Source: Asterella californica (taxonomy: Eukaryota > Streptophyta > Marchantiopsida > Marchantiales > Aytoniaceae). From it: DNA of 64,000 bases. Under the pieces are notes generated by a model. The model worked only from the letters and a program-made list of their open reading frames with translations, was not told the DNA's origin and did not search any database. Each line of letters begins with the position of its first letter. The first letter of the stretch is position 1. The stretch covers positions 25,266,001 to 25,330,000 of the forward strand of contig JAYKYS010000004.1 of assembly GCA_036924285.1 (NCBI GenBank). Reading direction: 5' to 3'. Shown in pieces: positions 1 to 64,000 of this stretch. Made by a program: the position numbers and the translations under genes.

Positions 1-4
1 TAAT

Positions 5-286
5 GTGTTTGTTCCGAGCAGAGTGAGAGAAGTGACGCCGTGGCATCCGGGAGCTGTTGCTGGGGTTTTCGACATGACTGCGAGAATCGAGTCCGAAGGC
101 GATTTGTTGCTGGACGGGGCTACGTTCCATCAGTTTCTGCTAGCCACCCACGACGTGAAACCCCCCTATCCCACAGGCAAATATCCACCTGTTATTGGAG
201 CAGACAAAATCGGCAGCTTTGTCGAAGCTTGCGCAGGACAACAAACACCTCAGACTGTCCAGGCCTGCCAACGTTTTTCGAACTGA
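5..286 (+). CDS. possible 3'-terminal exon of an upstream gene
   Basis: An open frame enters from the left edge and ends with TGA at 284-286. No ATG-led start is convincing, so if it codes it is probably the last exon of a gene beginning outside the window. The product would be hydrophilic with a proline-rich stretch (HDVKPPYPTGKYPP). I do not recognise a family. It could equally be a chance open frame. Confidence 0.2.
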   Translation: MFVPSRVREVTPWHPGAVAGVFDMTARIESEGDLLLDGATFHQFLLATHDVKPPYPTGKYPPVIGADKIGSFVEACAGQQTPQTVQACQRFSN

Positions 287-1561
287 CCATGAAAGAACGA
301 TCTGTAGTTCTTTCGTCGTAAGCAGATAGTTATTTCATTGTAAGCAGCACCACTTGGAGCTACTCGTCAGTAGACATGTCTCCGTCGTATTCAACCCGAA
401 TATAATGCTTTTAACTAGCACAAGTTCAGACTCTACAGGAGATGAAAAGCATGCTTTTACCGCAGTTGTGTACATTTATGATGATGAAACGAATAAAGTC
501 TAAGCGCATACCGGGCAGATATTAGCCTTCGTAAACAGCTTGTCCATATTGGTATGGTGCATCTTCCTCTTCAGAGCATATACGATGAAAGTAAGTTCAT
601 GGGCGAGACAGGCCAAAAGGCATCGTCACACAGAGTTCATTTAGTTGAAAGGCTATAATATGAACAACCGCAGGTTGAAGAGGGAAAAGAACGTAATTTG
701 CACACTTCTCGAAACACATACAGTATGAAGAAAGTTACTGGAGCAGCAGGAGGGCAGTACAAACCTAGAAGTAACGCTGGCAGCACCGTACTATCGTCCT
801 TCTCAGTTGAAGCAAGAGAGTATGAATCTCTCAAGGCCCCTCTTATATGTCCCCTTTGAGGAGTTGACCTTTTGAACGGGTCGTCGTAGTCTCTCCCATC
901 ATTCGCTTTTGAGCTTCCGATAGATGCTAAAGGAGAGTGCTAATCTTCATATCAACTATCATCTGATCTAGTCGACGGACTAAGGGCAAGCTTAGGTCTA
1001 GAGCTGTGGGAGAGGAGAGGAGGGGAGAGGAGGGCTAATAAAGGTGAGCGAAACTTAGACAGACGAAACAGGGCGACGACAGTTTAGAGACTTATGGTGG
1101 TTCAGACTTACGACTGCCGCTGGTCCGTCCGTCTTCCAGTCCCTCTGTTTGTCCCTTTGCCGTTTTAGAATTCACGTTCTAAACAGCAGATCCGAAGGAA
1201 AGGGCAAGACAACCAGCGAGCCCCAGAAGGAAGGGAGGGTTGTTTGTTACATTCTTCCTTTTCTCTGATCCTGTCTGTGGTGTGTATGTGCGTACCCACA
1301 TCACACCGCAACCTAATTCCCGTCGGCAAATTTTATCTGTATACTTCTTCTACTCAGTTGAAGTGATCGGAGGTCACTTTCTTCCCTGGTTCTCTCCCTC
1401 CCTGGCCCGCTATCACGACATCCTCCTCTCCGTTCTTACTCTGCCCGATCGACGCCTGCTCGCTAGCGATCCAATTCTTTTATCGGGTGCCGGGATCAAA
1501 TCGCTACTTCGGCTTCTGATCTGTCTGCTCGTGGTAGAAAATTGGGCTGGATTGCCCGCCC
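287..1561 (+). other. intergenic and upstream region of the IDH gene
   Basis: No gene is seen. A purine-rich G/A tract lies near 1005-1035. The segment from about 1200 to 1743 becomes rich in AG repeats typical of plant 5' leaders, so transcription of the downstream gene probably starts in this stretch. The start site cannot be fixed from sequence alone. Confidence 0.4.
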
Positions 1562-1642
1562 ATGTGGCAGGTGGATAAACAGCAGAAGAGCAGAGCGAGG
1601 AAGCAGGAGGAAGGAGTCATGAGCAGGAATTGTGAAATTTAA
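1562..1642 (+). promoter_or_regulatory. candidate upstream ORF in the IDH leader
   Basis: ATG at 1562-1564 opens a 26-codon frame ending in TAA at 1640-1642. A second in-frame ATG lies at 1619. The main ATG is about 100 bases downstream. If the transcript starts upstream of 1562 this uORF would lower initiation at the main start. Whether it lies in the mRNA is inferred. Confidence 0.3.
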
Positions 1643-1743
1643 CAGCAGAGCAGGGGAAGAAGGAAGGATTATCGGCGACGGAGAGAAGGGCAGGGGAGTT
1701 GGTAGTGTTGCAGGCAGGCAGAGAGAGAGAAGGCGTAGACACC

Positions 1744-4532
1744 ATGACTAAGCTGAGGGTTGCTTCACTTCCTCGTCAATTGTCGCAGCTCAGATCTGCG
1801 TACCAGGTATTGGGTGGATCAACTCACCAGCAGATCGCCTCCGCCTCTTCCTCCGACGTGCATTGCTTTGATGGGCAGCAGAAGCGCTCGGTCACATACA
1901 TGCCCAGGCCTGGGGATGGAACACCGAGAGCCGTGACCCTTCTTCCAGGTGATGGCATAGGCCCTCTAGTCACTGGAGCAGTTGTTCAGGTGATGAAGGC
2001 CATGCACGCGCCTGTATATTTTGAGACCTACGAAGTGTCCGGTAAAATGGACAAGGTCCCGCAAGAGGTGATCGATTCTATTAGGAAGAATAAAGTGTGC
2101 TTGAAAGGAGGTCTGGCCACTCCTGTAGGAGGTGGTGTGAGTTCGCTCAACGTCCAATTGAGAAAGGAATTAGATTTGTTCGCCTCTTTGGTACACTGCT
2201 TCAATCTGCCCGGACTGCCTACTCGTCACGACAATGTTAACATTGTTGTAATTCGAGAGAACACGGAGGGAGAGTACTCTGGATTGGAGCACGAGGTGGT
2301 CCCTGGAGTCGTGGAGAGCCTTAAGGTATGGTTCTGTCATTTCATCCCTTTCTCTCGAAGGTAATTGTGTCATCGAGGTTGAGTATGTATATGTAAGTGA
2401 ATTTTACATTTCATCTGTGTCTTTTCACAAACCATTGATGAACAGCCGGGAATCTCTTTAGTCCAGCTGTCTCTTTATGTGAGCACTTGCAGTTTGACCC
2501 TCTGTACTGGATTTCAATTAGAGATGGTAGTAACAGGTAAATGAGAGTTACGTCGATGGTAAGGAGATCCTTCCAGCTGTACAGGGCCAAGATGGTGGGG
2601 GAAGTCAGAAAACCCTCACCATACAAATTGGTCTCTTTACAAACCTAGTACCAAGCTTTTAGCAGTGCAGCAGCTGTGGCATCCAATTCGGGGAAGCCCG
2701 AACTAGTGCCCTTCTATGGCAATGATAGGGACCATCGTGACATAAAGCTCTGCCTAACCCTAAATCTGTTTTAATGAGGCGTAAGAGAGATCGCTCTCCG
2801 TACTGAAGAGATACATGCTCTTCCACAGCTCTGCAAGAAAATAGAAACCGTCATAGACGTGTGATATACAACATACGAAGTTTGTGTCCGCTAGTCAGTC
2901 ACTGTAACTGAACGAGTTCTAAGTTTTAGTGTTCAGTCCGGACATAACATTATTGTACAGCGGTTCTTCCACAAACAAAGCACTGAAAGTAGGAAACCTT
3001 CTGTGGCTTCAGTGGACAGCTCAGAATGTGAATTAACGCCCTTTTCTGTATTCAATTCGTCAGTGGAACTCCCTTCACACTAGACGATTCTTGCTATAGA
3101 CGATGGAGGAGACAACATTGGTCCCAAGGAGGATTGATCTCTCAGTATACCCCTATCGTGAATGATCGCATCGAAGCTACTGAGTGCCATTGCACTCAAG
3201 AAGGTATTATGCGCGGTCTCGTTCGCAGAGCACAGTGAATTGTTCGGACAGCAGTTAATCGGATCGAAGCTAGAAAGTCGTAACTGGAAACGCCCAGAGA
3301 TCAAGATCATCTGCTCAAGTTTGCACCGCTTTTAATCTGGAGGGACCGTCTTGAACATTTACTTGTGGCTCTGAGGTTTCTTATTGTGACTTGATCTTGT
3401 TTGCACAAACGCGTTCGTTCTGTTGTACACCCATGTTCCTTTCTCAACTGACTTATTGTATACTCATAGGTGATCACAAAGTTTTGTTCGGAGCGTATAG
3501 CGAAGTACGCTTTCGAGTACGCATACCTGAATGGTAGGAAAACGGTTACAGCAGTCCACAAGGCCAATATCATGAAGCTTGCCGATGGTTTGTTTCTGGA
3601 ATCATGCCGGGATATTGCCAAGAGGTACCCTAGTATCAAGTACAACGAAGTTATCGTCGACAACTGCTGCATGCAGCTGGTTTCCAAGCCTCAACAGTTT
3701 GATGTCATGGTACGTAATGAAGGAGTTGGTTCAATTGTTGTTCCTCGTTTTTGAAAATGCAACATTGCCGACTGGACCACATAAGGGTTCTTCCCGTGTC
3801 AACAACCCCTTGGAACTGCATCCTACAAGCTTTCCTCGGCAGCTCCTTCGGACCTTGCTGCTTTTGGGTCTGTATGACGAGCAGAGTGTTTTGGAATTTG
3901 ACTGGTGGTCAAAACTTTATTGATGTTGCATATATCCTCTCTGAAGAAAATCCTGTCTGGTAATAGATACAGAGCTTTTCCGGCACAGCTTGTGTTTACA
4001 AAGATTCTGTGGTTGTTCAGGTCACCCCGAACCTGTATGGAACATTGGTGGCAAACACCGCAGCTGGTATTGCAGGCGGTACCGGAGTCATGCCTGGAGG
4101 TATGTTCATGCCCAGGAATACTGGATTTTAGGCTGTGAGTATCGGTTCAGCTACTGATTATAATGTCTACAGCCGTATCTAAATAAATCCTGTGAACTGT
4201 TTCCTGTTTTTAAACTAGCGGCCTAATGCAGACTTTGATTTGTTTGCACGGCAGGAAATGTCGGAGCTGAGCACGCCATCTTCGAGCAAGGAGCTTCAGC
4301 TGGAAACGTGGGAAACGAGAAGCTAGTAGTCCAGAAAACAGCCAACCCTACAGCACTTTTGCTATCATCAGCCATGCTTTTGCGTCATCTGAAGTTCCCG
4401 GCTTTTGCCGACAAGCTAGAGCAAGCAGTAATGGGTGTAGTTGCCGAAGGGAAGTACCGTACCAAGGATCTTGGAGGTCTGAGTACCACGCAGGAAGTCG
4501 TGGATGCTGTAATTGAAAAGCTAGACGTTTAG
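1744..4532 (+). CDS. IDH: NAD-dependent isocitrate dehydrogenase, regulatory subunit, mitochondrial (4 exons)
   Basis: Exons read as 1744-2325, 3470-3709, 4021-4099 and 4255-4532, each joined by GT-AG introns with matching phases, giving 392 aa. The start is the first ATG in frame; residues 1 to about 50 are Ser/Arg/Gln-rich and acid-poor, as in a mitochondrial transit peptide. The dehydrogenase core begins near residue 62 ([10 protein letters not shown], 65-74). [16 protein letters not shown] (121-136) is typical of the plant regulatory (IDH1-3) class rather than the catalytic class, which has [22 protein letters not shown] lies at 171-183, and the protein ends in [16 protein letters not shown]. 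The family forms the hetero-oligomeric TCA-cycle enzyme that converts isocitrate to 2-oxoglutarate with NAD in the mitochondrial matrix. Intron 1 is about 1.1 kb. No breaks were seen, so it looks functional. Family assignment is very sure; subunit class is likely. Confidence 0.95.
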
Positions 4533-5208
4533 GTTCAGTTATCGAGATTGAATATCTTTGTGTATGTACAGGTGTGGTTGTCCATACACCTCATAAGTTA
4601 GATCCATACCTCTCCTGCTGTATGGTTCTTGCACCCGATAGCCTGCTGAGTAACCCGAAACGGGGATGATTCTATTGGCACATCAGCTTCGATGTATAGC
4701 GTGGAAACTGCACCAGATTTGAGAAGCTCCGTCTTGAAACGTGCATCGTACTTTGTGCTTGAGTGTACATTGGTGATGACAGTTGATGCAGAGCAGAACT
4801 TCGAAAGTTGCTCCTTTTCACCAGGACAAGCCACCACTGGAGATAACTGCTGTTGGTGAAGGGGAGGCCTATCAAGCTGATCGAATGCGGTTGGTGCTTG
4901 CTTCCATTACAACTGTGCTGTTTCTGGCAATCTAGCTGCAAAGTGGGCTACCTTTGACGTCCTGAGGAATACGTCAAGATAGATACTCAATTTGCCCGTG
5001 TTGAATTTGTGACGTTGTAGCTATCGATTCTGAATTATTCCGAGCTACCGTAACCAAGTAAGTTCTGTCGCTTCAGTGTCTGGTCGGTCGTTCGGTTGTA
5101 CGCACGTATCGTGTTTACATTTCACCCGGTAAACTAAGCCATAACTGGATGTTTCCCCCTAAACTGCAAAGCTCTTGTCATGAGTATGTGAATCAACCTT
5201 CTGTTGCA

Positions 5209-5252
5209 GTTTCCCCTAGTCGAATGTGCATACATGGGACTAGGGGGAAAAC
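5209..5252. repeat. imperfect inverted repeat (hairpin)
   Basis: GTTTCCCCTAGTC at 5209-5221 pairs with GACTAGGGGGAAAAC at 5238-5252, with one extra base and a 16-base loop. It lies about 700 bases downstream of the IDH stop. No function is assigned. Confidence 0.5.
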
Positions 5253-6044
5253 TTCAAGGCTTGGTGTAAATCATGAAACTGCACGGAGAACGGTTGCATG
5301 AACACTTATTCAGTGGTTGTCATTGCCCAGACTGTATTCACGGTGTAGCAGCAGTGACGTGATTCTGTGCTCATCAAGGAAACAAAGAGAGGCAAACGTT
5401 TTATGTGTCTGAAAAGAAGGTAAGGCCTGTAAAGTACGTAACAGATTGCTGTCAAGATTGAGTGATCACCTCGTCAAGGAACGAGTGATTACCACTTTGA
5501 TCGCATCCCATCTAATGTGGTAGCGGAGGGTCAGCCTTTGCGGAAAGCCGCCTTTTTCGGTGAATCACTCCGACAGGAATCACCCGGCAGAGCCACGAGT
5601 TACTCCTGCGTGTTAGTTTGATCGGGCGAAACTAAGTAACTAAGTCGTAACTATCACGACTCACGTAAGGAAGGTGCGACTTGGAGGACTTCGTGAGGTA
5701 TACCTGTTCGAGTTTGGCAGTATTCTTCTTATTCTTACGAATAGAACTGAGGTTCCTCGCACAGTTCTCGAACCATCATTTCCTAAACCTGTTCTCTTCG
5801 ACGAGGACGAGGAATTATGAGGTGGTGTACCTCAGACCTCGAGTTACAAAGTCGAGCAACCGTACAGCGAAGTTCGGCTCTTCAGAGATGTATCACCTGA
5901 CTTTCTCAGCCACAACAGAGACGGGATGCATTCATAGGGCAGTTCCGACCATGCTTCCTGCGTTCTCATGTCTCAGAAATACGCCTTCTGTCTTCGGCGT
6001 AGAACGAGCCTCGTTATTCACTTGGAAGAAGGAATAAACGCCAA

Positions 6045-6092
6045 CGCGCAACGCAGTGAATAGCCAACGGATGGAAAGACCCCATCAAGCCT
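6045..6092 (-). repeat. 48-bp dispersed repeat, copy 1
   Basis: Read on the minus strand this matches 27547-27594 on the plus strand with only a few differences (shared core GGCTTGATGGGGTCTT). Both copies lie outside recognised genes, so it is probably a remnant of a transposable element. Confidence 0.5.
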
Positions 6093-6296
6093 TACAAGGG
6101 AAAGAAGGACTCGAAGGGCCAAGCAACCAACGCCTCGAAGGGAATAACACCGAGGCTAAATTTTGCTATCAGTAGCTCTAAGGTAGCTTATCGCCCCTAT
6201 AATATCTGACACAGATAAATTAGTGGTCCTGCATACAACATATGCATATGAAGTAGCATCGTTTACTACAATTGTTCTCATGTGCACCTCTCTTGC

Positions 6297-6418
6297 TCAA
6301 GCTCTTTGTAGAATAATGGAAACTCGCTGTCTAAAAAACATTGTACAAAAAGAAAAAGAAAGTGGTATCATTTGGCGTCTCTCATGGTAGGTTCTAGCAC
6401 AATCTCGAAGGAAGACGT
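6297..6418 (-). pseudogene. possible continuation of the methyltransferase-bearing retroelement
   Basis: Removal of the solo LTR at 6419-8468 and one copy of its ACGT target joins this minus-strand stretch to the methyltransferase remnant at 8469-9195. One frame stays open through it. Expected methyltransferase motifs IX and X are not recognisable here, and the left end of the old element is not visible. Confidence 0.3.
6415..6418. repeat. target-site duplication ACGT (left) of the solo LTR
   Basis: ACGT at 6415-6418 is repeated at 8469-8472, directly flanking the solo LTR. A 4-bp duplication is also seen for the related complete element (CCGG). Confidence 0.65.
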
Positions 6419-8468
6419 TGTCGTGTCGTGGACCGGCTCCTACTTGAAATTCAAATTTGATGCTTATCGATCCAAAGACACTCCTGGAGGAAAGTGAGAA
6501 AAGCAAGCTAGGCCTCAGCTTATACGCTTTTGACACGACTTCAGATCTTCACTTTCATCGCATCAGTGGATAGAGCTCTTTGTCAGCACTTCATAGGCAC
6601 TTCGTCTACTTCGTTTGAGCACCTAGTGGAGAAGTTACAGGACTCGAAAGATGGAGAAAACAAGCTAGGCCCCAGCTTACGAGTTTTTGGCACAATTTCG
6701 GATCTTCGCTTTTATCGCATCAGTGGATAGAGCTCCTTGTCAGCTTTCCATAAGCACTTCGTCTACTTCGTTTGGATGCCTAGTGGAGGAGTTACAAGAC
6801 TCGAAAGATGAAGAAAACAAACTAGGCCTCAGCTTACAGGCTTTTGGCGCAACTTCGAATCTTCACTTTCATCGCATAGATGGGTAGAGCTCATTGTCAA
6901 CTTTCCATGGACATCTTGTTTACTCCGTTTGGACATCTAGTGAAGAAGTTATGTGATTCGAAAGAAGGCAAAATCAAGTTAGGCCTTAGTTTACTTGCTG
7001 ATTGGGTATTTGAGGCTTCAAGCGCTATATCAAAGACGTAAGGGGCCTGTTTCATTATTATTGAGAGAACTTCGTACGTACAGAGACTGTTACAAGAGGG
7101 CTGCTTAAGGGGCTTGCTTGTGCCTGCGACCTGTCAACAGACGGTTCGGGAGATTTGGAGGTCCAATACAACACACAAGGCGTCGTTGGATATCCGTGCA
7201 GACTACGTGTGGGTTAAGATGGTTCTTGAAGATCTAGGCACTATCTCGGAGAGAGAGAGACGGATCGGAGAGTGCGTACTGAGAGAAATTGAGACGCAGG
7301 AGGCAGATTTAGAGTTTTCAATTACCTGTGAAGGAGAGTTGGACCGTTCGGACCGTTTCGGAGTCCAAACTTGTTGTCCTTGGATCCATGGGGATCAGAA
7401 CAACGAGTTCTACAAGAAATTGAAGACGATACGAAGTTCCATCAGGCGGTTTGGGAATTCTGAGCGAAATTGGCTCGCGGGAAAGCGCTTACATCAGATT
7501 TTCGTTCCCCTGCAACCTGAGGTTGGATTGTTCTTCGCGACCGGTGAGCCAAGCACTTCGTTCTTGATGCCTACGCGATCAGGGAGTCTTCATCTACGCA
7601 TAGGAGAAGACTGTACGTGAATTGGATTGTTGGTTTGGGTGTGGTGAACGAGTTTAAGCCGCAGGGAGTCGATTTACGTCAGTTTTTTGCAACCTGCGAC
7701 CAAATTTCTCGTGTGGTTTGCAACGGGAACTCCAAACGGCTTGTTTGGAGTCTTGTGGGTTCAGGGTAGCTAGATCTATCTACAAGAGAAGCCGGATATC
7801 AGTTTAGACGATCCGTTTGTGCGGTGTGTGCGGTTTTAAGCCACATGGAGCAGTTTTTGAAAGTTCGATCACCTGCGACCGAAAATCGGCGATATCTCGG
7901 CTATCAAGAGTCGGATCTGAAAGTTTATAGGGTTAACAGAGTCAGCAGAGGAGACCCTATCAACATATGAAGTCCGTTCGGCGAAAGGAGGAAATTCTCA
8001 GATAGATTTTTTTCGATTTCTTCGCTACGAGTTTTGCTCTTTTGAGTTCGTTAGAGTTCTGGTTGGCTATATACAGTTTGTGGTAGCTAGTTATGGCTAA
8101 GAGCTAGTACATGGGTGTGGTTTGGACTTGGGTTTGGATCGTGTGATACTGCTGTGGCTCTGTTTGTTAGCAAAGGGAAGTTTCTCTTGTTTTGAGCTAC
8201 GCTTTGATGGTTTTGGTTCAAGGTTGTGATTCAAGGGTTGTTTTTAGGGGCTTTTGAAGTATGTTACGATCGCTCTGATCTGTTTCTCAGTTTTGTGCTC
8301 TTAGGAGAAAGAACCGACAGTGTACATACATTTGGAGTTGGTATATGTCGCAACATTCATTTTCGTGGTTGTTTTTCTCTGTCTTGTCTCTGTTTCAGCA
8401 CACAACATCTCCACAGTCAGGAACCTCGCGTTTTCCTGGACATCCTTCACGCAATATTCGACACGATA
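6419..8468 (+). mobile_element. solo LTR of a gypsy-type retrotransposon family
   Basis: This 2050-bp unit matches the two LTRs at 11004-13024 and 15552-17564 over its full length. It begins TGTCGTGTCGTGGACC and ends CGACACGATA, where the others end in CGACA; the final CA has become TA. It is flanked by ACGT on both sides and carries no internal element sequence, the signature of recombination between two LTRs. Open frames inside it (for example 7114-7620) are not genes. It interrupts the methyltransferase region of an older minus-strand element. Confidence 0.85.
6490..6990 (+). repeat. ~157-bp tandem subrepeats inside the LTR
   Basis: The marker TAGAGCTC or close variants recurs at 6571, 6728 and 6885, a 157-base period. 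Each unit also holds the motif ACTCGAAAGATG. Equivalent arrays occur in the other LTRs at about 11100-11560 and 15640-16100. Their place in the first quarter of the LTR suggests the U3 promoter-enhancer part, which is an inference. Confidence 0.8.
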
Positions 8469-9195
8469 ACGTCAAACTCCACCAACTACCATGGGCCGTC
8501 CCACTAGGTTCGTCAATGCCATGGATGACTTATCGACGACTCTCACTACTTGAGATCGTCGTTATGCATCCAAGATGCTATCAACTGTGAGGTGCGCTGG
8601 TCGTCTCACTACATCGTGTGTGTGCTTGAGCACCTCTCTTGGTAACAAGTTCGTCCACCACAACCGTGGATGATGTGCCGAGATCCCACTCTCGCTGCAT
8701 CCAATAGCACTTCCGGTCGGACCCAAGACCGCACTTGGTGCACACTCGTCGTCATCTGTGTATGAGCATCATCCAACAAAGAAACGTTCTCTAAGATGTA
8801 CGCTGGAGAATCCACCTGATGCATCTGGAGATGTCGTAAGATCCGTAGCATCTCCCAGAACATCCTAGATTGCGGGTCATGTAAACCCTGATCTCTCCAG
8901 CACGCGTGTGATCTTGACATGGTCATCCGGCTATCACCAAGTGAATGTTGTCAACAAACGTGAGATCCTGTGCCTCCAACAGCGAAATATTTGACGGTAA
9001 TGCTTGTTGGTATCCTCTAACAACTGATATGGACAACAACTCAAGATATCTCTGCACCAAACGCAATGAGATGCGTCTCGTAACCTCATTTCTCTTCACA
9101 TACAAATATTGTTGTACTTGTATGTCTATCTGCAATATCGTAGCCAGATCTGTGCTGATCCCTCCAAACAGCTCCAGCACACATACACCCTCCTC
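8469..9195 (-). pseudogene. DNMT3-like cytosine-5 DNA methyltransferase domain inside a gypsy-type retroelement
   Basis: Minus-strand reading gives C5-methyltransferase motifs in the usual order: motif I (VLELFGGIST, from about 9180), motif IV (LVIAG, stop, PCQDHTRAG, with PCQ at 8914-8922), motif VI (YILENV, ENV at 8783-8791), and motif VIII (AHHPRLWWTN, about 8645-8680), followed by part of a target-recognition region. Motif VIII resembles the DNMT3 form (AHRARYFWGN) more than DRM or CMT forms. Such enzymes transfer a methyl group from S-adenosylmethionine to cytosine. The copy is dead: TGA at 8923-8925 sits where Trp is expected, and at least two frameshifts follow. It lies downstream of gag and protease remnants in the same orientation, so it belongs to the element rather than to a host gene. 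The solo LTR truncates it on the left; motifs IX and X were not found. Confidence 0.8.
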
Positions 9196-9383
9196 TGTAT
9201 ACTGTCATACAATGGGAGTGGTATTCAACGGTGATAAAGTCACATGGCCAGTAGCAGGAACAACTCTTTGTTCCTCTATTGGTGGTGCAAAGGCTTCACT
9301 CCAAGCCTGCTGCACCAACCGATCAGCATACTACTGCAACTCTCCACTTGAATTCTAGAGTGAAACATCCAAGGCAAATGATA

Positions 9384-10004
9384 CTAACGTAAACATGCTA
9401 GGAATGTCCTCCACCTCCTCAAAGACCGAAGTATCCTCCCATGGACATTGTCCTCTAACAACTCGTCCGGCCAAATGATAGCCGAACTGAATCTTACAAC
9501 GGATGTCGTCGTCCCTGGTGTAGACTCCGTTGTCCCAACTCTAGCACTGAATCGCACTGGTAAGCGACTTACTCGTCCTTCACCGGACTGCCAACTTGGT
9601 ATGTAAGATGTTGTCTCCGTCCAATACTCGATCATGAACCTCATAGGGTATAACACAACACCTCCAACCAATACATCATAAGACTCCGCGGCCGTAACGA
9701 TGACCTTGGTCCTCACCATGGAGCCATCCGTGGGATGATCTGGTCAAACTCTCACCATCAACATCTCGCGTGTCATGTGTAGAGTTGTACCTCCTGATCC
9801 TCCTAGAGATATCTGTAGCTGAAATGGACATCGCTCCACCTCGGACTTCCTCAAACCCAAACCAATGCACACCATCTTTTTCAACATCAAAGGTTGGGTT
9901 CCAAAGTCTAACAAGACTTTATGTTGTGGATACACCTTCCTTGAATGTGACATCAACCAGAAGATATCACTTTTGTTGTCCAACAACACCACACCTGGTG
10001 CCAA
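9384..10004 (-). pseudogene. retropepsin (protease) remnant of the methyltransferase-bearing gypsy element
   Basis: Two minus-strand frames (10004-9744 and 9719-9384) cover an aspartic-protease region. The active-site motif reads KVLLDFGTQPLML, with the catalytic Asp codon at 9906-9908 and Phe where Ser or Thr is expected, so it would be inactive. A C-terminal signature follows (YDVLVGGVVLYPM). It sits between the gag zinc knuckles and the methyltransferase motifs, all on the minus strand. Frameshifts separate the parts. Confidence 0.65.
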
Positions 10005-10064
10005 ACTAGCACGGTCAATCGCCGACCTAGCTGATAATTCATCTAACTTGGCAGCCGCCGCTTG

Positions 10065-10673
10065 TCAAGTACCACTGGTAGCTATCATGATCCTCGACTC
10101 CATGGACACATCTATCGTCTCTCGCTTAACCACCTCAACACTAGAGATAACTACATCCTCGCTCTCACTGAGCGTGGTCGCCAACTGGAACACTGTAGCG
10201 AAGCTGACTCCCAAAGCTCTCATATCCATGGTTGAAAATAGTGAGACTCGGAAAACTGCTATAATCGCTCTCAACATCGGGTTCGACGTCGTCACATCCA
10301 CAGAAGTAGAGGGTTGTCTCGCATCACCACCACTCCTAGATGTCGATGTCTCTAACTCCACTGCACCATCGATAGGTCGTTTAGACACCATAGACGTGAT
10401 CCTCAACGTCTCCGATAATGTGAATGACTGAGGAAGCATGATCTGTCTACCAGCCTCCCCGCGTTGTGGATCCAACTCCATCGACGCATCTCGTGGCTCT
10501 AGATCGCGTATTGCACCCCTAGTCACTGTCGCAGATGTCTCTATCTGTGTCACACCAATCATGAAGCCGAAGTCAACTCCTTCTCCTCCATAAGACGTAG
10601 AAGCATATGATAGAACAGCAGGTATGGCTGTTCTATCATATCTCCGCTGAGTCATAGTCATACTAGCTATCAT
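10065..10673 (-). pseudogene. gag-protease linker of the minus-strand gypsy element
   Basis: A 202-codon minus-strand frame with Ser/Thr-rich, low-complexity composition links the gag zinc knuckles to the protease. No domain is recognised. It contains the 15-bp-arm hairpin at 10605-10641. It is assigned to the element only by position and orientation. Confidence 0.45.
10605..10641. repeat. perfect 15-bp inverted repeat
   Basis: ATATGATAGAACAGC at 10605-10619 is exactly complementary to GCTGTTCTATCATAT at 10627-10641, with a 7-base loop. It lies within the retroelement gag-protease linker. Confidence 0.85.
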
Positions 10674-10679
10674 TTGCTC

Positions 10680-10999
10680 CTACTGCTCAATCCGAACAGT
10701 CATATCTGCTTCTGACACGATAGCAAGCGATGGATTGACTGATCCTCTCTCTTGTGCTGGATCTCTACCTCCAGCTCGACCACCACGGCCTCCTTGAGCT
10801 CTTCCGTCTCGTCCACGATCAACCTTCTCTTGCCGTAGCTCGGGTTGGAGATCAAAACAATGATCACTATTATGACCTGGTCGTCCGGAATGCTCACACT
10901 GCCTAGGCACCACTTGAGACGTCTCATACGTCTCATAACCACCTCTCCTCTATGGACAGTCCTTCTGTTGATGAGGACCATCACACGTCCAGCAAAGAT
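10680..10999 (-). pseudogene. gag zinc-knuckle region of the methyltransferase-bearing gypsy element
   Basis: Two zinc knuckles are read on the minus strand. The first is CWTCDGPHQQKDC (10956-10994, CX2CX3HX4C). The second is CEHSGRPGHNSDHC (10857-10898), in which the second Cys has become Ser. A Gly/Arg-rich tail follows. A TAG stop lies just after the first knuckle. The upstream part of the same gag lies at 17569-17885, displaced by the element inserted at 11004-17564. Confidence 0.75.
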
Positions 11000-11003
11000 C
11001 CGG
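11000..11003. repeat. target-site duplication CCGG (left)
   Basis: CCGG at 11000-11003 is repeated at 17565-17568 on the other side of the two-LTR element. Collapsing the two copies restores the reading frame of the interrupted minus-strand gag, which independently supports both element boundaries. Confidence 0.8.
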
Positions 11004-13024
11004 TGTCGTGTCGTGGACCGGCTCCTACTTGAAGTTCAAACTTTGATGCTTGTCGCTCCAAAGACACTTATGAGAAGACAAGCTAGGCCTTTGCTTACGG
11101 ACTTTTGACACAACTTCGGATCTTCACTTTTATTGTATAGATGAGTAGAGCTCGTTGTCAGCTTTCCATGGGCATCTTGTCTACTTCGTTTGGACGTCTA
11201 GTGGAAAAGTTACAGGACTCGAAAGATGGAGAAAACAAGCTAGGCCCCAGCTTACGGACTTTTGGCACAACTTCGGATCTTCGTTTCTTCGCATCAATGG
11301 ATAGAGCTCTTTGTCAGCACTCCATAGGCACTTCGTCTACTTCGTTTGGACGCTTAGTGGAGGAGTTACAAGACTCGAAAGATGGGAAAAACAAGCTAAG
11401 TCCCAGCTTACGGACTTTTGGCACAATTTCGGATCTCCACTTTCATTGCATCAATGGGTAGAACTCATTGTCAGCTTTTCATAGGCACTTTATTTACTTC
11501 GTTTGGACGCCTAGTGATGAAGTTATGCGATTCAAAAGAAGGCAAAATCAAGCTAGGCCTTAGTTACTTGTTGACTGGGTATTTGAGGCTTCAGGCGTTA
11601 TATCAAAGACGCAAGGGGCCTGCTTCATTTGAATTCTAAAAGAACTTCGTACATACAGAGACTGTGACAAGGGGGCAGCTTAGGGGCTAGCTTGCGCCTG
11701 CGACCTATCAACGGACGGTTCGGGAGATTTAGGAGTCCAATGCAAGCGCGCAAGACGTCGTTGGGTTCAGATCTGTGCAGGCTACGCACGGGTTCAAATG
11801 GTTTGGGAAGAGACAGATCGAGGGATGCGTATTGGGAGAAATTGAGACACAGGAAGCAGATTTGGAGTTTTCAGTTATATGTGAAAGAGAGTTGAACCAT
11901 TCGGACCGTTCCGGAGTCCAAACTTGCTCTCCTTAGATCCATCGGGATCAGAACGACGAGTTCTTCAAGAAATTGAAGACGATATGAGTTTTCATCGGGC
12001 TGTTTGAGAGTTCTGAGTGAAATTGGCTCACCGGGAAGCGCTTACATCATATTTTCGTTCGCTTGCGACTTGAGATTGGGTTGTTCTTCGCGATCGGTGA
12101 ACCAAGCTCTTCGTTCTTGGTGCCTACACGATCAGGGAGTCTTCATCTACGCATAGGAGAAGACTGTACGTGAATTGGATTGTTGGTTTGGGTGTGGTGA
12201 GCGAGTTTGAGCCGCAGGGAGCCGATTTACGTCAGGTTTTTACAACCTGCGATCAAATTTCTCGAGTGATTTTGCAAGGGGAACTCCAAACGGCTTGTTC
12301 GGAGTCTTGTTGGGTTCAGGATAGCTAGATCTACCTATCAGAGAAGACGGATATCAGTTTAGACGATCTGTTTGTGCGTGGTGTGCGGTTTTAAGCCGCA
12401 GGGAGTAGTTTTTGAAGGTTCGATCACCTGCGACAAAAAATCGGCGATATCTCGGCTGTTGGGAGTCGGATCTGAAGGTTTCTTGGGTTAACGGAGTCAG
12501 CGGAGGAGACCCTATTGACATCTGAAGTTTGTTCGGCGAAAAGAGGAAGTTCTCAGATAGGTCTTTTTCGATTTCTTCGCTACGAGTTTTGCTCTTTTGA
12601 ATTCATTAGAGTTCTGGTTGGCTATATACAACTTGTGGTAGCTAGTTTTGACTAAGAGCTTGTACATGGGTGTGGCTTGGACTTGGGTTTGGATCGCGTG
12701 ATATCGTTGTGGCTCTATTTGTTAGCAAAGAGAAGTTTTTCTTGCTTTGAGCTACGCTTCGGTGGTTTTGGGTCAGGGTTGTGATTCAGGGGTTGTTTTT
12801 AGGGGCTTTTGAAGCAGGTTACAGATCGCTCTGGTTTATTTTTCAGTTCTGTGCTCTTAGGAGAAAGAACCGGCAGTGTACATACAGTTGTAGTTGGTAT
12901 ATATCGCAGCGTTTGTTTTCGTGGTTGTTTTTCTCTGTCTTGTCTCTGTTTCAGCACACAACATCTCCACAGTCAGGAACCTCGCGTTTTCCTGGACATC
13001 CTTCACGCAATATTCGATACGACA
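11004..13024 (+). repeat. 5' LTR of the gag-only element
   Basis: Starts TGTCGTGTCGTGGACC and ends TCGATACGACA. It is homologous end to end with 15552-17564 and 6419-8468 and contains the ~157-bp subrepeats at about 11100-11560. Confidence 0.9.
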
Positions 13025-13361
13025 TCGGTGGTGAACTCGACGTGAAGGTCCGGGGTGGAGATATTTGTGTGTTAGAACTGGGCAGACGAGATCAGTAATC
13101 ATGAACGAGGATGAAGATGGATTTGGTTGTTCGGGAGGATGTTGTGGACCTGGGATGATGGATTTGTAGATGGTTGGGATCATGGGAGGATGGGAAGATG
13201 GGACGAGCCATGACTATGGACGGATGAACGGATCAGAGGGGATACCAGGGGTGCAGTTGGATGCAGCAATTGCATGTTTGTTTCAAGCCTTCACTTTGTT
13301 TCTGCGACAAGAGCAAGGGAACCAACAAAAAAAGACTTCAGGGACTAAGGCGCTTTGAAGG

Positions 13362-14795
13362 ATGATCGACAAGCTCGATCTATTTGATGAGGAAGACATC
13401 TCAAAGTACTTGAGATGTTACAAGACGGAGATGGATTTGGATCAAGTATCGGAGAAGGAGATGATCGGGACATTCGAACTCGCTACGGTGTCTGAGATAA
13501 GGGAACATGTGAAGGGTCTAACAAAGCGTTTTGGGAGGAATTGAGATACATTTTCACATGCGCTGAGGGAGGAGTATTTCTTGAGAAACTCAGATCGAGT
13601 AACCAAGAAATCATTTCTGGAATGGGTTAACCGATCCAGCAAGGGTTTGCAGCCTATAGAGTTGTTGAAGGAGTTCGAGAGACAATTCTCTCAACTATCT
13701 CGGGTGGAGAAGCTAATCTTGGAGAGCTACAAGACAGAGCTGTTTCTTCAAGCTGCGGATGAACCATGGCAGGAACAATTGGAGCTACTTCTGGAGGATG
13801 GAGAGGATGAAGAAAGGTTGACAAGAAATTGGGAGGTTGTGCATGAAGTGGTTGAGCTTCTTGTCTAGAGACGTACAAGAGAAAGGGTTACAAGGTTGAC
13901 ACCTACATCACTGACTATCGTACCAATTCGGGTAGTATCTGAGGTTCAACCTCCAATTGTGTTTGTAGAGGAGAAGGATCCAACCATCGAGGACCTGCGA
14001 CAAAAGATGCAGATCTACAAGCTAAGGTTACTAGGTTGGAGGATAAGAGATCGTCGACCAAGATGGAGCTTGTACCCAAATCAACTTGGGTACATCAATG
14101 CATGTGGTGTGATAGTACTGACCATCAGCGAGATGATTGCATCGACTTTGCAGAGTCTTTGCAACGAGAGGTTATTTCTTGGGAGGATGGAAGTGTTAGG
14201 TTCAGAAGTACAGGTACTCTCCTTCAAGCCAACGTTGGTAAAGGAGGGATGAAGAGATTGGTGGATGATTACTTTGCGGCACATGCAGTTGTAGCTATCG
14301 AAGCTACAAGTTATGGTGCTAGGGTGGAGGAGATTGAACATGATCTCCATATGGATGATTTGGGTGAGCACATGGATCCAAGCGAGCTCAAGTTGGATAC
14401 AAGCATCCACGATGCAGAGCGAGAAGAAGGAACAAGAAGAGACTTCTTCAGAGAAGCAAGTTGGGGAGGATAAGGTTCAACAAGAAACTATTCTTCCTGA
14501 ACTGGCAATGGAGGACGATCCTTCACAACCGGAGGAGATGGTTGAGGTGCAGATAGTGGATATGGTTGATCTGGTTGCAGATAAACAACAACTAGATATT
14601 GGGATGATGAAGATAGATGCGAAGGGAGGTTGGGAGGAGTGCATTCGAGATGCAAAGGTTGGGTTCATTTCACGGGAAGTCTTGGGTGCAGCTACAAGAG
14701 AAGTCCATGATGTCATCATTGACATCATCAAGGACCGACATATTGAGGATGAACGAGAGTGGACGGATGTTCTCGAGGCTACGGGTATAGGATGA
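13362..14795 (+). pseudogene. gag of the gag-only gypsy element, with stops and a frameshift
   Basis: Frames at 13362-13544, 13581-13868 and 13896 onward are in the same register, separated by stops (TGA at 13542-13544, TAG at 13866-13868); the frame then shifts near 14012-14036 and returns by 14313. The zinc knuckle CMWCDSTDHQRDDC (CX2CX4HX4C) is at 14099-14140. A distal segment (DAKVGFISREVLGAATREV) matches the pre-protease segment of the pol remnant near 56.7 kb. The protein would coat the element RNA in virus-like particles. It is broken here. The same gag lies on the minus strand at 63.3-64 kb. Confidence 0.75.
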
Positions 14796-15536
14796 TGGGT
14801 AAGGATGGCTTACAGGAGAGAAGCCATTGCTGAAGGTGATTATATTTGAGAGGTTGTGAAAGTTTACATGTGATTAAGGTTGGGAGGATGAGGCTTAGGA
14901 GGTTGTAAAGATTTTCAGAAGAAGGTTGAGAGAATGATGCTTGGGAGGTTGTAAGGATTTTCAGGAGAAGAGATCAAAGAGGATGACGGTTGTAGAGGAT
15001 ACTATTGTACAGAGGGGATGATGGTTGAAGAAGATATCATTGTACAGCGAGACAATGACGGTTGCAGTTGAGGATTTTGGTAGCAGCAATGTGGTTCTTT
15101 TTTTTCAGAAAACAGAAAAGAAGAGTTGGATACATACAATGACATGTACAGACTTGAGGTTGAGGGTTACAATCAAGATACAGGTGATGATTGGCAGGAT
15201 AGGGAATGTCTACTACGACACTTGGGTCACAAATCTCGACGGTGAGGTTCTACAGGACGGATGGAAGACATTTCTATCATATGATGGTTCATTGCTTCTA
15301 TGTCTCAGGATGTAGATATTTAGAGGGGGTGATTAGATGGGAGGTTGAAGAAGAAAGTCAATGAGATGGATCTAGAGAAAATCATGACAAAGTTGTAACT
15401 TCAAGATGGCGATCAGGTTGCAACCTTGAGATTGACGTTGATTGAGATGAGAGGGAGGATGACAAGATGAGAACGAGTGTGCGTGTCGGTCCACTCTTTG
15501 GTTGGTATCTCTGGTGCATACCGGAGGATGCACAAG
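14796..15536 (+). other. internal non-coding tail of the gag-only element
   Basis: No protein domain was recognised. The stretch holds repeated short GGAGGTTGTAA- and GAGGATGA-like motifs and one open frame at 15025-15315 without family support. It occupies the place where protease, reverse transcriptase and integrase would be in an autonomous element. Confidence 0.5.
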
Positions 15537-15551
15537 TTTAGAGGGGGTGGA
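15537..15551 (+). promoter_or_regulatory. polypurine tract of the gag-only element
   Basis: The purine-rich GAGGGGGTGGA directly abuts the TG of the 3' LTR. Its position and composition match the plus-strand primer site of LTR retrotransposons. The minus-strand relative at 62311-62326 has AAGAGGGAGTGGA in the same place. Confidence 0.75.
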
Positions 15552-17564
15552 TGTCGTGTCGTGGACCTGTTCCTACTTGAAACTCAAACTTCTATGCTTG
15601 TCGCTCCAAAGACTCATGATAAGACAAGCTAGGCTCCTACGGACTTTTGACACAACTTCGGATCTTCACTTTTATTGCATAGATGGGTAGAGCTCGTTGT
15701 CAGCTTTCAATGGGCATCTTGTCTACTTTGTTTGGATGCCTAGTGGAGAAGTTACAAGACTCGAAAGATGGAGAAAACAAGCTAGGCCCCAGCTTACGGA
15801 CTTTTGGCACAACTTCGGATCTTCGTTTTCATCGCATCAGCGGATAGAGCTCTTTGTCAGCACTCCATAGGCACTTCGTCTACTTCGTTTGGACGCCTAG
15901 TGGAGGAGTTACAAGACTCGAAAGATGGAGAAAACAAGCTAGGCCCCAGCTTACGGGCTTTTGGCACAATTTTGGATCTCCACTTTCATCGAATCAATGG
16001 GTAGAGCTCGTTGTCACCTTTTCATAGGCACTTTGTTTACTTCGTTTGGACGCCTAGTGATGAAGTTATGCGATTCGAAAGAAGGCAAAATCAAGCTAGG
16101 CTTTAGTTACTTGCTGACTGGGTATTTGAGGCTTCAAGCGTTATATCAAAGACGCAAGGGGCCTGCTTCATTTGAATCTCACAGAACTGCATACGTACAG
16201 AGACTGTGACAAGGGGCAGCTTAGGGGCTAGCTTGCTCCTGCGACTTGTCAACGGACGGTTCCGGAGATTTAGGAGTCTAATGCAAGCGCGCAAGGCGTC
16301 GTTGGGTTCAGATCTGTGCATGCTACGCACATGTTCAAACGGTTTGGGAAGAGACGGATCGGGGGGTGCGTACTGGGAGAAATTGAGACTCAACAAGCAG
16401 ATTTCACGTTTTCAGTTATCTGTGAAAGAGAGTTGGACCGTTCGGACCGTTCCGGAGTCCAAACTTGCTGTCCTTGGATCCATCGGGATCAGAACGACGA
16501 GTTCTTCAGGAAATTGAAGACGATACGAGTTTTCATCAGGCTGTTTGGGAGTTCTGAATGAAATTGACTCGCAGAGAAACGCTTACATCAGATTTTCATT
16601 CGCTTGCGACTTGAGATTGGGTTGTTCTTCACGATCGGTGAACCAAGCTCTTCGTTCTTGGTGCCTACACGATCAGGGAGTCTTCATCTACGCATAGGAG
16701 AAGACTGTACGTGAATTGGATTGTTGGTTTGGGTGTGGTGAGCGAGGTTGAGCCGCAGGGAGCCGATTTACGTCAGTTTTTTACAACCTGCGATCAAATT
16801 TCTCGAGTGGTTTTGCAAAGGGAACTCCAAACGGCTTGTTTGGAGTCTTGTTGGGTTCAGGGTAGCTAGATCTACCTACCAGAGAAGACGGATATCAGTT
16901 TAGATGATCTGTTTGTGCGTGGTGTGCGGTTTTAAGCCGCAGGGAGCAGTTTTTGAAAGTTCGATCACCTGCGACCAAAAATCGGCGATATCTCGGCTGT
17001 TGGGAGTCGAATCTGAAGGTTTCTTGGGTTAACAGAGTCAGCGGAGGAGACCCTATCGACATCTGAAGTCCGTTCGGCGAAAGGAGGAAGTTCTCAGATA
17101 GATCTTTTTTGATTTCTTCGCTACGGGTTTTGCTTTCTTGAGTTCATTAGAGTTCTGGTTGGCTATATACATCTTGTGGTAGCTAGTTTTGGCTAAGAGC
17201 TTGTACATGGGTGTGGCTTGGACTTGGGTTTGGATCGCGTGATACTGCTGTGGCTCTGTTTGTTAGCAAAGGGAAGTTTCTCTTGCTTTGAGCTACGCTT
17301 CGGTGTTTTTGGGTCAAGATTGAGAATAAGGGGTTGTTTTTAAAGGCTTTGAAGCAGGTTACAGACTGCTCTGGTCTGTTTTTCAGTTCTGTGCTCTTAG
17401 GAGAAAGAACCGGCAGTGTACATACATTTGGAGTTGGTATATATCGTAGCGTTCGTTTTCGTGGTTGTTTTTCTCTGTCTTGTCTCTGTTTCAGCACACA
17501 ACATCTCCACAGCCAGGAATCTCGTGTTTTCTTGGACATCCTTCACGCAATATCCGACACGACA
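15552..17564 (+). repeat. 3' LTR of the gag-only element
   Basis: Starts TGTCGTGTCGTGGACC and ends TCCGACACGACA, followed by the CCGG duplication at 17565-17568. It is homologous throughout to the 5' LTR and includes the ~157-bp subrepeats. Confidence 0.9.
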
Positions 17565-17568
17565 CCGG

Positions 17569-17885
17569 TTGCTGCTGACTAGAGAAGGACGGCATGGGTT
17601 TCTCTCCTTGGGATCGTGACTGCTGAGCACGATTCTTACCACCACCACCACCACCATGTTGTTGCGTAGTCTGTGATCCTCGAGAAGAAGTGGTCGTTCC
17701 ATGTGGTGTCTCCCTGCTGAACCTAACAGTCATCATCCTCTCCTCCACCATGTTGAGCTCAATCCGTTCAGCAAGATCAAAGACAACCGTCAACGTCAAA
17801 GTGATGTCTCTAAGGAGAGTTGCATCTTTGACTCTCTTACACAGCTCTCGGTCTAGTATCTCATATCAGAATTGGACTTCCTGTG
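17569..17885 (-). pseudogene. upstream part of the gag interrupted by the 11-17.5 kb insertion
   Basis: Minus-strand reading gives a helical gag-like segment (LCKRVKDATLLRDITLTLT), a Gly-rich run encoded by a CCA microsatellite near 17640, and a Gln/Ser-rich stretch ending SSQQQP. Deleting the inserted element and one CCGG joins this directly, in frame, to the zinc knuckle CWTCDGPHQQKDC at 10956-10994. Further upstream the frame is broken and neither the gag start nor a 5' LTR was identified. Confidence 0.7.
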
Positions 17886-19560
17886 CTTCTATCACCCCTT
17901 GAGTGTCGAAAACACACTCCAAAAGATCGAAAATCTATCAAATTGGTACTCGCAGGCGGTTTATGTCTTTTGGACCACCTGCGACCTTCTTCGGCTTGTA
18001 ACTCTTCGATCTTTCATCAAATCGAACGAGTTTTGGTGCGTTGGAATCATCTTCCCAGCACACACCTACTGCACTCTTCAGCACCAGAAATTGCTGACTC
18101 ACGTCAACCTGACACTCGCTGACGTACTTCTGTCGACATCAAAATCTATGACAAGAAATTCCAACAACGCTTCTGCACTACCTCACTATCAAATCCGATC
18201 AAGAATATGTTCAAAAAGTAGTAATCCACACAGCGATCGATCACAACAAAAAAAAACCACTTCGCTCACGCGCGCACCCGCAAATCAAGATATCAACGAT
18301 TTGTAAACTCCGGAGATACCACCGTAGAAATCTGCGATCTGAAAGCTCTCAATCAGATCTCGCAATTTGAATTCTTCAAGTGATAAACGGTATGTACTCA
18401 CTCCACCATGCCAACTGACGCTAAACAATCGCTAAAGTCGAGTCAAATCCACTCTGTGCTCGTAGAGACTCCAGATTGCACTCACCAAGACGATCCACCA
18501 TAGCTAGGAGCTTGAAGGCTCAACTTGAAGAATTAAGACCTCCAAGCCGTACTTGCGAAGTATACCCCTAGTGGGTCATCCCCAGAACTCGTCTTAACGG
18601 CACTAACGACCTTACCGGGATTAGTCACTCCGCACTCGATCAACCTAGTCGAGGTGCTAAACTGACATGACACATATCACACGTACTGATTCCTCTTGTA
18701 GGGCCGCTCAATCATCTGCACAGAATCTTCAAAGACAAACCGTCATCTCCTGACGTCTTTCTCTGTCACCTCGAGTATAACAGAGACACCAACGAGAAAG
18801 TAAGAGAAATAGTAACCATGCCATCTCGTCTTTGGTGTTCCGTGCTAACATGTCGAGAGATAGACGGAATGCCTACCTCGTCTCGTCATGAAAAGCACGG
18901 GGTAATCGATGAAACAAATACGAACAAAGAAAACTCGTCTCGAACTATCTCAGAATAGCGTCAGAGTGAACTCTCAATCATCCGCATGACTCAGGAGAAA
19001 CTCCAAGAAGAAAGACTAACGGTGTCATAATGGCTGCACGTGTAGATCTCCGCTCTCGACTAACCTGGACATCCCATGTAGTCTTATCATAGCTCTTGTG
19101 CATCTTCTCACATGAGATTTTATCCTTTGCGAGATAAATAATTGATCGTACACCGGACATAGTGTGTCTAGAATCGATCTCAGTCTCATGAGAGAAAGAG
19201 TATTCATAGCTAAAAAAGAAATAATATCCAACCAAACGATACTCGTAATAAAAACATCTAAAAAAAAATTTCACTAAAAAAGAAAACTCTGATATATAAA
19301 GATAAAATATACTAAATATAATAAAAAGTCTTTCAAATATCTCTCAAAAACTTTAAACAAAAAATTATAAAATCTTAAAACTCAAAAAAATTCAAAAAAA
19401 TTTAATACTCACTCATTTCTTTATCAAATATAAAAAATAAAAATAAAAATTTATCTGAAAAATAACCCACCCCTTCCCATCTCACTCCACCCTCTCCTAT
19501 CGCAATCCCTACCCCACCCTCTCCTCTCCCGCACTCGCGCGGGCGCGTCCCCGAATCAGA
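17886..19560. other. non-coding DNA with a compositional switch
   Basis: No gene is recognised. It probably includes the 5' leader or LTR of the old minus-strand element, but no primer site or LTR pair could be found. From about 19200 to 19460 the sequence is very AT-rich, then abruptly C-rich and pyrimidine-rich (about 19465-19545). Confidence 0.4.
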
Positions 19561-20113
19561 AGGAATAAACTACACTATGCTTAAGTTGAATGCGAAGGCA
19601 CGTGTCGACCCACACTTTTCGTTCATAAGATGCCAGACGGACAGACCACGTGTGTCTCCATAGCATGCAGGTATCCTCTTTGAGTGGCAGCTCTAGGGTA
19701 TTTTTGACAGTTGACTCACTGACTCCGAGCATCTCAACCGGGGCACTGTAATTATCCAGTATCCAGTCGCCTATTTGGCGTGTCGAATACGGTAAATGTC
19801 GTTCCTTATATATCTGTCGCGTTTACCGCCAAAAGTTTACGCTTTATCTGAAGGCTAACGACTGAAAGGAAACATGTGGGACTACCTTTCTCTCTCGCGC
19901 ATAGAGGGTGGCGATTGGGTTGCAGTGGAGATGCGTTCAGCTGTACACACGCCGCAGTCCCGTGAGCAAGTACAATCTGCAGGTCTGTGACTACAGAAAA
20001 CAGAGACACGCTAGCAATTAGTCAAGGGGCTAAAGCGAAGCTGAAGCCACTTGCCCCGCTCAGGTTTTGTCAACGATCTATTTTCCAGTGTTTCTGCTTT
20101 TGATACTGACGAT

Positions 20114-20173
20114 GCTTCGTACCCAGCCCGTATCTTGGAGAACGCTTCGTACCCAGCCCGTATCTTGAAGAAC
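20114..20173. repeat. 30-bp tandem duplication
   Basis: The unit containing GCTTCGTACCCAGCCCGTAT occurs twice with a 30-base period and a single clear substitution. It lies about 460 bases upstream of the aldo-keto reductase start. Confidence 0.8.
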
Positions 20174-20636
20174 GCAAAAAGGAGCAGATGTTGACTATGT
20201 ATTTGTCAAGTGCACCCGTAGCCGTTCTAGGCTTGGATGCCAATCTGTTGATGACTTCTTCTTTACATGATGGAAGTTCATATCACCATCAAATCTGAGG
20301 CCCTTTGGATTTCACAGCCTCTTTAGATGGGCGATCAGGATCGTTGGAATTAGAGCCTCCCGACAAGATAGTGCTGACATACGAATCATTTGATGGATGA
20401 ATTACAATGATAATCGTAATTCGGCATCAACTGCCGAACGCCTCAGGATCTTCAACACGCAAAGGCCTTCTGCTTCCTTCTGTGAAACGGCAGCAACTCG
20501 AGCTCAACTGCTTTCCTCGTGGCCTAGATCTGTGGTGCTAACTTCCGCAGCTGCTGCAAGAACACAGATTTATCAGTAATTTACAATTCCCTTGAGTTTG
20601 TTAGCGCCTTGCCTTCCTCTGGTGATTCAGCCTTCG

Positions 20637-23600
20637 ATGGAGAAGGAAAATATTCACGGGGTGGAGATCAAGCTGAATAATGGACTGTTTATACCTTGTC
20701 TCGGAGTGGGCACACTTTTGTTCAAAGAGACTCCAGAACAGTTTCATGAGTCCATTCTAATGGCATTCAAGGTACGAACCTAAGCATGACAATTCTGAAC
20801 TTTCCTGGAATATGAGACCCGTTCTTACAACATCGCCGGTTGCTCTGCCAGCGCCCCATCGATGGTTGATTTCTTATCCTTGTGACTTGCTATTATGTTC
20901 GAGTGTGGAGGTTGTTGTCACCCAGATATTTGATTCAAGACAGAAAAAGATTACTTCTGTTTTTCCCTTTTGGACTCTAGCCGATAGACTATCGGCTTTA
21001 TGGTGACTTCATGTCTAATAAGTGAAAGACCTCTCCTCTCGGTTTAGCCCGATCTGTGGCTTTCGTTTTATCTGGTACATCTTCGATTTTACCTGTGCCT
21101 TCAACCTCCGTACGGTATCCTGGATGGATGTGGGGAAGCAGTCATGCTCCGGTTTCCAAGCTCACAGTTGGTATTCTGATTCTTCGAGTATTTGCAGAAA
21201 TGAATCACTTGGACAACCGTGTGATAGAATAATTTAAAGAGCTGCAGAGAATATATTTCTGGTTGAAAGATAAATTTCATCACTGATTGCAGATTCTCGA
21301 CAGCTAGAATTCCACTACTAGTATGTGCGTTTTGAACTTCTCCGCATAGGAACTACAACAGAACTTACCACTCGCAGGGTGCATAAACTGACTAGAAGAC
21401 CCTTCTTACTAAAGCGTCGTAATGAGAATTCACGTTCAAAAGGATCTTAAATACTGAAGAGGATACAAAAGTTTCCTGGGCACGGTTTGAGCACTGCACT
21501 GCATATCACGGTCGACTGCAAGTCCTTGTTGATATGCGGCAAGTGATTACCACTCGCTCGCTGGAAACTTTGCAGATCGGCTACAGACACCTCGATGCTG
21601 CAAGATTGTATGGGACCGAAGCTTATATTGGCAACGCACTCCAAGAGGCCTTCAAAGATGGACTCGTGAAGCGGGAAGATGTGTTCGTTACAACCAAGGT
21701 CTGGTGTGACAAAAATACACCTGCAGAAATCATTTCCGAATTGCACGAAAGTCTCAAGTAAGCCTGGCTAGACTCTACACCTGATCACTAGATGTTCTGA
21801 GTTTCCCTTTACTGCAACAGTTGGTGGAGAATATACACGATGAACATGTCGAGTGTTACTAACAGTCTTACCCTCTTTTTATAAAAAAGAAGGTACAATC
21901 TTACTAGTTAACAGTCAGTCATGGACAGACAGGCAATCAGCATAACTTTCTTCACCACCACAAAAGAAAAGAAAGTCGATCGGTGTCACAGCAAAGTTCC
22001 CTAGCCGACAAGTATCTTGAATAAAGACTCATCGCTTCTTATCCAAAACGCCTGTGGTAAATTGTGCAGATCCTTACAGCTGGACTACGTGGATTGTTAT
22101 CTGATCCACATGCCTGTGAGAATCAAGGAAGGAGCGCAGTTCTTTGATGTAAAGGAGGAGGATTACCTTCCATTTGATCTCGCAGGCTGTTGGGAAGCTA
22201 TGGAGCACTCACTCGACTTGGGACTGACTAAATCTATTGGCGTTAGCAACTTCTGCGTCAAGATGCTGCAAGAGTTGTTGAGGAACGCGAAGGTTGTCCC
22301 TGCAATAAATCAGGTATGTATACATTACGTTTCCTCTTACAGGAGGTTTGTCACTTTCTTCAGTTTGTCCCGACAATCTCCAAGAATACTTGAGATTTCC
22401 TTTGATTGGACGAACCGTGCGCCCTCACAAACCTTTGAAGTAATAACTGCTCCGAGCAACTTCCTGGACGAATACATACAGTCAGGATTCAGGACCGAAC
22501 AGGTACCTGGGGAGTCGGGACGTATCCACCAGTCCACTGCGATATTGGCAAGCCTCAAACTAGTAATTGCTGTTGCAAGGCTGAAACGAGCACCACTGTA
22601 AATTAGAAGTTTAGCCTAGTCCGTTAAGTTTTCGTTTGTTGGTACTGAGTGGTATGGACAAACGAGACGATTAGAAGGAGCAGATCGAGTTCAAATTACA
22701 AGGGCAGAATGATTACTCCGGTCCCTTGCGAGTACAAAAATACATCACTCGCACTTCTGCCTGGTTAATTCACTAATCGGAAAGTAAATGACACCTAAGG
22801 GCCTCTTCCCACCTGCTAGTTAGAGCCGTATCGCATAGCCTGGTCCCAGAGAAGGAGAAGGGCTCACCTCCCGACCTCTACATACTTCCTCGAGAAGCGA
22901 ATTGATCATCGCTTCGCTTCACTTCACTTCCGGGGGAAATATGTCCCGCCAAGTAAGAAGCCTTCGTGCCAAATAAGAAACTTTGTTGGGATGGCGAAAG
23001 ACATCCTCTGCTTTCTCCAGGTGATCAGAAAAACCTGGTGGTTCTGCTGGTAGGGCCAATACGTTCGGGAGACGAAAGTGTCTCTGGAAAATCCGGTAGA
23101 ACCAGAACTGGTCTTTTGCCTCGTTGCTCACGCGAAGTCTTTTCCATGCGCTGAACTGTGTGCTCGACCTCGTTGCTCACATGAATCCTTTTCCTGTCAT
23201 CACATCGAACTGGTCCTCTGCAAGCTAAAGGATGCCGACATCTCGTACATAAGTTTAAGAGGGACTAGACTATCACATCACGCGTAGAATATCACATAAT
23301 GCTTCTTGCTCGAAGCTGGGTCGGTCTTATTTTGCTACATAGAGCAGATCCTGCGCTATAGAACGTCTGATTACCAGAATCAAGAGCTGGACTCGACAGT
23401 AGCTTGAAACACTTCAGAAGCAACTGGCATGCATGTGTACCCTTGCAGGTGGAGCTACATCCGATGTGCCAGCAGAAGAAGCTTCGCGCATACTGCGAAA
23501 AAATGGGCATCCATGTGAGCGGGTGGAGTCCTCTTGGAGCACCAAATGTGCCATTATATGGATCAAACGATGTACTGGAGAACCCTACTCTGAAGAGTAT

Positions 23601-23958
23601 TGCCAGCAAGCATAGAAAATCAGTTCCTCAGGTTTGACTTCTCCTTGGAACCAGTTGTTTCTTCCTGCTTTTGCATGGAATTACCACTTACTGCCCTGCC
23701 TTACTGGGTCATACTCTGCTTGCTGATTACTCGGTCATAGTGCAGATTTGCATCCGGTGGGCGCTGGATCAAGGGTGCAGCACACTCCCAAAAAGTGGCA
23801 ATGCGAGTCGCCAAAAAGAAAACTTCAGCGTCTTCGATTTCAGTCTGACCGAGGAAGACCATGCCATAATCTCAAGTATCCCACAGAGAAAGATATTCGG
23901 CCCGACGCACACCGGCACATACAAAGTGTTTACATTACTGTGGGATGACGAAGAATAA
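20637..23958 (+). CDS. aldo-keto reductase (NADPH-dependent; aldose / sugar-phosphate reductase type), 5 exons
   Basis: Exons read as 20637-20771, 21576-21757, 22070-22313, 23449-23631 and 23746-23958, all with GT-AG junctions and compatible phases, giving 318 aa, the normal family length. The start ATG is at 20637. The catalytic tetrad is complete: Asp52 and Tyr57 (GYRHLDAARLYG), Lys86 (VTTKVW) and His119 (LIHMPV). GVSNF and a cofactor-binding LPKSGNASRQKEN segment near the C-terminus point to NADPH use. The family reduces aldehydes or sugar phosphates in the cytosol; some plant members make sorbitol- or mannitol-type polyols or detoxify reactive carbonyls. The exact substrate cannot be told. 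Introns are 0.1-1.1 kb and hold no other genes. The gene appears intact. Confidence 0.93.
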
Positions 23959-26610
23959 GAGATTGATGGTGACTGAGCTGGAACTTATAAAGGTACCCGT
24001 AAAGTGCATCTCCACTAACTGGAGAGTACAGATTCCATGTATAAGTTAAAAAGGAGATGAAAGAATTTTCAAACCGGTTTCTCCCTGTCGACCAGATATC
24101 CTCTATGTTCCCTTTACCCTAAACTCAAAGCTTGCTTTGAGTGATTTGAGTAAAAGAGCATTCTAAGTTCAGAGCTCAGGAATGAAACAAAGTGCAATGG
24201 ATCTTGCCGCCGTGAAATTTCCTCGGAGTCATTCATTGCCAGGGCAGTCAAATAATCCATCAACCGAAACTCTGTTCACCTAGAGAGTACCAATTCAAGG
24301 GTCCCTTGTTCTATGAGTTCTTACACGAATCTTTAACTAGTGCTAAAACGAACATGGAGATACGAGCAGTTTTCCAAGGTACAACTATCGGATGACAATG
24401 TGAAGAGTGAAGAATAATCATCATCAGAGTATATTCAAGTCGCTGTTTCCGTGGTGTTTACTCTGGATCCTAGTCTTAGAATCTAGGTTTAGCTAAAACG
24501 AACTGACTCTTGATAGAAGGAGGAACTGTCAGTTGTCTACCCTATTGTCTCCTTGGGCATTGTGCGTTCAAGAAAGATCGCGTTAGTGAGTATGAGTTCG
24601 TACTTGACTCGCTCAGAAGGGCAAGCTTTTGTACCTTTGGACGTGATCAGGAGAAAACAAAACAAAACAAAATAATGGAAAGAACTAAGGAGCAAGGATA
24701 ATTGTCTTGAAAACTACCAGGAGTTGATTGGCAACCAAGTTTGGCTCAATCGTGGATGATCTGTGGATATCATGGACAACATTGTGCTCGGTGAATACAT
24801 ATCCTGCGCACGACAAGAAGAGGAACTACGTCTGATACTTCGGAACGAAGAATTCTAGAATTTACCTACACTGGAGGGAAAGCATGTTGACATCCGTCCT
24901 TCGTCCTGTCACTGTCCACCTAACTCCGTCCTTCAATCCGTGCACTAAGTCAACGCTGTTTACTGTGGGCAGTCGCCTGCAGTGCAATGAACACGAGCAC
25001 ATTGCCACCAGTGCCAATGTGCTCGTGTTCTTTCCTTCACCTAAAAAGTTGGTTGATTCTCCATCTAATCGTTGGCTCTCCAGCTGATCCATGAACTCCT
25101 TATCGGCAAAATGTCGCATTGAGTAGTCTTCCAATCTCGTTGTGACTTACTCATCTGGAAGTCCAGGTCAAGTATAATTATGTAACGAATAAGGATGCAA
25201 AATCTCGAGAACTAAATTTACGGACCTTCACAAGAAGAATCCATGTGAGCCAACAAAGGAGAAAGAAGGAGATTGGGCACTACTCATATGATCCGGATTA
25301 GTTATTACTTTTGCAACAAACAAGTGCTGTGTCGAGCGTGACGCGCACGAGAGAAGCTAGTAACCAAAACCTAAGTTATCGACGGACAAACAATGCAACC
25401 TAATGTCTCGTGACATCATCAATATTCAAGGTCTTTGAGTATATTATGTATATCTCTTGCTTGTTATCCTTATTCATAGTAGCGGTGGTCATTTTCGTAT
25501 GTAGAGCTGATAGTGTTTCAAGGTTTGGGCTTACCTCATACTCAAGACACATCCTTTTAATACAAAGATTGAAATAAACCTACAGACCCTCGTATGCAAT
25601 CCTATCTTATCAGCATTTTCACATTCATTCAAGTGGAGCAAGATGCATGTTCCCTAAAACTGCAACTTCTTTATACATCAGATCATAAGGACCATTTGTG
25701 ATTGATCAACGAGTGATCCTCGAGAACGTTGTATCTCTAGAAAAAACCATTCTATGCGACATTTAAACGATTTCAACTTGTACAGGAATCCGGTCTTGCA
25801 ATGCCCATATATACGTGGTACTGTTTGATTATTCGAGATAGTTGCATATACAAGAGAGATTTTGGATTACTTATCGGCTAATACAAGACTACAAGTACTT
25901 TATATATATCTTCTGACTGAGATCTGCTTTTCCTTCAATCTCATATCTTCGAAATATGGACCATTCGAGAAATATTGTTGAATATATTTCTTGATTCGTA
26001 CTTAGCACTAACTTGATCCTGTTCATACCAGAACTGATACTAAGTATTATCTTGCTTGCAATAAACGAAATGTGATACCTTAGTTTCAACATGTAATGAT
26101 TACAGTTCTATGCATATAAATTCTAGAGAAAGGGGTGGTCAGGTGCAAATCCTGGACGGTTTTTGGTATGCTCTGAGAGGCTACCCACCTACTGCCTGCG
26201 TGCAAAAGAAAGAAAGAAAACAAACAGCGGCAAGTTTGACGGCTGACATATACGGTAGCTGCCGAAGCGGGAAACCATCACAGATTGTTGTAGTATAGAG
26301 AATGTGGTCGACCGCACGTCCAAACTCGCCTCAGGAAAGGATCATGACTGGGCCGTCCAAGCGGAAGGACTCGACAGAGCCCTCGTGGCGACTTGAGAAA
26401 GGATGATATCCGACTGCAGGACAAATGAAATGAGCGAGCTTGAATTGTCGGGGTCGTGCGAGGGTGGAGTCGCTGGACACAAATTTCTCTGTCCGGACTC
26501 CTGAGCACTCGGCGCTACTTACGGCCAGAGTAGGAGAGGAGCGTACAACGATCGTTAAAGATGATGCCTACGCTGCACTAGCAACTGATGCTGGGTTGCC
26601 AAACAAATAA
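23959..26610. other. intergenic region
   Basis: No gene is recognised on either strand. The left end should include the 3' UTR of the aldo-keto reductase. A strong short hairpin sits at 24989-25030. The part around 25400-26100 is AT-rich. Confidence 0.5.
24989..25030. repeat. perfect 16-bp inverted repeat hairpin
   Basis: GAACACGAGCACATTG at 24989-25004 is exactly complementary to CAATGTGCTCGTGTTC at 25015-25030, with a 10-base loop. The stem is shorter than most plant miRNA precursors and no target is known. Confidence 0.85.
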
Positions 26611-26982
26611 ATGCAATCGTACGTCGATTCAAGAGGAAACATTCCACACAGAAGCTCACCGCGAGTTGATAACTCTCGTGCTCATGTAAGATTATACACT
26701 TCGAATCTGTGGTACTGTCTAGTCAAAAATCAATTTATTGCCACACCTGATGAGATTGGACCGGAACCATGCGAACACAAGCAAGCACGGGCATTACCCT
26801 CCAGCGAAAGCACAAGAAGTTTCAGCAACATCTCTTTCAGTAACATACACACAGGCAAAATGTCCTTAACATTTGAAGAGACGTGCCTTTATGATGGAGA
26901 ATCATTGAAGGTATCGGAAAACGAAGCAGAAGAGGGACAAGCTTTGACTCTGCCTCATGCAAACGACGAGTCTGCAAGATAA
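26611..26982 (+). CDS. hypothetical ORF, 123 aa
   Basis: An ATG-led frame of 123 codons ends with TAA. The product is hydrophilic, Ser-rich in the middle and acidic near the end. No domain, signal peptide or relative is recognised, and no promoter or intron supports it. It may be a chance frame. Confidence 0.2.
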   Translation: MQSYVDSRGNIPHRSSPRVDNSRAHVRLYTSNLWYCLVKNQFIATPDEIGPEPCEHKQARALPSSESTRSFSNISFSNIHTGKMSLTFEETCLYDGESLKVSENEAEEGQALTLPHANDESAR

Positions 26983-27546
26983 TGATGGCTACTAAAAGCG
27001 TGAAGAATCAACGCTGGGATGGAGAATGAGAGACGAGAGGACGCGCAAGAATAGTTATTCCTACTGATAGGCAAGTCGTCCAGACTCCAGACGCGCCAAC
27101 AATCATTCATTCACCCAAACCTCATCCATTCCAGGACATTATCAGACGATAAATTCCATCCTATTCGAGGGCTCTGCGTACCTGTTCCGTTAGGTGGCGG
27201 AGAAGAGGACGTTTTGTAGCAGAAGGATAGAAAGGAGAGCGAGGCCTTCCATCACTCTACGGATGGTTCAGGATACTGAAGTGAAATAAAGAAGGGCGCC
27301 TGGCGCGCCTGCCTGGAGAACGCGGCGACGTGAGCTGAAAGACGCGCAAACAATAATGAAGTATCTTCCCCGTCCCGTTTGGCTCCCGTCGTGAGGATCA
27401 CCCTATTTCTCACCTCTCTACGACAGTGAACCACGCAAAGAGGAGGGAAGGGACCGAGGACCACAACGTCGTACGCGCTGCAGACCTTGAAGTATGTACT
27501 AGGCGTCTGTTTGTTATTGACAAGTGAACACACGTAGCGGATGATG

Positions 27547-27594
27547 AGGCTTGATGGGGTCTTCCCATCAGTTTGCTATTTATTGCGTCGCGGT
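27547..27594 (+). repeat. 48-bp dispersed repeat, copy 2
   Basis: Matches the minus strand of 6045-6092 (shared GGCTTGATGGGGTCTT). No larger element could be drawn around either copy. Confidence 0.5.
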
Positions 27595-27714
27595 TCCGTC
27601 ATAAGATGATGAGGTGGGTATGGGTATCGTAACATGCATGTATGCAAATTCCCATGTATGTGGACAGTCGGAGGAGGAAGGGCCAGGGATGGGATGCTTA
27701 CATTCCATTCCACT

Positions 27715-27741
27715 CCACATGTCATACGGGATGACATGTGG
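27715..27741. repeat. perfect 11-bp inverted repeat
   Basis: CCACATGTCAT and ATGACATGTGG flank a 5-base loop. It lies about 1.7 kb upstream of the SMI1-like gene. Each arm contains CACATG/CATGTG, an E-box-like core, so protein binding is possible but not shown. Confidence 0.7.
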
Positions 27742-29459
27742 ACGTGCAGCGCTTGACGTCCGCCTGTCACCCGAAGGCTGAAGTTCTGTGTGAGAGCCAG
27801 TAGACTTCCAATAGGAAAACTACAGTACACTGCAGTAGTGCACAGTGCTGCTGGTCTTCCAACGTCCAGAAGGATGGGACAGGGGCACCACAGGAGCCCT
27901 GGATTGGACCGGACTGCTAAAGCCATGAACGGACTGGTTCGGTCACTGGAGCCATGAAAGCAGAGGAAACCGGACGAAAGCTTTTACTCTTCCTTCTTCA
28001 TCACTTTCCCTTTCTCCTCCCTCTTCTTTCAGGGTTTGAGCTTGTAGCTGTTGTCTCAGTGTTAGATGTTGTGGTTGTCGGGATTCACAACACTGCGCAC
28101 TGCTCGGAGAGGCTGTAACCCCCTCCTTTTTCACCTCACTGCACACGCTGCTGCGCTGCAAGGGAGTAGCAGGCTCCTCCCGTCACTCGCTCTCTCTCGT
28201 ACTAGGTTTTAGTAGGTAGGTAGGGGAAGATTAGATAGTTTGTAGGGGAAGCCGAAAGTCTTCTCATCATCAAGCTAGATGGAGAGAGAGAGAGATGTAA
28301 CACAGACTTGTGATTCCCTGGAAGCTTTTCTGCAAGAGTGAGCGGAGTCATACGGAGTACATTGAGCACTGGCGGACCGGATGGGGGCCTGGGGACCGCA
28401 GCTGTGACTTAACTTTGCTTTCTAGGCAAGGAGGGACTTCACTTGAATTGAATGGGAAGAAGTAGCGGCAGTAAGCGCCAGCCAGGAGGGAAGGAAGCAG
28501 AGGAGAGAGAAGAAAGACGGTTGAGGTAGTCCGTGTGTGTCGCTTTCAGGTTCCCGTTGGATCCATTATCCAGTCCCTGGCAGGGTGGTCTGGACTCTGT
28601 ACTCCGTCGGTTTTCTTCTCACGTGTGTCATTGGTTCGAATTAAATTTTTGTCCTGCGCCACTTTCTTCTCGCAGCCCACGCTTCTCTTGCGAGCCGAGC
28701 CGAGCCGACTTGACCTGGAGGACGTTAGGTGCTCCCACGGTAACAATCCGGTGTCTCTTCATGCTATGAGTGATCTAAACGGTCCCTTTGAGTGATCGTG
28801 GTGACAGTCTGATCCCTTCTACGCTCAAGTGCATTTCTTCTGTGGCTCGACGACTCCTGTCATTGCGTTTTGAAACTCGCGATGCTGCTGTTCTTTGGTT
28901 AACAGAGTGCGTGTGCGGCACAGTCGAGTAACTCTTTCCTGTTACGAGAGGCGGAATGGCAGAAGTTTTCATTTTGAGTGGAGCATTGTAACGTAAACAC
29001 TGTTTTGGGAAATTGACGAATTGGATATCTCGCTATTTCTATGCGTGCAACCTGATTGGGTTGCTCTAGCTCGCGCGTACGTGGATACCTGTTCATGGGA
29101 ATAAGGCTTCAGATTAATTGCGTTTGTATCTGATGCAGCGTCTAAACAGACGATGGTCTCCCCAGACAGAGGTCGATTTCCCGTGCTTCCGGGTTTTAGA
29201 TCTTCTAGCGCCAGGGGATTGTTGCAAGGTGCGATAAGGGTTGAATTGGATTCTTGGTTATGAGAGGAGTTTGTGAGACAACCAAGTTTTTTCTAGTAGG
29301 ATAGGTACTGGAAGACGAGGCCGTAGTTGGTAGCGCCAAAGACATTGGTCAACTTTCTGACCAGAGTGAGTTTAGTACAGAAGAGCTTCTTTGACAGTTG
29401 ATGAGCATGACGTGAGGCCGGTTGTTCGATTCATATACAGTGATCAAAGGGTATTAGAG
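27742..29459 (+). promoter_or_regulatory. upstream region and probable long 5' leader of the SMI1-like gene
   Basis: No coding gene is recognised. GA-rich tracts (around 28280-28296 and 28480-28520) and pyrimidine-rich stretches are typical of plant promoters and leaders. Several short ATG-led frames occur, including a 4-residue uORF at 29401-29415 ending 44 bases before the main start. The transcription start cannot be fixed. Confidence 0.35.
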
Positions 29460-31118
29460 ATGGTGGACGTCGAACATCGGGTATCTTCTCATGCGCAGTA
29501 CGCAGGCCTAAAGCGCCTTTCACAGCGAGCTCATGCCGGCACTGCACCCACAAACAGTGGGGGCCGCCGCGTTTACTTCTCGTTTTCTGCATACGCTCGC
29601 ACTGTGATTGATCACCTTAGAAATTGCTGCGTATCGATCGAGAAAGGCCTATCAGATGAGGAATTTGCACGAGTGGAAGCTGCTTACTGCTTCACGTTCC
29701 CGCCTGATTTGAGGGCTATCTTGGCCGAGGGTTTGCCGGTAGGAGAAGGGTTTCCAAATTGGCGTCATGGCATCTCTCACGAGCTTCAGATGAGATTTGA
29801 TCTGCCTATAGCGGGGCTTCTTTATGAGGTAGCGAGAGGAAATGTCTGGTGGAAACAATGGGGTCCTCGGCCTGTAGATACGGAGCAAGCCGTCCGACTT
29901 GCCCTAATTGCTCTGAGGAAAGTTTCTACGATGGTACCCGTTTACAGCCACTGCTACATCCCGGCTTCTCCGAACATCGCCGGGAACCCTGTCCTTTTCG
30001 TGTACAGGAAGGACGTCTTCATTTGTGGAATCGACATTGCGGATTTCTTTCATCGGGAGCTGTTTGTTCCCCATGGCTACGAGGCTCCGAGGAATTTGCC
30101 GGACCTCAATGACTGGGTGGACGATGGGAGCAGCAGAGTAGCGAGAATGGGTAGCGGACGGGATTTGTTCAAGGACCGTGGGAGAGTAGTTTCTGGGAAG
30201 GAAAACTTTCTCGTATCGAGCAGAGTTTGTGAAGACGAGACGCACGAACTGCACTATGAAAATGGTCCTGCTTGGCGTGGTTTGGATACCGTACCGATTA
30301 ACAGCGAAGACACAGAGAAAAAGTGGGAGGTCCTGGAAAACAATTACGAATCGTGGGGGCGTAGTTTGGACTCACTAGTTGGCAAGCATTCAGACGTTCT
30401 GTTCAAGAGCTTGGACAATTTCGGCAGGCGGCCGAATTCGAAAGCTGTTGAGTGTCATCTCAGAAACGGCAACCTTTCTAGATCAACAACGGGGATGGCT
30501 AAGAACCTTTCCCAGGATTGTGTGTCTAGATTCAGTTTCTTTGAAGAGTGGCCCATTTCAGCAGACACCCTCACACATTTCTCCATGAATGCGCCGACCT
30601 GGGCAGCCAAAGCTCGGCGTATCGAATTTTGGAGCGAACTCACGGAGAAACGGAACTCGTCGAATGTCCTGGCATCCGAGAACTTGTTCTCGGCACACAA
30701 GGTCGATGTTGATCTGGCAAACTTTACACCAAGGTGTGGAGAGGATCAGGCTTTGACAGAATACAGAAACACCCATCTGCCAAAATGGCTTGTAAACTAC
30801 TTGGAAGATATAACGATTCGTCTCCGGAGAGGGGGTTGGAAAGAAGTCGATATTGATGAGATGATGGACCCGCGTCCTCCAGCCAAGAAGATTCATGAGA
30901 GCTCTGTAGACAAGCAGTCCGCGCTGGAAGCCTTAACAAGGCAGGCAGAAATTTTACAAGCTACCCTGAGAGCAGCAGGTTGGAGTATGCGAGATGTTGC
31001 GGAGGTGCTGACTGCGGACCTCAGAGTCGGAGACTTCCACAAACGATCAACTTCGAACTTGTCGCCGGAGCTCGCAACACGTATAAGCACATTTGCAGAG
31101 TATGTTGTAAATGTCTAA
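29460..31118 (+). CDS. plant SMI1/KNR4-like domain protein, single exon, 552 aa
   Basis: The first in-frame ATG (29460) gives MVDVEHR, matching as I remember it the conserved MVDVDRR start of a plant-specific family; the open frame extends 23 codons further upstream without an ATG. Residues about 62-215 form the SMI1/KNR4-like module: a helix with LSDEEFARVEAAY, FTFPPDLRAILAEGLPVGEGFPNW, then PVYSHCYIPASPNIAGNPVLFV and the GIDIADFF segment. The C-terminal half has a conserved amphipathic part (LPKWLVNYLEDITIRLRRGGW) and a final region resembling paired helices (residues about 490-552). SMI1/KNR4 in yeast coordinates cell-wall synthesis signalling; the function of the plant group is not known to me. 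No signal peptide or membrane segment is seen. The frame is intact and long, so it is very probably a real gene. Confidence 0.9.
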   Translation: MVDVEHRVSSHAQYAGLKRLSQRAHAGTAPTNSGGRRVYFSFSAYARTVIDHLRNCCVSIEKGLSDEEFARVEAAYCFTFPPDLRAILAEGLPVGEGFPNWRHGISHELQMRFDLPIAGLLYEVARGNVWWKQWGPRPVDTEQAVRLALIALRKVSTMVPVYSHCYIPASPNIAGNPVLFVYRKDVFICGIDIADFFHRELFVPHGYEAPRNLPDLNDWVDDGSSRVARMGSGRDLFKDRGRVVSGKENFLVSSRVCEDETHELHYENGPAWRGLDTVPINSEDTEKKWEVLENNYESWGRSLDSLVGKHSDVLFKSLDNFGRRPNSKAVECHLRNGNLSRSTTGMAKNLSQDCVSRFSFFEEWPISADTLTHFSMNAPTWAAKARRIEFWSELTEKRNSSNVLASENLFSAHKVDVDLANFTPRCGEDQALTEYRNTHLPKWLVNYLEDITIRLRRGGWKEVDIDEMMDPRPPAKKIHESSVDKQSALEALTRQAEILQATLRAAGWSMRDVAEVLTADLRVGDFHKRSTSNLSPELATRISTFAEYVVNV

Positions 31119-33360
31119 TCGAGCGTCATTTGTCCTTACGACTACAATTAGGATCGATACTATGAGCAGTAGATAGGTTTCACAGAGATTGTCAAGCACC
31201 TGCAACAATCTGGGCAAGCACTCGCCCACTGTCTATATTGTTAGATTGTCAAATTGCAACAAGCAATAGGTAAATCGGGGCAGGCGTTGCCAGTTAGGAG
31301 CTATTCTTTAAGAGTAAAGGTTAAAATTGAAAGCTTGAAGAAGAGATGTACATTGAAGTTTTATGCTTTCAAGTGCTTTACTTACCCTCGAGACTTCATT
31401 TAAGAACCTTTGTTCCAGCAACGGTCATTGTTCTCTTTGCGGGAGCTCTGACCTGGATGTGTTTCATGGTCGATCATTGCTGCATCAGCCGCACGTCATT
31501 ATGCATGCCATGGTTTATTTCCACATCCAGAAATACCTCGAGTCAAACTCAATCAGGCATATGGTTCTTACGACACTAATGACGGTTTGTATTGCAGCGT
31601 AAACCCTTCGATAGATCTTCAGACGATATCTAAAACTTTTCACTGCTTACACTATCAGGTCCCCTGAGCGACAGCTTTCTTGCTAGTCATGGATATTGTG
31701 GAAAGAGATTAACTTCCTAACCTCGACGTCCTCCAGTCTACCCAATCACAGAGTCGATTCTGTCTGTGAAGTGCCATGGTTTAAACTTTCAAACCTGCAC
31801 TTCGCTAGGTGAGTCTCCATTGGAGCTGAAATAATTTACCTTGGTAGTTGTGCTCGGGTTCTTTAGTACATGTACTGTAGGTCTGGACAGAACTCATGTT
31901 ACTAATATCCTGTCACTTCAATAGCTTCTAAACTATTCACACTCCAGTCTGAACGACTTCGTGCATGGTATAACATGCATTTCATCGATAGTCGAACTGA
32001 TGGGCAAGATTGTATCGTACAAGCACGGAATAAGTGCACACGAAGAGGATCCTGTGTCGACTAAAGACGTACAGGTACACTAGAGGGTGTCAATGTTAAG
32101 GGGAAATATTCCCCGACCTGTGAAAGGGAAAGGAACGGAACTTTCTAAAGGCCAACTTTCTACTGAACCGCGGTTAATTTTGGGTCGTCCTTCTGAAATG
32201 GAAGTACATTCATTATTTTTCACCTCTTTCATCTGGGATCATTTCTCTGATTTACGTCTGTCATCTAACATCATTACTCTGACATCGTACATCATTACTC
32301 TGACAGAGTAGAATTCTACACAAAAAGGCGAAACAGATTTTTACACAAAACTAAACGGGAAAAATGATTGAGTACTCAATAAGAATGCGCTCGCGACGTT
32401 TTTCTACGGACACCTCTGGAAGTGAATGCAGAAAACACCCGCCAAGGTACAGCCGAAGTGGTAACTCCTTCTCGCGGGCCCAAAATCATTCGGAAAGATT
32501 TCAACATTGGCACCCCGTACTACCCAGGTCTATAAGTTTCACCCGAGCCCGTCTCGAGTTAAATATGGCACGATCTTTGTTTCTTCACATGTACTTTCAT
32601 GGCTCTTCTCCGAGGCTAAGAAACATCGACACGATAGGTGGATTCCTGGTTTCCATTCGGTTTGTGCTATAGTAGAGTACCGTAAAAGTGAAAGGTCAAG
32701 TCGGTCAATATTGAGCTACTGTATGCGCCCGAAACAGAGAAAGAAATTAAAACTGGGTTAGGAGAACAAGGCTCTTGAAAACTTGAAGAACAGCATGATT
32801 ACTGACAGCGACAAATACCTAAAAAAGCGGTACGGTAGGCTCCCAGGTTACTTATATGGAGAGAAGATTGAAGACTCCAAGAGTCTGAAGTTTGAGGTGG
32901 CATAATGATTAGAATCATTCTGATAGATAACTGTCTTGTTGCGTGATATTTTCCGTCGTTATAACCGTAGTTCTAGGTTCTAGGGTACTTCGCTGTAAGC
33001 AGGATCAACATCGAGACTGATCGGGTCGGTTCTTGAGCGCGCATGCGCACATGTTCCCTGAAATTGTCCCTGACAATAAACTAAGGGCGCACATACGCTA
33101 ACTCGAGAGTTAACGGTAGAATCAATGTACACGTTATATTTATAAAGTCTCGAAAACGTAAATTTCCCCACCGCTTGACGTTAAGAGAGGAAGGATTCAT
33201 GATGTCTAGAAAGTTTTCGTACCGTGATGACAAAATTATCTCTATTTTAAATCGACAACAAGCAAATGAATTGAAACTTTTCAACGTATATCCGAATAAT
33301 GTAACTTTATAGAAAACTCTAATATAAAGTATTAGGTTCAGTCCCAGCTTTTTAGCACTA
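31119..33360. other. intergenic region downstream of the SMI1-like gene
   Basis: No gene is recognised. It includes the probable 3' UTR of the SMI1-like gene and a 21-bp tandem duplication at 32269-32310. Confidence 0.5.
32269..32310. repeat. 21-bp tandem duplication
   Basis: The unit CATCATTACTCTGACA plus five bases occurs twice in direct succession (32269-32289 and 32290-32310). Confidence 0.75.
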
Positions 33361-33382
33361 ACATAGAGTCTACTTAGGGTAT

Positions 33383-33566
33383 ACGGTGGGACATCTTTGT
33401 GTCTTTTAACGCTATAATAGCGTTAAGAAACCGTTAGATATCCCACCGGAGACGATAACTCGCTTTTATTTTAGTGCCAAACATGTGAGACTTACCTTTA
33501 AACTCTAAATTAGAGTTTTCATTAGCGTTGCAGTACAGAATATACTGAGAAATTACTCAGTATAGC
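33383..33566. repeat. cluster of nested palindromes (foldback element)
   Basis: Within 180 bases there are an outer imperfect inverted repeat (GGTGGGACATCT to AGATATCCCACC), an inner TTAACGCTAT/ATAGCGTTAA pair, and TATACTGAG/CTCAGTATA. The pattern suggests a decayed foldback transposon or MITE. No clear target duplication was found. Confidence 0.5.
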
Positions 33567-33962
33567 CGTTGTGCAGTCTGTCCTGAAACCTTTTGAGGTT
33601 AGTTTTTTTATTTGAAATACAGTATTATGCTTGTGTATTAGTTTCAGTGCTTGCTGAGTTGAAAATAGAGATAAATTTTCTATGGTGATAAATTTTCATA
33701 TGATCCTTTTCTTGGTTAGCGTAAGTGCGGTGGGGAATTTTATGTTTCCAGATCTCTTATGGTATAGCGTTAACACTAAATACGTTAACTCTCCAGTTAG
33801 CGCCTTTGCGGTGGAGATGCCCTAATTACGACTGCGCCCCAGCGGTGAATGCTAAGGCTTGGCTATTTGTTCAGGTATTTTCCACTATCCTGGGAGAAGC
33901 ACAAGATTGTCAAGCCATTCCTCTAACAAAGCCGATGGGGTTCCAAACGGAGCTCTATGATG

Positions 33963-34041
33963 ATCTCTATGGACAAAAGTCATGGCGACATCCTATGTGT
34001 GTATCTCTATCGACAAAAAGTCATGGCGACAAACTATGTGT
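33963..34041. repeat. ~40-bp tandem duplication
   Basis: Two diverged copies share the core AAAGTCATGGCGACA (33963-34000 and 34003-34041). Confidence 0.6.
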
Positions 34042-36092
34042 TCCTCAGAAGCCAACTTTAAGAACCATGAACAACCGACGTACTGTATGCTGTATTAAAT
34101 CCGTTGGATAGTGCTACACTCAGCTGTATCATACAACTGACAAAAGCGTCTAAAAAAGTCCCTTTGAGTTATCGGCATTTGACACCCAATGAGGTCTCGA
34201 GGAAGCCCTTCTCGTGTACCGTACCTGTCGCCTGGCACCTTCGCAGACCGGACAACAGCTCGAGATACAGTAATGGTCAAGAGCTAGGGTTGCCGTTGGG
34301 GTATTGGCAATATAATTTACAAAGGAAGAGCACCAAACAGCTCATGTCGGACTGTGCAAGAAGTTAGGTGGAGAAGCGGTGTGACGCATGTGATCACTTT
34401 AGAGGTTCATCAAACTGGCATCTGTATGGCAGACTTGCTCCGGCGACCAGACGGCATGGATCGTAGTCTATGTTCTGAGTTCTTATTAATGTCGACCCAA
34501 TCTCTACCTTCATGTCATAACTTTTCCAATGGAGCGGGTTTTAGACCACATGCGAATTACACTCTCAGAATCAACAGAAAATCGAAAGGGACAAGCCACG
34601 ATGGAGGAATTGCTGCACAGAAGATAAGAAAGACTTGTTGAGATAAGAATAACCCTTTGTTGAATATTTCCAGCTTTTCTTGGCACCGTTGGAGTTCACT
34701 GGTGCTCCAATCAGGCTTACGGCGCCTTAGTGGGCAAGAAGACTAGTGGGCTCTGTAGTTATTTCTTATACTTGTACACCAAAAGTTGGGTGGGATCTGT
34801 AGTTCATTCTTGTACACAAAAGTTCATTCCGTGACTGTGGGGTCAGTTTCCTAGTCTAGTAAAGACCACAATACTCTGAGTTGAAGTTGATAGCAGAAAC
34901 GAGGCTAACCAGACAGGGATTGCGCTGGTACTGAAACTACCGTCTTGACAGACGAGTTCTTAGGCAGACAACTGACAAGGAGATATGCACACGTAATTCT
35001 TCGAATTATTCACGTTACCGATAACTATGCGCGTATGCGCTTAGCAGGTGGAGGTGACATCATTCACAATATTCACACCTCAAGAAATCAATCCTCGTTT
35101 GGAGCCTGTTCACCTAAACACGTAAAAGCCGACAGTACCTCAAGAAAATAAACCAGTCAGGGAAACTGACTGATGGAAGAAAGCCTCCACAGTACTCACT
35201 ATCGTCAATCATGAGCGAGTCCGAATTAAGGATAACTCACAGCAACTTCACGGGAAGGAAGAATCATCGACCGATCCGTCGGCACTCTAACCCAACTTGG
35301 ATCTTACCCTGACCGCGCATCCGACATGACACCAGAAGGGGAAAACATGATTCCTCAAGCCGTTCCGACGCGGACGGAGAAGACCCGAAGTAAATCCATA
35401 CCCTTCGGGGCCTCTACCCCACTCTCACCGCGCCTCCCTTCCCTCACACCACAACACACCACTCTTTACCGACTACTTCCTCTCATCCTCGAGCCAACTC
35501 AACTGATGAAGTGGGACCCTACATCTTGCAGATGCTACCCTAAATTTGGATATCGTAGAGCGCAGGGCCGCGCCCTCCGATCTTCCTCGCAGATACGCAA
35601 GACTCAAATGTCAAGCTTTCAAATGCGTATCCTTGCCACGTAGGATCGAACTTTCCACTTTCTACAACCCGCCATCCACTGGGGACGAGGTTTTCCTCTT
35701 CTTTCTCTTTGCTCAGGAGTTCGAACTCTCTGCTGTTGGCGCGTAAGCGTTAACTCCTTCGAGTGGGACCGCTGCACGTAACATTGTCGAAGGAGCTGAA
35801 CGACGCCCACTATCTGGAGATAACACCGTCCCCACTGGGAATGGCGGCCCCACGCTGCTACCAGTTCTCCCAAGTGCGGCTGCGCTCCGTAGACGGCAGC
35901 CGCCGTTGCCGCTTTTGGTGCAAGCGCAAACGACTGGATTGCCGCACTATGCGAGTAGATCGGTATAAGTTCCTGGAAATAGCATGTAGAGGATTTTGGT
36001 AACTTTTTCATTTAAATTTGGTCAACTATCGGTGCCCTTCACCAGCCGTGGAACTAGCCGTGAAAAGTTCTTAAAGATGATACCCTACGCTC
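34042..36092. other. intergenic region
   Basis: No gene is recognised. Open frames on both strands (for example minus 35619-36011) are not supported by a start context, splice pattern or family. Confidence 0.45.
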
Positions 36093-36095
36093 TAA

Positions 36096-36428
36096 TAGCA
36101 TCTCCATCCGTACGGAGATAAAGAACTCCTTATCTCTAATTTATAGATGAAGAGTGAAAGATCATTATTTTCAAGGAGTAATTTCTCTACCATATATTTT
36201 AAATAGATTTTTAAAGATTATCAGAAATTCAAAAATTATCAAAATTATCAAAAATTGTTCTTTAAATGGTTTGATAGGAGGTTAAAGGGTTTTTACTGTA
36301 ATCTTTAAGTTAGGAAAGCGCGGGAGCTTTTACGGAATTTCACAAATTAAACAATACTTGAAGGTTTTCTCTTAACTAGTTCCCCAACTGGTTAGAGTAG
36401 CCTTTAAATACATGCGGTGGAGATGCTC
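36096..36428. mobile_element. Tourist-like (PIF/Harbinger-type) MITE
   Basis: Terminal inverted repeats TAGCATCTCCATCC (left) and GAGCATCTCCACCG (right, reverse complement) bound a 333-bp AT-rich core without coding capacity. TAA occurs directly on both sides (36093-36095, 36429-36431). A three-base TAA/TTA target and GAGCATCTCC-type ends are typical of Tourist-like MITEs. Confidence 0.65.
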
Positions 36429-36431
36429 TAA

Positions 36432-36858
36432 GGTCCCAGGCACACATACGTTTTTGCAGTAGAAATATATTACCCTTCTAGGTTCGGTAAGGAGGCAAAC
36501 GCACATAGCAGTCTTGTTATTTCCAATAAAGCTGTAGCTCAAAAGTCCATGCACATTAGTGATTTTTAGAGAATACTCCAGGGTACCCTCTCCAAGTAGT
36601 TTGGGAACAAAAGTTTGAACATATTTACACGTGTAATAATATATTTGGTGACATGGACTTCTTCCCGCATGTGATTCAGTACAAGAATGTCGAAAAAGAA
36701 TATGACTGTGTACTACGTGTCCAAAAAGTACACTTTAGACAAAAACTTAAATTCACATGTACGCTTACATTATATTACTTGGAAAGGAAATTTATAAAAA
36801 CTTCAAATATTAGCTCCTGTTCGGAAATAAAGCAAAACTGGTGTGTGCTCCTGGGGCC
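36432..36858. mobile_element. second MITE with TAA target, abutting the first
   Basis: Left end GGTCCCAGGCACACATACG and right end (reverse complement) GGCCCCAGGAGCACACACC form inverted repeats around a 427-bp core. TAA lies on both sides (36429-36431, 36859-36861), the left one shared with the neighbouring MITE. A related copy lies at 43678-44110 and another left end at 44240. Confidence 0.7.
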
Positions 36859-37603
36859 TAAGAATAAAGTCTAAAACCCGAAGGAGGTGCTGACGGGAAA
36901 TCTCACGATTTTGACCTTCCCTCAAGCACTTCCTTTTGACTATCGACTCCTACTCTAAGCTAGTTTTAGCTACACTAGATCATACACGGAAATGTCCACG
37001 GCAGCAGATTCTTGCATTCCGTGAGGCTAGAAACTCCACCAGAGTGCACGTTCACAGAGCTACTGTAGGAAATTCACGAAATCCATGTCGTTCAGTGGTT
37101 AGTTAATCTAAGCTTTACTGCTGGTGCTGACAAATTCATGTGGATCATCTTTTAGAGAGGTTCGTATTGCAACTACTGTACAGTACCACTTTAAGTCGCT
37201 TTCTATTGTTTAGTGTAGATACGATTTCCTACCAGAAAATATCTACTATACACAAATGTCAGGTCTAAACAAGGCGCTGTGCCGAAAGAAAGAGCTAAAA
37301 GCAAAAGGACCGTTCAGTACTAGTAAAGATTAGCGCCCAAATTTGGGCTTCGTCTAACTGCAGAAGAGTTTTATATAACTTTAGTAGATCGAGGAGGATG
37401 CTTGCGGGAAACGCAAGAAAGCGATGGTGAATATTTGTAACGAGTACATTATAAAACATGAAATCTTGAGATGAAGTCGAAGTCGCAACTCCTCCTCTGA
37501 TTTAGAAGAAAGTGATACGTCGTTCAAAGTCTACGTAGTTCGAACTGACGTGACATGGAGAAACTCACGTGAGTTAACACTGTAATCATGCATCCTATAT
37601 TTG

Positions 37604-37688
37604 CCCTATGGAAGATTGTGGTGGTAGAATCTTTCTCATGAACCGCGGTGGTTTTTTTCTCCCTATGCAAGATTGTGGTGGTAGGATC
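37604..37688. repeat. 28-bp direct repeat, 57 bases apart
   Basis: Two copies (37604-37631 and 37661-37688) share AGATTGTGGTGGTAG with two substitutions overall. Confidence 0.7.
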
Positions 37689-37814
37689 TGGATCAACTCT
37701 GATCTCACTTTCTATATCAGAACTTCGATCATAACTATATGCTGGAATATGTAGATTTCTTTCTGACAAGTCCGTGCACCATATGTATAAATATATGAAT
37801 AAAAAGTCAAGGCC

Positions 37815-37852
37815 GTGCACCATGCATCCAGTAATTGGGATGCATGGTGCAC
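37815..37852. repeat. perfect 15-bp inverted repeat
   Basis: GTGCACCATGCATCC pairs with GGATGCATGGTGCAC across an 8-base loop. A third partial copy (GTGCACCATATG) lies just upstream near 37774. Confidence 0.85.
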
Positions 37853-38056
37853 AATTTAAACCATTATAATCCCAACCACAAAAGTTTCAAGTAAAGAACC
37901 AGGTACTATTGGGTACTAAAAGAAACTTTAGAACATTAAGAGAGCAAACCTAGAGACGATATAGCATGAAGTCTGTAGCAGTTTCTCGTAATGACTCAAC
38001 GTATTACGTAAACCGTCTGCAGGAAAAACAAGTAAATATCTAAATCATGTAACGAT

Positions 38057-38083
38057 TGCAAAGAGGTATAATACCTCTTTGCA
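38057..38083. repeat. 27-bp near-palindrome
   Basis: TGCAAAGAGGTAT and ATACCTCTTTGCA are exact complements around one central base. Confidence 0.85.
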
Positions 38084-38908
38084 AAGACTCTACAACAGAA
38101 AAACATTAAATTTCAAGAAAAGAGCAGGAAAATATATAACAAAATTACAACTAAGGTCCCATGTACACGAGAGAGACGCACGTTCGATCTCAGGACGCGT
38201 GGCGTTTACAGCGCCTCCGTTGTGCGTACTGTTTTGTGGAAGACGACATATGAATGCATGCATGCATAGCCTGCCTGAAACTGTACTACTGTAGGCTTCT
38301 AGCCATGCATGCTTGCGGACATCTCTGTTTGATGTGCATACCATGGAGAAGGACAGCTTAGGGTCACATGATAGTACTGTACCTGGTAGTAGGGACGAGT
38401 GCCCCACTTGCGGATTCCATGTCCTCGGCAACCGTATATATGGTCGTAGAACGAACATAGCTTCTGTACCGTTGTAGCTGTTATACTTCGATCTCGAACG
38501 CAGTTCAGAGTCGGGTCATGCGCGGGAGCAGTTCCGTCCGGACTCCGGGCAACTCCGTTAGCCCGGCCGACCCCACAATCCCACTTCTCTGTGGAAGGGC
38601 CGTGCCTACTTCCCCTTAGAAGAGGATCATCATCACAGGAGGACCGTTGCAAACCTCAACCCTTAACACGCCTTCAACTTGTTACTTTTCATGTCCACTT
38701 CTATTTGCCTTTCTTGCCTTTCAAAATAATGCCTTTTGTTCAAAATATCTGAAGGTTCGAGTTTGGCTACTGGAGCTTATCCATGACATCTCCGCTCCTG
38801 CTGTTGACTTTGAAATTTGAAATCTATCCAACCCGGAGAGACATGATGCCTCTATAACCAGCAGCTACTCAGGAGTAAAGGATTTGCACTGGAGCGTTGG
38901 GTTACGTA

Positions 38909-39201
38909 TGTTACAAAACTGAGAACTGTATTCTAATTCTGTCAGGATATGGAACTTTATCTACCAGCTTATTGTATCTCAGAACTGTTACAAACAGAAA
39001 GGACCCCTACCATACTACTCTACAAAGAATGTGAATTAATAGACTACTGGTTCCTAACTGCTGTCATCTCAAAGTGACTTACCTAACTGTTGTCACAGTG
39101 CTTCTCACTCAAAGTCATGTCACAAGACACCTCTTCTTTTTTTTCTTTTGTCCTTTTACCTTCCTCATAGTTTAGATGTGACTCTCTAATGATATTTAAC
39201 A
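38909..39201 (-). repeat. 3' LTR of the copia element
   Basis: Begins TGTTACAAAACTGAGAA and ends GATATTTAACA on the plus strand, like 43379-43676. It is 293 bp, downstream of RNase H in the minus-strand reading. Confidence 0.9.
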
Positions 39202-39216
39202 CCCTCCTTCATTAAG
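39202..39216 (-). promoter_or_regulatory. polypurine tract of the copia element
   Basis: On the minus strand GAAGGAGGGT lies directly upstream of the 3' LTR, the expected plus-strand priming site. Confidence 0.7.
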
Positions 39217-39261
39217 GTATCACTTCTCTCATACCTACTAAATTTCTAGTATGTATAAACC

Positions 39262-40822
39262 TTAGCTTTGGTAAGGCTTTGGTAAAAACATCACTAGTTG
39301 TTTTTTTAATGAACAATATTCCAGCTTGACTATCTTAGCTTCAATTTTCTCCCCAATATGATGTAACCTTGTCTCCAAACTTTTTGTTCTTTCTCTGATA
39401 ACTCTATTGTTAGCAAAAAAAATTGCACTCTGATAATCCACATGTAATACTGTAAGTCCAGATATTTTTTTTCTCATCTCCAGCAATAAATTTCTGAATC
39501 ATATCAAGGTTATAGAACCATAACTAAGAGCAATGTATTCAGCTTCTGTTGAAGATCTTGCTACTGTATTCTGCTTCTTGTTGCTTTTTTTGCTAATTCC
39601 ACCTATAAGTTGAAGCATGCACTTGATGTGGATTTTCTGCTACTAGTATCTCCCGTCCAATCATTATCACTGAAACCATGAAGTTCACTTCTCCCCTCTT
39701 TAGATCAAGATTGATAGTACCTTTCAGATATCTCAGAATTCTCTTTGCAGCAACCCAATGAGATGAATTTGGACAATGCATAAATTTACTTAGCCTCCCA
39801 ACAGCATAAAAAATATCAAGTCTGGTGTGGATGAGATATCTGAGTTTATCAATTAATTTTCTGTATGGATATTCTTCAATGGTATTTTCAGCTGTAGTCT
39901 CCTCAAAACCACTTTCTTGCTTCATATGTGTTGCTGATGACTTGCAATCTTCTATCTGAAACTCTCCAAGTACATACTTTATGTATGCTTGTGAGAAAGC
40001 ATAATGCAGTTCTCCATCTGTCAAATCTTGCTTGGATTTAGCAAGATTCTTTGGGTTTAGCAAGAAAGAAATCTTGCTAAACCCAAATTAGAAATCTCAA
40101 ACCTCTTGCTGAGTTCTCCTCTGAGTAGTTGCACCAACTCCTTATCACTTCTTGAGATCAAGATATCATCCACATATAGGATGAGTATGATCCTATTTGA
40201 ATTATCTTTCAAGATATCGAGGTTTGGATCCAACTCTGATCTTTTGAGTTCATGGCTGTGTAGAAACTCATGTATCTCAGAATATCAAATCCTTGGTGCT
40301 TGCTTTAATCCATATAAAAATTTTCTGAGAATGCACACATGATTCTTCTTCTTTTTCACTTCAAATCTTGGTGATTGAACCATGTAAACTTCTTCCTCTA
40401 ACTCTCCATGAAGGAAAGTTGACTTCACATCCATCTGATGTATTTCTCAGTGATAATGACCAGCAAGAGCCATTCTAAGTCTGACTGAATCTCATTTTGC
40501 AACTGGTGCAAAATTTTCTCCATAAATCAATCCCTTCTTGTTGTTGAAATCCTCTTGCTACTAATCTTGTTTTCAGCTTGTCAACTGAACCATCTGATTG
40601 TAGCTTGGTTTTGTAAATCCATTTGCATTGGATAGTTCTTTTTTCTCCTGGTAACTTAACCAAATCCCATGTATGATTTTTAAGTAGCATTTTGTATTCC
40701 TCTTGCATAGCTTTTCTCCAACCAAGATATTTGTTAGCTTCTTCAAATGTAAGTGGATCATCCTCTTGAATACTTTCAGCAAGTACACAATAATCATCAA
40801 GTCTTCTAACCTTTCTTATCAT
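39262..40822 (-). pseudogene. copia reverse transcriptase and RNase H, broken
   Basis: From 40822 downward the minus strand encodes the copia RT start (KWIYKTKLQSDGSVDKLKTR, VARGFQQQEGID), the palm motif YVDD (40165-40176, intact), a connection segment (YRKLIDKLRYLIHTRLDIFYAVGRLSKFM) and RNase H remnants to about 39262. Several frameshifts and stops break it, and a 15-bp-arm hairpin (40050-40087) sits inside. It is not functional although the catalytic Asp pair remains. Confidence 0.85.
40050..40087. repeat. perfect 15-bp inverted repeat inside copia pol
   Basis: TTTGGGTTTAGCAAG and CTTGCTAAACCCAAA flank an 8-base loop. A related TTTAGCAAGATTCTT lies just upstream (about 40037-40052), so the structure looks like a local templated inversion rather than original coding sequence. 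Confidence 0.85.
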
Positions 40823-41261
40823 CTCCTTACTTGAAAATCTGCTGCATGTTGTAAGTCATCTCTTTTAACTTCATGAATACTTGGTAACTCAGATTTAGAA
40901 TTTGGTTGAAATTCACTTGCTCTTCACTAGGATTAGTGAGAGATGTTGACTGCTCCAAATCCACCTCAATATAAGATTTATCAGATTCTGACCAATCTGA
41001 TCCTCACTTGTAGATAGCTTAAATCTGAATGTATCATGAGTTTCTTTCTCACCTTTCATCAGATCAGAATCCAACTCAGAGAATCTAACATCTCTGTTGA
41101 TGTGAGTCTTTCTTGTAAACTGTGTAACCCTTGGTTTGCTCAGCATAGACCACAAATATACACTTCTCAGATTTTGCATCCAACTTCTGCCTCTTCTCAT
41201 CATTGATGTGCATGTAAGCTGTGCACCCAAAAATCCTGAAGTGAGACACATCTGGTTTCAC

Positions 41262-42080
41262 TCATGTAAATGTCTCTTTAGATGTCTTGTGCTGCACAGC
41301 TGTTGTATATGTTCTGTTCATAACATAAACAGCTGTGTTGCAAGCTTCAGCCCAAATATAATTAAGAAGATTCTTGGTCTTCATCATGGATCTGTCACTT
41401 TTCACAATCATCCTGTTTTTCTTTTCAGTTACACTATTTTGTTGTGGAGTATAAGCTGTGGAAAGTTTTCTTAGAATACCATGCTCTTCACAAAACTGAG
41501 TAAAGAAGTTAGAACAATATTCTCCTCCTCCATCTGATTTGAGAACTCTAATTTTCTTGCCACTTTGATTTTCTACAAGAGCTTTGAACTTCTTGAAGTA
41601 TTCAAATACTTCAGTTTTCTGTTTCAGGAAATATATCCATGTCTTTCTGCTCACATCATCAATAAATGTGAGAAAGTACTTACAGTCTCATATAGAGGTT
41701 GTTTGCATGGGTCCACAAACATCTGAATGGACCAAGACCAACAACATTTTTGTTCTTGCACCTCCTTCCTTTGAAAAACTCTTTCTACTTTGTTTTCCAA
41801 ATATACATCCTTCACATATATCTCCAATAGTTGATAGCTTCATCCTTGGTAGTCCTTCTACTATATGATTATCCAACACATGTTTCAGACTTCCAAAATT
41901 CAAGTGTGCAAATCTCTGATGCCAAAGGCTTGCTTGATTGTAAGAATCAACAACCATAGAGACTTCTTGGACTTTACGTTCAATATTCAATATATAATCC
42001 TGACTTTTGATCTCTCCTTCCTGAAGCAATAACTCCATGATTATGTGAAGCATCAAGTATCTACAATTTTGAATCATCAA
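41262..42080 (-). pseudogene. copia integrase, broken
   Basis: The minus strand gives the GAG-pre-integrase zinc region (WHQRFAHLNFGSLK, CEGCIFGKQ) and the catalytic core with HSDVCGP, SDGGGEY and [14 protein letters not shown], which supply the D-D-E residues. Two overlapping frames show a frameshift between the zinc region and the core. A following frame (41251-40913) carries the C-terminal linker. Confidence 0.85.
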
Positions 42081-42310
42081 AAATCACCTTCATTTCATGA
42101 TTTGTGATTTTTTCAACAGAAAGAAAGTTCTTAGTGAGCTTTGGAATAAAGAGTACCTCTTGTGTACTCTTCAGATCTCCTTCACTTGTTTTTACTGTCA
42201 CAACTCCGGTACCTTGAACTTCACATCCTGTACCACAGCATGCAGTTGCTGAAAAGTCATTCAAGAGTGATCTTTGGCTGGTCATGTGCTCAGAAGCACT
42301 AGAATCAATG
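42061..42310 (-). pseudogene. copia protease, broken
   Basis: The active-site region reads YIDSSASEHMTS (catalytic Asp near 42304-42306), where the family normally has DSGAS; the Gly-to-Ser change should weaken or abolish activity. It continues to KNFLSVEKIT, the protease-integrase junction. Confidence 0.75.
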
Positions 42311-42406
42311 TATCAATTTTTTTCTTCTGTTGTTGTAGATATCAAGCTGATAATAAATATATTACCAACATCCTTCTCTTCTTGTGCATCTTCTTGAACG
42401 GCAATA

Positions 42407-43274
42407 TTACTTGATGTAAAATTGTGACCTCCATTTTCTTTCTAGCATAGCAATCTTCAATCTTGTGATCTTTCTTTCCACAAAAAAACAAGTTCTCAAT
42501 TTCTTTTTGCACTCTTCAATCATGTGGCCTTCTTCCCACAAAATGAGCAGAAAGTTGTGCCTTGAGCAGAAAGTTGTGCCTTGATTTCCTGAGTAGGAAG
42601 ACCCATGTTTCTGAGATTGTTGCTCCTCTTTCTTGTAAGTCTTCATCATAAAAACAGATCCTTGATTTTTCTGAGAGAAAACATTTCTGATAAGCTGCTC
42701 TTCTTCATGTAGTAAAAGCACAACTCCTCATAAGTTGACATACTCTCCCTTCTGTTGATATCAGAAACAAAATGAAAATATAGAGTACTAAGACTATTCA
42801 AAGTATAGAAATCAGATCTTCATCATCATATGTCTCTCCTGCTCTGGTTAGGTACACCTAAATACCATCTATCTTCTCAAGGTGCTCATGAATATCTGCA
42901 CTCTCATCCATCTTGATACAATGTAAATCATTCTTCAACTTTGCAACTCTATTTGTGCTCACATGATCATATCTGATAGCTAACTTCTCCCAAGCTTCTC
43001 TTCTTGTATCACAAACCTCAATAGTAAATCTGATACTCTCCTTCACAGCAAGCAGAATACTAGATAATGCTCTACCTTGCTTCTTAATGAATCTTATAGT
43101 TTCAGGAGAACTCTCATCATAAAATGGACCAAGTTTCTTTTCTCCAGAAATCACATCTTATAAATCCTTCTTATTCAGAATGACTTTCATGAACAGTTTT
43201 CAGGAACTGTAACAGTTAGGACCTGAAAGTCTAGTGCTCTCATTCAAACCAAACTCACTGAAAGTAGCAGCCAT
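42407..43274 (-). pseudogene. copia gag, broken
   Basis: The start ATG is at 43274 (MAATFSEFGLNESTRLSG). A UBN2-type gag body follows (GRALSSILLAVKESIRF, AWEKL, VAKLKNDLHCIKMDESADI). Near its end are two CCHC knuckle remnants around 42470-42550, in different frames. A 19-bp tandem duplication (42545-42582) falls just ahead of the knuckles and shifts the frame. An early stop also occurs about 25 codons in. Confidence 0.8.
42545..42582. repeat. 19-bp tandem duplication in copia gag
   Basis: GAGCAGAAAGTTGTGCCTT occurs twice in succession. Nineteen is not a multiple of three, so it breaks the gag frame. Confidence 0.9.
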
Positions 43275-43366
43275 GGATGCTATCTTGTTGAAAAGATGAG
43301 TCCAAAATCTTTAGAAACTAAATACCAGATTATCAGAATCTTAAACCCTTAGCTTGAGCAACCTGA

Positions 43367-43378
43367 GCTCTGATACCA
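43367..43378 (-). promoter_or_regulatory. primer-binding site (initiator tRNA-Met) of the copia element
   Basis: The minus strand reads TGGTATCAGAGC immediately after the 5' LTR, the exact complement of the plant initiator tRNA-Met 3' end used by most copia elements. Confidence 0.95.
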
Positions 43379-43676
43379 TGTTACAAAACTGAGAATTGTA
43401 CTCCAAATCTCTCAGAATATAGAATTTTATCTCCCACAACAGAATACTACCAGTCTATTAGAACTGATAATTAACAGATGAGTCTGTTAAAACTAATCAA
43501 AATGTGGGTTAATATACTACTAATACATAACTGCTGTAATCTTAAAGTTACTTATCTAACTGCTGTCACGGTGCTTCTCACGCCAAAAGTCATGTCACAA
43601 GTCATCTTTTCTATTTTTTCTTTTGTCTTTTTATCTTCCGCAGAGTTTAGATGTTACCCTCTAATGATATTTAACA
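43379..43676 (-). repeat. 5' LTR of the copia element
   Basis: 298 bp, TG...CA ends, homologous to 38909-39201. It abuts the MITE copy that starts at 43678. Confidence 0.9.
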
Positions 43677-43677
43677 A

Positions 43678-44110
43678 GGTCCCAAGGATACATTATTTTT
43701 GTAGTGGAAATTTCTAGGTTTGATAATAAAGGAGACAAGGACACATAGCAGTTTTATTTTTTCTTATAAAGCTGGAGCTTAAAAGTCCACGCACTAATAT
43801 TAGTGGTTTCTAAGGATACCCAAGGGTACACCTTTCCAAGTAGTTTGGGAACAAAAGTCTGAAAATGTTTACATGTGCAATATATTTGGTGACATGGACT
43901 TCCTCTCGCACATGATTCAACACAGGAATGTCAAAAAAATGATGACTGTGTGCTTAAAGAGCCAAAAAATAATGACTGTGTGTGCTCACATGTTCCAAAA
44001 AATACACTTTAGATAAAAGCTTAAATTCACACCTACGTCTACATCATTTTTCTGGAGTACTTGGAAAAAAGATTATAAAAACTTCAAATATTAGTCCTCC
44101 AATTTAGCAT
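43678..44110. mobile_element. second copy of the GGTCCCAGG-type MITE
   Basis: The sequence follows 36432-36830 closely, for example AAGTAGTTTGGGAACAAAAG and TATTTGGTGACATGGACTTC. Its left end GGTCCCAAGGATACAT touches the copia LTR and the right inverted repeat was not found. A further left end of the family, GGCCCCAGGCGCACATACC after TAA, starts at 44240. Confidence 0.65.
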
Positions 44111-44239
44111 ATGTCAGCTGATTAACGCGGTTTGTTAGTCAAAGAAGTTCCCGAAACCGCTAAGTTTAGCCGGATGTTTGTCTGAACTTTGTCAGGAGTT
44201 ACAGAACCAACCTACCTAGAGGCTAGTGCATATGACTAA

Positions 44240-47200
44240 GGCCCCAGGCGCACATACCGGTTTTGGTTTTAAAACTATAGTGTTTTTAAATCATCCAAGG
44301 AACTTGCCCCCTTAACTTGGTTCTTGAAGCATGGAGATCTGCGTCGAAGAGGATTGGTCTCGGTATGAAGGAAGTTTTTAGATCTGATCTTTGAATGTTG
44401 ATGAAGAGGTTGAAGTACATTGGATAAAGGTTGATGACATTTTGGATCTGCGCTGGGGACGAGCGCGAAAGTATACTGTAGTATACGATGAGGTGGACAC
44501 AGGCGCCTCAGTCAGTTGGCGCATTCCTTTGCTGGGCATGTGCCCTTTGAGTTCAGCAGCTTTGCGTCACATTTCCCTCGATTTTAGCAAGAGTAGATTG
44601 GAAAGAAGAGCTGGCGACATGTGAAGAAGGAAAAAGCATCCGTCAGTTGACAGACAGTATGGAGTAGAGCACATGAGAATTTTCTATGCAGGAGATTCCG
44701 GTTAGGAAGAACTTCGTGCTGGATTAACTCCGGTCATTAGAGCACCAAGACTCCAGATTACTGTAATGCAATGCAAGTAGACGAGAAGAACAGGGCGCGC
44801 ACCGGGCCGCTTCGAACCAAGCTTTGGTGGATGGACTCAGTAAGTAAGTAAGGTCAGCGATTTCCATGTTTCTTGAGATTCGAGTCGCATCGCGTCGCAT
44901 GTTGTCAAGCGAGTGGGTGGTCCTTCTGGAGATTCTGCATTTCCTGCTCTGATCAGAGGATGGGACGTAAATCATTTCGTCTACGCCATGTTAAAGGTAG
45001 CGTTATCGAAGTTCAAACTTCATATGTGGCGACAAGAAGCTGATAAAGGCCGGGCTGGTAGGGGGATACAGTGTATCTGCGGTGGAGTGGACCCGATCAT
45101 GGAGCTCAGCAGCATCTGCTTTCTGATTCTCTCCGCTGACCGAAACACTTGGGGTCGTTCTCTTGTGGGATTCCTACGTATGGCCAAAGTACTGCTATCA
45201 ACTCGACTGACAACCGAAAGACCAAGACAAAGAGGGCGAGAGATAACAGAAACGACGACCGAAAAGGGACATGTTACCGCCCTAAGCCAAAGTCAAACGC
45301 ATGTGGAAGGTGCAGTGCAATCACTCTTTCCTTCCCTTTTTATTCTCATCCAAGCCGGTGGATCATCCGGGTGACACTAGGTACAGTGTTGGAAAGCACG
45401 AATGGCTGGTGCCAGGCTTGTCCTTGAGAGCATTAGTTAACCGGCCACGCCACTTGTTTTTCCTGTCTATTATACGGGGAATAAGAGACTTGCTATAGCT
45501 TTCCGTTACAGGACCTCAGAATTACAAAATGCAAGGTTGATGAATGCCGTTTATTGTCGTATGTTCAAAGTGGGTCTCGTATGTTGCTTTCAGGAGCCAA
45601 CACAGTGAGGGACACTTACTCGAAGGAGAAGGATTCTAGTGCAAGTAGGAAAAGAATCCGAATCTCCGTTATTCATGGGGGTTATGAGCATATGTATGCA
45701 TGTGATGCAACAGCAGCAGTTTCACTTGAACTAGGAGATTTACTGACAGGGGAGAAAAAGGCCACTACTGTAGCGGAGTGAGACTCCATTATAAAACTGG
45801 TCTAGACTCTGGGGGGTCAACTTCTGGCTTTCTACGGTGGCTTGTCCTTCACTTCCTTCTCCACGTCCATGAAGGAGATCTCGAACGACCGGTAGCCTAA
45901 ATTAGACGGTGGAACTGCGGACTCGTCTGGTTCAAGATGGCTTCCGAGGCTTTTGTGTCCCTTACAGCGTTCTTCTTAATTTTTTTAATACCTTTGGGTT
46001 GGTAGGCCTCCTTCAAGGCCTTCTTGAGGGCGCACACCAGTACACAATACTTGAACCATATTGGTTTTCTGTGCAGCTTGTCTACGGAAGGTGACAGTGT
46101 TTCCAACTTTCTCGCTGAGCGTTGAGTGAACATCAACGTTGCAGACGAGAAACAATTTCGGGTGAAGCTCCATGCCGGCTAAAGAGGGACAGGAACAGCG
46201 CGGACCCACCCAGAAATGATGATTCTTGTCATGACAGACAGAATTTGCCCTCCGACTATAATTGCGTCTGTTGGTGTTGTTGGAGTCTGTCCAGTACAAA
46301 GCTCTTGACAACGCTCACTGCAACGTGGATGACAGTTAACTAGCACAAATACTTGCAGAGAAAGCTGAAGAAGAGAGCCAGTATCGTCCATCTCTTGGAG
46401 CAAATAGCACTGTCTAGACAAGAGATCTCAAGCTAGTAGAGGTGTAAAACAAGCTGATCGCTCCATATCTTTCATTTTATGGCTTCCCCAAAAGGTGGGG
46501 AAATTTTGTTACGGTTCTAGCCCAGGTACTATGAAGACAAGACTTTCACTGTCTGAATAAAAAGGGGCAGTGCTAATAGCACGGTAAAGATAGAAGAGAT
46601 TCACACTTCCACAGAATTCAACGGATACTCTGGCACTGGAATAAACGTTTTTCTGGAGAATCCTCACGCAGAAGATGGAATGAACTAGATGGTGTACACA
46701 GAGATGAATGAAAGTCATCATTTCTTCACGAGGTAACTATACTCAAAACGAAGGATAGTTTTAAAATGTTCATAGGCGGGACGAGTACCGCGGAGCGAGC
46801 CTGGAGACAATTTCAGACAAAGCTTGAACAATCATAGCTCGATTGACATGACAAGCTCCTCTACTCCGGAGGTAGGTGGAATGCTTAGTACTCTTTCCTC
46901 ACTGGAGTGAGACCTAGGGTCCCGAACCTTGCCACGTCCTTGAGGCATCTCCCGCCTGGGCCTAAAAATTAGCAGCCGTTGGGTCTACAGGCACGGCACG
47001 CAATGAGTGAAAATAAGAAAACAAATACTCGTATAAAGAAATAGGAAAACAACTGCAACGGAGCAACTGAGATTGGACCTAGCGACTCGCGGAAAGAGGA
47101 ATGGCAGGGGTATCCAAATTGGAGCGATGGGGAAGACATTTTCCTCTTGCGACCGTAAGTTGCATTACACCATGCCACTCTTGACAAATGGACACGAGCA

Positions 47201-49090
47201 GATTCCCCGCAGACGAATTTCAACTGCTTCATGCGAACGAAATCCTCCTGTGCAGGCAGAAACTTGTCCTCGTACATAAAGACAGAGAGCTCACTCGCTG
47301 TGAGAAAAATGCTTCGTCGTACTTCGTAGAACATGCCTAATTGTTCATAGACTTCGACCGATGAAAGACAAGGCCAATTTCAGAAGCTTCTCAAGAGGAG
47401 TAATTGTAATGGATCAATGTAGGTGTGCTGAGGTCCTAAGACAACGAAAGGGATATTTATAGATCAAACGCTAGTGATGCTTCTTGATCGGGTCCTCGGG
47501 ATCGGACCTGGACAAAAATCATCGGACCCTCTTGACTAACTTCATAACATCTGATGATCAGTCCAAAGCCGTGAACCATGAGTCTATTGGCAAGTCCATT
47601 TGTCCATAATAGAACGTACGACCCATATTCTTGGCTTGTTCTAAGGAATAAGTACGATCTATTCTTCCAGCGACTGACGCTGATCTTCTAGATAATCCGG
47701 TTTTTCTCTTTGTCCCTGCCAAGTAAGAAGCGGGTTCGTGACTCAATTTTAGGCCTCTTTCCGCCGTGGGGCTTTTTGCAGCCGAACGCTACTGCCCTTG
47801 CACGGACTGAGCTCTCCCCGCAAGAGGATTCCACCTCACGCTGCCTCGGCTACGGGCCGATGGGGGTCCTGTGCAAGAAGCTTAAACGAACCACATCAAA
47901 AACGAGTAACAAATAGCTGACAGCCTCAACATGGAAAGCTCGTGCTGCAATCACCAGCGGGAGAAAATATGGTAAGATAAAATCTCCACCCGGGCAGAGG
48001 GATCATCGTCCTCCAGCAGACAAGTGGGAAGAAGTCTTTGCTCTTCTTTACGTTCACTCATGGTAACCATGACTTGACTTACAGTATAATGAAAGTAGCG
48101 CTTTGGCTTCTCGGTGTTAAACCACATCCAAGTTCAAAGTTGTCCCCGTTTATCAGGGGCGAGTATCACATTCCTTCGTGTAGAGTCTGACTCTGAACCT
48201 TGAGGCTTGGACGCTCTCTCACGGGCGCGGTCCCCGGATCATTTTGTTGACTTGCTCCCGTCAGTCGATGTCAACAATGAGCTCAGACAAACACGAAATT
48301 CGTGATGTCGCCTATAAGGGAACAACGTTTTCAAAACCGAAAAGAATCAAAGCTTCAGCCTTAGATTTGGGAGGTTCGTAGGTGTGTCGTGCGTATTACT
48401 CTGAATCTCTGGTCTAATCCTCTTCGACCATAACCAAATATTACACACAACTAAAATTTAAAGAATCTGCGAATCTACGCACGAAGAAGTGATCTTCAAA
48501 AGGGACCGGTAAGCTTTTGGCGCCTGATTTCTAGCATCTGGCCTCCCAGGTATAAGTAGTGGTGATTCTGTCGTGAAATTTAATGCACGTAAGTGTGCGT
48601 GTGACCTCATTGTGCATTAGTAAGTAGCATGAACGGATCCAGAAGCTACCGGAACTTAGATACGCAAAGAGTCTCTCTCTCTCTCTCTCTCTCTTCTCTT
48701 CTTCTTCTTCTTCTCGGCAGCAAAGCATTTTCCATTTGGAACACAGCAATATTCTCCATGATCATTTGCTTCCGTGATCCACTTGGATCCCGGTGGATCT
48801 TAAATTTTCTCCTTTCATTAATGGAATGGATTAGTTATCCTTTATTCCCCAAAGAGGGAGTACATGGATTCTCAAATGCCTTTTGCTCTCTGTTTGTAAA
48901 TCATAATCTGTAGTCTAATCCATTATCTATCCGTTCAGCAGGTGAGTTTTGTCATATTGAGGTTGGTGCAAGCCAACCTCAAGTAAATGAGATCCAGGAT
49001 CGAAGCCTTGCCCCGGGGTCCTAAAAGACAAGCAAAAAGCAAGAAAGCTCTGGAAAGAAGTCTGAACATATTTAAACCACAAGTTCCACT
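44240..49090. other. long region without recognised genes
   Basis: Open frames on both strands (44391-44624, 44913-45374, 45554-45781 plus; 45897-46311, 46969-47334 minus) have no recognised family, promoter or consistent splice structure. GC content rises around 47700-47900. A CT/CTT microsatellite is at 48671-48715. Confidence 0.4.
48671..48715. repeat. CT / CTT microsatellite
   Basis: A run of CT dinucleotides passes into CTT trinucleotides over about 45 bases. Confidence 0.9.
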
Positions 49091-49093
49091 ACA

Positions 49094-49119
49094 TTAGCGG
49101 TGGGATATACCACCGCTAA
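49094..49119. repeat. 26-bp palindrome
   Basis: TTAGCGGTGG and CCACCGCTAA flank GATATA. The GCGGTGG core resembles that seen near 33383 and 36413, suggesting related foldback or MITE ends. Confidence 0.8.
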
Positions 49120-50080
49120 GTATTGTTAACTGAAACTAATCGCGTTTAGACGCGGCAGGCTGGCCCACCGGATATGCGCATCGTTGGCGTTTTTTATTCG
49201 TAATCGAGAACTGACGATCTGCGACTCAAAATGTCCAGAATCCAAAGATCTTCAAATTGATACCACCCTGGTCGGAATCTGAGATCTGACGGCTCAGATT
49301 TTGTCCCTCAAAGAATGAACCAATGAAAATGAGTGGAAAGGAATCTACTCAAATTTGAATTTTGAATGGTGCTTGTACAGTGGAGGCTACGCGTTACAGT
49401 ACTGGGATGCAGCTAAGTAAGAACCGTGGCCTGATTTCATGATTTCCGATGCGAGAACCTCGCGCAGCGATTGCAGTCCGGCTTGCAGACTCACTTCATG
49501 ATTTCGTTTTGTCGGCTGCCGGATACCGGTTTTCACGTGCCGGAAAAGTTTTCCGGCGTTCACTTCGCGGACGGACTCCTTGCCAAGCTGGGTCTCGCTG
49601 ATCTCACCTTCCTGCAGGTAGGTGGGTGGGTTACAGGTAGAAGGGTATACCTTCCGATAATTGGCTTTTCAGTCTCATCCTCTATTTATTCTCCTTTCTT
49701 GTTTCTTGATCTCTCAATTAGCCATTTGCTCTTTTCACTTCTCATTCTAGAGAAAGTTGATCTCGTTTTGCCACTTGCTCTCTCTAGTCTTCTTGATTCT
49801 GGTTTCTTGCTGGTTTCTTGGGGTGTGCATGTCCCTCTTAGCTATTGTGAGGTTTGAATAGTGAGTTCAGTTTGATTTTCTAGTAGAGTTTCTCACTAAC
49901 ATTACTTTCATATGTTGGCAGAAATTTCTACTTTGCTAAGGTTCTAGAGTGGAATAGGGGATTGGTTTTAGAGTTTTGTACTACTTCCTAGTTGGGTGGG
50001 TTTGATCACAGTAGTAGATCTTTGTTGGACCTCCGGACGGATAGACGTGCGTGGATTCCATACTCTTTCTAGTTTTAGTG

Positions 50081-52498
50081 ATGCCGCCCAGAAACCATCC
50101 TAGACGACGAGGGGATCGTCACGCACCTAGAGGATGTCCGGAGGTCCCCACGGGTATGGTGAGGGTTCCAGAGTCTGTGCTACCTAGGTATGTGCAGGTC
50201 ATGAGACTCTTGGGTCTTGGGGCGGGTCACGCTGCCGTGTTCAGGTTTTTGTTTGCCACAGCTGAGTCACGGATAGATCAGATGGCCTTGGACGCTGAGC
50301 AGTTACCGGTTGATCCAGATGTAATCCCGGAGGAGGGTGTTCTGGAGGAGGAGGACGCATCCAGAGGTGTTGATGAGTTTGCTGCGGATGCGGATGTGTT
50401 GCATGCTCTTGGCATCGTAGCGAATGAAAACCATGTACTTGTCTTTTGACATTTGGCTTTATGTTATGTTTACATATATTTGAGAAGTATGACTTCAATT
50501 GTTTGTGAAGTATGTAAAAGGTTTGTAACCTTCACTATTTTGTTTGTAGGGTGGGGGGTCAACAATACTAGACTCTCAGGTTGAGGGGGCTGTTTTAGTG
50601 GATTCAGAGGTTTTGGGGGGAGCTCATGAGGAAGGGGGGCCGAGTGTTGCTACAGATGGAGTTGCTGATGACCTACCAGCGTATGCATTTGTAGCCGCAT
50701 CTCGGTTGAGAGAATTCTTTCAGACTTTTAGCGTTAGATGTCCTCACTACAGATGCTCGCATTCATTTTTGCCACCCATCATATCCTCGATCCATCAAAG
50801 CTGATCTGTGAATAATATGCCCTGATCGACATACATATGGATGGAGATCCACGGAGATGGAGATATATAATAGTGTCCCAGACATTACCCATTGCATGTA
50901 CTCAGCTGCATTATGTGCTGGGCTAGGGTTTTCCCAGTTGGATTCTGTGTATCGAGAGGGTGGGTTAGCTCCGGTCTGAGGACACACTTCTTCTATTTCT
51001 AGAGTGGCACCCGGAGAGAGATAGGGTGGGTCGAGGCGACGTTGGACCTTTGGTCCAGAAAGAAGGCCGAGCTACAGACGCAAGTGTTAGCCACACACTT
51101 CCCAGACTTGAACGCGGCTCCTCCAGACGGTGAGCTCAATGCTACTTTTATCTTCGCTCAATGTTCTATGCTACATTATCTTATTTTCCTTGACGGATTA
51201 GAGTGGAGGCATAGTGTGTCACTTTTGACCAAACTTATTATCTTGTAGGGAATTTTGTTGTTTACACTGACTTGAGGTATGACTCGACGCGTAATGGGTT
51301 CAACGGCACATGTGCATTCCTCGACGCGAGTGATGGTCGTGTGATAGAGTTGGTGAACATGACGCGTGTGGAGACCCGAAATAACTCATGGCTGATTGAG
51401 GATCGTGCGTTCGAGGAGGGCATTCAGCGATTGCTAGCTCGTGGGATAGTGCCAGACGAGGTCGTGCATGACGACAAAAGTTCAGTGGATGCCATCTTAC
51501 GCCGTCACGAGATTGTTAGCCAGAAGGACTTGTGGCACAAGTGCAAGAATGTTATCAAGAGGTTCTTGGTCGACCTGGTGAACAAGAAGCGTGTTCTCGG
51601 AGCCGTTGAAGATGCTGAGGTGGCAGCTGACTTGGAGCTCTTGACAAAGAGGTAGTTGGTGACTTGGCTACGCTCCCAAGGAGCATCAGTTGTTGGAAAC
51701 AAGCCTCAGGTAGTTGAGCGGGTGGCCACAATGAGAGGATTGAATTCAGGAGATCCTCTCCTCTCTCGACGGATGATGTACCCTGAGTTGGCTGAACATG
51801 GCATAGCCGACAAGTTGAAGGGGTGGATCTATACATGTGCACAACTGAATGCCAAGAGAACCGTTGGGGAGGAGGGTCGCTACCCTCAAGAGGAGGATGA
51901 TGCGTCACTGATGTGTTTAGACATCCGAAATGCTGCGGATCATTGGGCTGGAGATCATGTTACGTGTTACGTCCTCGCTAGCGAAACTGGAGTACGTCGT
52001 GCGTGTTGCAGTATGCCAGACTTGAATACACCCGCAGCTGATACCTATTACACAAAGAGTAAGTTTCCATCCTTAACTAATCATTTATAAACCTTGGTTG
52101 TTTACGTCATTTCTGACCTCTTGAATTCTATTTGCCACGTAGATGGACCTACGCATATGGCCATGGTGACATTCCTCGACCGGTTTATCACACCCTCGAA
52201 TATGCGTTTTTATACACGGGCGAGAGAGAACTATATGTCCGAAACTTTCAATTCGGTTATCAACAAGTTTGCCACCAAGAGGATCCATTTTGCGAGGACC
52301 CACGAAGCTCGTCTCGCAGCATGCGCAATGGATTGGAACGAGAACATCACTCGCGAGCCAATCAAGATATATGAGCGTCGACCACAACACACGACTGTAC
52401 GTCATAGAACCGGCACTACACGAGTGTTACCTCCTTGCGGTACTGAGTGGAAGACTGAGCTCCCCACGCGCTTGTTTGACGAACGTCTATCGACTTGA
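50081..52498 (+). pseudogene. Kolobok-like DDE transposase gene with introns, one in-frame stop
   Basis: A split gene can be read: exon 50081-50434, exon from 50550, a coding stretch to about 50955 (SVPDITHCMYSAALCAGLGF), exon 51003-51129, exon 51249-52058 and exon 52143-52498, with short GT-AG introns of roughly 50-120 bases and mostly matching phases. The product shares motifs with animal Kolobok-type transposases: CPHYRC (zinc), YTDLRYDSTRNGFNGT (first Asp), VVHDDKSSVDAILRR (second Asp), DLWHKCKN, and RENYMSETFNSVINKFATKR (Glu), followed by LAACAMDWNEN. A SAP-like segment (LVTWLRSQGASVVGNKPQVV) lies mid-protein. TAG at 51653-51655 breaks the frame just before it, and exon 2 contains a probable frameshift near 50740-50870. 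Kolobok elements move by cut-and-paste at TTAA; no terminal repeats were identified here. Confidence 0.68.
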
Positions 52499-53590
52499 AT
52501 GCAGATAAGGTTTACAAGCACATCATATTTTACTTATGTTTTCTCTATACATTAGTTATCAATTTTCACTTGTTGCAATTATTTTATACTTAGACTAACT
52601 CAAGAATATTTTCTCCTTGTTTCCAGTTGCTGCAGCGTACAATGGCTACATGGACTCCTTTTTTTCGCGGATGGATTCATTTTTCTTTCAGGGACGGACT
52701 CCCTACCCTTTCGTGGACGAGTTCGAAATTGTGCGTGGATAAGCCAAAAGACTTTATTACTAGTATTCTCGAGTTTATATGATACTTATAGTTTTCAGAG
52801 TTCTCCTGGAGGACAATAATACTGAAGTCAGAACTATCGACTTGTGACAATGCAAATGATTTTGCTATTTCAACTATCTCCCCGAAAATTTTTCATTCTC
52901 TTGCTTGTATTTATCTCAGAAAGTGGTTATGTAAGAAGCTGTCGTGGGAGTACAGTTGTTTTTCGAGGTTGGCCCGTGATCCTGGTATTTTTTACCGATT
53001 TCGAAAAACCGGAACAGCAAAACCGGACCCTAAAACCGGCTACTTCTTGAAAATTCGCAAAACTGGGGTCTCCAAACCACTACTTTTTCAGAATTTTACG
53101 TGTTTCACTAAACAGGAATATATAAACCGGAGGACAAAACCGCCTATTTCTCATGTTCTCCTAAGACCAGGTCTCGATACCGGTACCTTCACTGCATTTT
53201 ACAAGTTTACCATTCCGTTTTTCATTCAGTGTGTACTTCCGCTGCACCGGGGTCTCAAAACGGGTTACTTGCAGTACGTTTCTGCACTAAGGCTATTTTT
53301 GCTAAGGGGATTACCAAAACGGGAGTTGAAAACCGGTTTCCGACCCAAAATGCTCACAACGCAAATCGTAAATATCGAATGTACCTTCGTTGGGAGTTGA
53401 ACCCAACAAGCTGACCAGTTCAGCGAAGGTTCACTCCCCTCACAAGAGGGGAGGAGGCACAAGCCAAAGAAAGTACCAAATAACCCAAACTTGTAAAGAA
53501 AAGCTAGAAAATCCAACCTAGTTATACACAATGATATGGTACATAACAGATGCAAAATATGATACAGACAGGAGCGGAAGTACAAAAGGA
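52499..53590. other. non-coding stretch with clustered AAACCGG motifs
   Basis: No gene is recognised. Between about 52990 and 53340 the motif AAACCGG or close variants recur many times at irregular spacing in an otherwise low-complexity sequence. It may be the decayed 3' part of the transposon upstream or an unrelated repeat. Confidence 0.4.
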
Positions 53591-53592
53591 CT

Positions 53593-54051
53593 CAACGTAC
53601 AAATCCAACATGGGTCTCTCCAGGCTCTTCCCAAGTTACCTGCACAGCTGATTGCAAGTACTCAGGGAACTGAGTACGCTCTTTCCAGCCGGCTGCATCA
53701 GCCAACTGCCGGTAAACAATATACCTTTGTTTCTTAGGCAAAGACTCGGCATAAGCACGCAGCACACAAAATAAAAGGCTCAGATTCTCTATCCAATGTG
53801 GCAGAAAATAGATCACATGCTACACAGAAAACAGGATAAATCTCTCGCATCCTCTCGACAGAAATCAGGCGAGCAAGTCTCATGGGAGCGTCAGAACGAG
53901 GTGCATAACGAGAAACACCCACCCATGAAAACTTCCACACCCCTTCCAAGACACGTTCGATACGAGGCTTGCACAAGATGTCTTGCACAACGTCGGTGTC
54001 AGCCTCGTACATGTCACGAGAAGGAGGACCAGATACGGTTTCTGCAGACAT
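53593..54051 (-). CDS. uncharacterised minus-strand ORF, probably frameshifted
   Basis: An ATG at 54051 opens a 105-codon frame to 53734 (MSAETVSGPPSRDMYEADTD). An overlapping second frame continues to 53593 (AESLPKKQRYIVYRQLADAA). The two together look like one protein broken by a frameshift near 53760, or joined by an unseen small intron. No domain is recognised. It is acidic at the N-terminus, with no signal peptide if it starts at 54051. It lies about 1.2 kb downstream of a TATA box and telo-box on the same strand, behind a leader that contains tandem repeats. Confidence 0.4.
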
Positions 54052-54103
54052 GATGAATACAGAAAAAGAACCAGTAACAATAACCAAGAGCGATAACAAA
54101 AGG

Positions 54104-54345
54104 AATAGTAGTACAGGCCGCTCGTGAGCATTGCTCACGAGCCAATGCAGTACAGGCCGCTACCGGAAACGATAACTTGACAAAGTGCAGAGCAAAAGAA
54201 AGGTCGTGTAACCAAGCCGCGTCTCCTTTCTGCCAGAGCACCACACAAAGACCGTGCGAACGAGTCAATGCAGTATAGGTCGTAACCGGAAACGAGAACA
54301 AGAAGAAGTGCGAACGAGCCAATGCAGTACAGGCTGCAACCGGAA
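54104..54345. repeat. dispersed ~40-bp repeat, three to four copies
   Basis: CGAGCCAATGCAGTACAGGC followed by RCCGGAAACGA-like sequence occurs near 54140, 54262 and 54314, with a partial copy near 54108. The first is preceded by a perfect palindrome, GCTCGTGAGCA/TGCTCACGAGC (54120-54142). Confidence 0.75.
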
Positions 54346-54429
54346 ACTGATAACGCTGCCAAAAGATCCGAAAGTAGCACCTCAGCCTGAACCAAAGTAC
54401 ACAGAATAACCCGAAAGCGAACTGTGAAG

Positions 54430-54912
54430 GAGTATGACATGAACACGGGCTAGTCCACACATGGGAGCGAGGCCACAAGCAAGCTTCAAACGCTTGTTAC
54501 TCACAATATCCAACCAGTCACTGTCCCCAAGCGAGGTCCGAAGCCAGAGTATCACGATCAGCTACTAACAACTTCGCCACCAATCACAATCCACAAGCAC
54601 CGCCGATAGTCAGCTTGATAAGAACACGGGCTATCCTCAAAGCCACCACGCACTGGCGGCGACGAAGTTACAAGCCAGATTGAAACGAGACCGGGCTAGC
54701 CGGGATGAAGCACTGCCCACTCACGAAGTTGCAAGGAAGATTCAAACAACCGGGATAGCCGCGAGGAAGCCAGCACTCACCACACACGAAAAATTCCAGT
54801 GCAGATTGATACGAGACGTGGATAGCCGGGATGAAGCAACCACTGCCCACTCACGAAGTCACAGGCCAGATTGAAACGAGCACGGGCTAGCCCGGACGGA
54901 ACCACCACTCAC
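54430..54912. repeat. ~63-bp imperfect minisatellite
   Basis: Units starting near 54660, 54722, 54787 and 54849 share the pattern CACGAAGTT...CCAGATTGAAACGAG...CGGGCTAGCCGGGATGAAGC with spacings of 62, 65 and 62 bases. Weaker units extend left to about 54430. It lies in the presumed leader of the minus-strand unit. Confidence 0.75.
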
Positions 54913-55175
54913 TGTCAACAAGCGATGACGAATCCACGACAAGAACTGTTCGTCAAAAGCAACGAGATGTCAGAAATTGCCACAACTCGCACCTCCAGAC
55001 TCGCCGCTGCATTTCACACAGTTAGTTTACACAACGTGGTCCACCAAAGAATCCACGCCAGAAGCCAGGCCCACCAAAAACTGAATCCGCAGAGGCCCAC
55101 CAAGAGGCGAAAATCACAGAGTGCAATGAGTGTGCGGCAGAACGCGACAGGGAAGCAGACGAAGTGCACTCGCGG

Positions 55176-55184
55176 AAACCCTAG
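55176..55184 (-). promoter_or_regulatory. telo-box (CTAGGGTTT)
   Basis: The minus strand reads CTAGGGTTT, a motif common in plant promoters and leaders close to the transcription start. It sits about 100 bases downstream of the TATA box on that strand. Confidence 0.5.
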
Positions 55185-55279
55185 AATGTTTGAGACTGTT
55201 GGCCGGGAATGACTTGCTCCGGCTGCACTCCCATGTTCGCTACAAGGACAATGGGGAGCGAATGCCCCGTCGGCACCCC

Positions 55280-55287
55280 CTTTTATA
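55280..55287 (-). promoter_or_regulatory. TATA box of the minus-strand unit
   Basis: TATAAAAG on the minus strand in a GC-rich setting, with a plausible start about 25-30 bases downstream (near 55255). The first ATG after it opens only a 15-codon frame, so the ORF at 54051 would be reached after a long leader. Confidence 0.5.
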
Positions 55288-55549
55288 GCGGGACTTGTGG
55301 TTTAAGTCCACGTCAGTGCTCGCTCCCACACTCGCACTCAGTAAGAACCATCAAAGGCAAGCGCTCATGCCAAGCTTTTCCTGTGGGCGCACGAGCTGAT
55401 ACTGTGACCTCTCCCTGCCTCACAGATCCCAGTATTTGTCCCTCCCGTGACCGGTACCGGGGCTCCGGCCCCTCTCTAGCAAAGGCTGCTTCGTGAGTCA
55501 GTCAGACGCTCAAACGACTCGATATGGCTCGCACGTCACCGCCGTTGTA

Positions 55550-55903
55550 GGGTACTTATATACTTAGAGTGGATCTGCACCTGCAGTTTTGAAACTGCAT
55601 TTCGTGTAGTTTTTGTTGTTTTCGGGATAGTTTCACATTAATGCTACATTTTCGGTGGTTCTCTCTGCACTCAGTTCTGCAGTGTCACGAAATACAATTG
55701 CGATTACTAAACTGAAAATGACCTATCTCAAACCCATTCCTTAAAATGTGAGAAATCTTACTTTGTCACTCCAACCTTATTCGAGAAACTGAAACTATGC
55801 TCAGTCTGAGCATCCCGCTTATTACCAACCCTGACTTGCACGCGTCAATTCCCTTTCTGCAGTTTCAAAACTGTAGTTGCAGATCCGGTCTACTATAACA
55901 CCC
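55550..55903. mobile_element. MITE with long inverted repeats and TA target
   Basis: The left end GGGTACTTATATACTTAGAG and the right end (reverse complement) GGGTGTTATAGTAGACC lead into a near-identical inner part (GGATCTGCA...CAGTTTTGAAACTGCA). Total length is 354 bp without coding capacity. TA lies on both sides, as for Tc1/mariner-type (Stowaway-like) insertions, although the ends do not match the Stowaway consensus. Confidence 0.75.
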
Positions 55904-55905
55904 TA

Positions 55906-56470
55906 AACGCTTCACTCGTGAGAATTAATCGAGTTGCTGGATTTCCCATAGCTCTTCTTGCTCGTACCGTCATACGCGTTCGATGCTTCAAGCTCATCTC
56001 TCTGTCCAAGCTTCTTGTCGATGCTCTTCCCTGGTGAGCCTCTGTCTATAATTAGCCTGTAGCCTTGAGTGACAGGCCTGTGCTGTGTGGACACTTTAGA
56101 GTCCTAGGATCTTTGATCAGTTGTGAAGTTTGAACGAAGCCATCAGGATTCAGAAGGAATGCGGAGTACAGTAGCTGGTTAGATCTTCAAGTCCCTCGGT
56201 CGATAGACAGACACTCGTACGTCAAAAGCTGAGCTCATACCGTCTGCCATGAGGCGCGCGACGTGAACGGCTTAATAAAGAATCATGTGCAGAAATGCAG
56301 TGACCGGATACACACACAGCCATGAAGTGTTGGAGTTGAATGATTCTTGTCGCAGTTGGAATAGCATAGTGCACATGGAGTATTGGGTCACCATAGTACC
56401 ACTTCAAATCGCGCATAGGAACCGTGAGTTGCTTTCTCCAAGAATCAACACGAAGTGTTGTTGGAAGAAA
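55906..56470. other. intergenic spacer
   Basis: No gene or repeat is recognised between the MITE and the gypsy remnant. Confidence 0.4.
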
Positions 56471-57630
56471 AAGAAGGTGAGATTCAGACGATGCAAGGGA
56501 AAAAACTTTTTCAAAAAGACAGATTCGAGGAGAGAAAGTTCGCTAAGAGCTTCGGGATGCGAGAGCTCAAGATCTACCGGTGGATGATGTTCCATCTTCA
56601 TCGAAAAAGAAAGCAAAGGAGTCACATGAGGATAAAGATAAACCAGCTGCATACAAACTGCAATCTGATATTGAAGCTGCAATAGACTTGAAGGGCGTCT
56701 TGGAAGATCGTATTCTAAATGCGAAGATGGAGTTTATCTTGAGGGGGTTTTGGACATTGCGAAGCGTGAGTTTCATGGTGTCATCATCGACATCATCAAA
56801 TGAAAGCGATAGATTACGAGTGAGACTGCTTTATTGTATGCTTTAGATACTAAGATATCAATGGATAAGGAGAAAGAACTTGCAAAGTGCAATGTACATT
56901 CTTCAGAAGAAGAAAGAGATCTAAAGCGTCGGGTACATCTTGACGATTAAGAGGAGGATGGGAAGCAAAGCTCAAGTCATTACAGTCACAGCCACTGGGC
57001 AAGAGGACGAGGTGGTCTATCGACACAGAACATGGGCGGGTCATAAGGACAGCTAACAACACAAGAGAGATCTGTATGGAGCTTGTCCAGATGTTAGAGT
57101 GCGGATAGATGATGTTGTTATCGAGCAAAACTTCTTTGTTCAGGAAGCAACGTCGTACTCGCTCATCCTTAGACAATCTTCCACCATAGCAACTCGAATA
57201 GAGACGAAGGTGCTAGACGACGGATCTGCTTATGCTAGGATCCGGCTACCACTATAGAGCAGATTGTAGTGGTGCGTACGAGAAGATACTCTCGCATGAA
57301 GGAGAAAATGCCTTCTGTACAGAGTTTGTCGAGTTTTCAGAGTGATATTGTTGTTTACAATAAGGTTGAAGCACTGAGAAGAAAAGAACAAAAACATTTG
57401 CATGAGGTTGAGTTGATGTTGAGAGAATTGGGTGAGCTAGAAGGAGATGAGTGGATTTCTGGTGTTTATGAGGAGGATGGATTAGAGGATCCTTTGCGAG
57501 AGATGGGAGGATACGGATAAGATTGTGCAGATTCATTCAAGGGAGGTCTATTCAGTGATTGATTTATTTCGAGCACTTGAGGTTCAAGTTGAGACGAAGT
57601 ACAAGATAGTGGATAAGAAGATAAAGTCAG

Positions 57631-58440
57631 TTGTTGATCATTTGCTTGATGACTAACCAACAGATGGGTCGAGCTTCAAGAGGGAAGAGTTTGAGATATC
57701 TTACAATGATAGGACATAAGTTCACGGACAAGACTCTTGAAGAACTGAAGATTGGATCTGATAGGTCTCTTCTGTCAGACCACAAGAAGTGCTTCAAGGA
57801 GATGCTTTCACGACATGAGAAATCATTTGCATTTGAACCACATGAATTTGGGTGTGTAGACCCATACGATGTTACCCCGATGGTTATCTTCATAGTACCG
57901 CATGTGCCGTGGAACCTAAGATCAATTCCAATGTCGCGAGCTCACTTGCCTAAATTGGTGAAGTTGCTGAAGGAGAAGATGCGGATGAAGATCTTGGAGC
58001 CGTCATTTGCATCGTATTCAAGCAGATGGTTTACGGTGTCAACGAAGAATGGATCGTTGTGATTCATCCAAGACATGCACCCGGTGAACACAGTAACAAT
58101 CAGAAATGTTGAGATAGGATCGATTGTGGATGAGTTTGCTGAGATGTTTGCAGGAAGAGCGATTTACTCAATTGGAGATCTTTACTCATAATATGATCAA
58201 TTTCAACTAGCAGGGGAGAGCAGAAGCTCTACGACAATAAGGACATCTTCGAGGTTGATTAGGATGTGTAGTTTACCACAGAGAGCTACCAACTCGGTAG
58301 CACATATGATGAACGGGATGAACAAACTTCTAAGAGACTTTATCTCTGAGAAGACGATGTCATTCTTGGATGACATTCCCATCAAAGGATGTATGGAAGA
58401 TGAGAAGAATGAAGCATTAGATCAGAGGAGGTGTTGGTGA
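57631..58440 (+). pseudogene. gypsy reverse transcriptase remnant
   Basis: The frame 57631-58062 gives the fingers region (VTPMVIFIVPHVPWNLRSIP, RAHLPKLVKLLKEKMRMKIL, SSRWFTVSTKNGSL). Further frames give FAGRAIYS-like and YDQFQLAG segments, then MCSLPQRATNSVAHMMNGMN and the catalytic FLDD (58363-58374, intact), followed by DIPIKGC. At least three frame breaks and stops were seen. The enzyme would copy element RNA into DNA, but this copy cannot be translated whole. Confidence 0.85.
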
Positions 58441-58506
58441 TACATCGTCAATCACATTGTAGATCGTGAGAAGATCTTATCTTGACTTGAGGAAGTTTGT
58501 CTCACG

Positions 58507-59380
58507 TTGTCAGATGCAAAATTTACCTTTGGGTTTAGAGAAGTTCTGATCATTGATCATTTGTGTGAATCGTTTGGTCGGAAGCCAGACCCGAGCAAAG
58601 TGAATGCGATTGAGCGGATGAAGGATGGTTGCAACTCCTTAACAGAAGTGAGAAGATTCTTGGGTGCATGTGTATTCTATCGCATTTGGATTCTTCAATA
58701 TGCGCATGTGGCGGATCCATTATACAGACTGTTGCACAAAGGTCACAAGTCAAATGAAAAGAAGAGCATACTGAAGCAGTACGGAAGCTGAAGTCCTTAC
58801 TGTCATCTCCTCGAGTTTTGAAAAAGATTTAGAGAGACAACAGTGCTAGGTTGGTGGTTCTTATTGTAGATACAAGCCCGGTTGCATTTGGATGGATGGT
58901 AGGATAGAATGATGAGGATGGAGATCGATTTGTGGTTAGGTTCGGAACGAAAGTGTTAAGTGCTCACCAACGTGTATACTCGCAAGTGAAAAGAGAACTA
59001 TTGGGTATTGTTTCAACCATGAAGACCGAGAAAGAGACTTGATTGGAGCATCCGTGGTGGTTGAAACTGATTGTCTGCCGTTATTAAGGACGATCATGAA
59101 CTGTATGACTCTCGATATTATGATGTTATGATAGATCACATATATCAAGTTGTTGAATTTGGAGTTTAGACGTATTGCAAGGAACGGTAATCTGATGACA
59201 GATATGTTATCTCGAGCTCGGTACGACTGGGAGGATGAAATGGTTGAAGATACTGTAAAGTTCTATTCGATTGCACACACCGGAAGAGAAGATGAATTAT
59301 TTGTTGAAGGGTTGTATGATGATGAATTGCTTGATTTGGGAGATACCTTAGTACGTTGGTCAAGTAATCAGGTTGGATGA
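58507..59380 (+). pseudogene. gypsy RT connection and RNase H remnant
   Basis: The frame 58507-58791 carries TFGFREVLIIDHLC and TEVRRFLGACVFYRIWI, the RT tail. RNase H-like sequence follows (VVLIVDTSPVAFGWMVG near 58855), ending in the conserved NLMTDMLSRARY near 59190. Frameshifts lie between these parts. Confidence 0.75.
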
Positions 59381-59475
59381 ACGAGAAGTTTCGGAGAGTT
59401 CGACAGAAGATCCACAACTTCATGTTGCAAAATGAGTTTCTTTAAAAGCTGCCAAAGCAGAAGGGTGAGATACCG

Positions 59476-59883
59476 CTACGTGTGATTAGCGACAAAGAAG
59501 ATCAACAGAAGTTGCTTAGAGCATTTCATGAGAGTCTTTGGGCTAGACATCGAAATATTGGGGTCACTTTTACGAAGATGGAAGAGAGATATTGGTGAAA
59601 AAATATGTACAAAGATGTCATATTTTTTGTGGAGTCTTGTTTGACATATCAGATGTATTTGAACATCCGACATCGAGACGGATTATGCTCAACTTATTCG
59701 TTGACAATTGACTTCAAGTGGGTCGTAGACTTTGTGATTATGCTAGTTGGGTTGTGGCAGATGATGTATTTGATACTTGCTCGAGAAGATCTTTCAAATC
59801 AGGTTGAGGGTATGACACTTTGGACAAAGACAAGATGGAGATGGAACACGATCTCTATAGGGATGATTAGGATGAGCATGTGG
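59476..59883 (+). pseudogene. gypsy integrase N-terminal part, truncated
   Basis: The HHCC zinc region reads AFHESLWARHRNIGVTF then CLTYQM, in which the second Cys has become Tyr. The core starts with FKWVVDFVIMLVGLWQM and LAREDLSNQVEG, which supply the first two Asp positions. The sequence stops at the LTR fragment starting at 59884, before the catalytic Glu. Confidence 0.75.
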
Positions 59884-60271
59884 AGGTCGCAGTACAAGTT
59901 AACCTCTTAATATGCCTCCTTACGTCAATCACAAATCACAGTACGTGAAGTTTTCTCCAGATTATCATCAAGCAGCCCCTTGTACCCTTAGTATAGCACC
60001 TAGAACCGCAAATACGCAGTCAGCATCGATAAGCCAATGCTTAGCTTGATTTTCTCATCTTTTGAATCTCATAACGTCACCATTAAGCGTCCAAATGAAA
60101 CAAATGAAGTGCATTTGAGAACCTAACAATGAGCTCTACAACTTGATGTAATGAAAGTAGAGATCTGAAATAGATCAAAAAGTCATTATTTCTCTCCATG
60201 AGCATTTCTGGAGCAAAAATATAGAACCTCAAAATATGATTTTTAAGCAAGATCCGGTCCATGACGTGACA
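59884..60271 (-). repeat. truncated LTR (5' part) of the 6-17 kb LTR family, minus strand
   Basis: Read on the minus strand it starts TGTCACGTCATGGACCGG at 60271 and follows the first ~650 bases of the LTR at 6419 with deletions (one subrepeat unit only), ending at TGCGACCT. It separates the gypsy pol remnant from the chromovirus-like fragment. Confidence 0.75.
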
Positions 60272-61845
60272 ATGGAGACTCTTGATAATTTCAAAAGAGG
60301 TTTAAAAAAACGAATCCGACAAGAGATATGATGCAATATCGACGCACGGTTGAGGTCATTGCTTATGTTCAAAGAATTACTCGAGCATTAAAAGGAGGAA
60401 AAGTGATGATTCCACAAAATCATCAAAATCAATACAAAACACTGTACGCAAACAGATCCATGCTTATGAAGTTGGGCAACATTCGTTATCAACCACGACA
60501 GTTTCAAGAGAGAGATCATCGAAGTCAATCAGATGAAAGATGTCAAGGAGCTCGTAGAAGAGAAGGTGTCAAAAATGCCACGCTTCAACCAAAACGACAT
60601 TGATGTTATAACTATGGACGATGTGATCAAATGGACAGATCGAGAAGATCAAGTCTTTATCCCGAAAAGTAGAACTTACTTTAGGTAGATATCAAGAAGA
60701 GATTAAGTGACGAGTAGTCAAATTAGCTCGTTATGATGTCATACTAGGTATGTTGTGGATGGAGCAGTACAATCTTAAAGAAGATTGGCGAAGAAGAAGG
60801 ATGAAAACCAAACAATGAAAAATCTTCAGAAATAGAGTGAGATATCAAAGATACAATTTGTCTTTGTATGTCATAGGTACGAGTGCTATACACACTAGCG
60901 ATATCTTTTTTTTTATTTAATAAGAGAGGTCTTGAGTGCACAACTCGATGAATAGATTTCAGAAAGCTTGAGAGATGTGATAATGGAACATGTGGATGTC
61001 TTTCTTGATGATCTTCTTCCAGGGCTACCACCAAAACGACGAATTGATCACAAAATCAAGATGATTCCAAAGAGCACATCTCTTTGTAAAGCTCCATACA
61101 TACTAGCATCACATGAATTAGAAGAATGCAAGGCACAAATTGAGGAGATGTTGCAGAAAGGGTTTATATAGCCCAGTGTGTCATCATATGGAGCTCCAAT
61201 CTTTTTTGCAAAGAAAAAATTAACAGTCTATGGATGTGCATCGATTATCAAATGCTCAATCAACAAACAATGAAGAATAAGTACCCATTACCTCGACTAG
61301 ATGACTTGTTTTACCAACTCGAAGGAGCAAAGTACTTCATCAAACTAGACTTACGGAACGATTATAACCAGATCCAGATTATGGATGAAGATGTAGAGAA
61401 CTATCATTCGAACAAGTTATGATCACTTCGAATACTTAGTGATGTCATTCGGTCTCACAAATGCACAAGCCACCTTCATGGATCTAATGAATGACTTATT
61501 CCGTCCTTACTTAGATAGACCAATCATTGTGTTTCTTGGTGACATTCTGGTCTGTAGCAACACTATGAAGGAACATATGCAGCATTTGAGAGAGTCCTCC
61601 AAGTACTCCGCAATAATAAATTGTACGTCTAAATTTCAAAGTGTGAATTTGGCAAGACAAAAGTGGATTACTTAAGACACATAGTGAGTGCAGAAGGTAT
61701 ACAAGTCATGGCAGATAAGATAGCAATCATTCAACATTGGAAAGCACTAGAAGATCAAACTCAACTTAAGAGCTTCTTGGGATTGATAGGATTCTATCGT
61801 AGATTTGTTAAGAATTTTTGACATAAGGAAAGAAATTTGGAATGC
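60272..61845 (+). mobile_element. chromovirus-like gypsy fragment: gag end, protease, reverse transcriptase
   Basis: The fragment begins in the gag C-terminal part (LDNFKRGLKKRIRQEI). It continues with a protease segment (ARYDVILGMLWMEQYN in broken frame, about 60730-60775) and RT: LPPKRRIDHKIKMIP, CIDYQMLNQQTMKNKYPLPR (61237-61296), [34 protein letters not shown], then FLGDIL (61532-61543) where the catalytic motif should be FLDD. It ends at FLGLIGFYRRFVKNF near 61820. Stops at 61171 and elsewhere break it. Its RT differs clearly from that of the neighbouring gypsy remnant, so it is a different lineage. Confidence 0.85.
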
Positions 61846-61852
61846 TTCAGTG

Positions 61853-61908
61853 ACTTGCGAAGGAGAGTTGGACTGTCTGGACCGTTCCAAAGTCTAAAGT
61901 TGTTGTCC
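61853..61908 (+). repeat. short LTR piece in inverted orientation
   Basis: GAAGGAGAGTTGGACTGTCTGG and the following bases match the LTR at about 7325-7382 in plus orientation, whereas the adjoining LTR fragment (61909-62310) is minus. The junction is therefore an inversion inside one LTR. Confidence 0.65.
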
Positions 61909-62310
61909 TTGAACCTCCCAATCTCTCGAAACGTTCATCGACAGATCGTAGATACAAGCTAATCGCTTAAGCGCCCCCTTACGTAAATCACAGTACGTGA
62001 AGTTTTCTCCAGATTCTCAAACAGTCCTCTTGTGCCCCTAGTATAGCGCCAAGAACCGCAAATATCAGTAAACATCGATAAGATAGGGCTTAGCTTGATT
62101 TTCTCATCTTTCGAACCTCATAACGTCATCATTAAACATCCAAATGAAGCACCTTTGAGAACCTAACAACAAGCTCTATCTCTTGGTGCAATGAAAGTGG
62201 AGATCCGAGATAAATCAAAAAGTCATTATTTCCCTCCACGAGCTTCTTTGACCAAAAATATAAAACTCCAAAATGTGATATTCAAATAAGAGTCAATCCA
62301 TGACGCGACA
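61909..62310 (-). repeat. truncated 3' LTR of the minus-strand gag-integrase element
   Basis: On the minus strand it starts TGTCGCGTCATGGATTG at 62310, directly after a polypurine tract, and follows the first part of the 6-17 kb family LTR with deletions. It ends near 61909 at the inverted piece. Confidence 0.8.
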
Positions 62311-62326
62311 TCCACTCCCTCTTAAC
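62311..62326 (-). promoter_or_regulatory. polypurine tract of the minus-strand element
   Basis: The minus strand reads AAGAGGGAGTGGA immediately before the LTR start, homologous to the tract at 15537-15551. Confidence 0.7.
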
Positions 62327-62406
62327 ATGTGCATCCTCCGATATACACCAATACCAACCAAGGAGTGGACCGGCATGCCCATCGTATTGTCATCTTACTT
62401 CTCATC

Positions 62407-63326
62407 TTAGTCAACCTCATCCTCAAGCTTGCAACTTGATCGTCCTCTTGAAGTTGCAACCCTACTATGATTTTCTCTGGATCCGTGCTCATCGACTTCA
62501 TCTTTAAGCTCTTTTGCATAATCCTCATTCTCGAACTGAAACTCTGTCAAGATATTTGCTAGATCGACCTCCTCATCTCTCTTTTTTAAAATCTTGACAC
62601 GTTTATTTGACAGTGGTATCTTCAAGCTCGTTTCGTCCAACTCTTGTAGGGTGTATGTCGTATTGTCGTGAACCTTCTTCATCACATATGGATCAAATCA
62701 CCGCTTGGAGAACTTCCTGTAGTGCACTATGTTGGTTATCTAGACTATTGCTGTAGACTAATGTTCAGTCACTTTCTTTGATTTCCCTAGGCTTTAGACA
62801 ATGTTGCTGGTCAAATCTGACTTTATTCTTCAACTGTGTGTCTCGGAGTCTATTCAAAGCAACTTGGATATCCTCATGTCTCTTCTCTAACGCCTAATCC
62901 AAATAGCAAGAAGTAATTCTTTTGTCAGATTGTCCTCCCTAGGTAGCACACTCCATGTCAGAACGTGCTCTTCAGTCGACATGATATGTTGCTAACCTGT
63001 CATGAGCTCCACTAGCATGTAACTCGTTACCGAGCTATGAGTTGTTCGATCTACCACAACGCAAACGGTAAGAGTCGAGGTCACTCACATGTCTTTTCGT
63101 TGCAAGTCTTCACCAAAGCTTTCACAATGGACGGATGATCGCGTTCGCTCTTAGCATTCTTTTTGGAGTTGTAGGTAGTTGTTTATGACAACTTCACCCC
63201 ACACCTTGCAAAGAATTCATGAGCATCATGTGCATCTAGCTCTCCTCGATCTGCAGGGATATTTCTCACACATCCATATCGACAAACAACCTTTTCCAAG
63301 ATAAATTTACATACCCCTTCAGTAAG
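62407..63326 (-). pseudogene. integrase remnant of the minus-strand gypsy element
   Basis: The minus strand gives CKFILEKVVCRYGC, ADRGELDAHDAHEFFARCGV, TTTYNSKKNAKSERDHPSIV (the catalytic Glu region), later PRLLPFALW, and the C-terminal KKVHDNTTYTLQELDETSLK and KRVKILKKRDEEVDL. Many stops break it. It supplies the integrase part that the plus-strand pol remnant at 59.5 kb lacks, though the two may be separate subfamilies. Confidence 0.75.
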
Positions 63327-64000
63327 CACCATAGCTTGTAGCTTCGATAGCTACAACTGCGTGTGTTGCAAAGACTGCAATCATTTGCTAACTTCTTCAT
63401 CCCTCCTTTACCAACATTGGTTTGAAGAAGAGTACCTGTACTTGAATGTAATCTTTTCATCCTCCTAAGCAATAACTTCTCGTTGCAAAGACTCTATAAA
63501 GTCCATGCATTCCTCTTGTTGATGATCAGTACCATCGCACCACATGCATTGATGTGCCCGAGCTGGTTTGGGTACAAGCTCCATCTCAATAGACGATCTC
63601 TTATCCTCCAACCTAGTAACCTTAACTTTCAGCTCTTGCATCTTTTGTCGCAGGTCTTCGATGGTTGGAACCTCCTTCGCTACGATCACAACTGGAGGTT
63701 GAATCTCAAATACTATCCAAACTGGTGTGGTAGTCAGCGATATAGGTGTCAACCTTGTAATCTTTTCTCATGTATGTCTCAATTTGACAAGAAGTTCAAC
63801 CACTTCATGCATAACCTCTCAATTTCTTGTCAATCCTTCTTCTTCCTCCCATCCTCTAGGAGTAATTCCAACTGTTCTTGCCATATCTCATCCGCAGCTT
63901 GAAGAAGCAACTCTATCTTATAGGTCTCCAAGGTTAACTTCTCCACCCGAGATAGTTGAGAGAATCGTCTCTCAAACTTCTTCAACAGCTCTGTAGGCTG
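63327..64000 (-). pseudogene. gag of the minus-strand gypsy element (runs off the right edge)
   Basis: The frame 63752-63465 carries TIEDLRQKMQELKVKVTRLE and the zinc knuckle CMWCDGTDHQQEEC (63507-63548), near-identical to the knuckle at 14099-14140. Upstream gag (LQPTELL-like, FSQLSRVEK-like segments) lies at about 63850-64000 in a shifted frame. The sequence leaves gag homology at about 63326 and enters integrase. Confidence 0.78.

Follow-up and report, generated by a model that had tools for sequence, protein, structure and literature searches.

The window analysed here, a stretch of 64,000 bases (C313:25266001-25330000) of a 516.7-Mb assembly, carries on its minus strand, at 8478-9204, a decayed C5-cytosine methyltransferase (MTase) with the motif order of DNMT3, joined to the zinc knuckles of a Gag protein. 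Its relatives in the same genome have the reverse transcriptase (RT), RNase H and DDE integrase of Gypsy-type elements, as the preliminary description of this DNA had proposed. They display a common gene order, repeats split as A ... B-A-B, 4-bp target duplications, and an MTase under constraint like that of the RT.

The methyltransferase copy in the window

The remains of this copy, together with the insertions around and within it, are as follows.

6419-8468, strand not assigned: solo LTR of the nested element's family, 86% identical to the other two LTRs
8478-9204, minus: decayed C5-MTase with motifs I, IV, VI and VIII and internal stops; motifs IX-X gone
9549-10064, minus: decayed protease-like region, named from motif and position; DSGA homologous in a genome copy
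10857-10999, minus: two CCHC-type Gag zinc knuckles, from the empty-site translation; the same knuckles occur in a genome copy
11004-17564, plus: separate nested LTR element (LTRs 11004-13024 and 15552-17564), sitting in the Gag of the MTase element
17565-17904, minus: Gag fragment lying upstream of where the nested element inserted, matching element positions 2773-3130 at 81%; open frame 17865-17575
18437-18672, minus: what is left of the 5' A repeat of the element (A 1-237), 81% identical to A of copy C32

Motifs I, IV, VI and VIII, which had been described as ordered on the minus strand, are present at 9204-8478; the order is kept, and the motifs are spread over three frames with stops, with frame changes near 8900 and 8690 (pieces 9204-8896, 8911-8681 and 8705-8478). 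When the three pieces are joined, with X placed at the breaks, the read-through matches the Pfam family PF00145 (DNA_methylase) at E = 1.1e-8 and, among solved structures, DNMT3A at 1.7e-8, followed by DNMT3B and 3C; the structures of HaeIII, DNMT2 and DRM are far weaker (0.005 and weaker). Pfam thus does return a C5-MTase, and the earlier assignment to a DNMT3-like domain stands. A single piece by itself (8609-8950) reached PF00145 at E = 0.022, under the cut-off, and had no match in the PDB. As a control independent of the joining, tblastn of a DNMT3A fragment against the whole window gave its top match at 9180-8911 with 31.2 bits, and the highest score of the same search on 30 Markov-random windows was 25.4 bits, so that the match in the window exceeds chance.

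The copy is indeed broken, as had been stated. It retains A positions 1-237 (81%) and element positions 2773-3130 (81%) and 3128-5641 (86%), and it has lost most of the leader, the N-terminus of Gag, motifs IX-X of the MTase, the 3' repeats and the whole of Pol. Nucleotide identity of the MTase to the element stops at 8486, and a search of the window with two phage C-termini as queries found no convincing C-terminal MTase motif elsewhere. Folding the N-terminal piece of the MTase from its sequence alone was uninformative (mean pLDDT 39), Pfam had no match over the cut-off for ten minus-strand frames around the element, and the Rfam and tRNA scans gave no matches.

The gag zinc knuckles of the preliminary description are borne out at the empty site of the nested element, where CWTCDGPHQQKDC and CEHSGRPGHNSDHC share one frame with one stop between them. 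The first knuckle begins directly after the insertion site, and in the second a Ser replaces one Cys; the Gag piece of the window had no match in Pfam. Over its 521 codons the frame 10949-9387 contains 3 stops, whereas 2000 random sequences averaged 24.7 and never had fewer than 11. The retropepsin claimed upstream of the MTase fares less well: its position fits, and the ORF1 of a relative reads LLDSGAQPLML at the protease position, but the expected active site of the window copy reads DFG instead of DSG, and Pfam, NCBIfam and the PDB yielded no protease match for it. The search of the relative's ORF1 against Pfam likewise returned no protease and no Gag family, which counts against the protease label, a weak one drawn from motif and position. 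A PDB match of the protease-like region to designed beta-trefoil proteins (6e-5, 39 residues) was taken for chance. Within the decayed Gag-protease frame lies a 37-base imperfect inverted repeat (10605-10641; 81% self-match in reverse orientation).

Insertions into the element

Three LTR copies surround the MTase of the window, an arrangement that would suit an MTase owned by the flanking LTR element. The nested element and the solo LTR, however, each have their own 4-bp duplication, CCGG at 11000-11003 and 17565-17568 for the former and, from the flank reading, ACGT at 6415-6418 and 8469-8472 for the latter, which adjoins the MTase; moreover, the genome relatives of the MTase element have quite different terminal repeats. 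That ownership can practically be dismissed, and the flanking LTRs were dropped as the MTase element's own after the target duplications were found. Being the target of both insertions, the MTase element is older than both.

The LTR pair of the nested element is 92.8% identical (K2P 0.071), and the solo LTR stands at K2P 0.13-0.14 from these two LTRs. A purine tract lies ahead of 15552, and the plus strand holds gag-like ORFs with a CCHC-like knuckle, judged by eye. Pfam gave nothing over the cut-off for the nested element, and no pol was seen in its 2.5-kb interior; with its 2.0-kb LTRs it looks, from its sequence, non-autonomous. Units of about 157 bases are repeated in tandem within each LTR of this family (6496-6994, 11072-11559 and 15618-16101), and part of the nested element's interior recurs at 63325-64000 with 84% identity.

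Elsewhere in the window there are pieces of host genes for an isocitrate/isopropylmalate dehydrogenase (1636-2361; 6e-21) and an aldo/keto reductase (22005-22601; 1.3e-10), a minus-strand remnant of a further retroelement (41262-41687; integrase core rve, 6.3e-13), and a plus-strand open frame of 580 residues (29376-31118) with a weak SMI1_KNR4 (SUKH) match under the cut-off (E = 0.02).

Relatives in the same genome

Searching the genome with the MTase piece gave 4920 first-look candidates, of which 150, counting the window copy, were scored; all have E <= 2.8e-33, and the longest open frame among them is 1369 aa. Ten of the 150, picked for long open frames, were examined as 20-kb stretches, and with 13 shorter stretches and seven loci (L012-L018) they make up the 30 genome copies used.

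The element is about 9.9 kb long and consists of A, an ORF1 encoding Gag, a protease-like region and the MTase, an in-frame UAG, ORF2, and then B-A-B. This order follows from the repeat positions of copy C32 (A at 4278-4571 and 13811-14104, B at 13701-13808 and 14104-14211). A purine tract precedes the first B, and the palindromic GACAGCTGTC stands at the junction of that B with the second A. Among the ten long copies, nine have the 5' A, nine have B-A-B and eight have both; seven of these eight measure 9.7-10.0 kb and the eighth 7.9 kb. With the ends defined as TGTCACG and CGACA (TG...CA), the 4-bp target duplications are exact in seven of the eight, and the eighth matches at three of four bases. 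In none of the nine copies with a 5' A is this repeat followed by B, which means that there are no two equivalent full LTRs. Some copies are young: in six of the eight with both A repeats, the two are 99.3-99.7% identical. DIRS elements, which use a tyrosine recombinase, insert without target duplication; the present element, with an rve DDE integrase and duplications in 7/8 copies, differs from them on both counts.

ORF1 is 1369 aa long and, among the ten long copies, unbroken only in C11_15.87M, about 3 kb upstream of whose 5' A (4268-4561) lies another B-A-B end (L019, 594-1104), placing two elements close together. In the translated relative, ORF1 has two CCHC-type knuckles, LLDSGAQPLML, and an MTase with WPCQGH, ENV, AHRPRLWWTN and a C-terminal stretch resembling motif X, of which Pfam recognizes only the MTase (1.1e-7). 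The junction of the MTase to Gag and the protease-like region, on which the original proposal depended, therefore recurs in relatives within a single ORF, which in one copy measures 1369 aa. ORF2, of 1041 aa, is unbroken in C32 and C1_40.99M; in C32, Pfam finds RVT_1 (3.5e-33), RT_RNaseH (5.6e-36), Integrase_H2C2 (3e-16), rve (6e-13) and, at the C-terminus (residues 996-1040), a PHD finger (8.1e-11). As for the intact copies to be sought in this genome, ORF1 or ORF2 is unbroken in some of the ten long copies and both together in none.

The context of the UAG is AGA-UAG-CAG-UYA (CAG UCA or UUA) in 29 of the 30 genome copies, in a scan that permitted any six bases ahead of CAG, and is absent from L047; it matches the signal of the tobacco-mosaic-virus type, UAG-CAR-YYA. 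Wherever it was followed, ORF2 continues in the frame of ORF1 past the UAG. The heptamer TGGTATC, with which initiator-Met primer-binding sites start, occurs 64-72 nt past the 5' A in eight of the nine copies that have this repeat, the ninth (C1_40.99M) having a differing leader; it may be a primer-binding site and is given as a lead only.

Selection on the methyltransferase

At dS >0.03, the 409 MTase pairs have a median dN/dS of 0.41, the 116 RT-RNase H pairs one of 0.37 and the 40 integrase pairs one of 0.28, and the final 101 codons, which include the PHD finger, have 0.23 over 34 pairs; at dS >0.15 the medians are 0.38 for the MTase (110 pairs) and 0.44 for RT-RNase H (26 pairs). These values are rough, since the pairs are non-independent and share history and the decayed copies among them shift the ratio towards 1, and those for Pol come from fewer copies. 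The MTase and the RT are similarly constrained.

This bears on whether the MTase is a passenger, captured once, now decaying and without a role, as the stops in the window copy and in many of the 150 scored matches could suggest. Such a history is disfavoured, and we regard it as improbable: the dN/dS of about 0.41 is similar to that of the RT, the catalytic motifs PCQ, ENV and RxR are intact in the translated relative, and stop-free frames extend up to 1369 aa.

Origin of the methyltransferase

Against the PDB, the MTase of the element ranks DNMT3A first, with DNMT3A/B nearest, and the best DNMT2 has an E of 0.043 versus 1e-11; the bacterial enzymes HaeIII (0.0064) and HhaI (0.15) follow far behind, in a library from which phage MTases are absent. 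The order of its motifs fits that of DNMT3, I-IV-VI-VIII-IX-X. DRM chains align over motifs I-IV only, and in place of the rearranged DRM order (VI-X and then I-V) the window copy and the translated relative have a linear one.

BLASTP orders the candidates differently, with three phage MTases at 68-78 bits (25-29% identity; phage MTases match at about 25% among the matches listed), the DNMT3A fragment at 60 bits (28%) and the first exon of the host DNMT3 at 42 bits (47% over 38 residues). In a 13-row tree that included seven phage MTases, the host DNMT3 and human DNMT3A, and that came with long-branch warnings, a branch 4.49 changes per column long separates the four element MTases from all others, and the host DNMT3 and human DNMT3A join at 81/82. 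Given the weak match to the host gene and this tree position, the MTase of the element, judged on its sequence, is DNMT3-like and was not copied recently from the host DNMT3 gene.

The BLASTP scores and the isolated branch would also accord with an MTase taken from a phage or a bacterium instead of from a host DNMT3. We consider such a source unlikely, in view of the PDB ranking, made without phage MTases in the library, and of the Klebsormidium nitens elements, which form a divergent Dnmt3 clade in the authors' tree as the main text of PMC5890265 presents it. Viral contigs, scanned twice at the protein level, yielded no relatives of the element, and two pattern scans matched six stretches, none of them a relative. 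The sole match in a prokaryote genome (L001) was a chance AHHPRLWW in a frame without an MTase, and was rejected.

As to the host's own enzyme, a search of the genome for DUF3444 gave three matches, two of them strong and in long frames without an MTase. The third (L041, C1:40146813) scores 27 bits against a cut-off of 26.1 and comes after split MTase exons with FDGMGG, FPCQD, AENV and LLGNTFSVP; from these motifs, L041 is apparently the DNMT3-DUF3444 gene of the host itself, split into exons. Genes of this kind are described for non-flowering streptophytes by Yaari et al. 2019 (PMC6453930), who also have angiosperms without DNMT3; in PMC12344493 the extra DNMT3 domain belongs to land plants, and algae lack it. 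On the strength of this gene, the host is probably a non-flowering land plant. The element shares with these plant enzymes (PMC6453930) the DNMT3-type MTase and differs in that its ORF1 has no DUF3444 match.

Comparison with known elements

The capture of MTases by retroelements, which had been mentioned for dinoflagellates and charophytes, is documented in the main text of de Mendoza et al. 2018 (PMC5890265) by elements of Symbiodinium and K. nitens. The closest of these is KnitGypsy-Dnmt3, a Gypsy element with Dnmt3 from the charophyte K. nitens. According to that text, it has, like the present element, an intronless, non-rearranged Dnmt3-type MTase, repeats ordered A-coding-B-A-B along with Gypsy domains, and purifying selection on the MTase, which is weaker here (0.41) than in K. 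nitens (<0.2). With repeats, domains and a selected Dnmt3 in common, this kind of element is, on the published description, already known.

The differences concern the layout. In KnitGypsy-Dnmt3, the DNMT is described as part of the Pol polyprotein ORF, whereas here it lies in the Gag-protease ORF ahead of the UAG; in addition, the integrase of the present element ends in a PHD finger. The main text of PMC5890265 contains neither "PHD" nor "readthrough", and the UAG layout, the PHD finger and the target duplications do not appear in the text covered. These three features accordingly set the present element apart from KnitGypsy-Dnmt3 as the main text describes it. In the portion of PMC12344493 covered, LTR elements with DNMT3 are classed as Copia, not Gypsy.

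SymbioDIRS-Dnmt3 of Symbiodinium, as given in the main text of PMC5890265, likewise combines a Dnmt3-type MTase with A-coding-B-A-B repeats, but has a tyrosine recombinase where the element reported here has a DDE integrase and 4-bp duplications. The same text reports that, in yeast, CG is methylated by MTases from the DIRS elements of Symbiodinium, and that those of K. nitens and SymbioLINE produced no detectable methylation there, a result the authors call inconclusive.

Proposed mode of action

From the gene order and domains, we lean slightly towards a Gypsy-type element whose MTase, made at Gag levels by way of a leaky UAG, would methylate the element itself, and whose PHD finger would guide the integrase, with copies arriving pre-marked. 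Ribosomes would mostly halt at the UAG, so that the MTase would be made in the same amount as Gag and enter the particle, with Pol arising in small amount from occasional read-through. At integration or ahead of it, the MTase would then methylate the cDNA or the newly made copy of the element, and the PHD finger would direct the integrase to chromatin bearing a particular histone mark. Methylated before integration, new copies would arrive marked like silent host DNA, a marking that would spare the host and hide the element. The internal B-A junction would be the template that restores the outer ends, as has been proposed for DIRS-like elements.

A fuller version, in which the element would be both writer and reader, joining the Gag-level MTase, the PHD-steered integrase and pre-methylated DNA to a hybrid cycle that restores its ends in the DIRS-like way and integrates by a DDE integrase, strikes us as possible and distinctly doubtful. 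As a conventional two-LTR cycle would be unable to regenerate split direct repeats, this same version calls for an undescribed DIRS-like/DDE hybrid.

The targets of the MTase may be other than the element's cDNA, namely host DNA in trans or RNA, including genomic RNA, or the enzyme may serve to restrain the element's own spread. RNA methylation and self-restraint are discussed for retroelement DNMTs in the main text of PMC5890265. The CpG content of the element is in keeping with such targets, the observed/expected ratio in the five copies measured being 0.75-0.76, with 0.68-0.99 in the flanks; it is lower than in the flanks in two of the five and equal or higher in three, so that a footprint of self-methylation is not clear. 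Against an RNA target, the nearest solved structures, DNMT3A/B, methylate DNA, and DNMT2, a tRNA methyltransferase, ranks far lower (0.043 versus 1e-11). Targets of this sort, or self-restraint, are a minority prospect, and self-methylation of the element's DNA is the reading we slightly prefer.

Significance

Cytosine methylation silences transposons in their hosts, and an element that keeps a selected MTase makes this weapon of the host a part of its own. The phenomenon described for a charophyte alga would here be extended to what is probably a land plant. As young copies are present, the role of the MTase is directly testable. The element also combines split direct repeats with a DDE integrase and 4-bp duplications, a mix relevant to the question of how the ends of reverse-transcribing elements are restored.
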